Shown here piece after piece: positions 1 through 42,826 of a DNA stretch of 42,826 bases (the stretch's first letter is position 1; each line of letters opens with the position of its first letter). The translations under genes were made by a program, and so were the position numbers. The notes below the pieces were generated by a model. The model did no database searches. It saw nothing but the letters and a program-made list of their open reading frames with translations, and had not been told where the DNA came from. The stretch covers positions 1 to 42,826 of the forward strand of contig JACQVA010000144.1 of the NCBI GenBank assembly GCA_016210005.1. Reading direction: 5' to 3'. This DNA comes from Deltaproteobacteria bacterium. GTDB taxonomy: Bacteria; Desulfobacterota; Binatia; HRBIN30; JACQVA1.

Positions 1-118
1 AACACCGGCCCCGACCCGCCGCGCTGACCGGTGGCGGCGCAGCCGGTTCCCACCCCGCTGATCCGTCGCTCCGTCTCGGTGGCCCGGTCGCAACCGATCG
101 CCCCGGGAAAATCGAGCT

Positions 119-727
119 ATGCATGCTCACCGGAAGGACACCTCCGACGACGCCTACGTGTGGTACGGCAAGAACCAGTCGATGAGCTGGAAGCTAGTGG
201 GCCAGCAGGACATCTTGGTGCAAACGGCGCTGCCCGACCCGGTGCCGCTGGTCGCCGGGCCCGAGGGCGACGGCGGCACCTCGTGGATCTTGCGCAAGGA
301 CTTCCTCGGCGCCAAGTTCGGCTACGAGACCCCGGGCTGGACCGGCGCGCCCTGGGCCATGACCAACATGATCTGGGTCAAGCGGCCGGTGTGGGTGGTG
401 GAAGCCTTCCCCAAGGACCCGTACTACAATTACGGCCGTCAGGTCATCTACGCCGATCGCGAGAACGGCCTCTTTTACTACAAGGTCAATTACAACCGCG
501 CCGGGGAGTATTGGAAGCTTTCTCTGGCCGACTCATCGTTGGCGTGGTCGCCGGACGGCAAGCACCGTTACTACAACACGTGCGTACAAATGGACATTGA
601 CGACCGCAGCGATCACGCCGGCGTCGGTACCGGCACCGGCACTCAAGGCAACATCTCCGAGTACAACACCAGCCGCCTGCGCCCGGACATGCTCGCGGTG
701 GACAGTTTGCTCAAATGGGGGAAATAG
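119..727 (+). CDS. DUF1329 family protein, N-terminally incomplete
   Basis: The 202-aa product matches the C-terminal half of the complete DUF1329 protein at 26248-27582. Shared features are a W-K-hydrophobic-V-G stretch, the W-V-V-E-x-F-P-K-D/x-Y-Y-x-Y-G region and the final L-K-W-G-K. DUF1329 proteins are usually about 440-460 aa, secreted, and often lie in hydrocarbon or steroid catabolic clusters; their biochemical role is not known to me. Reading the frame backwards, an in-frame TGA at 59-61 separates this ORF from the window edge, so the N-terminal half is in another frame, lost, or the sequence is damaged. The ATG at 119 is only the first available start and has no clear ribosome binding site. 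The family call is firm; whether it is a functional gene is unclear. Confidence 0.6.
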   Translation: MHAHRKDTSDDAYVWYGKNQSMSWKLVGQQDILVQTALPDPVPLVAGPEGDGGTSWILRKDFLGAKFGYETPGWTGAPWAMTNMIWVKRPVWVVEAFPKDPYYNYGRQVIYADRENGLFYYKVNYNRAGEYWKLSLADSSLAWSPDGKHRYYNTCVQMDIDDRSDHAGVGTGTGTQGNISEYNTSRLRPDMLAVDSLLKWGK

Positions 728-740
728 GGGGCGCTTACGA

Positions 741-786
741 GCAACCCTGCCCGGGGCACGGTCCGCGTGCTCCGGGGCGGGGTTGC
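741..786 (+). terminator. Imperfect GC-rich hairpin after the DUF1329 fragment
   Basis: An arm starting gcaaccctgcccgg at 741 pairs with ccggggcggggttgc at 772-786, around an 18-nt loop. It lies 14 bp after the stop of the preceding gene, where a terminator would be expected, but no T-run follows, so it is at best a non-canonical terminator. From here to 988 I see no gene on either strand; the ORFs there look like chance frames in GC-rich DNA. Confidence 0.3.
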
Positions 787-988
787 GTTGCGCCCGCGTG
801 CAGGAAGCCAGTCGGCACTGGCCACGGATTGCCTGGGGTATCGCTCTCGAACCTACTCCTCCGTCAGGCGCACTGCGGGAGCAGCGGGGGTTTCGCCGCA
901 ACGATGTCTTTCAGCATGTCCACGTCCCGACAAGCCATCGCAGCGAGTCGTCAGGGTATGCCTGGCTCCCGCCTCCCACGTGATTTGC

Positions 989-1616
989 TCACGTCGAGGC
1001 ACCTGGGCGTGGCAGCTGCGCCTTGAGCTGCGGCAGATCGCGCTCGATGTCAGACGATGTCGAGATCAAGGCCGAAGTACTCATGGACGATGCGGTTTCG
1101 AAAACCCGCGATCCGGTGCCACGAGATGTCCGGATGCGCGGTGACGAACTCGGCGGGCATGCGACGTGCGGCCTCACCGATGATTTCGAGGTTCCGCACG
1201 ACGGCGTCGATGGTCTTGTGGTCCGCGAGGAACGCCTCGCGGGTGACGCCACGCGTATAGCTGTCGATCTTCTCGATCGCCGCGAGAATGTCGTCGATGA
1301 GGAGATCGGCGTCCCGCTTAGGCATCGATGAGCTCGGGCTCGATACGCTTCCACAGGGCCGGTTTGATCGCGCGGCGGGAAACCGGGAAACCAGATCGAC
1401 GTGGCGGCCCAATGCCTGCTCAATCTCGTCCGCGAGGTCGACAAACCGCAGCCCAATGGAGCCGTCAACCTCCACGAGGACGTCGACGTCGCTGTCTTCG
1501 CGCGCATCACCACGCGCCCACGACCCGAACAGCGCCAAGCGATGGATGGGATAACGGGCGCTGAGCAGCTCGTGCTGCCGACGCAGCGTAGCAAGGATCT
1601 GGTCGCGAGCGCTCAT
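989..1616 (-). pseudogene. MntA-HepT toxin-antitoxin pair, fused and frameshifted
   Basis: The first half is a MntA-type minimal nucleotidyltransferase: the motif GSWARGDAREDSDVDVLVE gives the GSxxRG and DxD signatures. The second half is a HepT (HEPN, DUF86) toxin with the RNRIVHEYF motif, an R-x4-H active site. In this family MntA adenylylates and silences the HepT RNase. The two genes normally overlap slightly. Here an 8-bp tandem duplication at 1376-1391 shifts the frame near the end of mntA so that it reads into hepT as one ORF (1050-1616). Removing one copy restores a typical MntA tail ending I-E-P-E-L-I-D-A-stop, with the hepT ATG overlapping that stop. A second shift near 1050 stops hepT about 20 codons early; the expected tail (D-L-P-Q-L-K-A-Q-L) continues in another frame to 989. 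Start ATG 1616 is preferred over 1628. Both changes point to decay, though a fused product cannot be excluded. Confidence 0.8.
1376..1391. repeat. 8-bp tandem duplication (cgggaaac x2) in mntA
   Basis: The octamer cgggaaac occurs twice back to back. Eight bases is not a multiple of three, so the duplication changes frame exactly where the nucleotidyltransferase tail should end, and it joins the two toxin-antitoxin genes into one ORF. Confidence 0.9.
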
Positions 1617-1654
1617 GTCGGTAAGCATATACGAGCAGGCCGAGCGGATGCCAG

Positions 1655-2020
1655 CGCCGGGCGGTGGGTGGAGCCGAGGGTGTCGCGGGTTTGGCCGCGG
1701 TCGTTTTGGTGGAAGCCGTGGCCAGGGTCGAGAGCCTGCCCTGAACTACTATGACCGAAAGTCTTGCCGTGGTGCGCAGAATCTCGCACAACGCCTCGTC
1801 CGTCATTCCCGCGATCGTCTGGCGGGAATCCATCCCAAGCCCGCCGCCCATGGATGCCCGCCAACAAATTGCGGGCATGACGGAAGATGAATCTCATGGT
1901 TGGGTTGCGGGCGCGAGCCCGCGCTAGGCCCGTCGAAGGGTCGGTCCAGCCGTAACAGGCGAGGATGGTGCGGTCCATCGCGGCGTGCAGCTCGCGCAGG
2001 CGGGCGATGTCGGCGCGAAT
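1655..2020 (-). pseudogene. DNA methyltransferase C-terminal fragment (copy a), interrupted
   Basis: Translation on the minus strand gives IARLRELHAAMDRTILACYG, then, after an insertion, GHGFHQNDRGQTR. These blocks are typical of the extreme C-terminus of large Eco57I-like adenine methyltransferases and match the fragment at 4983-5250. About 190 bp of repeat DNA, including the element at 1801-1883, sits between the blocks, and the sequence then diverges before the usual R-R-L-L-x-L-N ending. No catalytic domain remains. Confidence 0.7.
1801..1883. repeat. REPIN-like double palindrome
   Basis: Two hairpins lie head to head: attcccgc/gcgggaat (1805-1812 with 1822-1829) and atgcccgc/gcgggcat (1854-1861 with 1871-1878). 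The outer ends cgtcat (1801-1806) and atgacg (1877-1882) are also inverted. This two-unit organisation is like REPINs, short non-autonomous elements. It sits inside methyltransferase fragment (a) and interrupts another short repeat there. Confidence 0.65.
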
Positions 2021-2029
2021 GGCCTCAGC

Positions 2030-2398
2030 TCACTCGCCGGATGTCGGGGCTTGGGGAGGCCGGACTCGCACGCGGCCAGGCTCGACGGTGATAATGGCAC
2101 CCCGTTGCAGGTCAGCCTGGTACTGTTCGAGAACTCGAAGACACACGACCGCTTGTCGTGTGGCGGCTTGATTGACCAGCCGAATGATTCCGCAGTGCAA
2201 GTGGCCACGGATGATCGCCAGCTCACCGAAGTCCTTGTCCAACGTAACGACGATTCGTTGCTGCTGGCGGGCGATGACGAGGATTTCGTCGTCGCCGGGG
2301 TCTTCCGCCCAGTCGCCGGCCCACACGACGTCGTGCCCCGCAGCGCGCACAACCTCGGCTGCACCACCCCAGACACAGGCGTCCAGGAGCAGCTTCAT
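2030..2398 (-). CDS. DUF5615 PIN-like toxin
   Basis: The 122-aa protein begins MKLLLDACVW and has TLDKDFGEL near residues 52-60. These carry the acidic residues (D6, D54, D56) typical of DUF5615 PIN-like proteins, which are predicted metal-dependent RNases. The start overlaps the stop of the DUF433 gene by four bases (ATGA), so the two are translationally coupled. DUF433 with DUF5615 is a recurrent toxin-antitoxin-like pair. The length is normal and nothing appears broken. Activity is inferred from the family. Confidence 0.85.
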   Translation of the reverse strand: MKLLLDACVWGGAAEVVRAAGHDVVWAGDWAEDPGDDEILVIARQQQRIVVTLDKDFGELAIIRGHLHCGIIRLVNQAATRQAVVCLRVLEQYQADLQRGAIITVEPGRVRVRPPQAPTSGE

Positions 2399-2646
2399 TC
2401 GTGATCGGTAACGATTGCAGGCTCGACGCGCTCATGGGCAACCAGGCGTCGCGCGTAGAGCAGACAGGCGCGAATATCCTCGGCCTCCAGCCACGGGTAG
2501 CCCTTGAGCAGCGTTTCGGGACTATCACCCGCGGCCAGCATGCCAAGGACGTGCTCAACCGCGAGCCGACGGCCGCGCACGAGCGGCTTCCCGCCAAAGA
2601 TTTTCGGATTCACCGTGATGCGTTCCAGGAGCTCTTCCTCATTCAT
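2395..2646 (-). CDS. DUF433 antitoxin-like protein
   Basis: The 83-aa protein contains ITVNPKIFGGKPLVRGRRLA, the hallmark of DUF433 (I-x-x-N-P-x-I-x-G-G-K-P-x-I-x-G-T/R-R). A helix-turn-helix-like middle and a Y-P-W-L-E-A-E-D-I-R-A-C-L block follow. DUF433 proteins are small predicted DNA-binding antitoxins that precede PIN-like toxins. A GAGG sequence lies about 8 nt upstream of the ATG. The pair probably represses its own promoter, which would lie just upstream of 2646. Confidence 0.85.
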   Translation of the reverse strand: MNEEELLERITVNPKIFGGKPLVRGRRLAVEHVLGMLAAGDSPETLLKGYPWLEAEDIRACLLYARRLVAHERVEPAIVTDHE

Positions 2647-2832
2647 CCGTGAAGCCTCGCGCTGACGTGAGTCTACCCTGCCGCGCCGGCGATTGCGAAT
2701 TGCTTACGCAGCCTCGGCCGGGTGCGCCACGCGCGGGTCGGCTGGCGGTGGGTCGAGACGGGTTCCGTACGGCTGGCCGGTTTCGATCGCCCGCTGCATC
2801 GCGTCGTAAATTTCCAGGATCACGCGCTTGGT

Positions 2833-2860
2833 GTCGCCTACGCTCCATAGCTTCGGCGAC
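2833..2860. repeat. Short palindromic element (gtcgcc...ggcgac)
   Basis: gtcgcc at 2833-2838 is inverted as ggcgac at 2855-2860, around a 16-nt loop. It interrupts the methyltransferase fragment between the codons for E-Y-R and T-K-R-V-I, which are adjacent in the larger intact gene. Confidence 0.55.
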
Positions 2861-2874
2861 GGAGCGCGGTACTC

Positions 2875-2906
2875 GCCTGCCTGCGCCGGGCCTCCGGCAG
2901 GCAGGC
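2875..2906. repeat. Palindromic element gcctgcctg...caggcaggc
   Basis: Inverted ends gcctgcctg and caggcaggc flank a short centre. A longer member of the same family (7066-7133) is inserted at the homologous codons of the intact methyltransferase gene. Confidence 0.6.
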
Positions 2907-3178
2907 CGAACTGGGCTTCGTCTTTGCGCTGGACGATGCTCTTCTTCGTGGGTCAGACGGGCGGTTCGAGTAATCCGGTCCGGACATCAGCTCGTCGGCC
3001 CCGTCAACTCGATGGCTTCGGCGGCAAGCGCGTCGAGCCACTGCCGGCCCTTTCACGTGTACCTGGTCGTACCGGGGCGGCGACGACGATGCGGTCATTC
3101 TCGTGTCTTGTGGACCTGCCAAGTGACGCCGCACGCGCTCGCGGAGCCTGCCGCGAGACCGCCTCCGTTGCCCCGGAT

Positions 3179-3331
3179 TCAGTCGTCGGTCTCTCCGCTT
3201 TGCTTTCGCGCCTTTGCCAGCACAGCATCCACATCCTCAACACCGTATTCTCGGCGCATGCTCTCAGGCCAGTTCTTCACCTCCTGCGCGGCCTTCTCGA
3301 GTTGGCGCCCCAGCCATCCCGGCCTAAGCAT
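3179..3331 (-). CDS. Small 50-aa protein coupled to the dCTP deaminase gene
   Basis: This ORF starts at an ATG overlapping the deaminase stop (ATGCTTAG at 3331-3324). An in-frame upstream ATG at 3358 would give 59 aa. The product is charged and probably helical, with a G-W-L-x-R-Q-L-E-K-A-A start, a central N-W-P-E-S-M-R-R segment and an acidic end. The overlap suggests translational coupling and a role with the deaminase, for example as a modulator. I do not recognise the family and the function is unknown. Confidence 0.6.
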   Translation of the reverse strand: MLRPGWLGRQLEKAAQEVKNWPESMRREYGVEDVDAVLAKARKQSGETDD

Positions 3332-4910
3332 TCCTTTCGCCTCCCTTTGTGCGCTCATATCTCAACCCCTTCTCCACGAGTCGCTTGAGAAACTCCGTGG
3401 CTGTCGCCTTTTCTCGCTCCAAGTACCCAACGGCGGACGGGAATCGCACGGTCGCCGCAGCCTTCTTCCACTCCACACGCTTTCCCTTCTCTTTACGCGC
3501 GGGCATCGTGAATAGATCAATGTACCGCCTCGGCGCAACCCCGACGAATGGCCGAAACTGCACGTGCCCCTCACAGCTGCTCGGCGTCGCGTCCACAGCG
3601 ATCGAATCGAGATAGAGGTCAGGAGCCAAGCTCTTCGGATAGGGCTCGACGTACACCACTCGCCGAATACCGGCCGCCACGATGTGCTTGGCGCAGTCGT
3701 GACAAGGGAACGTGGTCGAATACAGAGTTGCGCTCCTGACGGCCGCTCCCCGCGAGGCGGCATCCATGAGCGCAGCCATCTCCGCGTGAACCACGCGACC
3801 GAACTCGATGAGATTCAGAAAGTGTGCACCTTTCATATGAGGCGGATCGTCGTCGGCGCGCGTTTGCGTGATCAAAGTATCCAAGAGCCCACTCGCCCCG
3901 TCAGGGTCGGGCCATGATGCGGTCTTGAGGCGCTCGAGGATGTCGATGAAAACGCTCCGCTTGATCCGATCGTTCGAATCGTACCCCAGTTGGAAGTCGC
4001 GTTGGTCGGGGCTGTCTCCTTCCCAGTACAGGCCCCCGCCCGCTTTCGGAACCTCGTTTGTGCCCAGGGCGACAACGTCGCCGTCTGAAGTGGCGATTGC
4101 CGCGCCGACTTGTCGGCCGAGCGACGCGGAGCGCAATGCTGCCGCGCTCGCGAGGTACATCCCGTATTCGTCCCGCGTCGGCGTATGGAACGGGTGACCG
4201 AACAGTAGTTCGATGAGCCGGGCGGCCGACCGCCGGAGCGCGTCGGCGTCACCGGCATCGAGAAAGGCATCTGCAAGCGGAAACGTGTCACGGACGTTCT
4301 GGCCAAACGGCTTCTCTACGTCGGCTTCATCGCGTTGATTGATCGCTTCTGCCTGCTGCCGGAAAGCCTGAGATTGGGCTGCATTTCGAGAAGCTGCGAT
4401 GCGTGACGCCAAGCGGGTGATCCGCGCTTCGCGCGGGGCGTACGCAGCCACGAGGACAAAGCCCGGGCCGTACAGTTCACGCAACGCGGTAATTTCGGAC
4501 GGATGCTTGAGGGAATTGAGCACGTACGCAACACGTGGCGGGGTAGAGCCCGGACTCGAGGTCAGGCTGTCACGGGCATCGGCGATGGCGGTTACGGCGA
4601 GCAACGCAACCGCATCCGTGCCGATCATTTCACGCAGCTCGTCACCCGCATTCATGTGCTGCTGGATCCGCTCATCTTCAAACTGGGTGGAGGCGAGTCC
4701 TGCCCACTTTGTGATGCCGTGCAGGAGCGTGCTGATTCGGATCGGCACCACGGTGTAATCGAGCACCTCAAGTGCTTCGTGGAGCGCGTCCGAGACCGCC
4801 TGCAGGTCGGTTCCCACAGCACCGACCAAGCCGATGAAGAGTTCTCGCTGATGGGGGAGACGCGGACTGTCGGCAACAGGTTGTTCGACCATGAGCGAAA
4901 TTCCGGTCAC
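3324..4910 (-). CDS. Anti-phage dCTP deaminase (AvcD-like)
   Basis: The product is 528 aa, or 522 aa from the ATG at 4892; 4910 is a GTG and neither start has a strong ribosome binding site. The N-terminal domain begins LFIGLVGAVGTDL, a nucleotide-kinase-like fold with a degenerate P-loop lacking the usual lysine. The C-terminal domain is a zinc-dependent deoxycytidylate deaminase with H-A-E (about residues 375-377) and P-C-H-D-C (about 402-406). This two-domain layout and length match the AvcD/anti-phage dCTP deaminases, which deplete dCTP and block phage DNA synthesis. Described members are held in check by a small upstream RNA; the 72-bp gap upstream (4911-4982) is where I would look, but I see no clear RNA. 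A 50-aa ORF overlaps its 3' end. Confidence 0.85.
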   Translation of the reverse strand: MTGISLMVEQPVADSPRLPHQRELFIGLVGAVGTDLQAVSDALHEALEVLDYTVVPIRISTLLHGITKWAGLASTQFEDERIQQHMNAGDELREMIGTDAVALLAVTAIADARDSLTSSPGSTPPRVAYVLNSLKHPSEITALRELYGPGFVLVAAYAPREARITRLASRIAASRNAAQSQAFRQQAEAINQRDEADVEKPFGQNVRDTFPLADAFLDAGDADALRRSAARLIELLFGHPFHTPTRDEYGMYLASAAALRSASLGRQVGAAIATSDGDVVALGTNEVPKAGGGLYWEGDSPDQRDFQLGYDSNDRIKRSVFIDILERLKTASWPDPDGASGLLDTLITQTRADDDPPHMKGAHFLNLIEFGRVVHAEMAALMDAASRGAAVRSATLYSTTFPCHDCAKHIVAAGIRRVVYVEPYPKSLAPDLYLDSIAVDATPSSCEGHVQFRPFVGVAPRRYIDLFTMPARKEKGKRVEWKKAAATVRFPSAVGYLEREKATATEFLKRLVEKGLRYERTKGGERNA

Positions 4911-4982
4911 ATTTCAATTCGCACAAGGTGACTTTGCTCCCAGGCCCCGCCGGGGTCAAGTAAAGGCCGTCTCCGCACACCG

Positions 4983-5250
4983 TCACGCTTCACAATATCC
5001 ACCGGCTTCTCGCGCAGCGATTTCCAAATTTAGCTCTAGCAGCCGCCGCAGCAACTCCCGCCGCGCGGTCGGGCTGATCGTGTACCGCGTCTGGCCGCGC
5101 TCGTTTTGGTGGAAGCCGTGGCCAAGATCAAGAGCTTGCCCTGAGCCTGTCGAAGGGTCGGTCCAGCCGTAGCAGGCGAGGATGGCGCGATCCATCGCGG
5201 CGTGTAGTTCGCGCAAGCGGGCGATGTCGGCGTCGGTGCAGTCCTCAGGC
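4983..5250 (-). pseudogene. DNA methyltransferase C-terminal fragment (copy b)
   Basis: The minus strand reads IARLRELHAAMDRAILACYG, then LGHGFHQNERGQTRYTISP, then RRELLRRLLELN, ending at a stop at 4983-4985. This is a complete C-terminal tail of an Eco57I-like adenine methyltransferase without its catalytic body. A repeat is inserted between the first two blocks. It begins directly where the preceding nuclease gene ends, as if a methyltransferase body had been replaced or deleted. The ATG at 5216 could start a 77-aa peptide, but it is more likely a remnant. Confidence 0.7.
5131..5160. repeat. Dispersed short repeat (ccctgagcctgtcgaaggg core)
   Basis: The core ccctgagcctgtcgaaggg lies between conserved codons of methyltransferase fragment (b). 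Parts of the same repeat flank the insertion in fragment (a), near 1735-1745 and 1930-1945. A relative (cccttcgaccttgctcaggg, about 7953-7972) lies within the intact methyltransferase gene. It is a short interspersed repeat that enters coding DNA. Confidence 0.6.
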
Positions 5251-5256
5251 AGATCC

Positions 5257-5922
5257 TCAGCGCGCCTTGAAGTTCTTGAACGCCTCCTGGAAGGAGCTCT
5301 TCAGCCGACTTGTGGGTACAGGTTCCGACGGTACGACTCGGTGCTCCCACCTTCTCTTCTGGTGGGCAAGGAGGCGTTCTGCCGAATCCGAGTTGGTGTT
5401 GGTCACAAAGAAGCAGCGGTCAGCCGTGAAATCCGTGCAAAGGCCGAGAAACCCGCGTGCGAGGCCAAGGCCCAGGCTGGTCGTGTAGAACTTGCACTCG
5501 ACCGTCAGGATGAGCGACGCGCTTCTCGGAGCCACTCGGTTCTGGCGGCAAGTAGCAGCTTCGACCCGCGAGAGGACGGCAACGTCGGCTTCGTGCAGGA
5601 CGCCGGATTTCCCGGTCACGAAAACTCCAAGATGGGCCTCAAGCTCAGGCTTGCCAGGAAACTGCACGACCGCGTGGGTATACGGCCGTGTTGGGGACCA
5701 GATGTGTCCTGGGCTGGTTCGGAACGTGAGAGCGTTTGTCCGCGCTCCATCAACGTTCTCGAACGTGACGGAAGCCCCCTCATCTACTGCCGCCCTGAGA
5801 ACGATCGAAAAGGTGTACGCCTCGAAGATGTCTGCGGCGGCCGATGCGTTGGTGAGATTGGGCACGAGCGCGGCGCCCACCGCGGAGCGTATCTCGTTCA
5901 ACATGCCTGCGCGGACTGGCAC
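5257..5922 (-). CDS. PD-(D/E)XK-type nuclease of the defence locus
   Basis: In the 221-aa protein the order E34 (D-I-F-E-A-Y), D113 (L-H-E-A-D-V-A-V-L) and E142-x-K144 (T-V-E-C-K-F-Y) matches the PD-(D/E)XK restriction-endonuclease active site. It probably cuts invading DNA in the methyltransferase/helicase system. The GTG start at 5922 lies 1 bp after the stop of the 161-aa gene, with a GAGG 6 nt upstream; an ATG at 5904 is an alternative. No specificity domain is visible. I recognise the fold pattern but not a named family. The gene ends exactly where a methyltransferase-tail fragment begins. Confidence 0.65.
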   Translation of the reverse strand: MPVRAGMLNEIRSAVGAALVPNLTNASAAADIFEAYTFSIVLRAAVDEGASVTFENVDGARTNALTFRTSPGHIWSPTRPYTHAVVQFPGKPELEAHLGVFVTGKSGVLHEADVAVLSRVEAATCRQNRVAPRSASLILTVECKFYTTSLGLGLARGFLGLCTDFTADRCFFVTNTNSDSAERLLAHQKRRWEHRVVPSEPVPTSRLKSSFQEAFKNFKAR

Positions 5923-5923
5923 G

Positions 5924-6409
5924 TCACACCTCGCCCTTCAGCTCCTGGAGGAGTCTCCGCAGCTTGCCGGCACTGTCAGCGCGAGTTGCCCCCTCGGCGT
6001 GGCTGATGGTTCTAACGGTCGGTTCGGAACCCTCGCGAACGAGGGTCGTCTCCATCTGTGGCCCTTGCGAAAACTGGCTCCGGAGTTCTGCTTCCATCTC
6101 GGCGGTATCGGCGATTGCCGCCTCCATAGCGTCGATCCATACCTTCAACGCCTCGCGAGCTTCATACTCTCGTGTGCTGAGGAATCTCGCCTTTCGACCA
6201 CGAGGATACGTCACGGGAGGTAGGGAGAGAGACCGACGTTCACCTGAGCCCGCAGGTGAATACCTCTCGCCAAACGTTTGAATCTCTTCCTCCGTCGTTT
6301 TCCCAAGGCGCAAGTGTTGCTCGACCTGCTCGATGACCCACCCCAGGTTGTGGTGTTTGAGGACGTCGGCGAGATGCCGTCGCCATTCTGCTACCTCATC
6401 TTCGGTCAT
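5924..6409 (-). CDS. Uncharacterised 161-aa protein of the defence locus
   Basis: The start ATG overlaps the methyltransferase stop (ATGA, 6406-6409) and the stop is 1 bp before the nuclease start, so the gene is tightly coupled on both sides. The protein is soluble, highly charged and mostly helical. The N-terminus is acidic (T-E-D-E-V-A-E-W-R-R-H-L), the middle has a proline-rich P-P-V-T-Y-P-R-G-R-K segment, and a long helix follows (about residues 80-115). There are no cysteine motifs, membrane segments or recognisable catalytic residues. I do not recognise the family. Its position suggests a small structural or regulatory subunit of the methyltransferase-nuclease complex. Confidence 0.6.
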   Translation of the reverse strand: MTEDEVAEWRRHLADVLKHHNLGWVIEQVEQHLRLGKTTEEEIQTFGERYSPAGSGERRSLSLPPVTYPRGRKARFLSTREYEAREALKVWIDAMEAAIADTAEMEAELRSQFSQGPQMETTLVREGSEPTVRTISHAEGATRADSAGKLRRLLQELKGEV

Positions 6410-9400
6410 TGGTTTGCCTCCGCGTCCGTATCATCGACACGCTCCACCGTTTCTACCCACTCGGCGTCAACGACGTCATCTTCGGTGGCGGCAAAGGTTG
6501 GGAACTCGGGATTCAGAGAAATTAGCCGCGCAGGATCTCCCGACTCGCCCTGGCGGCACTCCTTCACAACGAAGCGGCCGCCGCGTTCTGGGTCTTCAGC
6601 TTGCTGGCGTCTCACAAGGACTCGTGTGCCGTTGCGGAGGCTCGCCGGACGCCGAAACAGGCAGTACGCGCCGTCTGGGATTTCTGGCTCCATGGAGCGA
6701 CCGGTGACCTGTGCGACGAAATAGAACCTGCCCGCCCCCTGTTGGTACGGCTGAGAAGTGCGCACGAGAACCTGCGTGGCCGAACCCACCGCTTGCGCCT
6801 CCTCAAACGGACCGGCCGCAGCCCGCAGATCATAGAGGGGCAATCGGATCATGGCTCCGCCTCGAGCCCTGGTCTTGGTCTCTATGGAGCGCACGGTTGT
6901 AGCGAGGTCGGCGAGTACTGTGCGACGTGCGTCGTCTTTCCCCGTGTGCGCTACGCGCGGATCGGCGGGCGGAGGGTCGAGGCGGGTTTCGTACGGCACG
7001 CCGGTGGCGATGGCGCGCTGCAGGGCGTCGTAGATCTCCAGGATCACGCGCTTGGTGCGGTACTCGCCTGCCTGCGCCGACCCGTCCTCCGCAGTAGCAC
7101 AGCTACGGAGGGAGGAGGCTTCGGCAGGCAGGCCGTACTGCGCTTCGTCCTTGCGCCGGACGATGGGGAAGGTGTCCATGATGTAGGCGGCGGCGTCGCG
7201 TGGGGTTGGGAAGTGGCGCAGCAACTCGGCCGGCTGTGCACCCCATTCGTCCGCGGTGCCGAGGTAGAGATGGAAGAACGCCGCGTCCAGCTCGCAGCGC
7301 AGCAGGAAGCGCCGGGCTTCGTCCCAGCGAAACGGCGGACCGTCGTAGCCGCAGTCGTGCGCGAAGGCGGCGAGGTCCCACGCGGTGTAGGTCAGCTCCA
7401 GGACGCGCGCCAGCAGCCAGTCACGCACGCGCTCGTGCGGCAGCCAGGGTACCAGCTGCTCGTAGGTTGTCGGCGCAAGGACCGGGAGCTGCTTGAACAC
7501 GTGATACTTCAGATGTGTGCCACCGACCTTCTGTCTCGCAGCGAAGTCGAGCGGGAAGCTGTCGAGGCATGCGGCACACAATCCCGCCTTGGTGAGTGCG
7601 TCTTCACTCGGCAGCATCAGAAGCACTGTGTCGCCGGACGCCACCTGCGGCAGGACGCTGGCGATGACCGTGCGCTCGTCGGTGCTGCGACAGATGTCGC
7701 GCCAGCCGAGCAGCCAGCCACGCTCCCAGCGGTCGCGCAGCCGTGCCTCCACTTCGCTCCCCGGCACCCAGTAGCGCGGCAGCACGACGTAGTCCGGGTC
7801 CTGCAAGTGCTCCAGCGGCACCTCGGGCAACGCTGTGCTTTCGGAACCTGCCGGCTTATCCGCGTAGTCGCCGAAGCGATGATCGAAGTGATGGATCATC
7901 TTGGCTTCGTACAGCGGCAGGTACCGCGACAAGGTCCTCTCCCCTGTTGCCACCCTTCGACCTTGCTCAGGGCGGGCTTCCGGCAACGGGGGAGAGTCAG
8001 AGAGGGGGCGGCCCACGAACACGTTGCCCTCCAACCGCCAATCTTCGGCTTCCAACTGCGCCCGCGTGCGGAACAGGTGCGAGTCGTTCGACATGTCGAA
8101 CAGCCTCATGAACGACACGCCCCAGGGGTTGTTCTCTGAAGAAGACGCGGAGACGCGGTCGGCGGAAGACGCGGAGCCCCCACCCCTCTCCGCGTCTCCG
8201 TATCTCGCCGTCTCCGTGTCTTGTCTCGTGTCTTCCCTGACCAGCACCGGTACGCGGCGGTAGATGGCCTTCGTCAGCTCGGCGTCGCGCACGCTGCGGA
8301 ACACCGGGCAGGTGCGCGTGTTGGGGTTGAGCAGGGCGATGTCGGCGGCGCTGAGGGTGAAGCGGCGGTCAGGCGCCCGCAGCTCATCGGGTGAGCGCAG
8401 ATCGAATGCGAACTCCGCCGCCCTGGCGCCCCGACCCGCGGCGGCTGCGCTCGTGAGCAGGCAGAATGGGTTGCGACTGTCGGTGCCGATGAAGATGCGC
8501 CGAGTTTCGAAGAAGCTGAAGAGGCTTACCAAGTCCCCGGTGCTGATGAGATCGGCGAAGAAGAACTTCGTCGTATCGTCAGTCGCGATGCCCGAGGGCA
8601 CGATGCATCCCAGACGGCCGTTGGGTGCGATGAGCTGGCGCATGGTCTCGGCGAAGACGGCGTAGGTGTTGATGTCGCCGCGGCCGGTGAGCGGGCAGCG
8701 GCCGCTGTGGCGCAGAAATGCGCTGGCGCCGGCCGCGGCCCGCAGCGCCTCGACGAACTCGCGATGCAACGGCGGATTGCGTTGCAGCAGATCGCGAATG
8801 AGGCGTGCGCGCGCGGCCTTGTTCGGTGCGGTAGCGATCGCGGCGTCGCGCGCGGCGAAGAACTCCTGCTCCTGCAGCTTCACGCGCTCCCAGGGGGGAT
8901 TGCTGAGGACCACGTCGAAGCCAGACGCGGAGACGGGGAGACGCGGGGACGCGGAGAGGGAATGCTCGGCAAAGACTTCCGGGAATTCGAGCGGCCAGTG
9001 GAAGAAGCGGTACCGCGTCGACAGATCGAGTGCCATGCCGGTCAGACGCGCGTCGATCGCGCGGCCGGCAAGGTGGTCAGCGAGCACGCCCGAGGTGATG
9101 GCCGGTACATTGGTCGCGAACTGCTGAAAGAAGGCCGCGGTCCACAAATCGCAGGCTTCCCGTTGCCGGAGCCACGCCGGATCGGCGTGACTCTCCTCGA
9201 AGAGCCGGCGCTTGCGACGAATCGCGTCGGGCGTATCGTCGCCGATCGCGTCGACCTCGCGGCTGTGCTGCGTGAGACCGGCGAGGGCAGCACCAGGGCT
9301 CCACGCGAAAAGATCGTGTTGGCCGCGACGTTCGTCGCGATTGCGCTTGGCAAGCTGGCGGGCGGCAACCTTGTCGTCGCCTTCCAACGGTTCGAACGCC

Positions 9401-11373
9401 TTGTCCGGAATGCCCGCTTCAAGCACGCGCAGGTCGAAGACGCCCACCAGTGCATCCCCGCAGCGGATGCGATGATCGAGAAAGGTGAGCGGCTTGCCGC
9501 CGGTGTGGCTCTCCAACCACAGCGCGACGCGGCACAGGTCGACGGCGAGCGGATTCTTGTCGACGCCGTAGATGCAGTGAGCAATGACTTCGCGCGTCGC
9601 CTCGCGCGTGCGTTCGGGTGCGGGCTCGTCCTCGCCGGTGCGCACGCGCGCCAGCTCCTTCCCCAACCGCCGCGCGGCGGCGAGGAGGAAGTGCCCCGAC
9701 CCGCAGGCCGGATCGCAGATGCGGATGGAGAGGATCGCTTCCTCTGGGAAAGACGCGGAGACCCCGCCCGTATCCGCGTCTCCGTGTCCCCGCGTCTCCG
9801 TGTCTTGCCTCACGGTCGCGAGCCGGTCGCGGATGACGGGTTCGAGCGCGGACTGGATCAGCTCGTTCACCAACTGGGGCGGCGTGTAGTACGAACCGGT
9901 TGTCTTGCGCTCGGAACCAGCGAGCAGCGCGAAGACCGGTTGCCCGGCGGCGTCGGAGTCCACTGCCGGATGAAAATCGAGCAGGCTCTCATAGACGGAG
10001 CCGAGTTCCTCGACGTCGAGCGCGGCATAGTTCACGCGGCGCGGTGCGGCCGACGGGCTCTCCTGATACCAGGCCAGGCGCCAGAAAGCGTCAAGCAGAT
10101 CGCGATTGCTGAGCGTGAAGCCGTCGAGCGCTTGCGGCGCGAACAGCTCACCGTTGAGCGGAGCGAGTTGCAGAATGGCGGCGAGCTTCTCGTCGCTGAG
10201 CGCCTTCCAGAGCACGCGCAGCGATTGCCACAGGTCGTCGTGATCGCTGTACGCGGCGCGGCTGTCGAGCAGGCGGCGCAGGCGCGCGATGCCGTAATGC
10301 TCGCGGTAGATCGGGTCGGGGCTCAGCAGCCCGCGGTCCTCGGAGACAAGCAGGAACAAGAACCGATAGACGAGCCGGAGGATCTGGCGGTAGAGGTCTT
10401 CCGCGGACAGAGGAGACGCGGAGACTGGCAGACGCGGAGACGCGGAGACAAGGAGGCGCTGGCGCAGTTCGTCGTTCACCGGATGGCGCAGAAATCCGTT
10501 GGCGAGACGCTGGATGCACTCCTCGACACCATCGCGCAGCCGATCCCGCACGCGGCCGCCCTGCTCGACGCTGTGGCTGTAGTATTTCTCCAGCAGGCAG
10601 TCGCTACCGTCGGCCATCCCGCGCGGGAGACGTGTGCGGTGCAATAGCCGATACAGCGCAGCGAAGTCGTGGAAGCGTTGCTCCTCGAAGATGCCGGTGA
10701 GATCGAACTCGACGTACGCCTGGCGCCGCACGAGTGTGCAGTCGCGGAGGAGGCGGAGCGTCAGACCGTTGGTGACGAGACCCCAGACGTGCTCGGTGCG
10801 GTTCAGGTACTCCTGCACCAGCGAATGCGGCGCCAGGCGCGGCCGTCCGCTGGCGGGCACGCGACCGAGTTCTTGCCCGGCGCCGACGATGTGCACGGGA
10901 GGGAAATCAGACGCGGAGACTTCGAGACGCGGAGACGCGGAGCGGGGCGGCGGGTTCTCCGCGTCTTGCCCGCGCGTCTCCGCGTCTCGACCAGCAAGGC
11001 CGGCGCCGTGGGAAACCGCAAAGGTCAGGCCGTCGACTTCGAGCGCGCGGGGGTGGCGGATGAGTTCGTAGCCGAGGAGGCCGAGGAACGGCACCATCCA
11101 CGCGTCGCGGGTGACCGTGGTGCCCGGGTCGCCTTCAGGCAAACGTTCCCGGCGGTGTTGGAAGACGCCCCACAGCGCGCGCGCGTCGGCGAAGGCGGCG
11201 GCGATCTCGTCGGTCAGATTCCGTCTCGCCTCCAGACCGAAGTCGGTGGGGCGTTGGCCCGGGAGATCGCCGGCTACGAGCTGATCGAGGAGATCGGGTC
11301 CAAGCAGACCGCCTTCGATGCGAACAGAGGGAAAGCTAGAAGAAGACACGGAGACACCCAGACGCGGAGACAC
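6406..11373 (-). CDS. Adenine DNA methyltransferase fused to a LexA/UmuD-like S24 domain
   Basis: A 1655-aa protein. Residues about 1-500 form the N-terminal recognition/helical part of large Eco57I-like methyltransferases. SAM motif I is DPACGSGHFLL (D554) and the catalytic motif is NPPW (825-828), so it should make N6-methyladenine. The target-recognition and C-terminal region runs to about 1490 ([22 protein letters not shown]). Residues about 1508-1655 are an S24 peptidase-like domain: a candidate A1520-G1521 cleavage site, the GRSMEPEIPDGAY motif with S1560, and K1604 in F-V-V-K-E. An internal ATG (M1508) with GAGG 7 nt upstream could also start the S24 part alone. The GTG start at 11373 lies inside a repeat array, so the native 5' end may be altered. 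Eight short repeats are inserted in frame. It is the modification partner of the two helicases upstream and the nuclease downstream. Confidence 0.85.
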   Translation of the reverse strand: MSPRLGVSVSSSSFPSVRIEGGLLGPDLLDQLVAGDLPGQRPTDFGLEARRNLTDEIAAAFADARALWGVFQHRRERLPEGDPGTTVTRDAWMVPFLGLLGYELIRHPRALEVDGLTFAVSHGAGLAGRDAETRGQDAENPPPRSASPRLEVSASDFPPVHIVGAGQELGRVPASGRPRLAPHSLVQEYLNRTEHVWGLVTNGLTLRLLRDCTLVRRQAYVEFDLTGIFEEQRFHDFAALYRLLHRTRLPRGMADGSDCLLEKYYSHSVEQGGRVRDRLRDGVEECIQRLANGFLRHPVNDELRQRLLVSASPRLPVSASPLSAEDLYRQILRLVYRFLFLLVSEDRGLLSPDPIYREHYGIARLRRLLDSRAAYSDHDDLWQSLRVLWKALSDEKLAAILQLAPLNGELFAPQALDGFTLSNRDLLDAFWRLAWYQESPSAAPRRVNYAALDVEELGSVYESLLDFHPAVDSDAAGQPVFALLAGSERKTTGSYYTPPQLVNELIQSALEPVIRDRLATVRQDTETRGHGDADTGGVSASFPEEAILSIRICDPACGSGHFLLAAARRLGKELARVRTGEDEPAPERTREATREVIAHCIYGVDKNPLAVDLCRVALWLESHTGGKPLTFLDHRIRCGDALVGVFDLRVLEAGIPDKAFEPLEGDDKVAARQLAKRNRDERRGQHDLFAWSPGAALAGLTQHSREVDAIGDDTPDAIRRKRRLFEESHADPAWLRQREACDLWTAAFFQQFATNVPAITSGVLADHLAGRAIDARLTGMALDLSTRYRFFHWPLEFPEVFAEHSLSASPRLPVSASGFDVVLSNPPWERVKLQEQEFFAARDAAIATAPNKAARARLIRDLLQRNPPLHREFVEALRAAAGASAFLRHSGRCPLTGRGDINTYAVFAETMRQLIAPNGRLGCIVPSGIATDDTTKFFFADLISTGDLVSLFSFFETRRIFIGTDSRNPFCLLTSAAAAGRGARAAEFAFDLRSPDELRAPDRRFTLSAADIALLNPNTRTCPVFRSVRDAELTKAIYRRVPVLVREDTRQDTETARYGDAERGGGSASSADRVSASSSENNPWGVSFMRLFDMSNDSHLFRTRAQLEAEDWRLEGNVFVGRPLSDSPPLPEARPEQGRRVATGERTLSRYLPLYEAKMIHHFDHRFGDYADKPAGSESTALPEVPLEHLQDPDYVVLPRYWVPGSEVEARLRDRWERGWLLGWRDICRSTDERTVIASVLPQVASGDTVLLMLPSEDALTKAGLCAACLDSFPLDFAARQKVGGTHLKYHVFKQLPVLAPTTYEQLVPWLPHERVRDWLLARVLELTYTAWDLAAFAHDCGYDGPPFRWDEARRFLLRCELDAAFFHLYLGTADEWGAQPAELLRHFPTPRDAAAYIMDTFPIVRRKDEAQYGLPAEASSLRSCATAEDGSAQAGEYRTKRVILEIYDALQRAIATGVPYETRLDPPPADPRVAHTGKDDARRTVLADLATTVRSIETKTRARGGAMIRLPLYDLRAAAGPFEEAQAVGSATQVLVRTSQPYQQGAGRFYFVAQVTGRSMEPEIPDGAYCLFRRPASLRNGTRVLVRRQQAEDPERGGRFVVKECRQGESGDPARLISLNPEFPTFAATEDDVVDAEWVETVERVDDTDAEANQ
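7066..7133. repeat. Palindromic element in the methyltransferase gene (site H)
   Basis: Ends gcctgcctgcgccga (7066-7080) and tcggcaggcaggc (7121-7133) are inverted, with an inner hairpin ctccg/cggag. It encodes about 23 residues between D-E-A-Q-Y-G and Y-R-T-K-R and keeps the frame. A shorter relative is at 2875-2906. Confidence 0.7.
7937..7996. repeat. 60-bp element with 15-bp inverted ends (site G)
   Basis: ctctcccctgttgcc (7937-7951) is inverted as ggcaacgggggagag (7982-7996) with one mismatch. The element is exactly 60 bp, adding 20 codons at residues about 1126-1146 without changing the frame, just before the conserved Y-L-P-L-Y-E-A-K-M. Confidence 0.75.
8143..8222. repeat. gacgcggaga repeat array, inverted halves (site F)
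   Basis: Copies of agacgcggag (8143-8176) are followed by inverted copies ctccgcgtct/ctccgtgtct (8187-8222). In frame in the methyltransferase gene at residues about 1051-1077. Confidence 0.75.
8923..8956. repeat. gacgcggaga repeat array (site E)
   Basis: Three to four imperfect direct copies in one orientation, inserted in frame just before the catalytic F-D-V-V-L-S-N-P-P-W of the methyltransferase. The protein gains a short S-A-S-P-R-L-P-V-S-A-S-like stretch. Confidence 0.75.
9751..9805. repeat. gacgcggaga repeat array, inverted halves (site D)
   Basis: agacgcggag at 9751-9760 faces inverted copies at 9773-9805. It is inserted in frame about a dozen codons before SAM motif I of the methyltransferase (residues about 523-541). 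Confidence 0.75.
10413..10451. repeat. gacgcggaga repeat array (site C)
   Basis: Direct copies agacgcggagac in one orientation, in frame at residues about 308-321 of the methyltransferase. Confidence 0.75.
10909..10989. repeat. gacgcggaga repeat array, inverted halves (site B)
   Basis: Direct copies at 10909-10943 and inverted copies at 10956-10989 form an 81-bp inverted repeat. In frame at residues about 129-155 of the methyltransferase. Confidence 0.75.
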
Positions 11374-11420
11374 GCTCTGAAGAAGACGCGGAGATGCGGA
11401 GACGCGGTGACGCGGAGAGG
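11338..11420. repeat. gacgcggaga array at the methyltransferase start (site A)
   Basis: Six or more imperfect copies of agacgcggag/agacacggag. The array covers the only plausible start codons of the methyltransferase (GTG 11373 and a later GTG) and forms the 3' border of the S23 gene. Confidence 0.75.
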
Positions 11421-11427
11421 CATAAGG

Positions 11428-11805
11428 TCATCGGATCGTCCATTGCTCTGGATGAGCGGCCATGGTGGTCAGCATCGCGAGGATTTCTTCGTACGCGCCG
11501 TCTAGCCTGGCAGCAGTGTCGGCGTTGAAATAGCTGCAGCGTAAGGCGATCTCGACGTGGGTTTGCGTTTCGGCAGCTTCGCCTTCGGCGTCGTTCAGCT
11601 TGCTGACAAACGCAGCGCGATAGCGGCGTTTCCGCCACGCTTCGGCAATGTTCGCGGCTACGGAGCGTGACGACCGCCGGATCTGGTCGGTCAATGAGAA
11701 TCGCTCCTCCGGTGGAAACTCGCGTGTCCGGCGAAAGATATCCATCGCCGCATCCATCGCCCGCTGCCAGACGGTGAGTTCCTTGAACGACCGGATGTTC
11801 CCCAT
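11428..11805 (-). CDS. Four-helix-bundle protein (S23/IVP family)
   Basis: The 125-aa protein starts SFKELTVWQRAMD and contains F-S-L-T-D-Q-I-R-R-S-S-R-S-V-A-A-N-I-A-E-A. This is the signature of the S23 family, first seen in 23S rRNA intervening sequences and related in fold to the Avd proteins of diversity-generating retroelements. The function of free-standing members is unclear. Length and motifs are intact. The gene lies between inverted arrays of the gacgcggaga repeat (11338-11420 and 11812-11861) that use up all the space between the mazF stop and the methyltransferase start. This suggests it arrived as a cassette. No reverse transcriptase, variable repeat or rRNA is nearby. Confidence 0.85.
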   Translation of the reverse strand: MGNIRSFKELTVWQRAMDAAMDIFRRTREFPPEERFSLTDQIRRSSRSVAANIAEAWRKRRYRAAFVSKLNDAEGEAAETQTHVEIALRCSYFNADTAARLDGAYEEILAMLTTMAAHPEQWTIR

Positions 11806-11811
11806 CTCCCC

Positions 11812-11861
11812 TCTCCGCGTCTCCGTGTCTTCCGATCTCCGTGTCTCGCTGTCTTCGCGTC
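11812..11861. repeat. Inverted ctccgcgtct array upstream of the S23 gene
   Basis: Imperfect copies of ctccgcgtct/ctccgtgtct, in inverted orientation relative to 11338-11420. The array reaches the stop codon of the MazF-like gene (11860-11862). Confidence 0.75.
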
Positions 11862-12210
11862 ACAGACCCAAGATGCCACGCACTCGGTCTTCGACCTGGC
11901 CCATCGCAGCCTCAGACAACACGCCCCAGCGCCGGACCAAGCGCCCCTTGGAGATCGCCCGGACGTTCTCACACATGATGTCCGACGGCTGCCGCAAACC
12001 GCCGTCAGGTGGATCCACCCGGACGTGAAAGCGGATGGGGCGAACGGTCGAGGTGATTGGCAGGACAACAACCAAGTCGGCCGGCCCGCGGTTGAACTCG
12101 CTGATCGACAGCACGAGAACCGGGCGCTGGCCCGATTGCTCCCGCCCGCGCGTAGGGGCGAGGTCGACCAGCCAGACTTCACCGCGGGCGGGTGAAGGGC
12201 GCGACGCCAC
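11860..12210 (-). CDS. MazF/PemK-like toxin
   Basis: The 116-aa protein has ARGEVWLVDLAPTRGREQSG followed by Q-R-P-V-L-V-L-S, the N-terminal signature of MazF/PemK RNA endoribonucleases. V-L-P-I-T-S-T and D-I-M-C-E-N-V-R-A-I blocks follow. MazF toxins cut RNA at short sequences and are neutralised by a partner encoded just upstream, here ending 3 bp before the toxin start. The size is normal. The stop codon touches the repeat array that brings in the S23 gene, so the last codons may have been altered. The pair lies between the SNF2 helicase and the methyltransferase of the defence locus. Confidence 0.85.
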   Translation of the reverse strand: MASRPSPARGEVWLVDLAPTRGREQSGQRPVLVLSISEFNRGPADLVVVLPITSTVRPIRFHVRVDPPDGGLRQPSDIMCENVRAISKGRLVRRWGVLSEAAMGQVEDRVRGILGL

Positions 12211-12213
12211 GGG

Positions 12214-12465
12214 TCAGTCGAGTCCCGCGAGCCCGTCGTTCAGAGTGGCATCCCACTCCGACAGCTCGCGTTGGTAGGCTGCCCACGCCTTCTTGTCGCG
12301 ACGGAGCCGGGCGAGATCGGCGTTCGCCTTGCGGACGAACCGCTCGCGCCGGTATGTCTCCAGCGCCGCATCGATTACTTCTCCCACCGGCTTGCGGCAC
12401 TCACGCGCGAGCTCGGTCACAAGGCGCTGGCCTTTCGCACTCAATTGTATGCTTGCTGCACGCAT
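12214..12465 (-). CDS. MazE-like antitoxin
   Basis: The ATG at 12465 has AGAAGGAG 8 nt upstream and gives an 83-aa protein. It has an N-terminal S-I-Q-L-S-A-K-G-Q-R-L-V strand, helices typical of ribbon-helix-helix antitoxins, and a charged C-terminus suited to toxin binding (W-A-A-Y-Q-R-E-L-S-E-W-D-A-T-L-N-D-G-L). The frame stays open upstream to 12699, allowing 161 aa. That extension is arginine/lysine-rich, unlike the family, and I regard it as a chance ORF or remnant. It ends 3 bp before the MazF-like gene. Confidence 0.7.
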   Translation of the reverse strand: MRAASIQLSAKGQRLVTELARECRKPVGEVIDAALETYRRERFVRKANADLARLRRDKKAWAAYQRELSEWDATLNDGLAGLD

Positions 12466-12704
12466 GGAGACGGCTCCTTCTCTTCCGCGAATTGCCTCGA
12501 TGAATTCATCGCCAGACCTGAAGCCAAGTTCATCGAAGCGTTGCTTACAGAACCCAACCCAGCGTTCCCAGCCATCATCGCGGTGTGCCGTTTGCTTCGG
12601 GCGGCCCTTGAGCCGCCGCTTTTCGGCTTTTCGCTTCCGGGTGTCCGCAATGGCTGCCTTCATGTCCAGAAGTATGAAATTCCCTTCGCCGCAACGCAAC
12701 CGCC

Positions 12705-15563
12705 TTACAAGACAGCGGGCGTCAGTACCAACAATCCGAGCAAATCCGGCGGCAACTGCGGCTTCACCGTCAAGCCGCGCACCTTGAGCGAAACCGCTTG
12801 ACGAATGCGGCGATGCGCCTCAGCCAGTGCCTCGGCGCGCTGCTGAATGCGATCGGGCAGCGCGGCTGCGACGCGCGCCCAGCCATCCAAAGCACGGCGC
12901 GTCAGCTCTTGCTTCTCCGCCATCGGAACATTCGCGTCGGGTTGAGCGGCTTCGAGCAATCGCAACCCGTCGTCGTCCGACAACCACGCGGGATTCTCCG
13001 GGACGCCCGACTGCCCGACGACCTGCACCTCCTCGGCCAATAGCGGCGTGCGCTCCGGTTGCTCGACCAAGAAGCGCACGCGCAGCAGATAGAGAGTGGT
13101 GAGCCGCTCGACAGCGCGCGTGCGAATGACTCCACAGCGCGTCGCGCGCGCGGCACCGGCCTTCGTGAGCGCCTCCTCCATCAGGAATTGCGCCAAGGTG
13201 GCGACGAAGCGGTGGTTGCGGCCGAGGTACTCGGCGCCTTCCGGCGTTGGGGAGACGAAGCTGACCGGCCAGTGACCGGACTTGGTCTTCGGCAGGACGA
13301 AGTCGATCGCGGCCGGCAACGTGGCTCGCGCCTCAGGGGTGCCGGCGATTCGAAAGACGTCGGTGCGGCGGTCAGGAGTGATGCTCAGACCAATTCGCTG
13401 CGCTGCGTTCAGCACGAAGCTGCGCACCGCCTCGGGATCACCGAGCACCGCGTCGGTTGCTTCCAACTCGCGCCGAACTTCGTCGGGCTTCAACGCGCGC
13501 TGCGCGAAGCGCGTGCGGTTTTCTTTCTCCCGCGCAGCATCGAGGTCCCAGCGGCGATGCAGGTTGTTCACCTCCGGCAGATCGAAGGCGAGTTGCAGTT
13601 GCTGCGCCGGCGTCTCCCGACCCCGTCGCAAGAACAACGCGTTCAAAACGGCCTGGGTGACCGTCTCGCTTTCTGCGGGCACGGGGACATGTGTGCCGAG
13701 CGTGCGGTGAATCTCGCGTGCCTTGTTCAGCAGAACGTCGAGCACGACGCCATCAACGGGATTCTCCGGACTAAAGAAACGAATTGTCTTGACCGTCGGC
13801 GCTCGTTGTCCGAAGCGATCGACGCGGCCCTCTCGTTGTTCGAGCCGGTTGGGGTTCCACGGTAAGTCATAGTGGAGAGCGGCATTGAAGGCGTCTTGCA
13901 GGTTGATACCTTCGCTGAGGCAGTCGGTCGCGACCAGGACACGGCACTTGTCTTGCGCCAGCTCGTCGATCTTGACGCGCCGCTCGTCATCGCCAAGGGT
14001 GCCGGTCACGGCAACGACACGGACTTCTCTGAACTCGCTGCGCAACGCACGCTGCAAACCGGTCGCGACGTAGTCGGCGGTAGCGATGTACCGGCACCAC
14101 ACGATGGGGTGAAGACCGTTTCGCAGCAACGACGCAACGATCTCAGTGCAACGGGCCAGCTTGGTGTCGGCGGCGTCATGTGTCAGCCGACCCGCAAGAC
14201 GGGCGAGATCACGCAGCTGCCGCCGTTCGGTCTCCGGCAACGTGGCCTCGGCAGATTCAACCGCCGGGGTTGGTGCACCGTCGTTCGGTTGCTCATCAGT
14301 CGGCTCCAACACGTACCGTTGAAACTCGGTCTCTTCGTCCACTTCCAGGCCGCCGTCGTGACGTCTCTCCAGCGCCGCGACGGCAGCAGCGGGGCTCGAC
14401 ATCACGCAGCGGAGCAGTGCGAGCGCAGCCCAGTAGCGGACCCGCTGTTGGCGTCTCGCAAGAGTCTGGCCGGTACGGACCATCTCTGAGCAGAAGCCAT
14501 AGGTCCTTGAGAACAGCTCCCGGTAGCCGGGTGAGAGCGCGTACGGTTCGTCGGCCGGATCGCGGGTCGGAAAGCAGTGCTGACCCTCCCAGTCTCGTTC
14601 GATGTCACGGCGCGTCCGCTGGACAAAGTGGCGCGCCAGCTCGATGCGTTGTGGCTCGGTCAGCTGACCGACCTGCCAATCGGCGAACTCGGGACGCAGG
14701 AGGCTGAGCAGGGACTGAAACGCCGCCTCGACACCGCTGTGCGGCGTCGCCGTCAGCAAAATCACGTGGCGGTTCTGATTCGCAGCCAACTCTTCTACCA
14801 GCTCATGGCGTTGATGCTGAGCGCTCGAATTCGTCGCTGACGCTGAGCCATGGGCTTCGTCCACAATGACCAGCTCGGGGCAATCGAGCAGAAAGAGATG
14901 ACGGTTCCGATCGCTCTTCACGAAGTCAATGCTGGCGACTTGGATCGGATAGTGGCGGTAGATGCTCTCGTTGCTGGTTTTGCGCCGCTCCAGCTGGTTC
15001 ACGGTCCCCGAGCGGATCAGCACCGACTCAAGGCTGAACTTGTCTTGCAGCTCCGTCTGCCATTGCTCGCACAGATACGGCGGGCACAGCACGCACACGC
15101 GCTTGATCTCGCCGCGATCGAGCAACTCGCGAGCAATCAGCAGCGCCTCGATGGTCTTGCCAACGCCAACGTCATCGGCGATGAGCAGCCGAACCGGATC
15201 GAGCCGCAGCGCCATGAGCAAGGGAACGAACTGATACGTGCGTGGACGGATCGAAACGCGACCGAGCGAACGAAATGGCGTCGCGCCTTCCCGCAGCGTC
15301 AACCGCGCCGCCTGCCACAACAGATGCGCCGAGGCCGCGTCGGAGAGATCGTTCACCGTCGGCAGCGGAAAGGTGGCTGGTTGGACGCGTTCTTCCGGGA
15401 TCGTGTAGCCGATCAAGTCGCTGAGCTGCTTCTGCAGGGCGACGATTTCGTCGTCGGCGCCGGTCAGCGGGCGAAGCTGTATCAATTCGGGATTGTCGCT
15501 GGGGAGCAGCACCCAGTCGCGGTTACGGCAACGAACGATCGAGCCGGGGTTCAATGCGCTCAT
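12705..15563 (-). CDS. SNF2-type helicase (DrmD-like)
   Basis: A 952-aa superfamily 2 ATPase. After an N-terminal domain (1-120), the Walker A motif is DDVGVGKT (K136), motif II is V-D-E-A-H-G, and L-L-T-A-T-P-H-S is motif III. The helicase C-terminal lobe has VATDCLSEGINLQDA and REGRVDRFGQ (motifs V and VI). A C-terminal region of about 300 residues resembles no domain I can name. Proteins of this type translocate on double-stranded DNA and partner with adenine methylases in DISARM class 1 (DrmD) and related systems. It follows the RelE gene by 15 bp and precedes the MazEF-like pair. All motifs are intact and I saw no repeat insertions. Confidence 0.85.
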   Translation of the reverse strand: MSALNPGSIVRCRNRDWVLLPSDNPELIQLRPLTGADDEIVALQKQLSDLIGYTIPEERVQPATFPLPTVNDLSDAASAHLLWQAARLTLREGATPFRSLGRVSIRPRTYQFVPLLMALRLDPVRLLIADDVGVGKTIEALLIARELLDRGEIKRVCVLCPPYLCEQWQTELQDKFSLESVLIRSGTVNQLERRKTSNESIYRHYPIQVASIDFVKSDRNRHLFLLDCPELVIVDEAHGSASATNSSAQHQRHELVEELAANQNRHVILLTATPHSGVEAAFQSLLSLLRPEFADWQVGQLTEPQRIELARHFVQRTRRDIERDWEGQHCFPTRDPADEPYALSPGYRELFSRTYGFCSEMVRTGQTLARRQQRVRYWAALALLRCVMSSPAAAVAALERRHDGGLEVDEETEFQRYVLEPTDEQPNDGAPTPAVESAEATLPETERRQLRDLARLAGRLTHDAADTKLARCTEIVASLLRNGLHPIVWCRYIATADYVATGLQRALRSEFREVRVVAVTGTLGDDERRVKIDELAQDKCRVLVATDCLSEGINLQDAFNAALHYDLPWNPNRLEQREGRVDRFGQRAPTVKTIRFFSPENPVDGVVLDVLLNKAREIHRTLGTHVPVPAESETVTQAVLNALFLRRGRETPAQQLQLAFDLPEVNNLHRRWDLDAAREKENRTRFAQRALKPDEVRRELEATDAVLGDPEAVRSFVLNAAQRIGLSITPDRRTDVFRIAGTPEARATLPAAIDFVLPKTKSGHWPVSFVSPTPEGAEYLGRNHRFVATLAQFLMEEALTKAGAARATRCGVIRTRAVERLTTLYLLRVRFLVEQPERTPLLAEEVQVVGQSGVPENPAWLSDDDGLRLLEAAQPDANVPMAEKQELTRRALDGWARVAAALPDRIQQRAEALAEAHRRIRQAVSLKVRGLTVKPQLPPDLLGLLVLTPAVL

Positions 15564-15578
15564 GGGCCGGCATTGCGC

Positions 15579-15839
15579 CTAGCGATAGGCGTCCTTGCGA
15601 TGCCGAACGTGGCTGATATCGATCAGCCGGCGTGCGTCGTCGATTCGGTAAATGATGCGGTACTCCGCGAGGCGAATGCGCCAGAGGTCTTTGGCACCGC
15701 GTAGCTTGCGCACCCCACGCGGCCGTGGGTTGATGGCCAGATCGTCGATCGCCTTCACCAGCCGAGGATGAAGGGCGGCCGGAACGGCATCGAGGTCGCG
15801 CTCGGCTGGGCGCGAAAGGACAACGCGGTAGTCAGTCAC
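15579..15839 (-). CDS. RelE/ParE-family toxin
   Basis: The 86-aa protein begins YRVVLSRPAERDLDAVP and ends with W-R-I-R-L-A-E-Y-R-I-I-Y-R-I-D and H-V-R-H-R-K-D-A-Y, the classic RelE fold signature with the basic catalytic residues near the C-terminus. RelE toxins cut mRNA at the ribosome. It overlaps its antitoxin gene by 8 bp and precedes the SNF2 helicase by 15 bp, so it is probably co-transcribed with the defence genes. Confidence 0.9.
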   Translation of the reverse strand: MTDYRVVLSRPAERDLDAVPAALHPRLVKAIDDLAINPRPRGVRKLRGAKDLWRIRLAEYRIIYRIDDARRLIDISHVRHRKDAYR

Positions 15840-16029
15840 GGCGAGCGTGTTTCTTCAGCAAGCGCTCTCGCACCGTCTTCCAATCGACGCGAGGCTCGCG
15901 CGCGCGGCTTTCTGCCACCATGATGTCGTAGAAATCCTCCCACACTCTACGGTGCCGCTTCAGGTCGATCAGCACCCCCGTGCGATTGCCTTCGGCATCT
16001 GAGACGAACTGCACTCCTCGCAACGTCAT
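15832..16029 (-). CDS. RelB/Phd-like antitoxin
   Basis: The 65-aa protein contains GVQFVSDAEGNRTGVLIDL, typical of short antitoxins that act as RelE partners, followed by helices rich in arginine and glutamate. It overlaps the toxin start by 8 bp. It lies 96 bp after the helicase stop, enough room for its own promoter. Confidence 0.8.
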   Translation of the reverse strand: MTLRGVQFVSDAEGNRTGVLIDLKRHRRVWEDFYDIMVAESRAREPRVDWKTVRERLLKKHARRD

Positions 16030-16125
16030 GTGTACCCTCCGGGCCTGGGCGACATCCTATAGGCTGACTGGCCAACCCGCGCAATTCGAGCGTTCTCATG
16101 TTGCCCTGTGGTGACGTCGTCCCGC

Positions 16126-19100
16126 TCAATTCGAAGCCAGGCCAAACACGTCAGCATGCGCGGCGATCTGCTCCGCGAGGGGGTGGTCATAGCGGATGAC
16201 GATGACGCGATAGCCACGATTGACCAACTCCGTCCGAATCCCCCGGTCACGCGTCACGACCTCCGGTTGATCGTGGACGCTGCCGTCGCAGAACACGCAC
16301 ACGTTGGGCGCATAGAAGAAGTCGGGGATGCAGTTCACCTCTCGAATAGGTCGTTGAGCTTCATCAGGCAGGCGGTGGCGACCGGACGCGAGCGCATCCA
16401 GGAAGCGGCGTTCCAGCTCGGAGCGCGAGTCGGTGAGGGAGCGCAACCAGGCGAGGTGCGCGGCCCAATCGCGCCCACCGAGGCGAGGGAAGGTCACGCT
16501 CGCGGCGAGGTCGAGCAAGTGCTGGCGCACGCGATGGCGGTCGAGCAGGGGTGCTTCGAGTTGGTTGGCGAATGTCATGAGGCATTCGTAGCAGGCGGCC
16601 AAACAGTCCGGTTTCAGATCATTGCCGCTCTCATCGAAATGGCAGCGGGCAAGCGCCTCGCGCGCCACGCGGGCAATCGCATCGGCCTCCTCCACTATGC
16701 GTCGTAGCACACCGGCGCCGCCCTCCGCCGCTTCGTAGAACAGGATGGCACGATGTGCGTCCCTGCCAATACGTTCCGCGGCGAGTTCCGCTTCCTCGAT
16801 CTGGAAGAGCTGCTCGCAGCCGCGTTGCAATGCATACTGCAAGCTGGCTTCAATCTCCGGATCGGCCGTCAGTTCGGTGCGGATCAAGCGAGCGAGCAGC
16901 ACGTTCTGCGTTCCGTGAACCGACAGGCGCACGTTTTCCGTGCGATGCGGACCGGGCGCCGGGCGCCGCCGCGGCGGCGTGTTGGGTGTCACAAGGTCGC
17001 CGCTGTCGAGGTCGATGAGGAATCCCGGCTGTGGCGCGCCGCGCGGGCAATGGTTGATGCGCACTACCGTTGCGGCTGGGCCGAACACCAGGCGCAGCAC
17101 TGCCGTCTCGCGCGTGATAACATCAGCCTCCCATGTGCGCGGCTCACCCCCTTCGGTCGCAAACTCGAAGTGTGTCGTCAGATCGAAGCCACGCCGTCTT
17201 CGCTCCTCTTCATCGCAAGTGATGCGTTCGCGCCGGATCGTGCGGGTGTTGGGCATATCGAGCACCTGCACCAGCTCGCTGTTCGCACCGTCGAAGCGCG
17301 TCGTACAGTAGGGGCAAAGGTCGAGGGCGTCGCCGCAAATCGAACCGCACGTGCGACAGAGTCGCCGCCGCTGCCGCCGATCATCAAGCCCACCCGGCGG
17401 TGATTGGAACCCATTGATCTCGAACTTGGCGCCCTCGTGATAGACGATGTTTCCGGGAGCAAACTCCCGCAGGGCGAGAAAACGTGGGCGGCTGATGTAT
17501 TCGCCATCCCCGCGCCGCACCCAAGCCCGCACCGGCAACGCAGGGAAATTGTAGCCTGGCAGAAAACCCTCGCTGGCGAGATAGCGATAGGGATAGAAAT
17601 CGCTCTCTTCGCGCCGGGTGTTCTGTTGTCGCAGCAGGTTGAGCTGTCGGAGCGCTTCGCCCTGACGGAAGAGCGCTTGCGCTTGCTCTTCGCGGGAGCG
17701 TGCACGCCGCAGGGCGTTCTGGGCGTCGGTGAGCTGGCGGTTGGCGGAACGGTACAACTCACGCCAGCGGTCGAACGCCTCGTCGAATCGGCGCGGAGCG
17801 TCGCGGACGACATCCTCGATCCACGCGTCGCTGAACCAGCCCGTCGCATCCAGCACGGCGCGGTCGGCGGCGAACAGACGCTGGGCAGATGCGACGACTT
17901 GGCGGAAGGCCTGTTGGGAAAGCTGAATCTGCCCGGCTGCGTTGGTGTTGAGCGGGATCGCCGGGTCATCCGTGTCGAGCACCTGTTCCAGGGACTGGCC
18001 GAGTGGAAGTCGCACCGTTGCCAACCACACCGCGTGGACGTGGGCACGTAACAAGTCGGGGTTCGCCAGATCCAGACGCGGTGGGCGAACACTCCCCGCA
18101 ACCATCTCCGCGCGCCGCTGGAAGAAATACTGGTCGTGGCTATTGAGCGATCCGCAGTACGTGAAGATCAAGCCTGGCTGCCCTTCGCGTCCGGCGCGGC
18201 CGCTGCGCTGGGCGTAGTTGGCTGGCGTCGGGGGTACATTGCGCAGGTGGACGAGGTCGAGGTCCTTGATGTCCACGCCAAGTTCCATTGTCGGGGAGCA
18301 GACCATATACGGAAGACGCCGTAGGCCCTCTTGCTCTTTGGTTCGGTCGTTTTCGCTCCAGCTGAAGCGACGCTCGCGGCGTTCGCGCTCGCCTGGCTCG
18401 ACAACCTGCGCGGTATGTTCGCGGGCTTCCAGGGCGGCCAGGGTGCGCCCCGCTTCGCGGTAGAAGTCCTGGAAGAATCGGTTGGCACGCGGCGGTGGCG
18501 GAGTGTAGACCGCACTTGTTGCGCGGCGCGAGTAAAGCGGATCAGGCGGCGGAGGGCTGCCGTCGCCGAGGCACCACAGCAGTCGGCCGGCGTTGAGTTG
18601 CAACACCTGATGGTCATCGACTAGCTCAGAGCGTAGAAAACCTTGGCCGGCGAGCAACGCAACGAATTCCCGCACGAAGCCGGTGTAATTTGCCGTGCTG
18701 AGTTGCGGCTGTCGGCGAAGGTACACGCCGAGAGCGCTGCGCTCGCCCAAGCTGAACGCTTCCACGACTCTGTTTGACTGGCCGAGCAACACGAAACGTT
18801 CCGAGGGTCGCAACTCGTTGGTCTCCGGGTCAAGTCCCCAATACTCGTTGAGGTGCTGGTCGGCGCGGCGGCGGAGTTGCTGCTGCGTGGTCTCTTGGAG
18901 GCACGACGCGGCGATCGCTCGCTTGCGGCGGAAATGATCCAAAACCGTGTGGGTTAACTGCAGGCGTTCGCCCGGTGTCCACGATGCCAGTTGAGGATGA
19001 AAGCTCCAGAGGGTTCCGTCGTCGCAGAGCACGCCGAGCCCGGCGTAGTCGAGGCGCAGCAACCCGACCTGTTCGAGGTTCGGTTGCGTGAAGCGCCAGC

Positions 19101-21210
19101 CCCGGCGGAGGTCCTCATACAGGCGATATTCCGAGAGGTCCGTGAACGCCTGCATGACATCGCGCGCTGCGGGCGAGGTGGGATCGAGGTTACGGTCGCG
19201 GCCGACTTCACGCACGCCCAGGCCGCTCGCAGCGACCACGGCGGCGGCCACCCGATCGAAGGTGAGCTGGCCCTCACGCTGCAACGCCGCATGCAGAGCG
19301 CTGCGCAAGACCGCGACGTGAATGAAATCGTTGAAGTGGCCGGTTTGGAGCGACGCGTCCTGTCGGTTGTCGGTGAACGTCAGCAACTTATTACGAGCGA
19401 CGCCTGTATCACCGGCATGTTGCAGTACGGAGCTGGCGATGACCGTGGTGGCGCTGCTGCGCCCTTCGTTCGTGAGCGTGGCGAGCTTCGTCAGCTCGCT
19501 CTGACGAGCGGTATAGAACTCGCCGCACCCAAGACAGAGGGAGAAGGGCTGTGGTTGGTACCACACCTTGATCGCGCCGTCGCGAACGTCGCTGGCCAAC
19601 GAGCCGTCGGGCGCTACCCACAGCGCAGTCGGCACACGGTCGCGGTACGTGCTCTTCAGGCGACCCCGGCGGTCGCACCAGTCGTCGGGGATGTCCGATT
19701 CGCTCCAGTCGCGCTCATCACGGGCCAGCATGAAGTAGCCGGCGGTGCCCGGAGCGGCGGTCGGATCAACGACGCCTTCCGGATGAGGACGGAAGCGCGG
19801 CGGACTGTCATCGCGCAGCACGTGGTAATAGTCTTGCCCGCACTGCCGGCAAAAGCGGAGTGGCAAGAACACCCGGCCGGCGCCTGCGAATACCTGCCCT
19901 TCGACCGAGAACTCGCGCCGGTCGATTGGCTCTACGGTGGCATAGAGCGCACGCCCTTGCGCGACAAACTGGTGCAGCTTCATCGCGAACGCCCGTCCTT
20001 CTTCCGGCAGGCGAATCCGGCTTCCGCACAGAAGCGCATCCCGCAGCGCTTCCCGGCAACGCGCTTCTTCCACTGCTGAGTCTGTCGCCAGTTGCGACGC
20101 TGCGTCGATGAGCGTTCGCGGTACACGCCGCCGCAACTCGCCGGATGCCTCGGCTTCGAATCCGAGAGCCCGCTCGGCCCAGCGGGCAAGTGGATGCTGA
20201 CGGAAGGCATCGAATTCTCCCGGAAGCGGGCTGCCGATTGTGCCGGCCAGTTCGTCACGCGACGGAGGTTCGCTGCTGCCGGTCGTCAGGGGCTCGATAA
20301 CTTCTTCCACCACGTTGTCCGGTGCGACCAGCTGGCCGAACAAGCGCGTTGCGAAATCCGCGACGGCCTGTCGACGGGCTGGCGGCGAGGCGCTGCGATC
20401 GGACACCATTGTCGCACTCGTGCCGATACACAGCAGATCGGGCCGCGCACAGCGTTCGCGCAAGCGGCGAACGAGCAACGCCACGTCGGCGCCTTGTCGA
20501 CCACGATAGGTGTGCAGCTCGTCGAGCACGAGGAAACGGAGGCTGCGCTCGAGACCGAGCAAGCGGTGGTCTTCAGGACGAACGAGTATCAGCTCGGCCA
20601 TCACGTAGTTCGTCAGGATGATTTGTGGCGGGCGTTGCTGGATTTGCTCGCGCTCCGGGTCGCGCGTCTCGCCGGTGTAGCGCGCGAAGGTGACGGGGAA
20701 GTCGCGGCCGGTGCGGCGCGCAAAGCCCTCGCGCAACGTCTGCAGTGCCTTGAGTTGCGAGTTCACCAAGGCATTCATCGGATAGATCACCAGCGCCGCC
20801 ACGGCGTCGGTTGGCTGACCGGACCGGCACAGGGCATCGACGATCGGAAGAAAGTAGGTGAGGCTCTTGCCGGAGCCAGTGCCACTGGTGACCACGTAGC
20901 TGACCCGGCGCGCTGCAAGCTCCAACGCCGCGCGTTGGTGCTCGTACAAGCGAAACGGTTGCCCGTCGGCGTTTCGAAAGATCTCGCCGCAATCGGAATG
21001 AAGTGCGCCAGTGCGGGCCAGCTCAACCACCGTGGTGTTTCGGCGATATGACGGACTCAGCTGCAGCAGGAAATCCGGCCACAGCCGTGCTTCATCCGCC
21101 AGGGCCTGATCGACGAATGCCCGAGCGCGATCGTCCGCGATCGTGAAGAGCGACCGGACGTAGTCCTGGTAATCACTGAGGACGCTGGCGTGGAGGTCAA
21201 AGACGCTCAT
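16126..21210 (-). CDS. DEAD-type helicase with DUF1998 and C-terminal nuclease-like domain
   Basis: A 1694-aa protein of the YprA/MrfA-like (COG1205) helicase group. Walker A is TSGTGSGKS (108-116) and motif II is D-E-L-H. The second lobe has [20 protein letters not shown] and [11 protein letters not shown]. Zinc-binding pairs F-C-R-Q-C-G, C-L-G-C-G and C-R-T-C-G...C-P-Y-C follow, then DUF1998 with C1536, C1540 and C1543. The last 80 residues have P-D-F-F-Y (1629-1633), V-F-C-D-G-S and [10 protein letters not shown], resembling a Vsr/DUF559-type nuclease fold. DISARM splits helicase and DUF1998 between DrmA and DrmB; here they are one chain. It is the first gene of the defence locus, with a natural start M-S-V-F-D-L. 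Confidence 0.85.
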
Positions 21211-21394
21211 CGGTGGCGCCGACGCACTGTGGATCTCGCGCGTGGGTCACCGACATAGAGCCGAACGGGGGCGGTTTGCAACTCGCGTCCCCATCCGCCT
21301 GCGGTCACGTCTGCCTGAGTGCCGGGTCCCACAGCCTTGCGTGCAGCCACTCTTCGATCAGCAGTCGTGGCGGTGTGCGGGGCATAGCGTCATG
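21211..21394 (-). promoter_or_regulatory. Upstream region of the defence locus, with a micro-ORF remnant
   Basis: This 184-bp gap must hold the promoter of the helicase gene, since the preceding minus-strand gene begins the other side of a large spacer-free block. I cannot point to convincing -35/-10 boxes. A 26-codon minus-strand ORF (21305-21385) includes P-P-R-L-L-I-E-E-W-L, which resembles the first residues of DUF1156 DNA methylases found in other defence islands. It may be a remnant of a lost gene. Confidence 0.3.
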
Positions 21395-24244
21395 TCATCG
21401 GTGGGAGGCCACGCCTGCGCGCGCCACTTCGACCGTCGTGCCGCGGGGGGTGTAGCCGGGGGAGAGGTAGTACATGCGGTAGCTGATGTGGCCGTAGTCT
21501 CCGACCAGATGTGTGCGTTTGAACGGCGTCGGGATCACTTCCTGTGCGCTGTGCCAGTCGGCGAACTGAAACGGCTCCCAGGCATGGTAGATGATGAGCT
21601 GCCCCGGCTGCACCGCGGGCGAGAGCTTGACGCGAACGGCGAAAGTGCCGGCGTCGTTGTGCGCGGTCACCAGCGCGTGATCGCCGATGCCGCGAGCGGC
21701 GGCGTCGCGGTCGTTCATGTAGGCGACCGGCTCGCCCCGTTGCAGCCGCAGCATGTCATGCTGATCGCGCCAGATGGCGTGGATCGACCAGCGCGTGTGG
21801 CCGCCGGTGATTTTCAGCGGGTACGCGCCGCCGAGCGCCGGCAGCGCCTGGAAACAGGGCAACTCTTCGCCGGCTTCGAGGAACCACGGGTGATCGAGAT
21901 AGAACTGCTGGCGTCCCGTGAGCGTGGGCCAGGGCTCCTTCTTCTCGACGAACCACTGCGATGGGTAGACCGTTTCGCCCGGCTGGAAGTCGCTGCAGAT
22001 GCCGCTGCCCGGGCCGTACATGCCGATGTCCTCAATCCGCACCGCGCCGGCCTTCACGCCCTGCTCCCAGGTGCGGCCGCCGACAACTGAAGCGGAGTTG
22101 TCCATGATATACGCCAGCGCCGAGGTGTCGTCGTCCGGTGCAAAGCGCCCGTCGCCGCTCCACTGGTCGTAGATCGCCGCCAAGTCCTTCTCGTGGCCAA
22201 GTGCGTCCCGATACGGGCCGACTCCCCGTTCTCGTGCCCGCTCCTGAATTCGGCGCGCGAGCAGCCCGTAGATCTGCCACTCGCCCTTGGCCTCGCCGGG
22301 AGGCTCAACCGCTTTGTCGCCGAAGACGACGTACGGGACGTAACTTTGCGCGTACTTGATGCCGCGCTTTTCGTAATAGCCGGCGGCCGGCAACACGATG
22401 TCCGACTTCATCGCCGTGGTGGACAGGCGGAAGTCGACGGTGACGACCAGATCGAGCTTCGGCCACAGGTGCTGCTCGATTACCTGCGGCACCGGCCAGC
22501 GCCGCAAAGCGTTGGCGCCGGTCGCAAAGAAAATGCGCGGGCGCTGCCCCGGCGGCGGGAAGACCTTCATCCAGCCGCGCTCGCACGCCTCGCGCACGGC
22601 CGCCGCCAGCTCGGGATGCGTCCGGCCGATCGATTCGTCGAGGCCACCGTGAAACCAGAGCCACAGCAGCATCGGCTGGAACGGGACGCCCTCGCGAACG
22701 AACTGCCGCAAGTGCCTCTCGATCGTCTGCGGTGATGGACGGTAGAAGCGCAGCGCGAGTTTCTGCCACCACGCCGGCTCTTGCGCGCCCGCCAGAAACT
22801 CGAAGCCGCTCAGCGACCACATCGCGCTCAGGCGCAAGCCGCCGCCGCGCTTGCCTTGATTGCCGGTGAGCGCGAGCAGGAGAATCATGCTGCGCTGCAA
22901 CAGGTCCGTGTGGTAGTGCTTGCACGAGCCGAACGAGGCCAAGATCATCGCCGCGCCGGCCTTCGCCATGCGCCGGGCCGTGTCTTCGATCACCGCCGCG
23001 CCGACGCCGGTGATCGCGGCAACCTTCGCGGGTGTGTACTCAGCCAGGCGCTCTTTGAGCAGGCCAAACACTGGGCGGACGCTTACCGCCTTGCCGTCCA
23101 CGCTAACCGAGTAGGTTCCTTCCAACGCCGGATCAATTTCGCCGAGCTGGAGCGTGGCGCGCCATTGTCCGGGGGTGCCGGGCGCCGGAGCGATACGCTG
23201 CGTCTTGGTGTCCCACACGTAGAACACGTCATCGCGTCCGCCGGGCGCGAGGTCACGCTCGCGTAGAAACTCGCGGGTGTCGTCGCGGACGAGAAACGGG
23301 AGATCGGTTTGCTCCTTGAGGTAGTCGGCGCGGTAGAGCTGCTCGTTGACGATAACCGCGGCCATGCCGAGGGCGAGCGCGGCGTCGGTGCCGACGCGCG
23401 GGTTGAGCCAGCGGTCGGCGTGGATCGACGAGGCGTTGAGGTCGGGCGCAATCGAAACCACGGTCGCGCCGCGGTAGCGGGCCTCCCACAGGAAGTGAGC
23501 GTCGGGGATGCGGGTGTAGACCGGGTTCATGCTCCAGACGACGATGAAGTCGGAGCAGAACCAGTCGTCGGACGAGCCGTCGACGGCGCCCAGGCCCCAG
23601 GTCTGCAGCGCGCCGATGGGCAAGTCGCCGGTGCCGGCGAGCGCGTCCAGCATCGGCACGCCGAGCAGCATGAACAAGCGCATCTGCGCCGCTGCGCTCG
23701 GGCCGAAGTCCATGTTTCCGAAATCCCAGGAGATGCACTGCGGGCCGTCCTGCACGCAGACGTCAACGATGCGATCGGCGATTTCGGTGAGGGCGTCGTC
23801 CCACGAAATCCGTTCCCAGCGCCCCGACCCACGCGGGCCGACGCGCTTGAGCGGATACTTCACGCGGGCGGCGCTGTGCGACAGCTCGGTGTAGCACGCG
23901 CCCTTTTGGCAGCCGCGCGGGTTGAAGTCGGGCAGGCTGGGATTGGTCTGCGAGTACACCGCCGCCTGCTCCTCGCGCCAGACCACGCCGTCCTTGACAA
24001 ACACGTCCATCGCGCAGGCCGAGGCACAGTTGGCCCACAGATGCGTGCCGCGGGCGATCCGGTCCCACTGCCACTGCCGGCGGTAGAGGTCTTCCCAGTC
24101 GCGGTAGGCGGGCCGCTCGCCTGCCGGCGCCAGCGCAGCGCGCGGCGTGGCTCCTGACGCGACCAGTCGCAGCCCACTCAGGGAGAGCGTCAGGGCGGCA
24201 GTTCCCTTCAGCAACTCTCGGCGCGTGATCGTCGGGGCTTTCAT
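21395..24244 (-). CDS. Type II DMSO-reductase-family molybdoenzyme, catalytic subunit
   Basis: 949 aa from ATG 24244; an upstream extension to 24289 is unlikely. A Tat signal T-R-R-E-L-L-K and hydrophobic stretch occupy residues 7-30, so it is exported folded. Possible FeS ligands are H68, C73, C77 and C112, with C77-x34-C112 as in NarG. The block EEQAAVYSQTNPSLPDFNPR followed by G-C-Q-K-G is characteristic of the ethylbenzene dehydrogenase, dimethylsulfide dehydrogenase and steroid C25 dehydrogenase group, which bind bis-MGD and hydroxylate hydrocarbons or steroid side chains with water. The usual FeS beta, chaperone and haem gamma genes are not adjacent. It is the last gene of a catabolic operon. 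Substrate is inferred only broadly. Confidence 0.8.
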   Translation of the reverse strand: MKAPTITRRELLKGTAALTLSLSGLRLVASGATPRAALAPAGERPAYRDWEDLYRRQWQWDRIARGTHLWANCASACAMDVFVKDGVVWREEQAAVYSQTNPSLPDFNPRGCQKGACYTELSHSAARVKYPLKRVGPRGSGRWERISWDDALTEIADRIVDVCVQDGPQCISWDFGNMDFGPSAAAQMRLFMLLGVPMLDALAGTGDLPIGALQTWGLGAVDGSSDDWFCSDFIVVWSMNPVYTRIPDAHFLWEARYRGATVVSIAPDLNASSIHADRWLNPRVGTDAALALGMAAVIVNEQLYRADYLKEQTDLPFLVRDDTREFLRERDLAPGGRDDVFYVWDTKTQRIAPAPGTPGQWRATLQLGEIDPALEGTYSVSVDGKAVSVRPVFGLLKERLAEYTPAKVAAITGVGAAVIEDTARRMAKAGAAMILASFGSCKHYHTDLLQRSMILLLALTGNQGKRGGGLRLSAMWSLSGFEFLAGAQEPAWWQKLALRFYRPSPQTIERHLRQFVREGVPFQPMLLWLWFHGGLDESIGRTHPELAAAVREACERGWMKVFPPPGQRPRIFFATGANALRRWPVPQVIEQHLWPKLDLVVTVDFRLSTTAMKSDIVLPAAGYYEKRGIKYAQSYVPYVVFGDKAVEPPGEAKGEWQIYGLLARRIQERARERGVGPYRDALGHEKDLAAIYDQWSGDGRFAPDDDTSALAYIMDNSASVVGGRTWEQGVKAGAVRIEDIGMYGPGSGICSDFQPGETVYPSQWFVEKKEPWPTLTGRQQFYLDHPWFLEAGEELPCFQALPALGGAYPLKITGGHTRWSIHAIWRDQHDMLRLQRGEPVAYMNDRDAAARGIGDHALVTAHNDAGTFAVRVKLSPAVQPGQLIIYHAWEPFQFADWHSAQEVIPTPFKRTHLVGDYGHISYRMYYLSPGYTPRGTTVEVARAGVASHR

Positions 24245-24284
24245 GCGCTGCTCACACTGCTCCGATTGAGCGCAGAGAACGAAC

Positions 24285-24368
24285 ACCACGAAGAACGAAG
24301 AGCACGAAGAGGAGATCGAAGACCTGGTCTCTTGTCGTCGTCTTCGTGCACTTCGTGTTCTTCGTGGT
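24285..24368. repeat. Inverted repeat filling the gap after the SDR gene
   Basis: Left arm 24285-24310 (accacgaagaac...cacgaaga) and right arm 24341-24368 (tcttcgtg...cttcgtggt) are inverted, with a 30-nt loop. The arms are built from a cacgaag-like unit. It is a short MITE-like palindrome between the SDR stop and the molybdoenzyme start. Confidence 0.75.
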
Positions 24369-24407
24369 TTGTCATCTGCCGCTCAGCCGCGATGATCCCG
24401 CTTCTTC

Positions 24408-25184
24408 CTACCCCTTGATGCTCTTGCCGCCGTCCACGACCAGCGCGTGGCCGGTGACGAAGCGGGCTTCGTCGGAGGCGAGGTAGAGCGCGGCGTAGGC
24501 GATATCCTGCGCCTCGCCGACACGGCCGAGGGGAATGGCCTCTTCGTACATCTTCCGCACCCACTCGTCCTGATAGTAGTTCGACATCGGTGTGGCGATA
24601 GCGCCGGCGATGATCGAGTTGGCGCGAATATTTTCACGGCCGTAGCCCACGGCGATCGCGCGCGTGAGCGCGACCACGCCGCCCTTGGCGGCGGTGTACG
24701 CATGAATCGGGAATCCGCTGCCTTGAATCGCCGCGGCCGACGCGGTGTTTACGATCGCTCCGCCGCCACGTTTGATCAGCTCGGGGATGGCGTGCTTGCA
24801 GCCGAAGAACACGCCCTTGAGGTTGATGCTGTGGGTGTAGTCCCAGTCGTCGGCTTCCAGATCGGCAACTAAAGCATCGCGGCCCTCGCGAATGCCGGCG
24901 ATGCCGGCGTTGTTAAACATGATGTCCAAGCCGCCGTAGGTAGCGACGGCGAACTCCACCGCCGCTTTGACCTCCGCTTCCTTCGAGACATCGACGGCAC
25001 AGAAAGCCGCCGAGCCGCCCGTCTCTGTGATCGCCCGGACGGTCTCCTCGCCGCCTTCACGGTTCCAGTCCACCACCACCACGCGCGCGCCTTCTCGGGC
25101 GAACAGCTGTGCGCTCGCCCGCCCCATGCCCGAGCCCGCGCCGGTGATGAGCGCAACCTTGCCTTCAAGCCTTCCTGTTCTCAT
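24408..25184 (-). CDS. Short-chain dehydrogenase/reductase (SDR)
   Basis: 258 aa from ATG 25184, which has GAGG 9 nt upstream; the ATG at 25190 is too close to it. Classic SDR features are GKVALITGAGSGMGRA for the NAD(P) site, N-N-A-G-I-A, a serine in T-A-S-A-A-A-I-Q, the catalytic Y-T-A-A-K, and a C-terminal F-V-T-G-H-A-L-V-V-D-G-G. D-W-N after the first beta-alpha-beta suggests NAD preference. It probably oxidises a secondary alcohol produced by its operon partners. Inverted repeats occupy the gaps on both sides. Confidence 0.85.
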   Translation of the reverse strand: MRTGRLEGKVALITGAGSGMGRASAQLFAREGARVVVVDWNREGGEETVRAITETGGSAAFCAVDVSKEAEVKAAVEFAVATYGGLDIMFNNAGIAGIREGRDALVADLEADDWDYTHSINLKGVFFGCKHAIPELIKRGGGAIVNTASAAAIQGSGFPIHAYTAAKGGVVALTRAIAVGYGRENIRANSIIAGAIATPMSNYYQDEWVRKMYEEAIPLGRVGEAQDIAYAALYLASDEARFVTGHALVVDGGKSIKG

Positions 25185-25217
25185 CTGCATTGTCCTCGCA
25201 AGAGCAACAGAAAAAGG

Positions 25218-25341
25218 AACCACCGAGGCACAGAGCGCTCAGAGGCTGACGCGCTTGACCCCGTCGACGAGGCGCTCAACCTTGAAGTTGATGAGCAGGC
25301 CACGCTTGAGTCCCCACGGTGTCCTCGGTGCCTCTGTGGTT
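25218..25341. repeat. Inverted repeat enclosing a GxxExxY gene remnant
   Basis: aaccaccgaggcacagag (25218-25235) is inverted as cctcggtgcctctgtggtt (25323-25341), 16 of 18 positions matching. The enclosed DNA is the tail of a GxxExxY gene. The unit fills nearly all of the space between the hydrolase stop (25353) and the SDR start (25184). Confidence 0.8.
25239..25310 (-). pseudogene. GxxExxY protein, C-terminal remnant
   Basis: The minus strand reads R-G-L-L-I-N-F-K-V-E-R-L-V-D-G-V-K-R-V-S-L and a TGA stop. This matches the conserved ending of GxxExxY proteins (G-L-L-I-N-F-N-V-x-x-L-K-x-G-I-K-R), small nuclease-like proteins of unknown role. Only about 23 codons remain. Confidence 0.65.
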
Positions 25342-25352
25342 TACCTGTCCGG

Positions 25353-26246
25353 TCATGCAAGGCTCGGCAGGTGACGCTGGAACCACTCACGCGCCGCCGC
25401 CGTCACCTGCTCCAGCGCATCGCCGAGGTAGAAATCGACGTGAGTGACGCCGGGGAGAAGTAGGAGCTGCTTCGGCTCACCGGCGCGGGCGTACAGGCTG
25501 CGCGCCTCGTCGGGTGAAACCAGGTCGTCGTTGCCGGCATGGATGAAGAGGATCGGCCGCGGTGCGATGTTAGCCACCACGTCTTCCGGAGCGAACTGCG
25601 TGATCGCGTCGGCCGACTCCAACGTGATCGCGGCCTCCTCGCCGGTGAAGACGCCGCTCTGCGCCGCGGCTTCCATCAGCTCGCGGATTGCCGGGCTCGG
25701 CGGCACGACGTCGAACGCCTTCATCCGCCGCGAGCTGCCCATCCGCACGCGATCGCGCCGGTCACGTTCGAGCAGCGCCTCGAACTCTTGCCACTCCGAC
25801 GCGCTGCGCAACGAGCGCAGCCAGCGCCGGCCGTTGCCGATCGCCAGGCTGGCGACGGTGCACTTAACCCGCGCATCCATCGCGGTGACGTGCACGACGT
25901 TGGCGCCGCCGAACGAGGTGCCGTAGAGCCCGAGCCGCTCCGGATCGACGCCGTCTTGCAGCGCCAGAAACGTGAGCGCGTTGCGGATGTCCTCCGCTTG
26001 TTCGAGCGGCATCAGCCGATCGCGTGGCCCCTCGCTCTCGCCCCAACCGCGGTAATCAAAGATCAGACAGGCGTAGCCGGCTTCGCAGAACGCCTGCGCC
26101 AGGATGGGGAGAAACATCTCCTTGGTGCCGGTGTAGCCCTGGCAGAGCACGATGCCGGAACCGCGTCCCGACGGGCTGTCGGGTGCATAGAGCACGCCCG
26201 CCAATTTCGCCCCGCCGCTGAAGAAGTGAACCGCTCGCTCGTGCAC
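25353..26246 (-). CDS. Alpha/beta hydrolase
   Basis: About 297 aa. The preferred start is GTG 26246, 1 bp after the DUF1329 stop; a TTG at 26258 would overlap. The catalytic triad is visible: nucleophile S in Y-G-T-S-F-G-G, acid D in H-A-G-N-D-D-L-V, and H in P-G-V-T-H-V-D-F-Y. The lid region (about 150-215) is charged. G-Q-G-Y/R-G-W-G-E-S-E-G-like motifs place it with serine esterases/carbon-carbon hydrolases of the X-Pro dipeptidyl-peptidase/YbaK-like group. No signal peptide, so cytoplasmic. It may open an ester or ring intermediate in the pathway. The substrate is unknown. Confidence 0.8.
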   Translation of the reverse strand: MHERAVHFFSGGAKLAGVLYAPDSPSGRGSGIVLCQGYTGTKEMFLPILAQAFCEAGYACLIFDYRGWGESEGPRDRLMPLEQAEDIRNALTFLALQDGVDPERLGLYGTSFGGANVVHVTAMDARVKCTVASLAIGNGRRWLRSLRSASEWQEFEALLERDRRDRVRMGSSRRMKAFDVVPPSPAIRELMEAAAQSGVFTGEEAAITLESADAITQFAPEDVVANIAPRPILFIHAGNDDLVSPDEARSLYARAGEPKQLLLLPGVTHVDFYLGDALEQVTAAAREWFQRHLPSLA

Positions 26247-26247
26247 G

Positions 26248-27582
26248 TTACTTCCCAAAGCGGATGAGGGCTTGCGAGTCGAAGAACCGAGGCTCCAACC
26301 GGATGCCGTAATCCGTCGGCGCGTTCTTCATGCCCGTCGGCGGCGGCCCCGCAATCGTCGCGCGCCCGAGCTTGAGGCTCTCGGAGCCCTGCCACGTGGT
26401 GGTGAAGCCACGGAAGTAGTTCTTGCCGTCGGGGCTAACGTTGAGGAGCCCCACGACTCCGTACACCGTCACCAATTCCCCACGCCAGTCGAACTTCCTG
26501 TTGAACGCACCCTGGTAGGTCTCTTTGTCGATGTACAATTGCACCTTGCCGTAGAGGTAGTACTTGTCCTTTGGAACGCCCTCGATGATCCAACACTTCC
26601 TCTTGGCGAGCGCCATGCTCACCGGCGCCCACGCCAGGCCTTTCCACGCCGGATCTTGGTAGCCGACCATCGGCTGATCCCCCAGCACGATACGCCAGCC
26701 GCCGGTGTCGAGCGCGTGCGTCGTGACCTCTCGCTTCAGGCTGTACGGATCGCAGAAGCGGTAGATGTCGGCTTCACCGACGAACTTCCAGGTGAAGTCC
26801 TCCGGTTTGCCGTCGAAGAACGGGCCGTCATCTTGGCTGAGGTCGGAGCCCAGGAACCCGTCCGACCGGTTCGCTGGGCTGATCTGGCGCACGCGCCGCA
26901 AGGCGGGGACAAAGGCCCAGACACCGTCTCGTCTCTCCGGGTCGCGGTAGCGCCAAGTCAGTGCGGCCGTGCCCTGCAGATCGGCTGGCGTCAGGGTGGT
27001 CGCCAGCATCTGACTCATCAGATTGCTCGGGTTGCTCGGCGGCCTGCGCCACGCCGGTTGGCCATCGTAGTAAAGGAAGTAGACCTCCTGACTGAGCGCG
27101 CGATCGAGACCGGCACGGCCAACCAGGTTGAGCATGGTGACGGTCCGGTTGTTTCCCTGGCTCCAGAAGCCGTAATAGTGGTTCCACAGGATCTTGACGC
27201 CGGCGGCAGGATCGTCCGGATCGATGCGCGGGAAGGGAACGCCGGCGATGAATGCCGGCTGCTGCCCCGTGCTTTTCTCGACCACGGTTCCCTCGGCCGT
27301 AACCGCGAACCGATCCGCGTTGGCGCTGCGGGACGCTTTGAAGTCTTCGTCCCACTCCATCACCCCCTCGGGCCACTCCATGATGCGGTTGGCGTACTCG
27401 CCTCGGCGGTAATGTTCCAGGATCTCCGGAGGCAGGAAACCTTCGGCCTGCTGCCAATTATGCTGATCGAGAACCTCTCCCGGCCGCAGACGCTGGTCCT
27501 GTTCCGCACTTGCCGGCAGCGGGGCGAGCAGCGTGAGCAGGAATGCTGCAACGAGCCTCGTTCTCAACTTGCAGGGCATCAC
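26248..27582 (-). CDS. DUF1329 secreted protein
   Basis: 444 aa with a Sec signal peptide (L-V-A-A-F-L-L-T-L-L-A-P-L-P-A-S-A, cleavage after A-S-A near residue 26). The body is full-length for DUF1329, with V-P-A-L-R-R-V-R-Q-I-S-P-A-N-R-S-D-G and the C-terminal A-L-I-R-F-G-K. DUF1329 proteins are thought to sit in the periplasm or at the outer membrane; they recur in hydrocarbon and steroid degradation clusters and may bind hydrophobic molecules. It follows the flavoenzyme gene by 6 bp and precedes the hydrolase by 1 bp. The partial copy at 119-727 resembles its second half. Confidence 0.85.
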   Translation of the reverse strand: MMPCKLRTRLVAAFLLTLLAPLPASAEQDQRLRPGEVLDQHNWQQAEGFLPPEILEHYRRGEYANRIMEWPEGVMEWDEDFKASRSANADRFAVTAEGTVVEKSTGQQPAFIAGVPFPRIDPDDPAAGVKILWNHYYGFWSQGNNRTVTMLNLVGRAGLDRALSQEVYFLYYDGQPAWRRPPSNPSNLMSQMLATTLTPADLQGTAALTWRYRDPERRDGVWAFVPALRRVRQISPANRSDGFLGSDLSQDDGPFFDGKPEDFTWKFVGEADIYRFCDPYSLKREVTTHALDTGGWRIVLGDQPMVGYQDPAWKGLAWAPVSMALAKRKCWIIEGVPKDKYYLYGKVQLYIDKETYQGAFNRKFDWRGELVTVYGVVGLLNVSPDGKNYFRGFTTTWQGSESLKLGRATIAGPPPTGMKNAPTDYGIRLEPRFFDSQALIRFGK

Positions 27583-27588
27583 CAGTCC

Positions 27589-29634
27589 TTACAATCGCGC
27601 CGCGAGCTCGAAGGCCTCGCACGCGGCGGGCAGCGACTTCCGCGGCCAGCGCGCATCGCCGATGGTGTGCGTGCGGATTCCTTCCGCCCGGAGCTTCTTT
27701 GCGAGCGCTCCGTCCCGGCGCAGCTTGCACACCACGACGGCATCGACGTTACTGAGCACCCGTCCGTTGCTCAAGGTGACGTTCCCGCGGACGGCATCAC
27801 TGACGGTGCAGTCTCGAACGATCTCGACGCCGCGTTCGGCCAGCTTGATCCTCAGGTAGAGAGCAGACGCGGTTACCTCCATGACATCCAGCGGGAAGAA
27901 GCGAGGAAGCTCCACGGCAATCACGTCCTTTCCGAGCTGCGACAAGTACAGACTGACGCTCAGGCAGTAAAGGTCATCGCCCCACACGACGAGCTTCTTA
28001 TCCGCGCCGTTACCGGCGACCGCCTCGTCCATGCTCAGGCAGCGCACCTGCGCGTGCCACGGCGGCAGCGACGGTCTTGCTCCGGCGGCGACGATGACGG
28101 TGTGCGGGTTCAGCACTCTGATCTTGGCCACGCTGGCGTCTTCTCGCCGGACAGTGACGTTGAGCCGCTCCAGCTCCTTCTTCATGAAGTCGAGGAAAGT
28201 CCTGGTTTCGCCGTTGCCTGGCACTTGCGCCATCAACTGCAAGCGCCCACCGAGCTGGCCCTTCTCGAACAGGATGACCTCGTGGCCTCGACGCGCGAGC
28301 ACTTCGGCGGCCGTCATGCCTGCTGGTCCGCCGCCGACGACAACGGTGCGCTTTTTCTCGGCCGGGGTAACGCGTAGTCTGCCCTCGGCGCCGAGCTGCG
28401 GGTTGACCAGGCAGTGAATGCCGCCCTCCAGTCCCTCCGAGATTTCGAGGCACTGGTTGCAGCCGATGCACGTGCGGATCTCGTCAAATCGACCTGCCTG
28501 CGCCTTGTTGGGCATCTCCGGATCGGCGAGCAGCGCGCGGCCCATGATGACCAGGTCCACCTGGCCGTTTCGCAGCAGCGACTCGGCGTGCACAGGATCG
28601 ACCACGCGAATCCCGCCCATGACGGGGATGCGGACGGACTGCTTGATTGCCTCGGCGAGTGGCACGAAGGCGCCCGGCGCGTCTGCCATCGGCGGGATCA
28701 TGAACGGATACGAGCCATACAGGCCGGCGGTGACGTTGATAACATCGGCCCCCGCGTCCTCTGCCCACGCGGCCATGGCCTTGGCGTCGGCGAGCGTGGC
28801 GCCGCCGTCGACGAAGTCGGCGCCGTTGAGCCGCAGCGAGATGACGAGGTCCTCACCGGCAACGCGCCGGACTTCGCGGATCACCTCCAGTGTGAATCGC
28901 GCCCGCCCCTCCAGGCCGCCGCCGTATTCGTCGGTGCGCTGGTTCAACAGAGGAGAGTAGAACTGGTTGAGGAGATACCCGTGGCAGCAGTAGACCTCGA
29001 CGCCGTCGCCGCCGATGGCTTTGACTCGCCGCGCCGCCTCGCCGTGCTTTCGGATCAGATGGCTGATTTCGTCCTGCGTGAGGGCTTGCGGCCGCGCCTT
29101 GGAGATGTGCTCGAACACCTGGCCGTGCTTGCGAAACCCCCACGACGGCGGTCCCGCCGACGGACCTTTCGGTTGGCGCGCGAACCTCCAGGCCGAACCG
29201 AACAATCTTGCATACGCGCCCGGGAAGTATTTTGGAAGGGACACCGCCAAGCGCTCCAGGCCCGGGACGTGCGGTAGGAGGTAGAACAACGGAGAGTAGA
29301 TCGATCGCCGCCCGCCGTGGCCCAGTTGAAAGAAGAGCGCCGTCCCGTGTTCGTGCACGACCTCGGCGAGCCGGGCGAGCGGCGGGATGAAGCGGTCGTG
29401 GTCGATCAGCGGTTCCATCAACGGGATGACGTTGCCGGTGCGGTCGATCCCGGTGTGCTCGAAGATGATCAGGCCGACGCCGCCGCGCGCCTTGGTGCGA
29501 TGGAACTCGATGTGACGTTCGCTGATGCGCCCGTCGAGATGGCCAAAGCCGGTGCCCTGACCGGGCTGGACGATGCGGTTCTTGATCGTCTTGCCGCGGA
29601 TGGTGATGGGTTGGAAGAGGCACTCAAGGTTCAT
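27589..29634 (-). CDS. OYE/2,4-dienoyl-CoA reductase-like flavoenzyme
   Basis: 681 aa from ATG 29634 (M-N-L-E-C-L-F-Q-P-I). The N-terminal barrel (1-375) is an NADH:flavin oxidoreductase with E-V-Y-C-C-H-G-Y-L-L-N-Q-F-Y-S-P and R-T-D-E-Y-G-G. A 4Fe-4S site at C389, C392, C395 and C408 has the same spacing as trimethylamine dehydrogenase. The second half binds FAD/NAD (VVVGGGPAGMTAAEVLARRG). This is the dienoyl-CoA reductase/BaiCD layout, which reduces conjugated enoyl groups, including in steroid-like rings. It opens the catabolic operon. A residual N-terminal extension to 29727 looks spurious. Substrate is inferred. Confidence 0.85.
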   Translation of the reverse strand: MNLECLFQPITIRGKTIKNRIVQPGQGTGFGHLDGRISERHIEFHRTKARGGVGLIIFEHTGIDRTGNVIPLMEPLIDHDRFIPPLARLAEVVHEHGTALFFQLGHGGRRSIYSPLFYLLPHVPGLERLAVSLPKYFPGAYARLFGSAWRFARQPKGPSAGPPSWGFRKHGQVFEHISKARPQALTQDEISHLIRKHGEAARRVKAIGGDGVEVYCCHGYLLNQFYSPLLNQRTDEYGGGLEGRARFTLEVIREVRRVAGEDLVISLRLNGADFVDGGATLADAKAMAAWAEDAGADVINVTAGLYGSYPFMIPPMADAPGAFVPLAEAIKQSVRIPVMGGIRVVDPVHAESLLRNGQVDLVIMGRALLADPEMPNKAQAGRFDEIRTCIGCNQCLEISEGLEGGIHCLVNPQLGAEGRLRVTPAEKKRTVVVGGGPAGMTAAEVLARRGHEVILFEKGQLGGRLQLMAQVPGNGETRTFLDFMKKELERLNVTVRREDASVAKIRVLNPHTVIVAAGARPSLPPWHAQVRCLSMDEAVAGNGADKKLVVWGDDLYCLSVSLYLSQLGKDVIAVELPRFFPLDVMEVTASALYLRIKLAERGVEIVRDCTVSDAVRGNVTLSNGRVLSNVDAVVVCKLRRDGALAKKLRAEGIRTHTIGDARWPRKSLPAACEAFELAARL

Positions 29635-29650
29635 ATGCCCGTGCCTTGGA

Positions 29651-29820
29651 GTGCGGGAGCCTGCTCCCGCTTTGGGGTGGTGTGTGGCGCCGGAGCGCGG
29701 CCCGAAAGCGGCGGCAAGCCGCCGCACTCCACATTGACAACTCTGCGCAGTTCATTGGCCCGCCAGGGCAGCGCCGCCCGCCGCCTGCTCCCTCTCCTCC
29801 CAGGAGAGGGTCGGGGTGAG
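29651..29820. repeat. Cluster of three short palindromes
   Basis: Hairpins gcgggagc/gctcccgc (29653-29670), gcggcggc/gccgccgc (29708-29725) and ccctctcc/ggagaggg (29790-29810) fill the 208-bp gap upstream of the flavoenzyme gene. The first two recur together at 31909-31985. They look like REP-type intergenic repeats. The operon promoter may lie among them; no clear boxes were seen. Confidence 0.65.
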
Positions 29821-29842
29821 GTGATGAAGAATGCCACGAATG

Positions 29843-30211
29843 CTAGAGGCCGGCGTACGCGATGACCATCCCGAAGGTGAGTGCCGCCGAGCACCAATAC
29901 CGGACGAACGACGGCGGGCGGCTCAGCCACCATTCGACGAATCGTTGGAGACGCGCGGCGCCCAACGCGAGCAGCGCCACCGCTCCAACAAGCTCGAGCG
30001 CTCCGAGGACGCGGACAAAGCTCGGGAAGCGACAAGACGACGCTGCCAGGATGAAGAGCACTCCGAATCCGAGCCGCAGGGCGAGCGTCACCGGAAGCCC
30101 GGTGAGAACGCGCCAACGAGAGAGGAGGTTGGCCAGCTGGCGTGGAGCAGCAACACCGAGCAGGCCAACTCCCGCAACGCCGATGCCCGCGAGAGAAACC
30201 AAGAGCGCCAT
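29843..30211 (-). CDS. Small integral membrane protein
   Basis: 122 aa from ATG 30211, which has GAGGAG 8 nt upstream. Four hydrophobic segments are visible: A-L-L-V-S-L-A-G-I-G-V-A-G-V-G-L-L-G, G-L-P-V-T-L-A-L-R-L-G-F-G-V-L, V-L-G-A-L-E-L-V-G-A-V-A-L-L-A-L and S-A-A-L-T-F-G-M-V-I-A-Y. Short charged loops include L-S-R-W-R. No known motif is recognisable. It stands between two palindrome clusters with no close operon partner. The topology and the ribosome binding site make it a credible gene; the function is unknown. Confidence 0.7.
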   Translation of the reverse strand: MALLVSLAGIGVAGVGLLGVAAPRQLANLLSRWRVLTGLPVTLALRLGFGVLFILAASSCRFPSFVRVLGALELVGAVALLALGAARLQRFVEWWLSRPPSFVRYWCSAALTFGMVIAYAGL

Positions 30212-30285
30212 ACCCAGATCCTCCTCGGGTTTCACGATCTAACACGCAATTATATGCGGCGAATGAACTCGATGGCCGGCGGCAC

Positions 30286-30365
30286 GGGAGCAGCGCTCCC
30301 GCGCTCAAGTTGGGGAGCGCGGACGTACCCAAGCTCCTCGCGGCGTGGAGCGGCGTTCCACGCCG
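30286..30365. repeat. Palindromes between the membrane-protein and radical-SAM genes
   Basis: gggag/ctccc (30286-30300) and the perfect 9-bp pair cggcgtgga/tccacgccg (30341-30365) sit in the 189-bp gap. The first resembles the gggagc hairpins at 29653 and 31909. The second lies about 36 bp after the end of the radical-SAM gene and could act as a terminator, but lacks a T-run. Confidence 0.55.
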
Positions 30366-30400
30366 CGTCCCGAAGCAACTGACCGCACGCACCTTGGAGC

Positions 30401-31675
30401 TCACGCGCATTGGGCGCAGTCGCAGCCGTCGAGCAGCCGCATGAAGTCGAGGTCGCAGCTCCAGCTGTTACACCGGGCGCAGGGATAGACATGCCCCTGA
30501 CCGTGCATGCGGTGCTCTTTGATCAAGCGGTAGCGTTCGTAGCCCACTCGGATGAAATACTCCGCCGGCGGTTTCGGCCGGCCGTGGTAGGCGGCGCCTT
30601 CGGTGGATTGCCACACGGTGGTGCGCGGCAGGACGCCCTTCTGAAGCAACGTCGCGAAGCACCGCCGCCACGCCTCCAGCCCTTCCTCGGCGTCGCGGAT
30701 GCCGTGGTCGGAAACCGTCTCGACGCCGACCACGAAATTGCTCTGCACGTTGCCGGCGCCGAAGATGCCGACCGCCCGCTCCAACGCCGCCAGACAACTA
30801 TCGCGCCCGATGTAGCGCGACTTCGCCGGCACGATCTCGGGCCACAGGCGCGCCTCCCAGGTGTCCATGTGATGCGCCAGCACGTTGAGGCCGGCGTCCT
30901 TGAGCCGCCGCTGGTCGGCTTCCGCCATGGCGGACACGCAGGCTTCGAAGCAGGCGGCGCTGCCCAACTCGTCGCGTACCGCCTTCAGCGGCGCCAGAAT
31001 CTTGCTGTAGTGCGCCGCCTCCTTGTGCGTGTCGCGCAGGCTGCCCCCGGTGAGCGATACGTGCCGCACGGGGCCGTGCGCCAAGGCACGGCGAAATCCT
31101 TCGGCCCAATGATCGGGGTGCGCCGAGATCGAGTACTCGAAGCCGCGGCGCTGGAAGTCGTCGACGGTCGAGTCGAGGCTGCAATAGCGGCACTGCTCAT
31201 CCGTGCGCGAGTATTCGCAGTAGCGCAGAATGCAGCCGAAGAGGCACGAGCGCGAGAACAGCTGAATGACAGTGGGCAGCAGTTGTCCGTCGCCCAGAGC
31301 CGTCATGTACCAGTCGGGCCGGGGCTCGAAGGCGATCGGCTCGATTTCCTCGCCCTCACGGCACAAGACGTACTGAACGGCGCCGGACTTGCGGATGGTG
31401 TACGGGCTGGTCTTTTCCAACACCAGCTTGACCGGCGTGCCGTCGGCCAGGTCGAACTTCCACGGTACCATCATCATCCGCTCGTCGTCGGCCTTGGGGT
31501 TGTCTGCGTGTACCGGGTTCCACAGCAGGAAGAACGGCAGCGACGAGCCCCCGGCCTCTTCCACTTCGGGCGTGTACTGCACCCCGTCACGCAGCAGCTC
31601 GGTCTTGAGCAGGATGCTGCGGGGAAGGCCGGGGAAGGTGTCGGACAACTGGGCGAGGCGTGCTTGCCCTTGCAT
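30401..31675 (-). CDS. Radical-SAM-like protein, paralog 1
   Basis: 424 aa. It shares with three neighbours an N-terminal block F-P-G-L-P-R-S-I-L-L-K-T-E-L-L-R-D-G, a C153-x8-C162-x2-C165 cluster (C-E-Y-S-R-T-D-E-Q-C-R-Y-C), an L-T-G-G-S-L motif about 50 residues later where radical-SAM enzymes have G-G-E, and R-L-K-D-A-G with W-E-x-R-L-W-P-E-I-V-P. The three cysteines would bind the SAM 4Fe-4S cluster, though the spacing is not the classic C-x3-C-x2-C. The C-terminus is Cys-rich (C-A-R-C...C-D-C-A-Q-C) and may bind a second cluster or zinc. The 51-aa gene 3 bp upstream matches this tail. The reaction is unknown. Confidence 0.75.
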   Translation of the reverse strand: MQGQARLAQLSDTFPGLPRSILLKTELLRDGVQYTPEVEEAGGSSLPFFLLWNPVHADNPKADDERMMMVPWKFDLADGTPVKLVLEKTSPYTIRKSGAVQYVLCREGEEIEPIAFEPRPDWYMTALGDGQLLPTVIQLFSRSCLFGCILRYCEYSRTDEQCRYCSLDSTVDDFQRRGFEYSISAHPDHWAEGFRRALAHGPVRHVSLTGGSLRDTHKEAAHYSKILAPLKAVRDELGSAACFEACVSAMAEADQRRLKDAGLNVLAHHMDTWEARLWPEIVPAKSRYIGRDSCLAALERAVGIFGAGNVQSNFVVGVETVSDHGIRDAEEGLEAWRRCFATLLQKGVLPRTTVWQSTEGAAYHGRPKPPAEYFIRVGYERYRLIKEHRMHGQGHVYPCARCNSWSCDLDFMRLLDGCDCAQCA

Positions 31676-31678
31676 GGG

Positions 31679-31834
31679 TCACTCCACGCCGTCGATCAGC
31701 CGGGCGAAGTCGCGCGGCAGCGTGTAGACGCCGCACTTGTAGCAGCCGGCATCGAGGCCGACGTCGTAAGTCAGGTTGCAGCACTCCGCGATCCGGTCTC
31801 TTTGCGGCACGCTCCGTGGCACCACGCCGATCAT
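31679..31834 (-). CDS. 51-aa Cys-rich protein resembling the radical-SAM C-terminus
   Basis: The ATG at 31834 has AAGGAGG 8 nt upstream, a strong ribosome binding site, and the stop is 3 bp before radical-SAM paralog 1. The product has C-C near residue 18, then G-C-Y-K-C-G-V-Y and D-F-A-R-L-I-D-G. This matches the paralogs' C-terminal C-x2-C...D-F-x-x-L-L-D-G module without any catalytic domain. It could be a free-standing metal-binding subunit or the last piece of a lost paralog. The good start signal favours a real gene. Confidence 0.7.
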   Translation of the reverse strand: MIGVVPRSVPQRDRIAECCNLTYDVGLDAGCYKCGVYTLPRDFARLIDGVE

Positions 31835-31908
31835 GGCTTAGCCCTCCTTTGAACGGTCCCTCGACAGAAACAAGCGCCAACCCCTTGGAGTGCTCCGGTG
31901 TGGAACGT

Positions 31909-31985
31909 GGGAGCTTGCTCCCGCTTTGGCCGCGGGCAGCCGGCCGCCCGATGCCCAGCAGCGAAAAGCGGCGGCAAGCCGCCGC
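31909..31985. repeat. Palindrome pair, second copy
   Basis: gggagc/gctccc (31909-31922) and gcggcggc/gccgccgc (31968-31985) repeat the pair at 29653-29725 with a similar order and spacing. They lie in the 214-bp gap between paralogs 2 and 1, where no gene is visible. Confidence 0.65.
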
Positions 31986-32048
31986 ACTCCACCATGGTGC
32001 GTCCGTACTATCACTGGCCCACGTCTTCTCCGCCGTTACACTCTTTCC

Positions 32049-33344
32049 CTACGCGCAGTCCTCGCACGAGCAGCCGTGGACCAGACGGCGGAAGTCACTG
32101 TCGGTGCTCCAAGCCGAAGCCTTGTACAGATGGTGGCGCATGTAGCCGTAGGTGCCGGCCGCCGCCATCGACTCGTGATGCGCCTGCGCCACTTGCAGGA
32201 AGTATTCGGTCGGCGGCGGCTCCTTGGCCTCCCATGGCGAGCCGACCTCGACTTCCCACTGACTGGTGGAGGGAATGATCTCGTTGGCGAGCAGCCACTG
32301 GAAGCAGCGGCGCCAGGAGTCCACGCCCTCGGCTGGGCTCTGAAAGCCACCCGGCGCCACCATCTCCGGACCGATGACAAAGACGCTGTACACGTGGCCC
32401 TTGCCAAACACCTGGTGACAAGTCCGCAGCGAATCGATCCACATCTGGCGCCCGACGAACTTGTGCTTGCCGGGGACGATCACCGGCCACAGTCGTTCCT
32501 CCCAACAGTCCATGTTCGGGCCGATGTAATCGAGCCCGGCATCCTTCAGCCGTTGCACGGTACCGAGGTCCGGCGGCGGCGTCATGCAGGCGGTGAAGTC
32601 GGTCTTGGCGCGGCACTCTTCACGCACGCGGTTCAGCGCCTCGTACAGACCGACGTAGCGCGCTGACTCCTTGGCGGTGTTAAGCAGGCTGCCGCCGGTG
32701 AAATCGAGATGGCGAATGCGGCCCACCTCGGCGAGCGCGGCGCGGTAGGTCTCGGCGGCGCTGTCGGCCTTCACGGCCAAGTCGTACTCGATCCCTTGGC
32801 GCTGGTACTCCTTGAGGTTGGCGTCGAGGCAGCAGTAGACGCACTGGTCGCCGGACTTGGTGTATTCGCAGTAACGCAGCGCGCAGCCGAGCAGGGCCTC
32901 GCGCGTCCAGGACAAGAACACCGACGCCATCAGCGTCCCGCCAGACGTGCTTTGGAACAGCCAGTCGGTTCTCGGCTCGAAGCTCACCGCTTCGAGCACC
33001 TCGCCGTCGCGCAGGAGCGAGTAGCTGCCGTTGGTCTTGCGGACCTCGTACGGGCTGCTGCGGGAGAAGCGCACGACGACGGGTGTGCCATCACGCAGAT
33101 CGAACTTCCACGGGATGGTGATGAGCTGCTCGCCCGCGGGCGCCTCTTGTGGATTCCAGCGATGGTGCGGATTCCAGATCAGGGAGTGCGGAAAGGTGGT
33201 GGTGCCGGCCGCCTCCAAGTCGCGCGTGTAGCGCGTCCCTTCCCGGAGGATATCCGCCTTGATGACGATGCTGCGCGGAATCGCGGGGAAGGTCTCGCAC
33301 AACTGAGCGATGCGTTCGTGTCCGCGTAATCCACTCACTGTCAT
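32049..33344 (-). CDS. Radical-SAM-like protein, paralog 2
   Basis: 431 aa from ATG 33344 (GGAGAGGAG upstream). The frame is open to an ATG at 33425, whose ATGA overlaps the stop of a micro-ORF, so a 458-aa form is possible. The cluster motif is C159-x8-C168-x2-C171 (C-E-Y-T-K-S-G-D-Q-C-V-Y-C), followed by L-D-F-T-G-G-S-L and L-K-D-A-G-L-D-Y-I-G-P-N-M-D-C-W-E-E-R-L-W-P. Unlike the others it lacks the C-terminal C-x2-C and ends G-C-S-C-E-D-C-A. Part of a minus-strand operon of paralogs 4, 3 and 2. Confidence 0.75.
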   Translation of the reverse strand: MTVSGLRGHERIAQLCETFPAIPRSIVIKADILREGTRYTRDLEAAGTTTFPHSLIWNPHHRWNPQEAPAGEQLITIPWKFDLRDGTPVVVRFSRSSPYEVRKTNGSYSLLRDGEVLEAVSFEPRTDWLFQSTSGGTLMASVFLSWTREALLGCALRYCEYTKSGDQCVYCCLDANLKEYQRQGIEYDLAVKADSAAETYRAALAEVGRIRHLDFTGGSLLNTAKESARYVGLYEALNRVREECRAKTDFTACMTPPPDLGTVQRLKDAGLDYIGPNMDCWEERLWPVIVPGKHKFVGRQMWIDSLRTCHQVFGKGHVYSVFVIGPEMVAPGGFQSPAEGVDSWRRCFQWLLANEIIPSTSQWEVEVGSPWEAKEPPPTEYFLQVAQAHHESMAAAGTYGYMRHHLYKASAWSTDSDFRRLVHGCSCEDCA

Positions 33345-33421
33345 GGGTTGCTCCTCTCCTGCTGGTGAAGTTGGCCGCAGGTGTAGGACGCGGCTGTGGT
33401 GGAAACAATCGGCCGGCGGGT

Positions 33422-33484
33422 TCATTTCTCGTGGTTCGGAAGTACCGGTACGAACGGTTCAGCCGCCGGCGCGTCCTTGCTCAT
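33422..33484 (-). CDS. 20-codon micro-ORF between paralogs 3 and 2
   Basis: Its ATG overlaps the paralog 3 stop (ATGA) and its own TGA overlaps an upstream ATG of paralog 2 (ATGA again), a chain typical of coupled translation. The peptide is 20 aa with two prolines near an aromatic residue (E-P-F-V-P-V-L-P). It may be a coupling peptide, a short substrate peptide, or chance. No independent ribosome binding site was seen. Confidence 0.35.
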   Translation of the reverse strand: MSKDAPAAEPFVPVLPNHEK

Positions 33485-34791
33485 ACGGTGGCCTCCTGCG
33501 AGCGGTCTTCGCTGCCACCGAGCAGCCACTGGAAGTCGGAGTCGGAACTGAGGTAACCGCAGCGGTGACAGGTCGACGAGTAATGCGGCCGCGCGTCGGT
33601 GGGGAAGTACATGCCGTGGCGCGCCAGGATTTTGTGGCGTTCGAGTCCGATGGTGAGAAAGTACTCAGTCGGCGGCGCCTGCCGCGGCTCGTAGAGCGAG
33701 CCGGGCGTGTTGCACCAGATGTGAGTGCGGGATTGGACGCCGCTCTGGGCGCACCACTCGATGCCCTCGAGCACCGACTTGATCCCGTCCGCATAGCTAG
33801 CAAAGCCGTCCGCCACCAGCTCCACGCCGACGACGAACTGGCAGAAGGCGCGGCCACGGCCGAAGCGCGCCACCGCGCCCTCCAGCCGTTCCATCCACTC
33901 CCGACGCCCGATGTGGCGGTTCTTGCCCGGCACGATCTCCGGCCACAAGCGCTCTTCCCACACTTCCATGTTGAAGCAGACCTCATCGACGCCGGCGTCC
34001 TTGAGCCGGTCCTGCCCGTCGTCATCGAGTGCCGCGGACATCACCTGGATGGTGAGATTGGCGCCGCGCTCAGCGCGCACGCGAGCTAGCTGCTCGGCGA
34101 CGCGGGCGTGAATGTCTGCCTCCTTCTGCTGATCGCGCAAGGCGCCGCCCGTTAGCGTAATGTGCCGAATCTCCATCTCGTCGAGCGCGGCGGCGAGACA
34201 CGTGGCGGCCGCCTCGCCCGACATGATGACGTCGTGATAGCCGTCGCCTTTGGCGATATTCTTGCCCGTCGGGTTCAGGCAGCAGAAGCGGCAGATGTCT
34301 TCAGGCTGGTAGTAGGCGCAAAACCGAATCGGGAAGCCGAGCAAGCGATCGGGTGATGACAACACGAAAACGCTGGCCATCTGGCGGCCATCTGCCAGAC
34401 GGCGCGATAACCACTGCGGCCGCTTTTCGAAGCTGATGGGAATGACCGGCTCGTCGCCGTGGCGTAGCCAGAAGGCCCCGTCGTGCTCGCACATCTCATA
34501 CGGGCTGGTGTGGTGGCGGACGAAGTCATAGATGACTTTGGCGGTGATGCCTTCGGGAAAGCTCATGCTGTGCGGCAGCCACGCCCAGTCTTGCCCCACC
34601 AGCGCATCCTCGATGGCGGTGTAGTCTTTGTGCACCTCACGGTCCCAGGGCAGGAACTCCGGGATGGCCCACTTGCCGATGTCGAGCGCCAGCGGCGTGA
34701 AGCGCACCGCCTCGCGCAGCACGTCGGTCTTGATCACGATCGAGCGCGGAATCTCCGGAAACTGGCGGCACAAATCGTCGATGCGGCTCAT
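33481..34791 (-). CDS. Radical-SAM-like protein, paralog 3
   Basis: 436 aa. The N-terminal block is F-P-E-I-P-R-S-I-V-I-K-T-D-V-L-R-E-A. The cluster motif is C158-x8-C167-x2-C170 (C-A-Y-Y-Q-P-E-D-I-C-R-F-C), then H-I-T-L-T-G-G-A-L and R-L-K-D-A-G-V-D-E-V-C-F-N-M-E-V-W-E-E-R-L-W-P. The tail has T-C-H-R-C-G-Y-L-S-S-D-S-D-F, the clearest form of the C-terminal C-x2-C module. It is 22 bp from paralog 4. The divergence among copies suggests distinct substrates or steps, not simple gene dosage. Confidence 0.75.
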   Translation of the reverse strand: MSRIDDLCRQFPEIPRSIVIKTDVLREAVRFTPLALDIGKWAIPEFLPWDREVHKDYTAIEDALVGQDWAWLPHSMSFPEGITAKVIYDFVRHHTSPYEMCEHDGAFWLRHGDEPVIPISFEKRPQWLSRRLADGRQMASVFVLSSPDRLLGFPIRFCAYYQPEDICRFCCLNPTGKNIAKGDGYHDVIMSGEAAATCLAAALDEMEIRHITLTGGALRDQQKEADIHARVAEQLARVRAERGANLTIQVMSAALDDDGQDRLKDAGVDEVCFNMEVWEERLWPEIVPGKNRHIGRREWMERLEGAVARFGRGRAFCQFVVGVELVADGFASYADGIKSVLEGIEWCAQSGVQSRTHIWCNTPGSLYEPRQAPPTEYFLTIGLERHKILARHGMYFPTDARPHYSSTCHRCGYLSSDSDFQWLLGGSEDRSQEATV

Positions 34792-34813
34792 GGGATGCTG
34801 CCCTTTCGCTCGG

Positions 34814-36118
34814 CTATGCGGCCATCGGACTGTGGCCAGCGGGCGCGCTCGCCAGGTCCGCTTCCAGACTCACCGTGCGGCACTTGCGGCAGGTGCTCTG
34901 GAGCAGCGGGACGCGATACTGCCGATACAGCTCGCGCTGCAGCTGCGAGATCTCGAGAAAATATTCCGTCGGCGGCGGCGGGGAGTTCTCCCACGGCGAG
35001 CCCGGCGCCGGCGTCCAAAAGGTGAACCGCGGCAAGACGCCGTGGTCGAGGAAGAAGGTCAAATACTCCCGCATCGACTTGACCGCCGCACTGATGGTCG
35101 GCAGGCCGTGCGGCTGAACCGTCTCGCAGCCGGCGACGACCGTCGTCGTCGACTTCCACGGGCTCAGCAGCTTGGCCGCGCGTAGCATGGCTTGAATCCA
35201 TTCGTCACGGCCGACGTACTTCGCCTTACCCGGCACCAAGACGGGGTAGAGCTTCTCTTCCCACACCTCCAACGGGTGACAAAGCGTGATCTTGCCGCGG
35301 CCGGCCTCGACCACGCGCCGCTGATCGTCTTCGTCGAACGCCTGGGTGATGACGTGCCAGGGCAGCTCGTTGTCGGGGCCGAGCCGCTCCATCATCTCGT
35401 CGAGGAAGCGGACGTAGAGCGACGCCTCCCGCTGCCGATCGAACAATCCACCACCGGTGAGATTGAAATGCGCGACCGGATGCTCCTCGCTTGCGGCCCG
35501 ATAGACTTCGAGCACCCGGTCCACCGTCGGCTTCATCGTCCGTTCGATGCCGAGCTCGCGGGCGTGATCGACCGACGGCACGATGCAGCAGAACACGCAT
35601 TGCTCGTTGGTGTTGAAGTACTGGCAATGGCTCAGCAGCGTGATGGCGAAGATGCAGTTGCGTCCCGCTGTCGACACGATCTTGCACATCGGCGTGCCGT
35701 CGCGCGCGCGGCGCATGAACCACTGCGGCCGCGGCTCGAAGAAGACCTCCTCGACCTCCTCGCCATCGCGGCAGAGCATGTAGCGGGTATCGCCCGGGAG
35801 GATCTTGATCGTGTACGGGCTGTCGGCGGCCAGCTTGACGATCGTGCTGGTGCCGTCGCGCAACTGAAAGAGGCACGGGAGCAGCACCCAGCCTTCGGCG
35901 ACTTCGAGCTTGTCGTCGAGATGGTCGTGGTCCCAGTCGAAGATCATGTGGGTGTGCGGAATCGCCCAGCGGCCGATGACGTTGAGATCGGGAGTCCACG
36001 CCACGCCCTCGCGGAAGGCGTCGGCCTTGACGATGGCGGAGCGCGAAATGCCGGGAAATTGCTCGGCCAGCTGGTTGATGCGCTCACACCCTTTCTTGCC
36101 GTTCTCGGCGCGAATCAT
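34814..36118 (-). CDS. Radical-SAM-like protein, paralog 4
   Basis: 434 aa from ATG 36118, with GAGGAGG 6 nt upstream; the longer frame to 36202 overlaps the epimerase gene and is unlikely. The cluster motif is C165-x8-C174-x2-C177 (C-Q-Y-F-N-T-N-E-Q-C-V-F-C), followed by F-N-L-T-G-G-G-L. The C-terminus has S-T-C-R-K-C-R-T. It is the most divergent paralog and directly follows the epimerase gene by 20 bp, so it is first of the four in the operon. Catalysis by radical SAM chemistry is inferred from motif order only. Confidence 0.75.
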   Translation of the reverse strand: MIRAENGKKGCERINQLAEQFPGISRSAIVKADAFREGVAWTPDLNVIGRWAIPHTHMIFDWDHDHLDDKLEVAEGWVLLPCLFQLRDGTSTIVKLAADSPYTIKILPGDTRYMLCRDGEEVEEVFFEPRPQWFMRRARDGTPMCKIVSTAGRNCIFAITLLSHCQYFNTNEQCVFCCIVPSVDHARELGIERTMKPTVDRVLEVYRAASEEHPVAHFNLTGGGLFDRQREASLYVRFLDEMMERLGPDNELPWHVITQAFDEDDQRRVVEAGRGKITLCHPLEVWEEKLYPVLVPGKAKYVGRDEWIQAMLRAAKLLSPWKSTTTVVAGCETVQPHGLPTISAAVKSMREYLTFFLDHGVLPRFTFWTPAPGSPWENSPPPPTEYFLEISQLQRELYRQYRVPLLQSTCRKCRTVSLEADLASAPAGHSPMAA

Positions 36119-36138
36119 GGTGCCCTCCTCGCTGCCCG

Positions 36139-37155
36139 TTACAGCCCGCGCACGGTTGCCAGGCTCCGTTTGTTGGCGATGTAGCCGTTGTCGCGGAACC
36201 ACCGGATCGTGTCGCGGATGCTGTCCTTGAGATCACGAAAAGCGAGGCCAAGCTCGGTGACCGCCTTCTGGTTGCTGTAATGATACGTCAGGTCGGACAT
36301 CCGCACCCGCGGAATGCTGAGAATCGGGCGGCGGTGGGTGACGTACTGCGACACCAGCGGGGCGACTACACCGATGGGATACAGCAACTGGTGCGGCAAG
36401 CGGAAGCGCGGCGCCGGAATACCCGTGACTTCTTCGATGAGCCGAAAGAAGTCGCGGAAGCTCATGTTCACGTTCCCCAAGATGTAGCGCTCGCCGATGC
36501 GGCCCTTCTCGGCCGCCAGGATGAGACCCTTGGCGCAATCGCGGGCATCGATGAAATTCAACCCGCCGGCGGGATAGCCGAGTACCCGGCGATTGGCGTA
36601 CGCCACCATCAGCTGCCCCGACGGTGATGGGATCGGATCGTTCGGCCCCATCAGAAACGTCAGCGCCACGCTGAGCGCCGGACAGCCGCGCTGTGCCGCC
36701 TTGAGAGTTTCCACGTAGCCGAGGAAGAGCGAGATCTCGGTGTGGTTGGCCAGGTGGAGGAGGTTGAGGACCGACTCCTCGTCGAGCAGCTCGCCGTTGT
36801 GACTGTGGCCGACCGAGGTGACGCCGTTCACGTGGATGAACTTCTCCACCCCGGCGGCGGTACTGGCCTCCATGAAGTGGCGTTGCCCGAGAACGTTGGC
36901 GTCGTACACGTCCTGCGTGCGCTCCGACCAGAACAATGCCCCCACACTGAACACCCACCGGCACCCCTGCACCGCCGCGCGCAACGACGGGGGATCGCGG
37001 AGATCCCCCACCGCCTTCTCGATGTCGAGCCGGTCGATCAACGAGCGGTTACTGCCCGAGCGCACCAAAGCGCGGACGCTATGCCCCTGGGCGAGCAGCT
37101 CCTCGACCAGAGCGTAGCCCAGCAGGCCCGTTGCCCCGGTCACTAGTGCACGCAT
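36139..37155 (-). CDS. NAD-dependent epimerase/dehydratase, HpnA-like
   Basis: 338 aa extended SDR. The Rossmann motif is VTGATGLLGYA (G-x2-G-x2-G). Residues 40-70 (D-I-E-K-A-V-G-D-L-R-D-P-P-S-L-R-A-A-V-Q-G-C) and G-E-R-Y-I-L-G-N-V-N-M-S-F-R-D-F-F follow the pattern of hopanoid-associated HpnA and 3-beta-HSD-like enzymes. The expected catalytic Y-x3-K is not clean: the sequence is Y-V-E-T-L-K, so Tyr and Lys are one residue too far apart. It may reduce a sugar or sterol-like ketone with altered chemistry, or be a binding protein. First gene of the radical-SAM operon; no good ribosome binding site. Confidence 0.75.
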   Translation of the reverse strand: MRALVTGATGLLGYALVEELLAQGHSVRALVRSGSNRSLIDRLDIEKAVGDLRDPPSLRAAVQGCRWVFSVGALFWSERTQDVYDANVLGQRHFMEASTAAGVEKFIHVNGVTSVGHSHNGELLDEESVLNLLHLANHTEISLFLGYVETLKAAQRGCPALSVALTFLMGPNDPIPSPSGQLMVAYANRRVLGYPAGGLNFIDARDCAKGLILAAEKGRIGERYILGNVNMSFRDFFRLIEEVTGIPAPRFRLPHQLLYPIGVVAPLVSQYVTHRRPILSIPRVRMSDLTYHYSNQKAVTELGLAFRDLKDSIRDTIRWFRDNGYIANKRSLATVRGL

Positions 37156-37449
37156 ACGACTACGAGACCGCTGGCGCGGGCGTGCCCGACAATTGATTTG
37201 CGCGCGTCCGTGGATTGAGCCGCCGCAGCGACGAGCGTGGTCATGCTGGGCATTGCTTCCGATTCGCTAATACTGCTTATTACTCCGACCGCGGGATATC
37301 ATGAGGCATGTCATCCGCCGGCATGACGCGACTCACCCGGCGATCGCGCGGCCGGCGGCCAGGTACCCACGGACCAGCCAACGGGGGTTGCCTCGACTGA
37401 CGGGAAGCCGATGTTGACCAGCGCGGTACGTTCTACGGTCTCCGCGGCA
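37156..37449. other. Intergenic region upstream of the epimerase operon
   Basis: 294 bp with no convincing gene. An AT-richer patch around 37275-37305 (ctaatactgcttattactcc on the plus strand) stands out from GC-rich surroundings and is the best place for the operon promoter on the minus strand. I cannot define the boxes. Confidence 0.3.
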
Positions 37450-37890
37450 TCACGCCCCGCCGGGGCCGCCCCGGTCGCGGAAGATGCCGAAGGTGCCGAG
37501 GGCTTTGGCGATCAGCTGGCCGTCTTCGGTGAAGCACTCGCCCTCGACCGCTGCTACGGTGCGGCTTAAGCGCAGTACGCGCGCCTTGGCGAGCAACGCC
37601 GGCTGCCGCGAGAAGGTGACGTAGTTGAGATTGAGCGCGTGCGTCGCCGTGCGGTCGTAGGGGCCGATGTTGCAGGCGACCGCCGCGCCCAGCGCGGTAT
37701 CCAGCAACGCCGAAATCGCCCCGCCAAATACCGCCCCGAAGGGCGAGAACATTGCCGCCGGCACATCCATCCGCATCACCACCTCCTCGGTCGATACGCT
37801 CACTACCTGCATACCCAGCAGCCCGAAGAACGGGGGCATCTCGAGCTCGCGCTCGCGTAGATCCAATGGATGCGGTGGACGGTTCGCCAT
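37450..37890 (-). CDS. PaaI/4HBT-type hotdog thioesterase
   Basis: 146 aa. The motif F-G-A-V-F-G-G-A-I-S-A-L-L-D-T-A-L-G-A-A corresponds to the hotdog active-site helix with its catalytic acid D (the family usually has H-G-G; here F-G-G, so the usual His is replaced). The end has T-E-D-G-Q-L-I-A-K-A-L-G-T-F. Such enzymes hydrolyse acyl-CoA thioesters in the cytoplasm, often aromatic or medium-chain ones. It is divergent from the next gene, with a 93-bp shared upstream region. Confidence 0.8.
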   Translation of the reverse strand: MANRPPHPLDLRERELEMPPFFGLLGMQVVSVSTEEVVMRMDVPAAMFSPFGAVFGGAISALLDTALGAAVACNIGPYDRTATHALNLNYVTFSRQPALLAKARVLRLSRTVAAVEGECFTEDGQLIAKALGTFGIFRDRGGPGGA

Positions 37891-37983
37891 ATGACCTTGA
37901 CGCGCGCGCAGCTTGCCCCGACCGTGTGGTGCTTTGCAAGCGAGTTTGTGGCACCGTGCGAACCCGGTCGGAGAGAGGACAGC

Positions 37984-38763
37984 ATGGGGCGACAGAGATT
38001 ATCGGCGGTCGGCTTAGCCTTGGTCACGGTCATGGCTTTGGCCCGGCCGCAAACCGTGGTGGCGGCGCTCTTGGACGGGCTGTTCGCCAAACCCAGCTGG
38101 ACCGTGGTCACACAACGCTCGCGCACGGGTCTGCTGGCGGCCGGGCACCCACTCGAGACCGTGACCACCTATCTTACCGACGACCACGTGATCCAAGACC
38201 GCCCCGCCCGTCGCACCATCGTGGACCTGCGAAAGCAGACGATCACCTTCATCGATAAGGAGAATCTTGCCTACGGGGTTGCCGGCTTCGCCGAGCTACG
38301 CCAGGCCCTGGCTGCAGCCGATGCCCGCCGCGATCAAGATACCACCTATCAGCGCCTGGCAGCTCCGAGCCGCGCCTTCCAGCCGCAGCTCACGGACGAG
38401 ACCGCCAACATCGCCGGCCAGCGCGCCCGCAAGTATCGCGTGATGCGGGGTGCGGCGACCACGGACATCTGGATGAGCAGTGACCTCGATGTACCCGCCG
38501 CCGTCAAGCAGTGGGCCGATATGGATACCGTGCTGGCTCCGTCGGGTTCGGCGGTGATGGCCGAGCTGTCGAAGTTGGATGGCCTGCCGCTGAAGACGGA
38601 GAGTTGGGTGCTGCTGGGTGAGCAGAAGCAAGGGCTACTGGTCGAGGCTAGCGAGATCCGTCAGGCCGGGCCACCGGCTTCGATGATCAACGTGCCAGCG
38701 GGGTATCGTACGGTTGACTGGCGCCAGCTGGTGTGGCCCGGGCGCGCCGGCGTGCGGCCGTAA
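37984..38763 (+). CDS. Secreted protein of unknown function
   Basis: 259 aa from ATG 37984, which has GGAGAGG 5 nt upstream; the frame is open further back but that part overlaps the thioesterase gene. A signal peptide is clear (L-S-A-V-G-L-A-L-V-T-V-M-A-L-A-R-P, cleavage near A-A). The mature part is mixed alpha/beta with D-L-R-K-Q-T-I-T-F-I-D-K-E-N and R-K-Y-R-V-M-R-G, resembling periplasmic DUF4412-type proteins. That resemblance is weak. No cysteines in the mature part, and no catalytic motif is visible. A gene for a transketolase C-terminal half follows by 42 bp. Confidence 0.7.
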   Translation: MGRQRLSAVGLALVTVMALARPQTVVAALLDGLFAKPSWTVVTQRSRTGLLAAGHPLETVTTYLTDDHVIQDRPARRTIVDLRKQTITFIDKENLAYGVAGFAELRQALAAADARRDQDTTYQRLAAPSRAFQPQLTDETANIAGQRARKYRVMRGAATTDIWMSSDLDVPAAVKQWADMDTVLAPSGSAVMAELSKLDGLPLKTESWVLLGEQKQGLLVEASEIRQAGPPASMINVPAGYRTVDWRQLVWPGRAGVRP

Positions 38764-38805
38764 CCCGGTTTATCTTTGCCTCGATCGAGGTTAGAAGGGG
38801 ATCCC

Positions 38806-39723
38806 ATGAGCGGCTATATCACCACGATGTTGTCGGCCGACGTACTGGTCGAGCTGGCGGAACAAAACCCCGACATGGTGTTGGTAACCCAGGACTTTGG
38901 GCCGATCGGCTCGTTCACCGAGCGCTTTCCGGCGCGCCACTTCGATGTCGGCATCACCGAAGAGAACCTCGTCGGCGTAGCCGCCGGGCTGGCCCATGCA
39001 GGCAAGCTGCCGTTCGTGATTGCGATGGCGCCCTTTGTCACCATGCGTGGCTTCGAGCAGATCCGCGACGACTGCGCTTACAACCGCAACCGCGTCAAGA
39101 TCATCGCCCCGTTCGCCGGCCTCGAGGCCGGGCCCTGGGGAGCGACGCATCACGCCATGGAGGACATCGCGTTGCTGCGCGTGATTCCCGGCATGACAAT
39201 ACTGTCGCCGGCCGATACCGCCGAAGCCTTCCGCGCGGTGCGGGCGGCGGCAACCATCGACGGGCCGGTGTACATCCGCATGGGCTTTCTCAGCTCGATC
39301 GACGGCTACGATGCGCCGCTGCGCGTGGGCGAAGCGGTGACGATGCGGGAGGGCAGCAACCTGACGATCATCGCCACCGGCAGTTGCGTCGGCGCCGCCC
39401 TGGCGGCGCACGAGGCGCTGAAGGCCGACGGCATCGGCGCGCGGGTGCTCAATATGCACACGCTCAAGCCCATCGATCGCGCGGCGATCGAACGCGCCGC
39501 CCGCGAGACCGGCCGGATCGTGACCGCCGAAGAACACTCTGTGATCGGCGGACTCGGCGCTGCGGTGGCGGAAATCGTGGCCGAACTCGGGGTCGGGCGG
39601 GTCCACCGCGTCGGAATCAACGACGTGTTTTGCACCGAGGTCGAGCCCTATCCCGAATTGCTGCGTATTCACGGCCTCGACGCGGCGGGCATCGAAGCGG
39701 CTGCGCGCCGGCTGCTGGTGTAG
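38806..39723 (+). CDS. Transketolase, C-terminal subunit
   Basis: 305 aa from ATG 38806 with AGAAGGGG 7 nt upstream. It contains the pyrimidine-binding domain (E-N-L-V-G-V-A-A-G-L-A, I-A-M-A-P-F-V-T-M-R) and the C-terminal swivelling domain (V-T-A-E-E-H-S-V-I-G-G-L-G), the second half of split transketolases. These need an N-terminal PP-domain partner to bind thiamine diphosphate; no such gene lies on either side in this window. The partner must be elsewhere, or the protein has another role. E in E-E-N-L is the conserved cofactor-activating glutamate. Confidence 0.8.
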   Translation: MSGYITTMLSADVLVELAEQNPDMVLVTQDFGPIGSFTERFPARHFDVGITEENLVGVAAGLAHAGKLPFVIAMAPFVTMRGFEQIRDDCAYNRNRVKIIAPFAGLEAGPWGATHHAMEDIALLRVIPGMTILSPADTAEAFRAVRAAATIDGPVYIRMGFLSSIDGYDAPLRVGEAVTMREGSNLTIIATGSCVGAALAAHEALKADGIGARVLNMHTLKPIDRAAIERAARETGRIVTAEEHSVIGGLGAAVAEIVAELGVGRVHRVGINDVFCTEVEPYPELLRIHGLDAAGIEAAARRLLV

Positions 39724-39842
39724 GCGGTGCCGGCAGCGGCGCAGGTGACCGGTCAGGTGCGTGCGCATCCTCCCATTGTCATTGGCCGCCGGCTGCCGTA
39801 AGGAAAGGACCCGCTCGCCGCTGGTGACGAGCACCGATCGAA

Positions 39843-42254
39843 ATGGCTACACCACTGCGGCTCCTGCTGGTCGAGGACTCTGAAGACGACTGCACGTTGC
39901 TGCTGCACCAGCTGCGCGAGGCGGGCTACCAGGTCACCTGTACCAGGGTCGAAACCGCCGCCGCCTTGCACGCGGCCTTAGCCACCGGCAGCTGGGACAT
40001 CGTCATTACCGATTACTCGTTGCCCCAGTTCAGCGGCCCGGCCGCGCTGCAACTGGTGCAGGAGAGCGGCCGTGATCTGCCGGTGATCGTCGTCTCCGGC
40101 GCCATCGGCGAGGAAATCGCGGTGGCGATGATGAAAGCCGGCGCGCACGATTTCGCCCGCAAGGGCCATCTCACCCGCTTGGGAGCCGCGATCGAACGCG
40201 AATTGCAGGCGGCCCAGCAGCGGCGCGAGCGCAGGCGGGCCGAGGAGGCTCTGCGCCACAACGAGGCGCAGTTCCGCTCCCTGATCGAACACGCGCTCGA
40301 CCTCATCAGCATCCTGACTCTCGACGGCACAGTGCGTTTCGCCAGCCCATCGTACGAAGCCGTTCTGGGATATGCCCCCGCTGCGATCGAGGGTGGCAAC
40401 CTGTTCGACCAAGTGCATCCGGACGACCTGCCGGCGACGCGCCAGGCGTTCGCGCAACTGCTCGCCCATCCCGGCGACACCATCACGACCGAAGTGCGCT
40501 TACGTCACCGCGACGGCTCGTGGCGAACCCTGGAAAGCCTGGCGACTAATCTGCTCGCCGACCCGGTGGTGGCCGGCATCGTCGTCAATGCCCGCGACAT
40601 CAGCGAACGCAAACGCGCCGAGCAGGCGTCGCACCAGGCCAAGCTCGCCGCCGAAGCCGCCAGCCGCGCTAAGAGCGAGTTCGTCGCCGAGGTCAGCCAC
40701 CAGATCCGTACCCCGATGAGCGGCATCATGGGCGCCGCCGAGCTGGTCTTGGCCAGTCAGTTGAGTGCTGACCAACGCGAGTGCGTCGAGCTGATCAAGA
40801 CCTCGGCCGAACAGCTGCTGACGGTGGTCAACGACATGCTCGATGTGGCCAAAGTCGAGGCCGGAAAGCTGGACCTTGTCACCGGAGATTTCTCCCTCCA
40901 GGCCGTCGTCCACGCCGCCATCGAGCTGGTGGCACTGCGAGTGCGCGAAAAGGGAGTGGAGTTCATGTGCCAGGTGGCTGCGGAGGTGCCCGACGCACTC
41001 AGCGGCGACGGCGATCGCTTGCGCCAGATCCTGACCAATCTTGCCGACAGCGCCGTCAAAGTCAGCCGCGGCGGTGACGTGGTTATGCGGGTCGAGCTCG
41101 AATCCCAAACCGATGCCGCCGCCACACTCCATTTCTCCGTCAGCCAAAGCGGCGGCGACCTCGTCGCCGAGCACCAGCAGGTGCTGTTCGACACGGTCGA
41201 GCCGGCGAACTCGGCCACGGGGGCTGCGGCCGGCAACGAGATCGGCGTGGTCATCGCCGCCAAGCTGGTGGCGATCATGGGCGGACAGCTGTGGGCCGCG
41301 CGCCGGCCCCGAGGCGACAGCGCGGTGCATTTCACCGCTTGCTTCGGCCGCGCCACCGCACCGGCCGCCAGCCCCGCGGCGGTGGAGGCGCTGCGTGATC
41401 TGCCGGTATTGGTGGTCGATGACAACGCCGCCAACGGCCGCTTGCTAGAAGAAATGCTCGGCAGTTGGGGCCTGCGCCCGAGCGTGGTCAACGGCGGCTG
41501 GGCGGCGCTGGCCGCCATGGCGCAAGCGGTGGCCGCGGGCGAACCCTTCCCGCTGGTGGTGGTCGATGCGCAAATGCCCGAGATGGACGGCTTCGCTCTG
41601 ATGGAGGAGATCAAGAAGCGGCGCCGCTTGGCCGGGGCGACCGTGATGCTGCTGCCGGTCGCCGCCTCGCCCGAGGAGCGCGCCCGCGGCCGCGAGTCGG
41701 GGGCCGGTGACTTCGTGATCAAACCGGTTCAGCCGGCTGAGCTGCGGGCGGCGGTACTCGCTGCGCTGGCGGGGCACGAGCGCGCGGTGCGCCGGCGGCC
41801 GGTGCGGCCGGCCCCCGAGCTGCAGCCCGAGCAACGGCCGTTGCGCGTACTGCTCGCAGAGGACAACTTGGTGAACCAGCACCTCACCGTGCGGCTGCTC
41901 GAAAAACGCGGCCACCACGTCGTCGCCGTCAGCAACGGCCGCGCCGCCCTTGCTGCGGTCGAGCGGGAAGCCTTCGATCTTGTCCTGATGGACGTGCAGA
42001 TGCCCGAGATGGACGGGCTGCAAGCCACCGCCGCGATCCGCGCCGGAGAACGCACCACCGGCGCTCACCTGCCCATAGTCGCGCTCACCGCGCGGGCCAT
42101 GAAGGGCGACAACGAACGCTGCCTGGCGGCGGGCATGGACGCCTACGTCAGCAAACCGCTCCAAGCACACAAGTTGTTTGCAACCATCCGCAGTGTCCTC
42201 GCCGACGAGGCGAAGTACCGCAAACCGGCCTCAGGTACGTTACCGGCGAGTTAG
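39843..42254 (+). CDS. Hybrid histidine kinase with three receivers and a degraded ATPase domain
   Basis: 803 aa, no membrane segments. Domains in order: receiver 1 (1-120, D57), PAS (about 140-255), HisKA (275-345, H286 in E-V-S-H-Q-I-R-T-P), HATPase (about 390-500), receiver 2 (about 515-640) and receiver 3 (about 665-790, complete M-D-V-Q-M-P-E-M-D-G and K-P). The HATPase is degenerate: the N-box reads L-T-N-L-A-D-S-A with Ser in place of the Mg-binding Asn, the G1 box reads V-S-Q-S-G-G in place of V-x-D-T-G-x-G, and the G2 glycines are missing. It may accept phosphate from another kinase. The start has no strong ribosome binding site. Confidence 0.85.
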   Translation: MATPLRLLLVEDSEDDCTLLLHQLREAGYQVTCTRVETAAALHAALATGSWDIVITDYSLPQFSGPAALQLVQESGRDLPVIVVSGAIGEEIAVAMMKAGAHDFARKGHLTRLGAAIERELQAAQQRRERRRAEEALRHNEAQFRSLIEHALDLISILTLDGTVRFASPSYEAVLGYAPAAIEGGNLFDQVHPDDLPATRQAFAQLLAHPGDTITTEVRLRHRDGSWRTLESLATNLLADPVVAGIVVNARDISERKRAEQASHQAKLAAEAASRAKSEFVAEVSHQIRTPMSGIMGAAELVLASQLSADQRECVELIKTSAEQLLTVVNDMLDVAKVEAGKLDLVTGDFSLQAVVHAAIELVALRVREKGVEFMCQVAAEVPDALSGDGDRLRQILTNLADSAVKVSRGGDVVMRVELESQTDAAATLHFSVSQSGGDLVAEHQQVLFDTVEPANSATGAAAGNEIGVVIAAKLVAIMGGQLWAARRPRGDSAVHFTACFGRATAPAASPAAVEALRDLPVLVVDDNAANGRLLEEMLGSWGLRPSVVNGGWAALAAMAQAVAAGEPFPLVVVDAQMPEMDGFALMEEIKKRRRLAGATVMLLPVAASPEERARGRESGAGDFVIKPVQPAELRAAVLAALAGHERAVRRRPVRPAPELQPEQRPLRVLLAEDNLVNQHLTVRLLEKRGHHVVAVSNGRAALAAVEREAFDLVLMDVQMPEMDGLQATAAIRAGERTTGAHLPIVALTARAMKGDNERCLAAGMDAYVSKPLQAHKLFATIRSVLADEAKYRKPASGTLPAS

Positions 42255-42394
42255 GGTCCCTCGCTGGCGGAGCGGGGGCGTGGTGCTCGCGGATAGGGCA
42301 AGGCACGACGATGAACCCTCACCGCTCGCGAGCTATACAGCAGGACGCCGGCGACCCAATTCCAGCTCGGGCCGCGAGCGCAAGCGAGTGCGGT

Positions 42395-42826
<432 letters not shown>

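Follow-up and report, generated by a model that had tools for sequence, protein, structure and literature searches.

Four genes for variant radical-SAM proteins, P0001 to P0004, lie in tandem on the minus strand between positions 30401 and 36118 of the window, the whole stretch of 42,826 nucleotides that was analysed. They belong to a co-directional cluster of 16 kb on the same strand (37866-21395), the features of which are collected in Table 1. The preliminary description of this DNA, which had recognized the four tandem paralogs, treated 30401-37155 as the unit; this segment does form part of the run, but further genes of the same orientation extend the run to 21395. Genes outside the ORF lists were called by codon usage, and names given where there was no family match are by reading.

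Table 1. Features of the co-directional gene run, from its first gene to its last
Feature	Position	Strand	Remarks
Hotdog-fold thioesterase (TIGR00369 / 4HBT)	37450..37866	-	First gene of the run
SDR P0005, HpnA/SdmB-like	36139..37155	-	HpnA 272.9 bits, SdmB 200.2 bits; heads the paralogs
Variant radical-SAM paralog P0004	34814..36118	-	C165/C174/C177; longest branch of the four
Variant radical-SAM paralog P0003	33481..34791	-	C158/C167/C170
Variant radical-SAM paralog P0002	32049..33344	-	C159/C168/C171; 57% identity to contig C6 copy
GC-rich intergenic repeat	31907..31985	-	Span of its motifs
51-codon ORF	31679..31834	-	AAAGGAGGG before ATG; ends 3 bases before P0001 start
Variant radical-SAM paralog P0001	30401..31675	-	C153/C162/C165
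Small protein	29843..30211	-	Membrane-like by reading of the sequence
GC-rich intergenic repeat, second copy	29653..29725	-	
OYE / 2,4-dienoyl-CoA-reductase-type flavoenzyme	27589..29634	-	OYE_2 415.9, BaiCD 378.3 bits
DUF1329 protein	26248..27579	-	116.3 bits, cut-off 23.1
Alpha/beta hydrolase	25353..26246	-	
SDR oxidoreductase	24408..25223	-	48% identical to SDR on contig C6
Type-II DMSO-reductase alpha subunit	21395..24244	-	TIGR03479 993.4 bits; Tat-like signal by reading; ends the run

For the small membrane-like protein downstream of the paralogs, searches of Pfam (to E 0.001) and NCBIfam (to E 1e-5) gave no match. The BaiCD and mycofactocin OYE_2 models are the best for the OYE gene and for another at L038:10493-12442, but both genes score about half of the respective cut-offs; for BaiCD (NF041087) the window gene falls well short of the 825 bits required. 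The DUF1329 protein shares 55% identity with the two DUF1329 copies flanking a radical-SAM gene at 76.4-77.7 kb of another contig of the same genome, C6.

The alpha subunit at the end of the run exceeds the TIGR03479 cut-off of 984.75 bits, and no beta or gamma gene was called beside it. The known systems nearest to it are the type-II DMSO-reductase hydroxylases, such as ethylbenzene dehydrogenase and steroid C25 dehydrogenase. It differs from ethylbenzene dehydrogenase in falling below the EbdA cut-off (616.4 against 2000 bits), and it is separate from the radical-SAM system itself. In this genome, 23 type-II alpha genes score 746 bits or more, which speaks for a hydrocarbon context; this multiplicity recalls Sterolibacterium, for which PMC6016249 gives eight alpha paralogs. 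Only 1 of the 23 lies within 10 kb of a radical-SAM copy (P 0.22), which makes these reductases weak candidates for dedicated partners, and no variant_rSAM match was found in three relatives rich in them (G008, G014, G023).

Family, motifs and predicted fold

All four paralogs exceeded the curated cut-off of 125 bits for the NCBIfam model NF045502 ("variant_rSAM"), with scores of 195.9, 206.9, 209.2 and 183.3 bits, and are thus true homologues rather than chance likenesses. The profile searches that the preliminary description had proposed therefore place all four in this family by score. The Pfam Radical_SAM profile, PF04055, gave 24.0, 23.8, 25.7 and 17.4 bits (E values 5.1e-5, 5.7e-5, 1.5e-5 and 0.0052), below its cut-off of 29.5. 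The C-x8-C-x2-C spacing first seen by eye is present in every copy, and the common N-terminal block proved to be real in all four and nearly invariant across the wider family; the L-T-G-G motif, also ascribed to each copy, occurs in three, with F-T-G-G in P0002.

Conserved positions were taken from a 45-row alignment (A4), in which the window copies were joined by 41 rows fetched with two search patterns. There are 18 invariant columns, all of them kept by the four window copies. Three of these are cysteines, although the invariance of the first is partly built in, because one of the two patterns includes it. K29 and the G-G and G-x-E positions are also invariant, and D31, L33, R34 and G36 are found in at least 90% of the rows (P0002 numbering). 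That the triad marks the family was read from these fetched relatives and not from any text of the NF045502 model; relatives at loci L117, L049 and L070 do not have C-x8-C-x2-C.

AlphaFold models of P0002 and P0004 (pLDDT 86.1 and 85.7) are both radical-SAM barrels, in agreement with the fold first supposed. Each is a partial TIM barrel of the (beta/alpha)6 type in which the cysteine loop follows strand 1. In P0002, strand 150-154 is followed by Cys 159/168/171 and then by helix 173-182, and P0004 is alike, so that the place of the cysteines within the barrel topology matches that in radical-SAM enzymes. The closest solved folds are lipoyl synthase (LipA), MqnE, BioB, HydE and PylB, with VIA Z scores of 17.6, 16.7, 16.1, 16.1 and 15.4 for P0002 and 16.2, 14.8, 14.2, 15.0 and 14.5 for P0004, at 10-17% identity to the models; in a sequence comparison, biotin synthase came closest among solved proteins (E 0.0057). 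The window family differs from these solved enzymes in its motif spacing of 8 and 2 and in having no invariant auxiliary-cluster cysteines. Since no fourth cysteine is invariant in the 45 rows, a conserved auxiliary cluster like those of LipA and BioB is lacking, and in this respect the copies do not fit the sulphur-inserting enzymes of that type.

Radical-SAM maturases are common, and the presence of HydE and HydG among the closest folds would suit proteins that assemble or alter a cofactor for another enzyme, for instance a molybdo- or flavoenzyme, and do not themselves act on a small molecule. However, only the triad cysteines are invariant, a single type-II DMSO reductase is found near a copy, and seven diverged maturases at two loci would be unusual; we consider this role unlikely.

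The 51-codon ORF that precedes P0001 has a good ribosome-binding site and four cysteines in its product. Such a small ORF adjoining a radical-SAM gene could encode the precursor of a peptide natural product that the enzymes modify. When a profile was built from the C-terminal tails of seven radical-SAM copies, however, the product matched it with E 1.4e-5 in a set of 7271 segments, and for this reason we take it to be a detached enzyme module, which carries the family's C-terminal CxxC...D-F-x-R-L element on its own. Reading of the gene lists showed neither an exporter nor a peptidase adjoining the copies, and a peptide precursor is most improbable.

Relatives and gene neighbourhoods

The genome has eight NF045502 matches. 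Besides the four window copies, contig C6 has three of the window type, and the eighth match is a distant cousin. A scan of the genome contigs with alignment A1 gave 28 pattern matches and no relatives. Elsewhere the family is widespread, with at least 593 pattern matches, of which at least 573 were confirmed; 80 loci were kept, and 41 were used in alignments A4 and A5. Members elsewhere share C-x8-C-x2-C and the N-terminal K-x-D-x-L-R-x-G block with the window copies, but among 97 relatives there were no more than four matches per genome. Counts from a separate scan, in which at most four candidates a genome were scored, are lower bounds. This genome stands apart from other carriers in its eight copies: four share a single gene run, and seven are tied to DUF1329, OYE and HpnA-like genes. 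A search for the 16S rRNA gene found none in the assembly, a weak negative, since only 9 of 14 control genomes gave a positive result. The phylum of this organism includes Desulfocarbo indianensis, and its class includes MAGs labelled 'Deltaproteobacteria bacterium RIFCSPLOWO2_12_FULL_60_19' and 'Syntrophobacter sp. SbD2', according to sequence matches (L118=L126, L046=L148, L079=L172).

That the copies differ widely, as had been noted, is borne out by the identities of P0001 to the other three (42, 35 and 33%) and by deep divergence in the tree. The seven window-type copies of this genome group with support of 90/61 only; a clade of ten, made up of these and the copies at L041, L110 and L112, has support of 99/95. 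The tree omits L045, L113 and L070 on purpose, together with all rows below 35 bits, and also lacks the two copies of G123 (L116), which gene calling overlooked. Recent tandem amplification was ruled out because the copies are deep lineages, with end branches of 0.28-1.25, and because P0002 has its closest sister not in the window but on contig C6. There is weak sequence kinship to the MSMEG_0568 family radical-SAM proteins of the Nit1C cluster (TIGR04043), but the window copies are not members (81.9, 57.2, 66.1 and 66.2 bits against a cut-off of 303.7), and an Acetobacter example of that family, with C-x9-C-x2-C, does not group within the window clade.

DUF1329 proteins, BaiCD-like flavoenzymes and HpnA/SdmB-like reductases are common to the window and C6 loci; the C6 copies also have CoA ligases, acyl-CoA dehydrogenases, a CaiB-type transferase, an enoyl-CoA hydratase and amidohydrolases as neighbours. 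Zones of 10 kb around the window-type copies, seven in all, cover 1.05% of the genome and contain 3 of the 6 OYE loci (binomial P 2e-5), both HpnA-like genes of more than 250 bits (P 1e-4) and 3 of the 13 DUF1329 genes of more than 100 bits (P 3e-4), for families that were picked after the loci had been seen. Among 71 loci compared elsewhere, a set in which several come from one genome, one genome appears twice (L118/L126) and two loci (L111, L122) have no radical-SAM gene, an OYE gene was found at 5, a modest excess over the one or so expected by rough estimate, and a DUF1329 gene at 1. One of the five OYE loci, L123, adjoins an MSMEG_0568-like cousin, and the sole outside DUF1329 neighbour (L117) accompanies a radical-SAM copy with a deviating cysteine motif. 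When the gene lists of actinobacterial, acidobacterial, planctomycete and spirochaete loci were read, no neighbour common to these groups was seen; the catabolic link is therefore not family-wide. The comparison of neighbourhoods, likewise suggested at the outset, thus showed recurrence of DUF1329, OYE and HpnA-like genes at the genome's own C6 locus but, in the gene lists read, no neighbour shared by the family.

PNPOx-like genes adjoin some distant members of the family (L116, L117, Streptomyces), and L119 has a similar-looking gene that lacks a Pfam match; no such gene was noticed next to the copies in the window.

The gene heading the paralogs had been called an HpnA-like epimerase, and a hopanoid or other lipid product had been thought possible. 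The likeness holds, in that P0005 and its sister on C6 both have HpnA (TIGR03466) as their best model and are the second best and best matches in the genome; their scores of 272.9 and 338.7 bits are nevertheless below the cut-off of 367.65, which no protein in the genome exceeds. P0005 is below the SdmB cut-off as well (200.2 bits against 600). Radical-SAM enzymes occur in hopanoid pathways, where enzymes of this kind might tailor a polycyclic lipid of the cell's own making while the HpnA-like enzyme attached or reshaped its head group. The squalene-hopene cyclase model (TIGR01507), however, had no match in this genome, which is 97.57% complete; among control genomes Bacillus subtilis gave a match, and none scored over the cut-off. 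Since there is no hopene-cyclase match and the epimerase is below the HpnA cut-off, hopanoid tailoring is unsupported; the neighbours (DUF1329, OYE, CoA ligases, acyl-CoA dehydrogenases) are moreover of a catabolic type. We regard tailoring of hopanoids or membrane lipids as very unlikely and have set the earlier suggestion aside.

A possible catabolic role

The family, the cysteine motif, the fold predicted for two of the four proteins, the co-directional run and the recurring neighbours would together be best explained if the four paralogs were catabolic C-H-activating radical-SAM enzymes acting on an alicyclic substrate of hydrophobic nature, perhaps an isoprenoid or a steroid-like compound, an explanation to which we give an even chance of being right as a whole. 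We infer from these features cluster binding and radical chemistry, as well as the substrate class, the catabolic direction and independence of oxygen; the exact reaction of the four enzymes is a guess. In each paralog, C-x8-C-x2-C would bind a single [4Fe-4S] cluster at the opening of the partial TIM barrel, and the enzyme would cleave SAM to the 5'-deoxyadenosyl radical and take hydrogen from an unactivated carbon of the substrate. The run 37866-21395 would then be a catabolic cluster with a sister cluster on C6. In such a cluster, DUF1329 proteins may handle the hydrophobic compound at the cell surface, the type-II DMSO-reductase-like enzyme may hydroxylate it with oxygen derived from water, the SDRs and BaiCD-like flavoenzymes may act on alcohol, ketone and enone groups, and the CoA ligases, acyl-CoA dehydrogenases and thioesterases may serve acyl-CoA handling. 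The hard oxygen-free steps, whether rearrangement, desaturation or C-C cleavage, would fall to the radical-SAM paralogs, presumably at different positions, or on different members, of the substrate class. The deep divergence of the copies fits either different reactions or different substrates; successive reactions, as first supposed, and the same reaction on different substrates are equally possible.

Against this explanation, no named gene fixes the substrate (the BaiCD, EbdA, HpnA and SdmB scores are all below cut-off), the type-II DMSO reductases have no specific tie to the radical-SAM loci, and the Pfam Radical_SAM scores are low. A cluster of the same catabolic kind might instead serve aromatic or small alicyclic acids. 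Distant family members adjoin organic-acid transporters, and at their loci are genes that by reading resemble HyuA/B (L118/L126, L124, L125, L127) and MmgE/PrpD (L115, L142, L060 and others), with a UbiD-like gene in L115. With proteins of C6, the models for cyclohexanecarboxylate-type ligase and dehydrogenase and for steroid-24-oyl-CoA synthetase all gave scores short of their cut-offs. DUF1329, the SdmB/HpnA-like SDRs and the BaiCD-like enzymes, however, suggest larger hydrophobic substrates, and small acids are a possible target that we would not expect. The most specific form of the catabolic reading, in which seven radical-SAM paralogs in two homologous islands carry out the oxygen-free breakdown of a polycyclic isoprenoid- or steroid-like compound, each attending to one carbon or congener, is tentative and rather doubtful.

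The family has already been named; what is new here is a setting for a family without assigned function. No description of this radical-SAM system, nothing on MSMEG_0568 and nothing joining DUF1329 with radical SAM was found in an open-access literature library. For anaerobic oestrogen breakdown, PMC7448270 states that evidence for a radical-SAM enzyme is lacking. Because the family is here arrayed in a recognizable catabolic setting, an orphan family becomes testable: the neighbours allow guesses at the substrate, and natural variants can be compared side by side. If the catabolic reading is true, radical-SAM chemistry would join the known oxygen-independent attacks on hydrophobic ring compounds, and a family without assigned function would provide a catabolic use of it on an unactivated hydrocarbon skeleton.

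The radical-SAM paralogs and their predicted fold

The four minus-strand ORFs at 30401-36118 encode proteins 424-436 residues long whose homology covers most of the sequence, the other three being 33-42% identical to P0001. All exceed the cut-off of 125 bits for NCBIfam family NF045502, "variant_rSAM" (195.9, 206.9, 209.2 and 183.3 bits), and match Pfam Radical_SAM below the Pfam cut-off. The NF045502 family is already known by name, without a function, and the function proposed here for the four paralogs is a hypothesis. Each paralog has the C-x8-C-x2-C spacing given in the preliminary description; the L-T-G-G motif claimed there for all is found in three, with F-T-G-G in P0002. The common N-terminal block is real and belongs to the wider family, as seen in a 45-row alignment of the four window paralogs and relatives from 41 of the 80 fetched loci. 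Invariant columns in this alignment number 18 and include three Cys, G-G and G-x-E positions and an N-terminal Lys, the invariance of the first Cys being partly built in because one of the two fetching patterns contains it. Each window paralog, itself among the 45 rows, keeps all 18 columns, evidence against their being decayed copies. Beyond these three, no Cys is invariant in the alignment; thus, the family does not share an auxiliary cluster like that of BioB or LipA.

AlphaFold2 was run on this alignment for P0002 (pLDDT 86.1, pTM 0.89) and P0004, the window paralog with the longest branch (pLDDT 85.7, pTM 0.89). In both models, three N-terminal helices and a small beta insert accompany a (beta/alpha)6 barrel whose Cys loop lies between its first strand and first helix. 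Biotin synthase is the top Foldseek match of the P0002 model (E 1.4e-5) and the nearest solved protein by sequence (E 0.0057). With VIA-align 2, the P0002 model aligned to lipoyl synthase 5exj with Z 17.6 (rmsd 3.2 A, 232 aligned), followed by MqnE (16.7), BioB and HydE (16.1 each) and PylB (15.4); the P0004 model aligned to lipoyl synthase with Z 16.2 (rmsd 3.3 A, 236 aligned). The radical-SAM barrel sought by structure prediction is present in both models, and the radical-SAM-like identity first given to the paralogs is correct, as judged from the family scores, the cysteine spacing and the predicted fold of these two.

When 7271 stop-to-stop segments from the window's genome were searched with a profile of seven radical-SAM tails that left out the 51-codon ORF, this ORF was recovered at E 1.4e-5. 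The stronger matches were four tails used to build the profile, and the first match outside radical-SAM loci had E 0.075. The ORF is the C-terminal CxxC...D-F-x-R-L module of the family standing by itself, either left over from a fifth copy that was lost or serving as a subunit of its own.

Coordinates of radical-SAM genes and other features (C6 and C266, other contigs of the window's genome; L-numbers, loci fetched for comparison)
Feature	Location	Strand	Remarks
P0004	34814-36118	minus	radical-SAM paralog
P0003	33481-34791	minus	radical-SAM paralog
P0002	32049-33344	minus	radical-SAM paralog
51-codon ORF	31679-31834	minus	AAAGGAGGG ahead of ATG; end three bases before P0001 start
P0001	30401-31675	minus	radical-SAM paralog
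GC-rich intergenic repeat	29653-29725, 31907-31985		two copies within cluster
Defence-like island	3324-21210		fills left half of window
C6 NF045502 copies	57852-58784, 59231-60352, 76533-77528		profile match
C6 copy	L038:7796-9040		without C-terminal tail
Distant NF045502 cousin	C266, L040 6789-8009		profile match
Nif-like locus	L116 2364-11509		in genome G123

Family distribution and phylogeny

The window's genome has eight NF045502 matches: four in the window, three on C6 and one on C266. Genes beside the C266 cousin resemble, by reading, ThiF, MoaD, CysK (cysteine synthase), threonine synthase, SLC13 and sulphate adenylyltransferase, and this arrangement recurs in relatives. A match over cut-off is found in 33 of 98 genomes (own included); among the matches listed, the window's genome alone has more than four. 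A profile of window-type copies plus L041 was run on 395 genomes of the phylum (own included), scoring up to four candidates in each; at least 23 genomes match it at E 1e-30 or below. An alignment of distant members, used to search 84,980 species, gave at least 593 pattern stretches, at least 573 of them encoding relatives; 80 loci were kept. The matches listed include relatives from Streptomyces, Desulfosarcina, Desulfocarbo, Planctomycetota, Acidobacteria and Spirochaetia.

In a maximum-likelihood tree of 64 rows, the seven window-type copies of this genome group together (support 90/61), and with single copies from three other genomes (G088, G127, G172) they form a clade of ten (99/95). Their end branches measure 0.28-1.25, and the closest relative of P0002 is a C6 copy (57% identity). 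These observations indicate an old expansion over two loci and rule out recent tandem duplication; the wide divergence reported earlier is upheld by the branch lengths and by the identities to P0001. Identity with MSMEG_0568 of the Nit1C cluster was rejected, as the tree places that protein outside; its Acetobacter example has C-x9-C-x2-C rather than the C-x8-C-x2-C of the window paralogs.

Gene neighbourhoods

Co-directional genes extend beyond the paralog stretch first noted, from 37866 to 21395, with intergenic gaps of 1 to about 295 bases. The order from 37866 to 30401 is thioesterase, HpnA/SdmB-like SDR, three radical-SAM genes, the 51-codon ORF and the fourth radical-SAM gene; beyond P0001 follow a small membrane-like protein, a BaiCD-like OYE, DUF1329, a hydrolase, an SDR and, at the cluster end, a type-II DMSO-reductase alpha subunit scoring over the family cut-off. 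The defence-like island holds a dCTP-deaminase-type gene (PADLOC dCTPase, 523 bits), a DrmMI-like methylase (266) and helicases that are DpdE/DrmD-like (623/311) and DruE-like (275).

The sister locus on C6 has two DUF1329 genes (55% identical to the window's), two OYE genes (30 and 36%), an HpnA-like SDR (37%) and another SDR (48%). Around it lie CoA ligases, acyl-CoA dehydrogenases, a CaiB-type CoA-transferase, an enoyl-CoA hydratase and amidohydrolases, with an SCP2-like protein assigned by reading, without an NCBIfam match. DNA lying no more than 10 kb from one of the seven window-type copies amounts to 62,103 bases, or 1.05% of the genome. This zone contains three of the genome's six OYE loci (binomial P 2e-5), both HpnA-like genes above 250 bits (P 1e-4; next scores 147) and three of 13 DUF1329 genes above 100 bits (P 3e-4), figures that overstate the linkage because these families were picked after the loci were seen; genes of one pathway are also not independent. 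Type-II DMSO reductases show no special linkage (1 of 23; P 0.22).

Outside loci (n=71) were compared by blastp at E 1e-10 and half coverage. An OYE gene occurs in five, adjoining in L115 and L128, within 6 kb in L142 and L123 (in the latter beside an MSMEG_0568-like cousin) and at about 19 kb in G127 (L110/L111). A DUF1329 gene occurs in one, L117, whose radical-SAM gene has deviating Cys spacing. HyuA- and HyuB-like genes, named by reading, follow the distant copy in Desulfosarcina cetonica, Desulfocarbo, a Syntrophobacteraceae MAG and a Desulfotomaculum MAG (L124-L127, sulphate reducers and the Desulfotomaculum MAG); also by reading, L124 and L125 have molybdenum-hydroxylase-like genes, and L124 and L127 have genes resembling acyl-CoA dehydrogenases. 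In the loci read, no neighbour common to the Streptomyces, Actinoplanes, Planctomycetota, Acidobacteria and Spirochaete groups was seen; the catabolic setting is therefore typical of some lineages only. In L116, two variant radical-SAM genes flank genes read as NifH-like and NifD/NifK-like, with an ABC-type binding protein (by reading). A PNPOx-like flavin-fold gene adjoins distant variant radical-SAM genes in L117, L116 and Streptomyces loci such as L163, scoring over the Pfam cut-off in L117 and L163 and below it in L116; the neighbour in L119 looks similar and has no Pfam match.

Possible substrates and proposed role

The hopanoid or lipid product first suggested is not borne out: the window's genome has no hopene-cyclase match and no HpnA over cut-off, and the neighbours are of catabolic type. 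The setting of the paralogs appears catabolic rather than lipid-making. Both HpnA-like genes have the sterol-demethylation reductase SdmB as their second-best model (200.2 and 274.0 bits; cut-off 600). A cyclic isoprenoid is therefore a possible substrate, as food rather than product.

The genome carries 23 type-II DMSO-reductase alpha genes, each of at least 746 bits. At E 1e-150, 13 of 39 genomes (own included) have at least one, and four of these, besides the window's genome, carry 9 to 14; of the four, G012 has one variant_rSAM match and G008, G014 and G023 have none, which makes DMSO-reductase richness and variant_rSAM separable. A beta-like gene stands, by reading, beside three of the 17 alpha paralogs read (one in L226, two in L227). 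Ethylbenzene dehydrogenase and steroid C25 dehydrogenase, which use water to hydroxylate alkyl side chains, belong to this subfamily, and eight alpha paralogs are present in Sterolibacterium denitrificans (PMC6016249), compared with the 23 here. DUF1329 proteins have been linked with growth of Delftia on phenanthrene and with a cluster that an anaerobic benzene degrader expresses highly (PMC13101534). Together, type-II DMSO reductases and DUF1329 point to hydrophobic compounds as probable substrates; no gene names one.

Under the proposed scheme, uptake of a hydrophobic compound would be aided by DUF1329. Oxidation with water would follow, SDRs and flavoenzymes would reshape the compound, and it would be converted to its CoA ester and broken down. 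Hydrogen abstraction at unactivated carbons would fall to the radical-SAM enzymes, leading to rearrangement, desaturation or C-C cleavage. As no auxiliary cluster is conserved, single-cluster chemistry like that of PylB or MqnE is more probable for them than sulphur insertion. That the four paralogs are substrate-acting catabolic enzymes for hydrophobic alicyclic compounds has, in our estimate, about an even chance; the specific version, with a polycyclic isoprenoid or steroid as substrate, is rather improbable. The divergence of the paralogs fits action at different positions or on different congeners.
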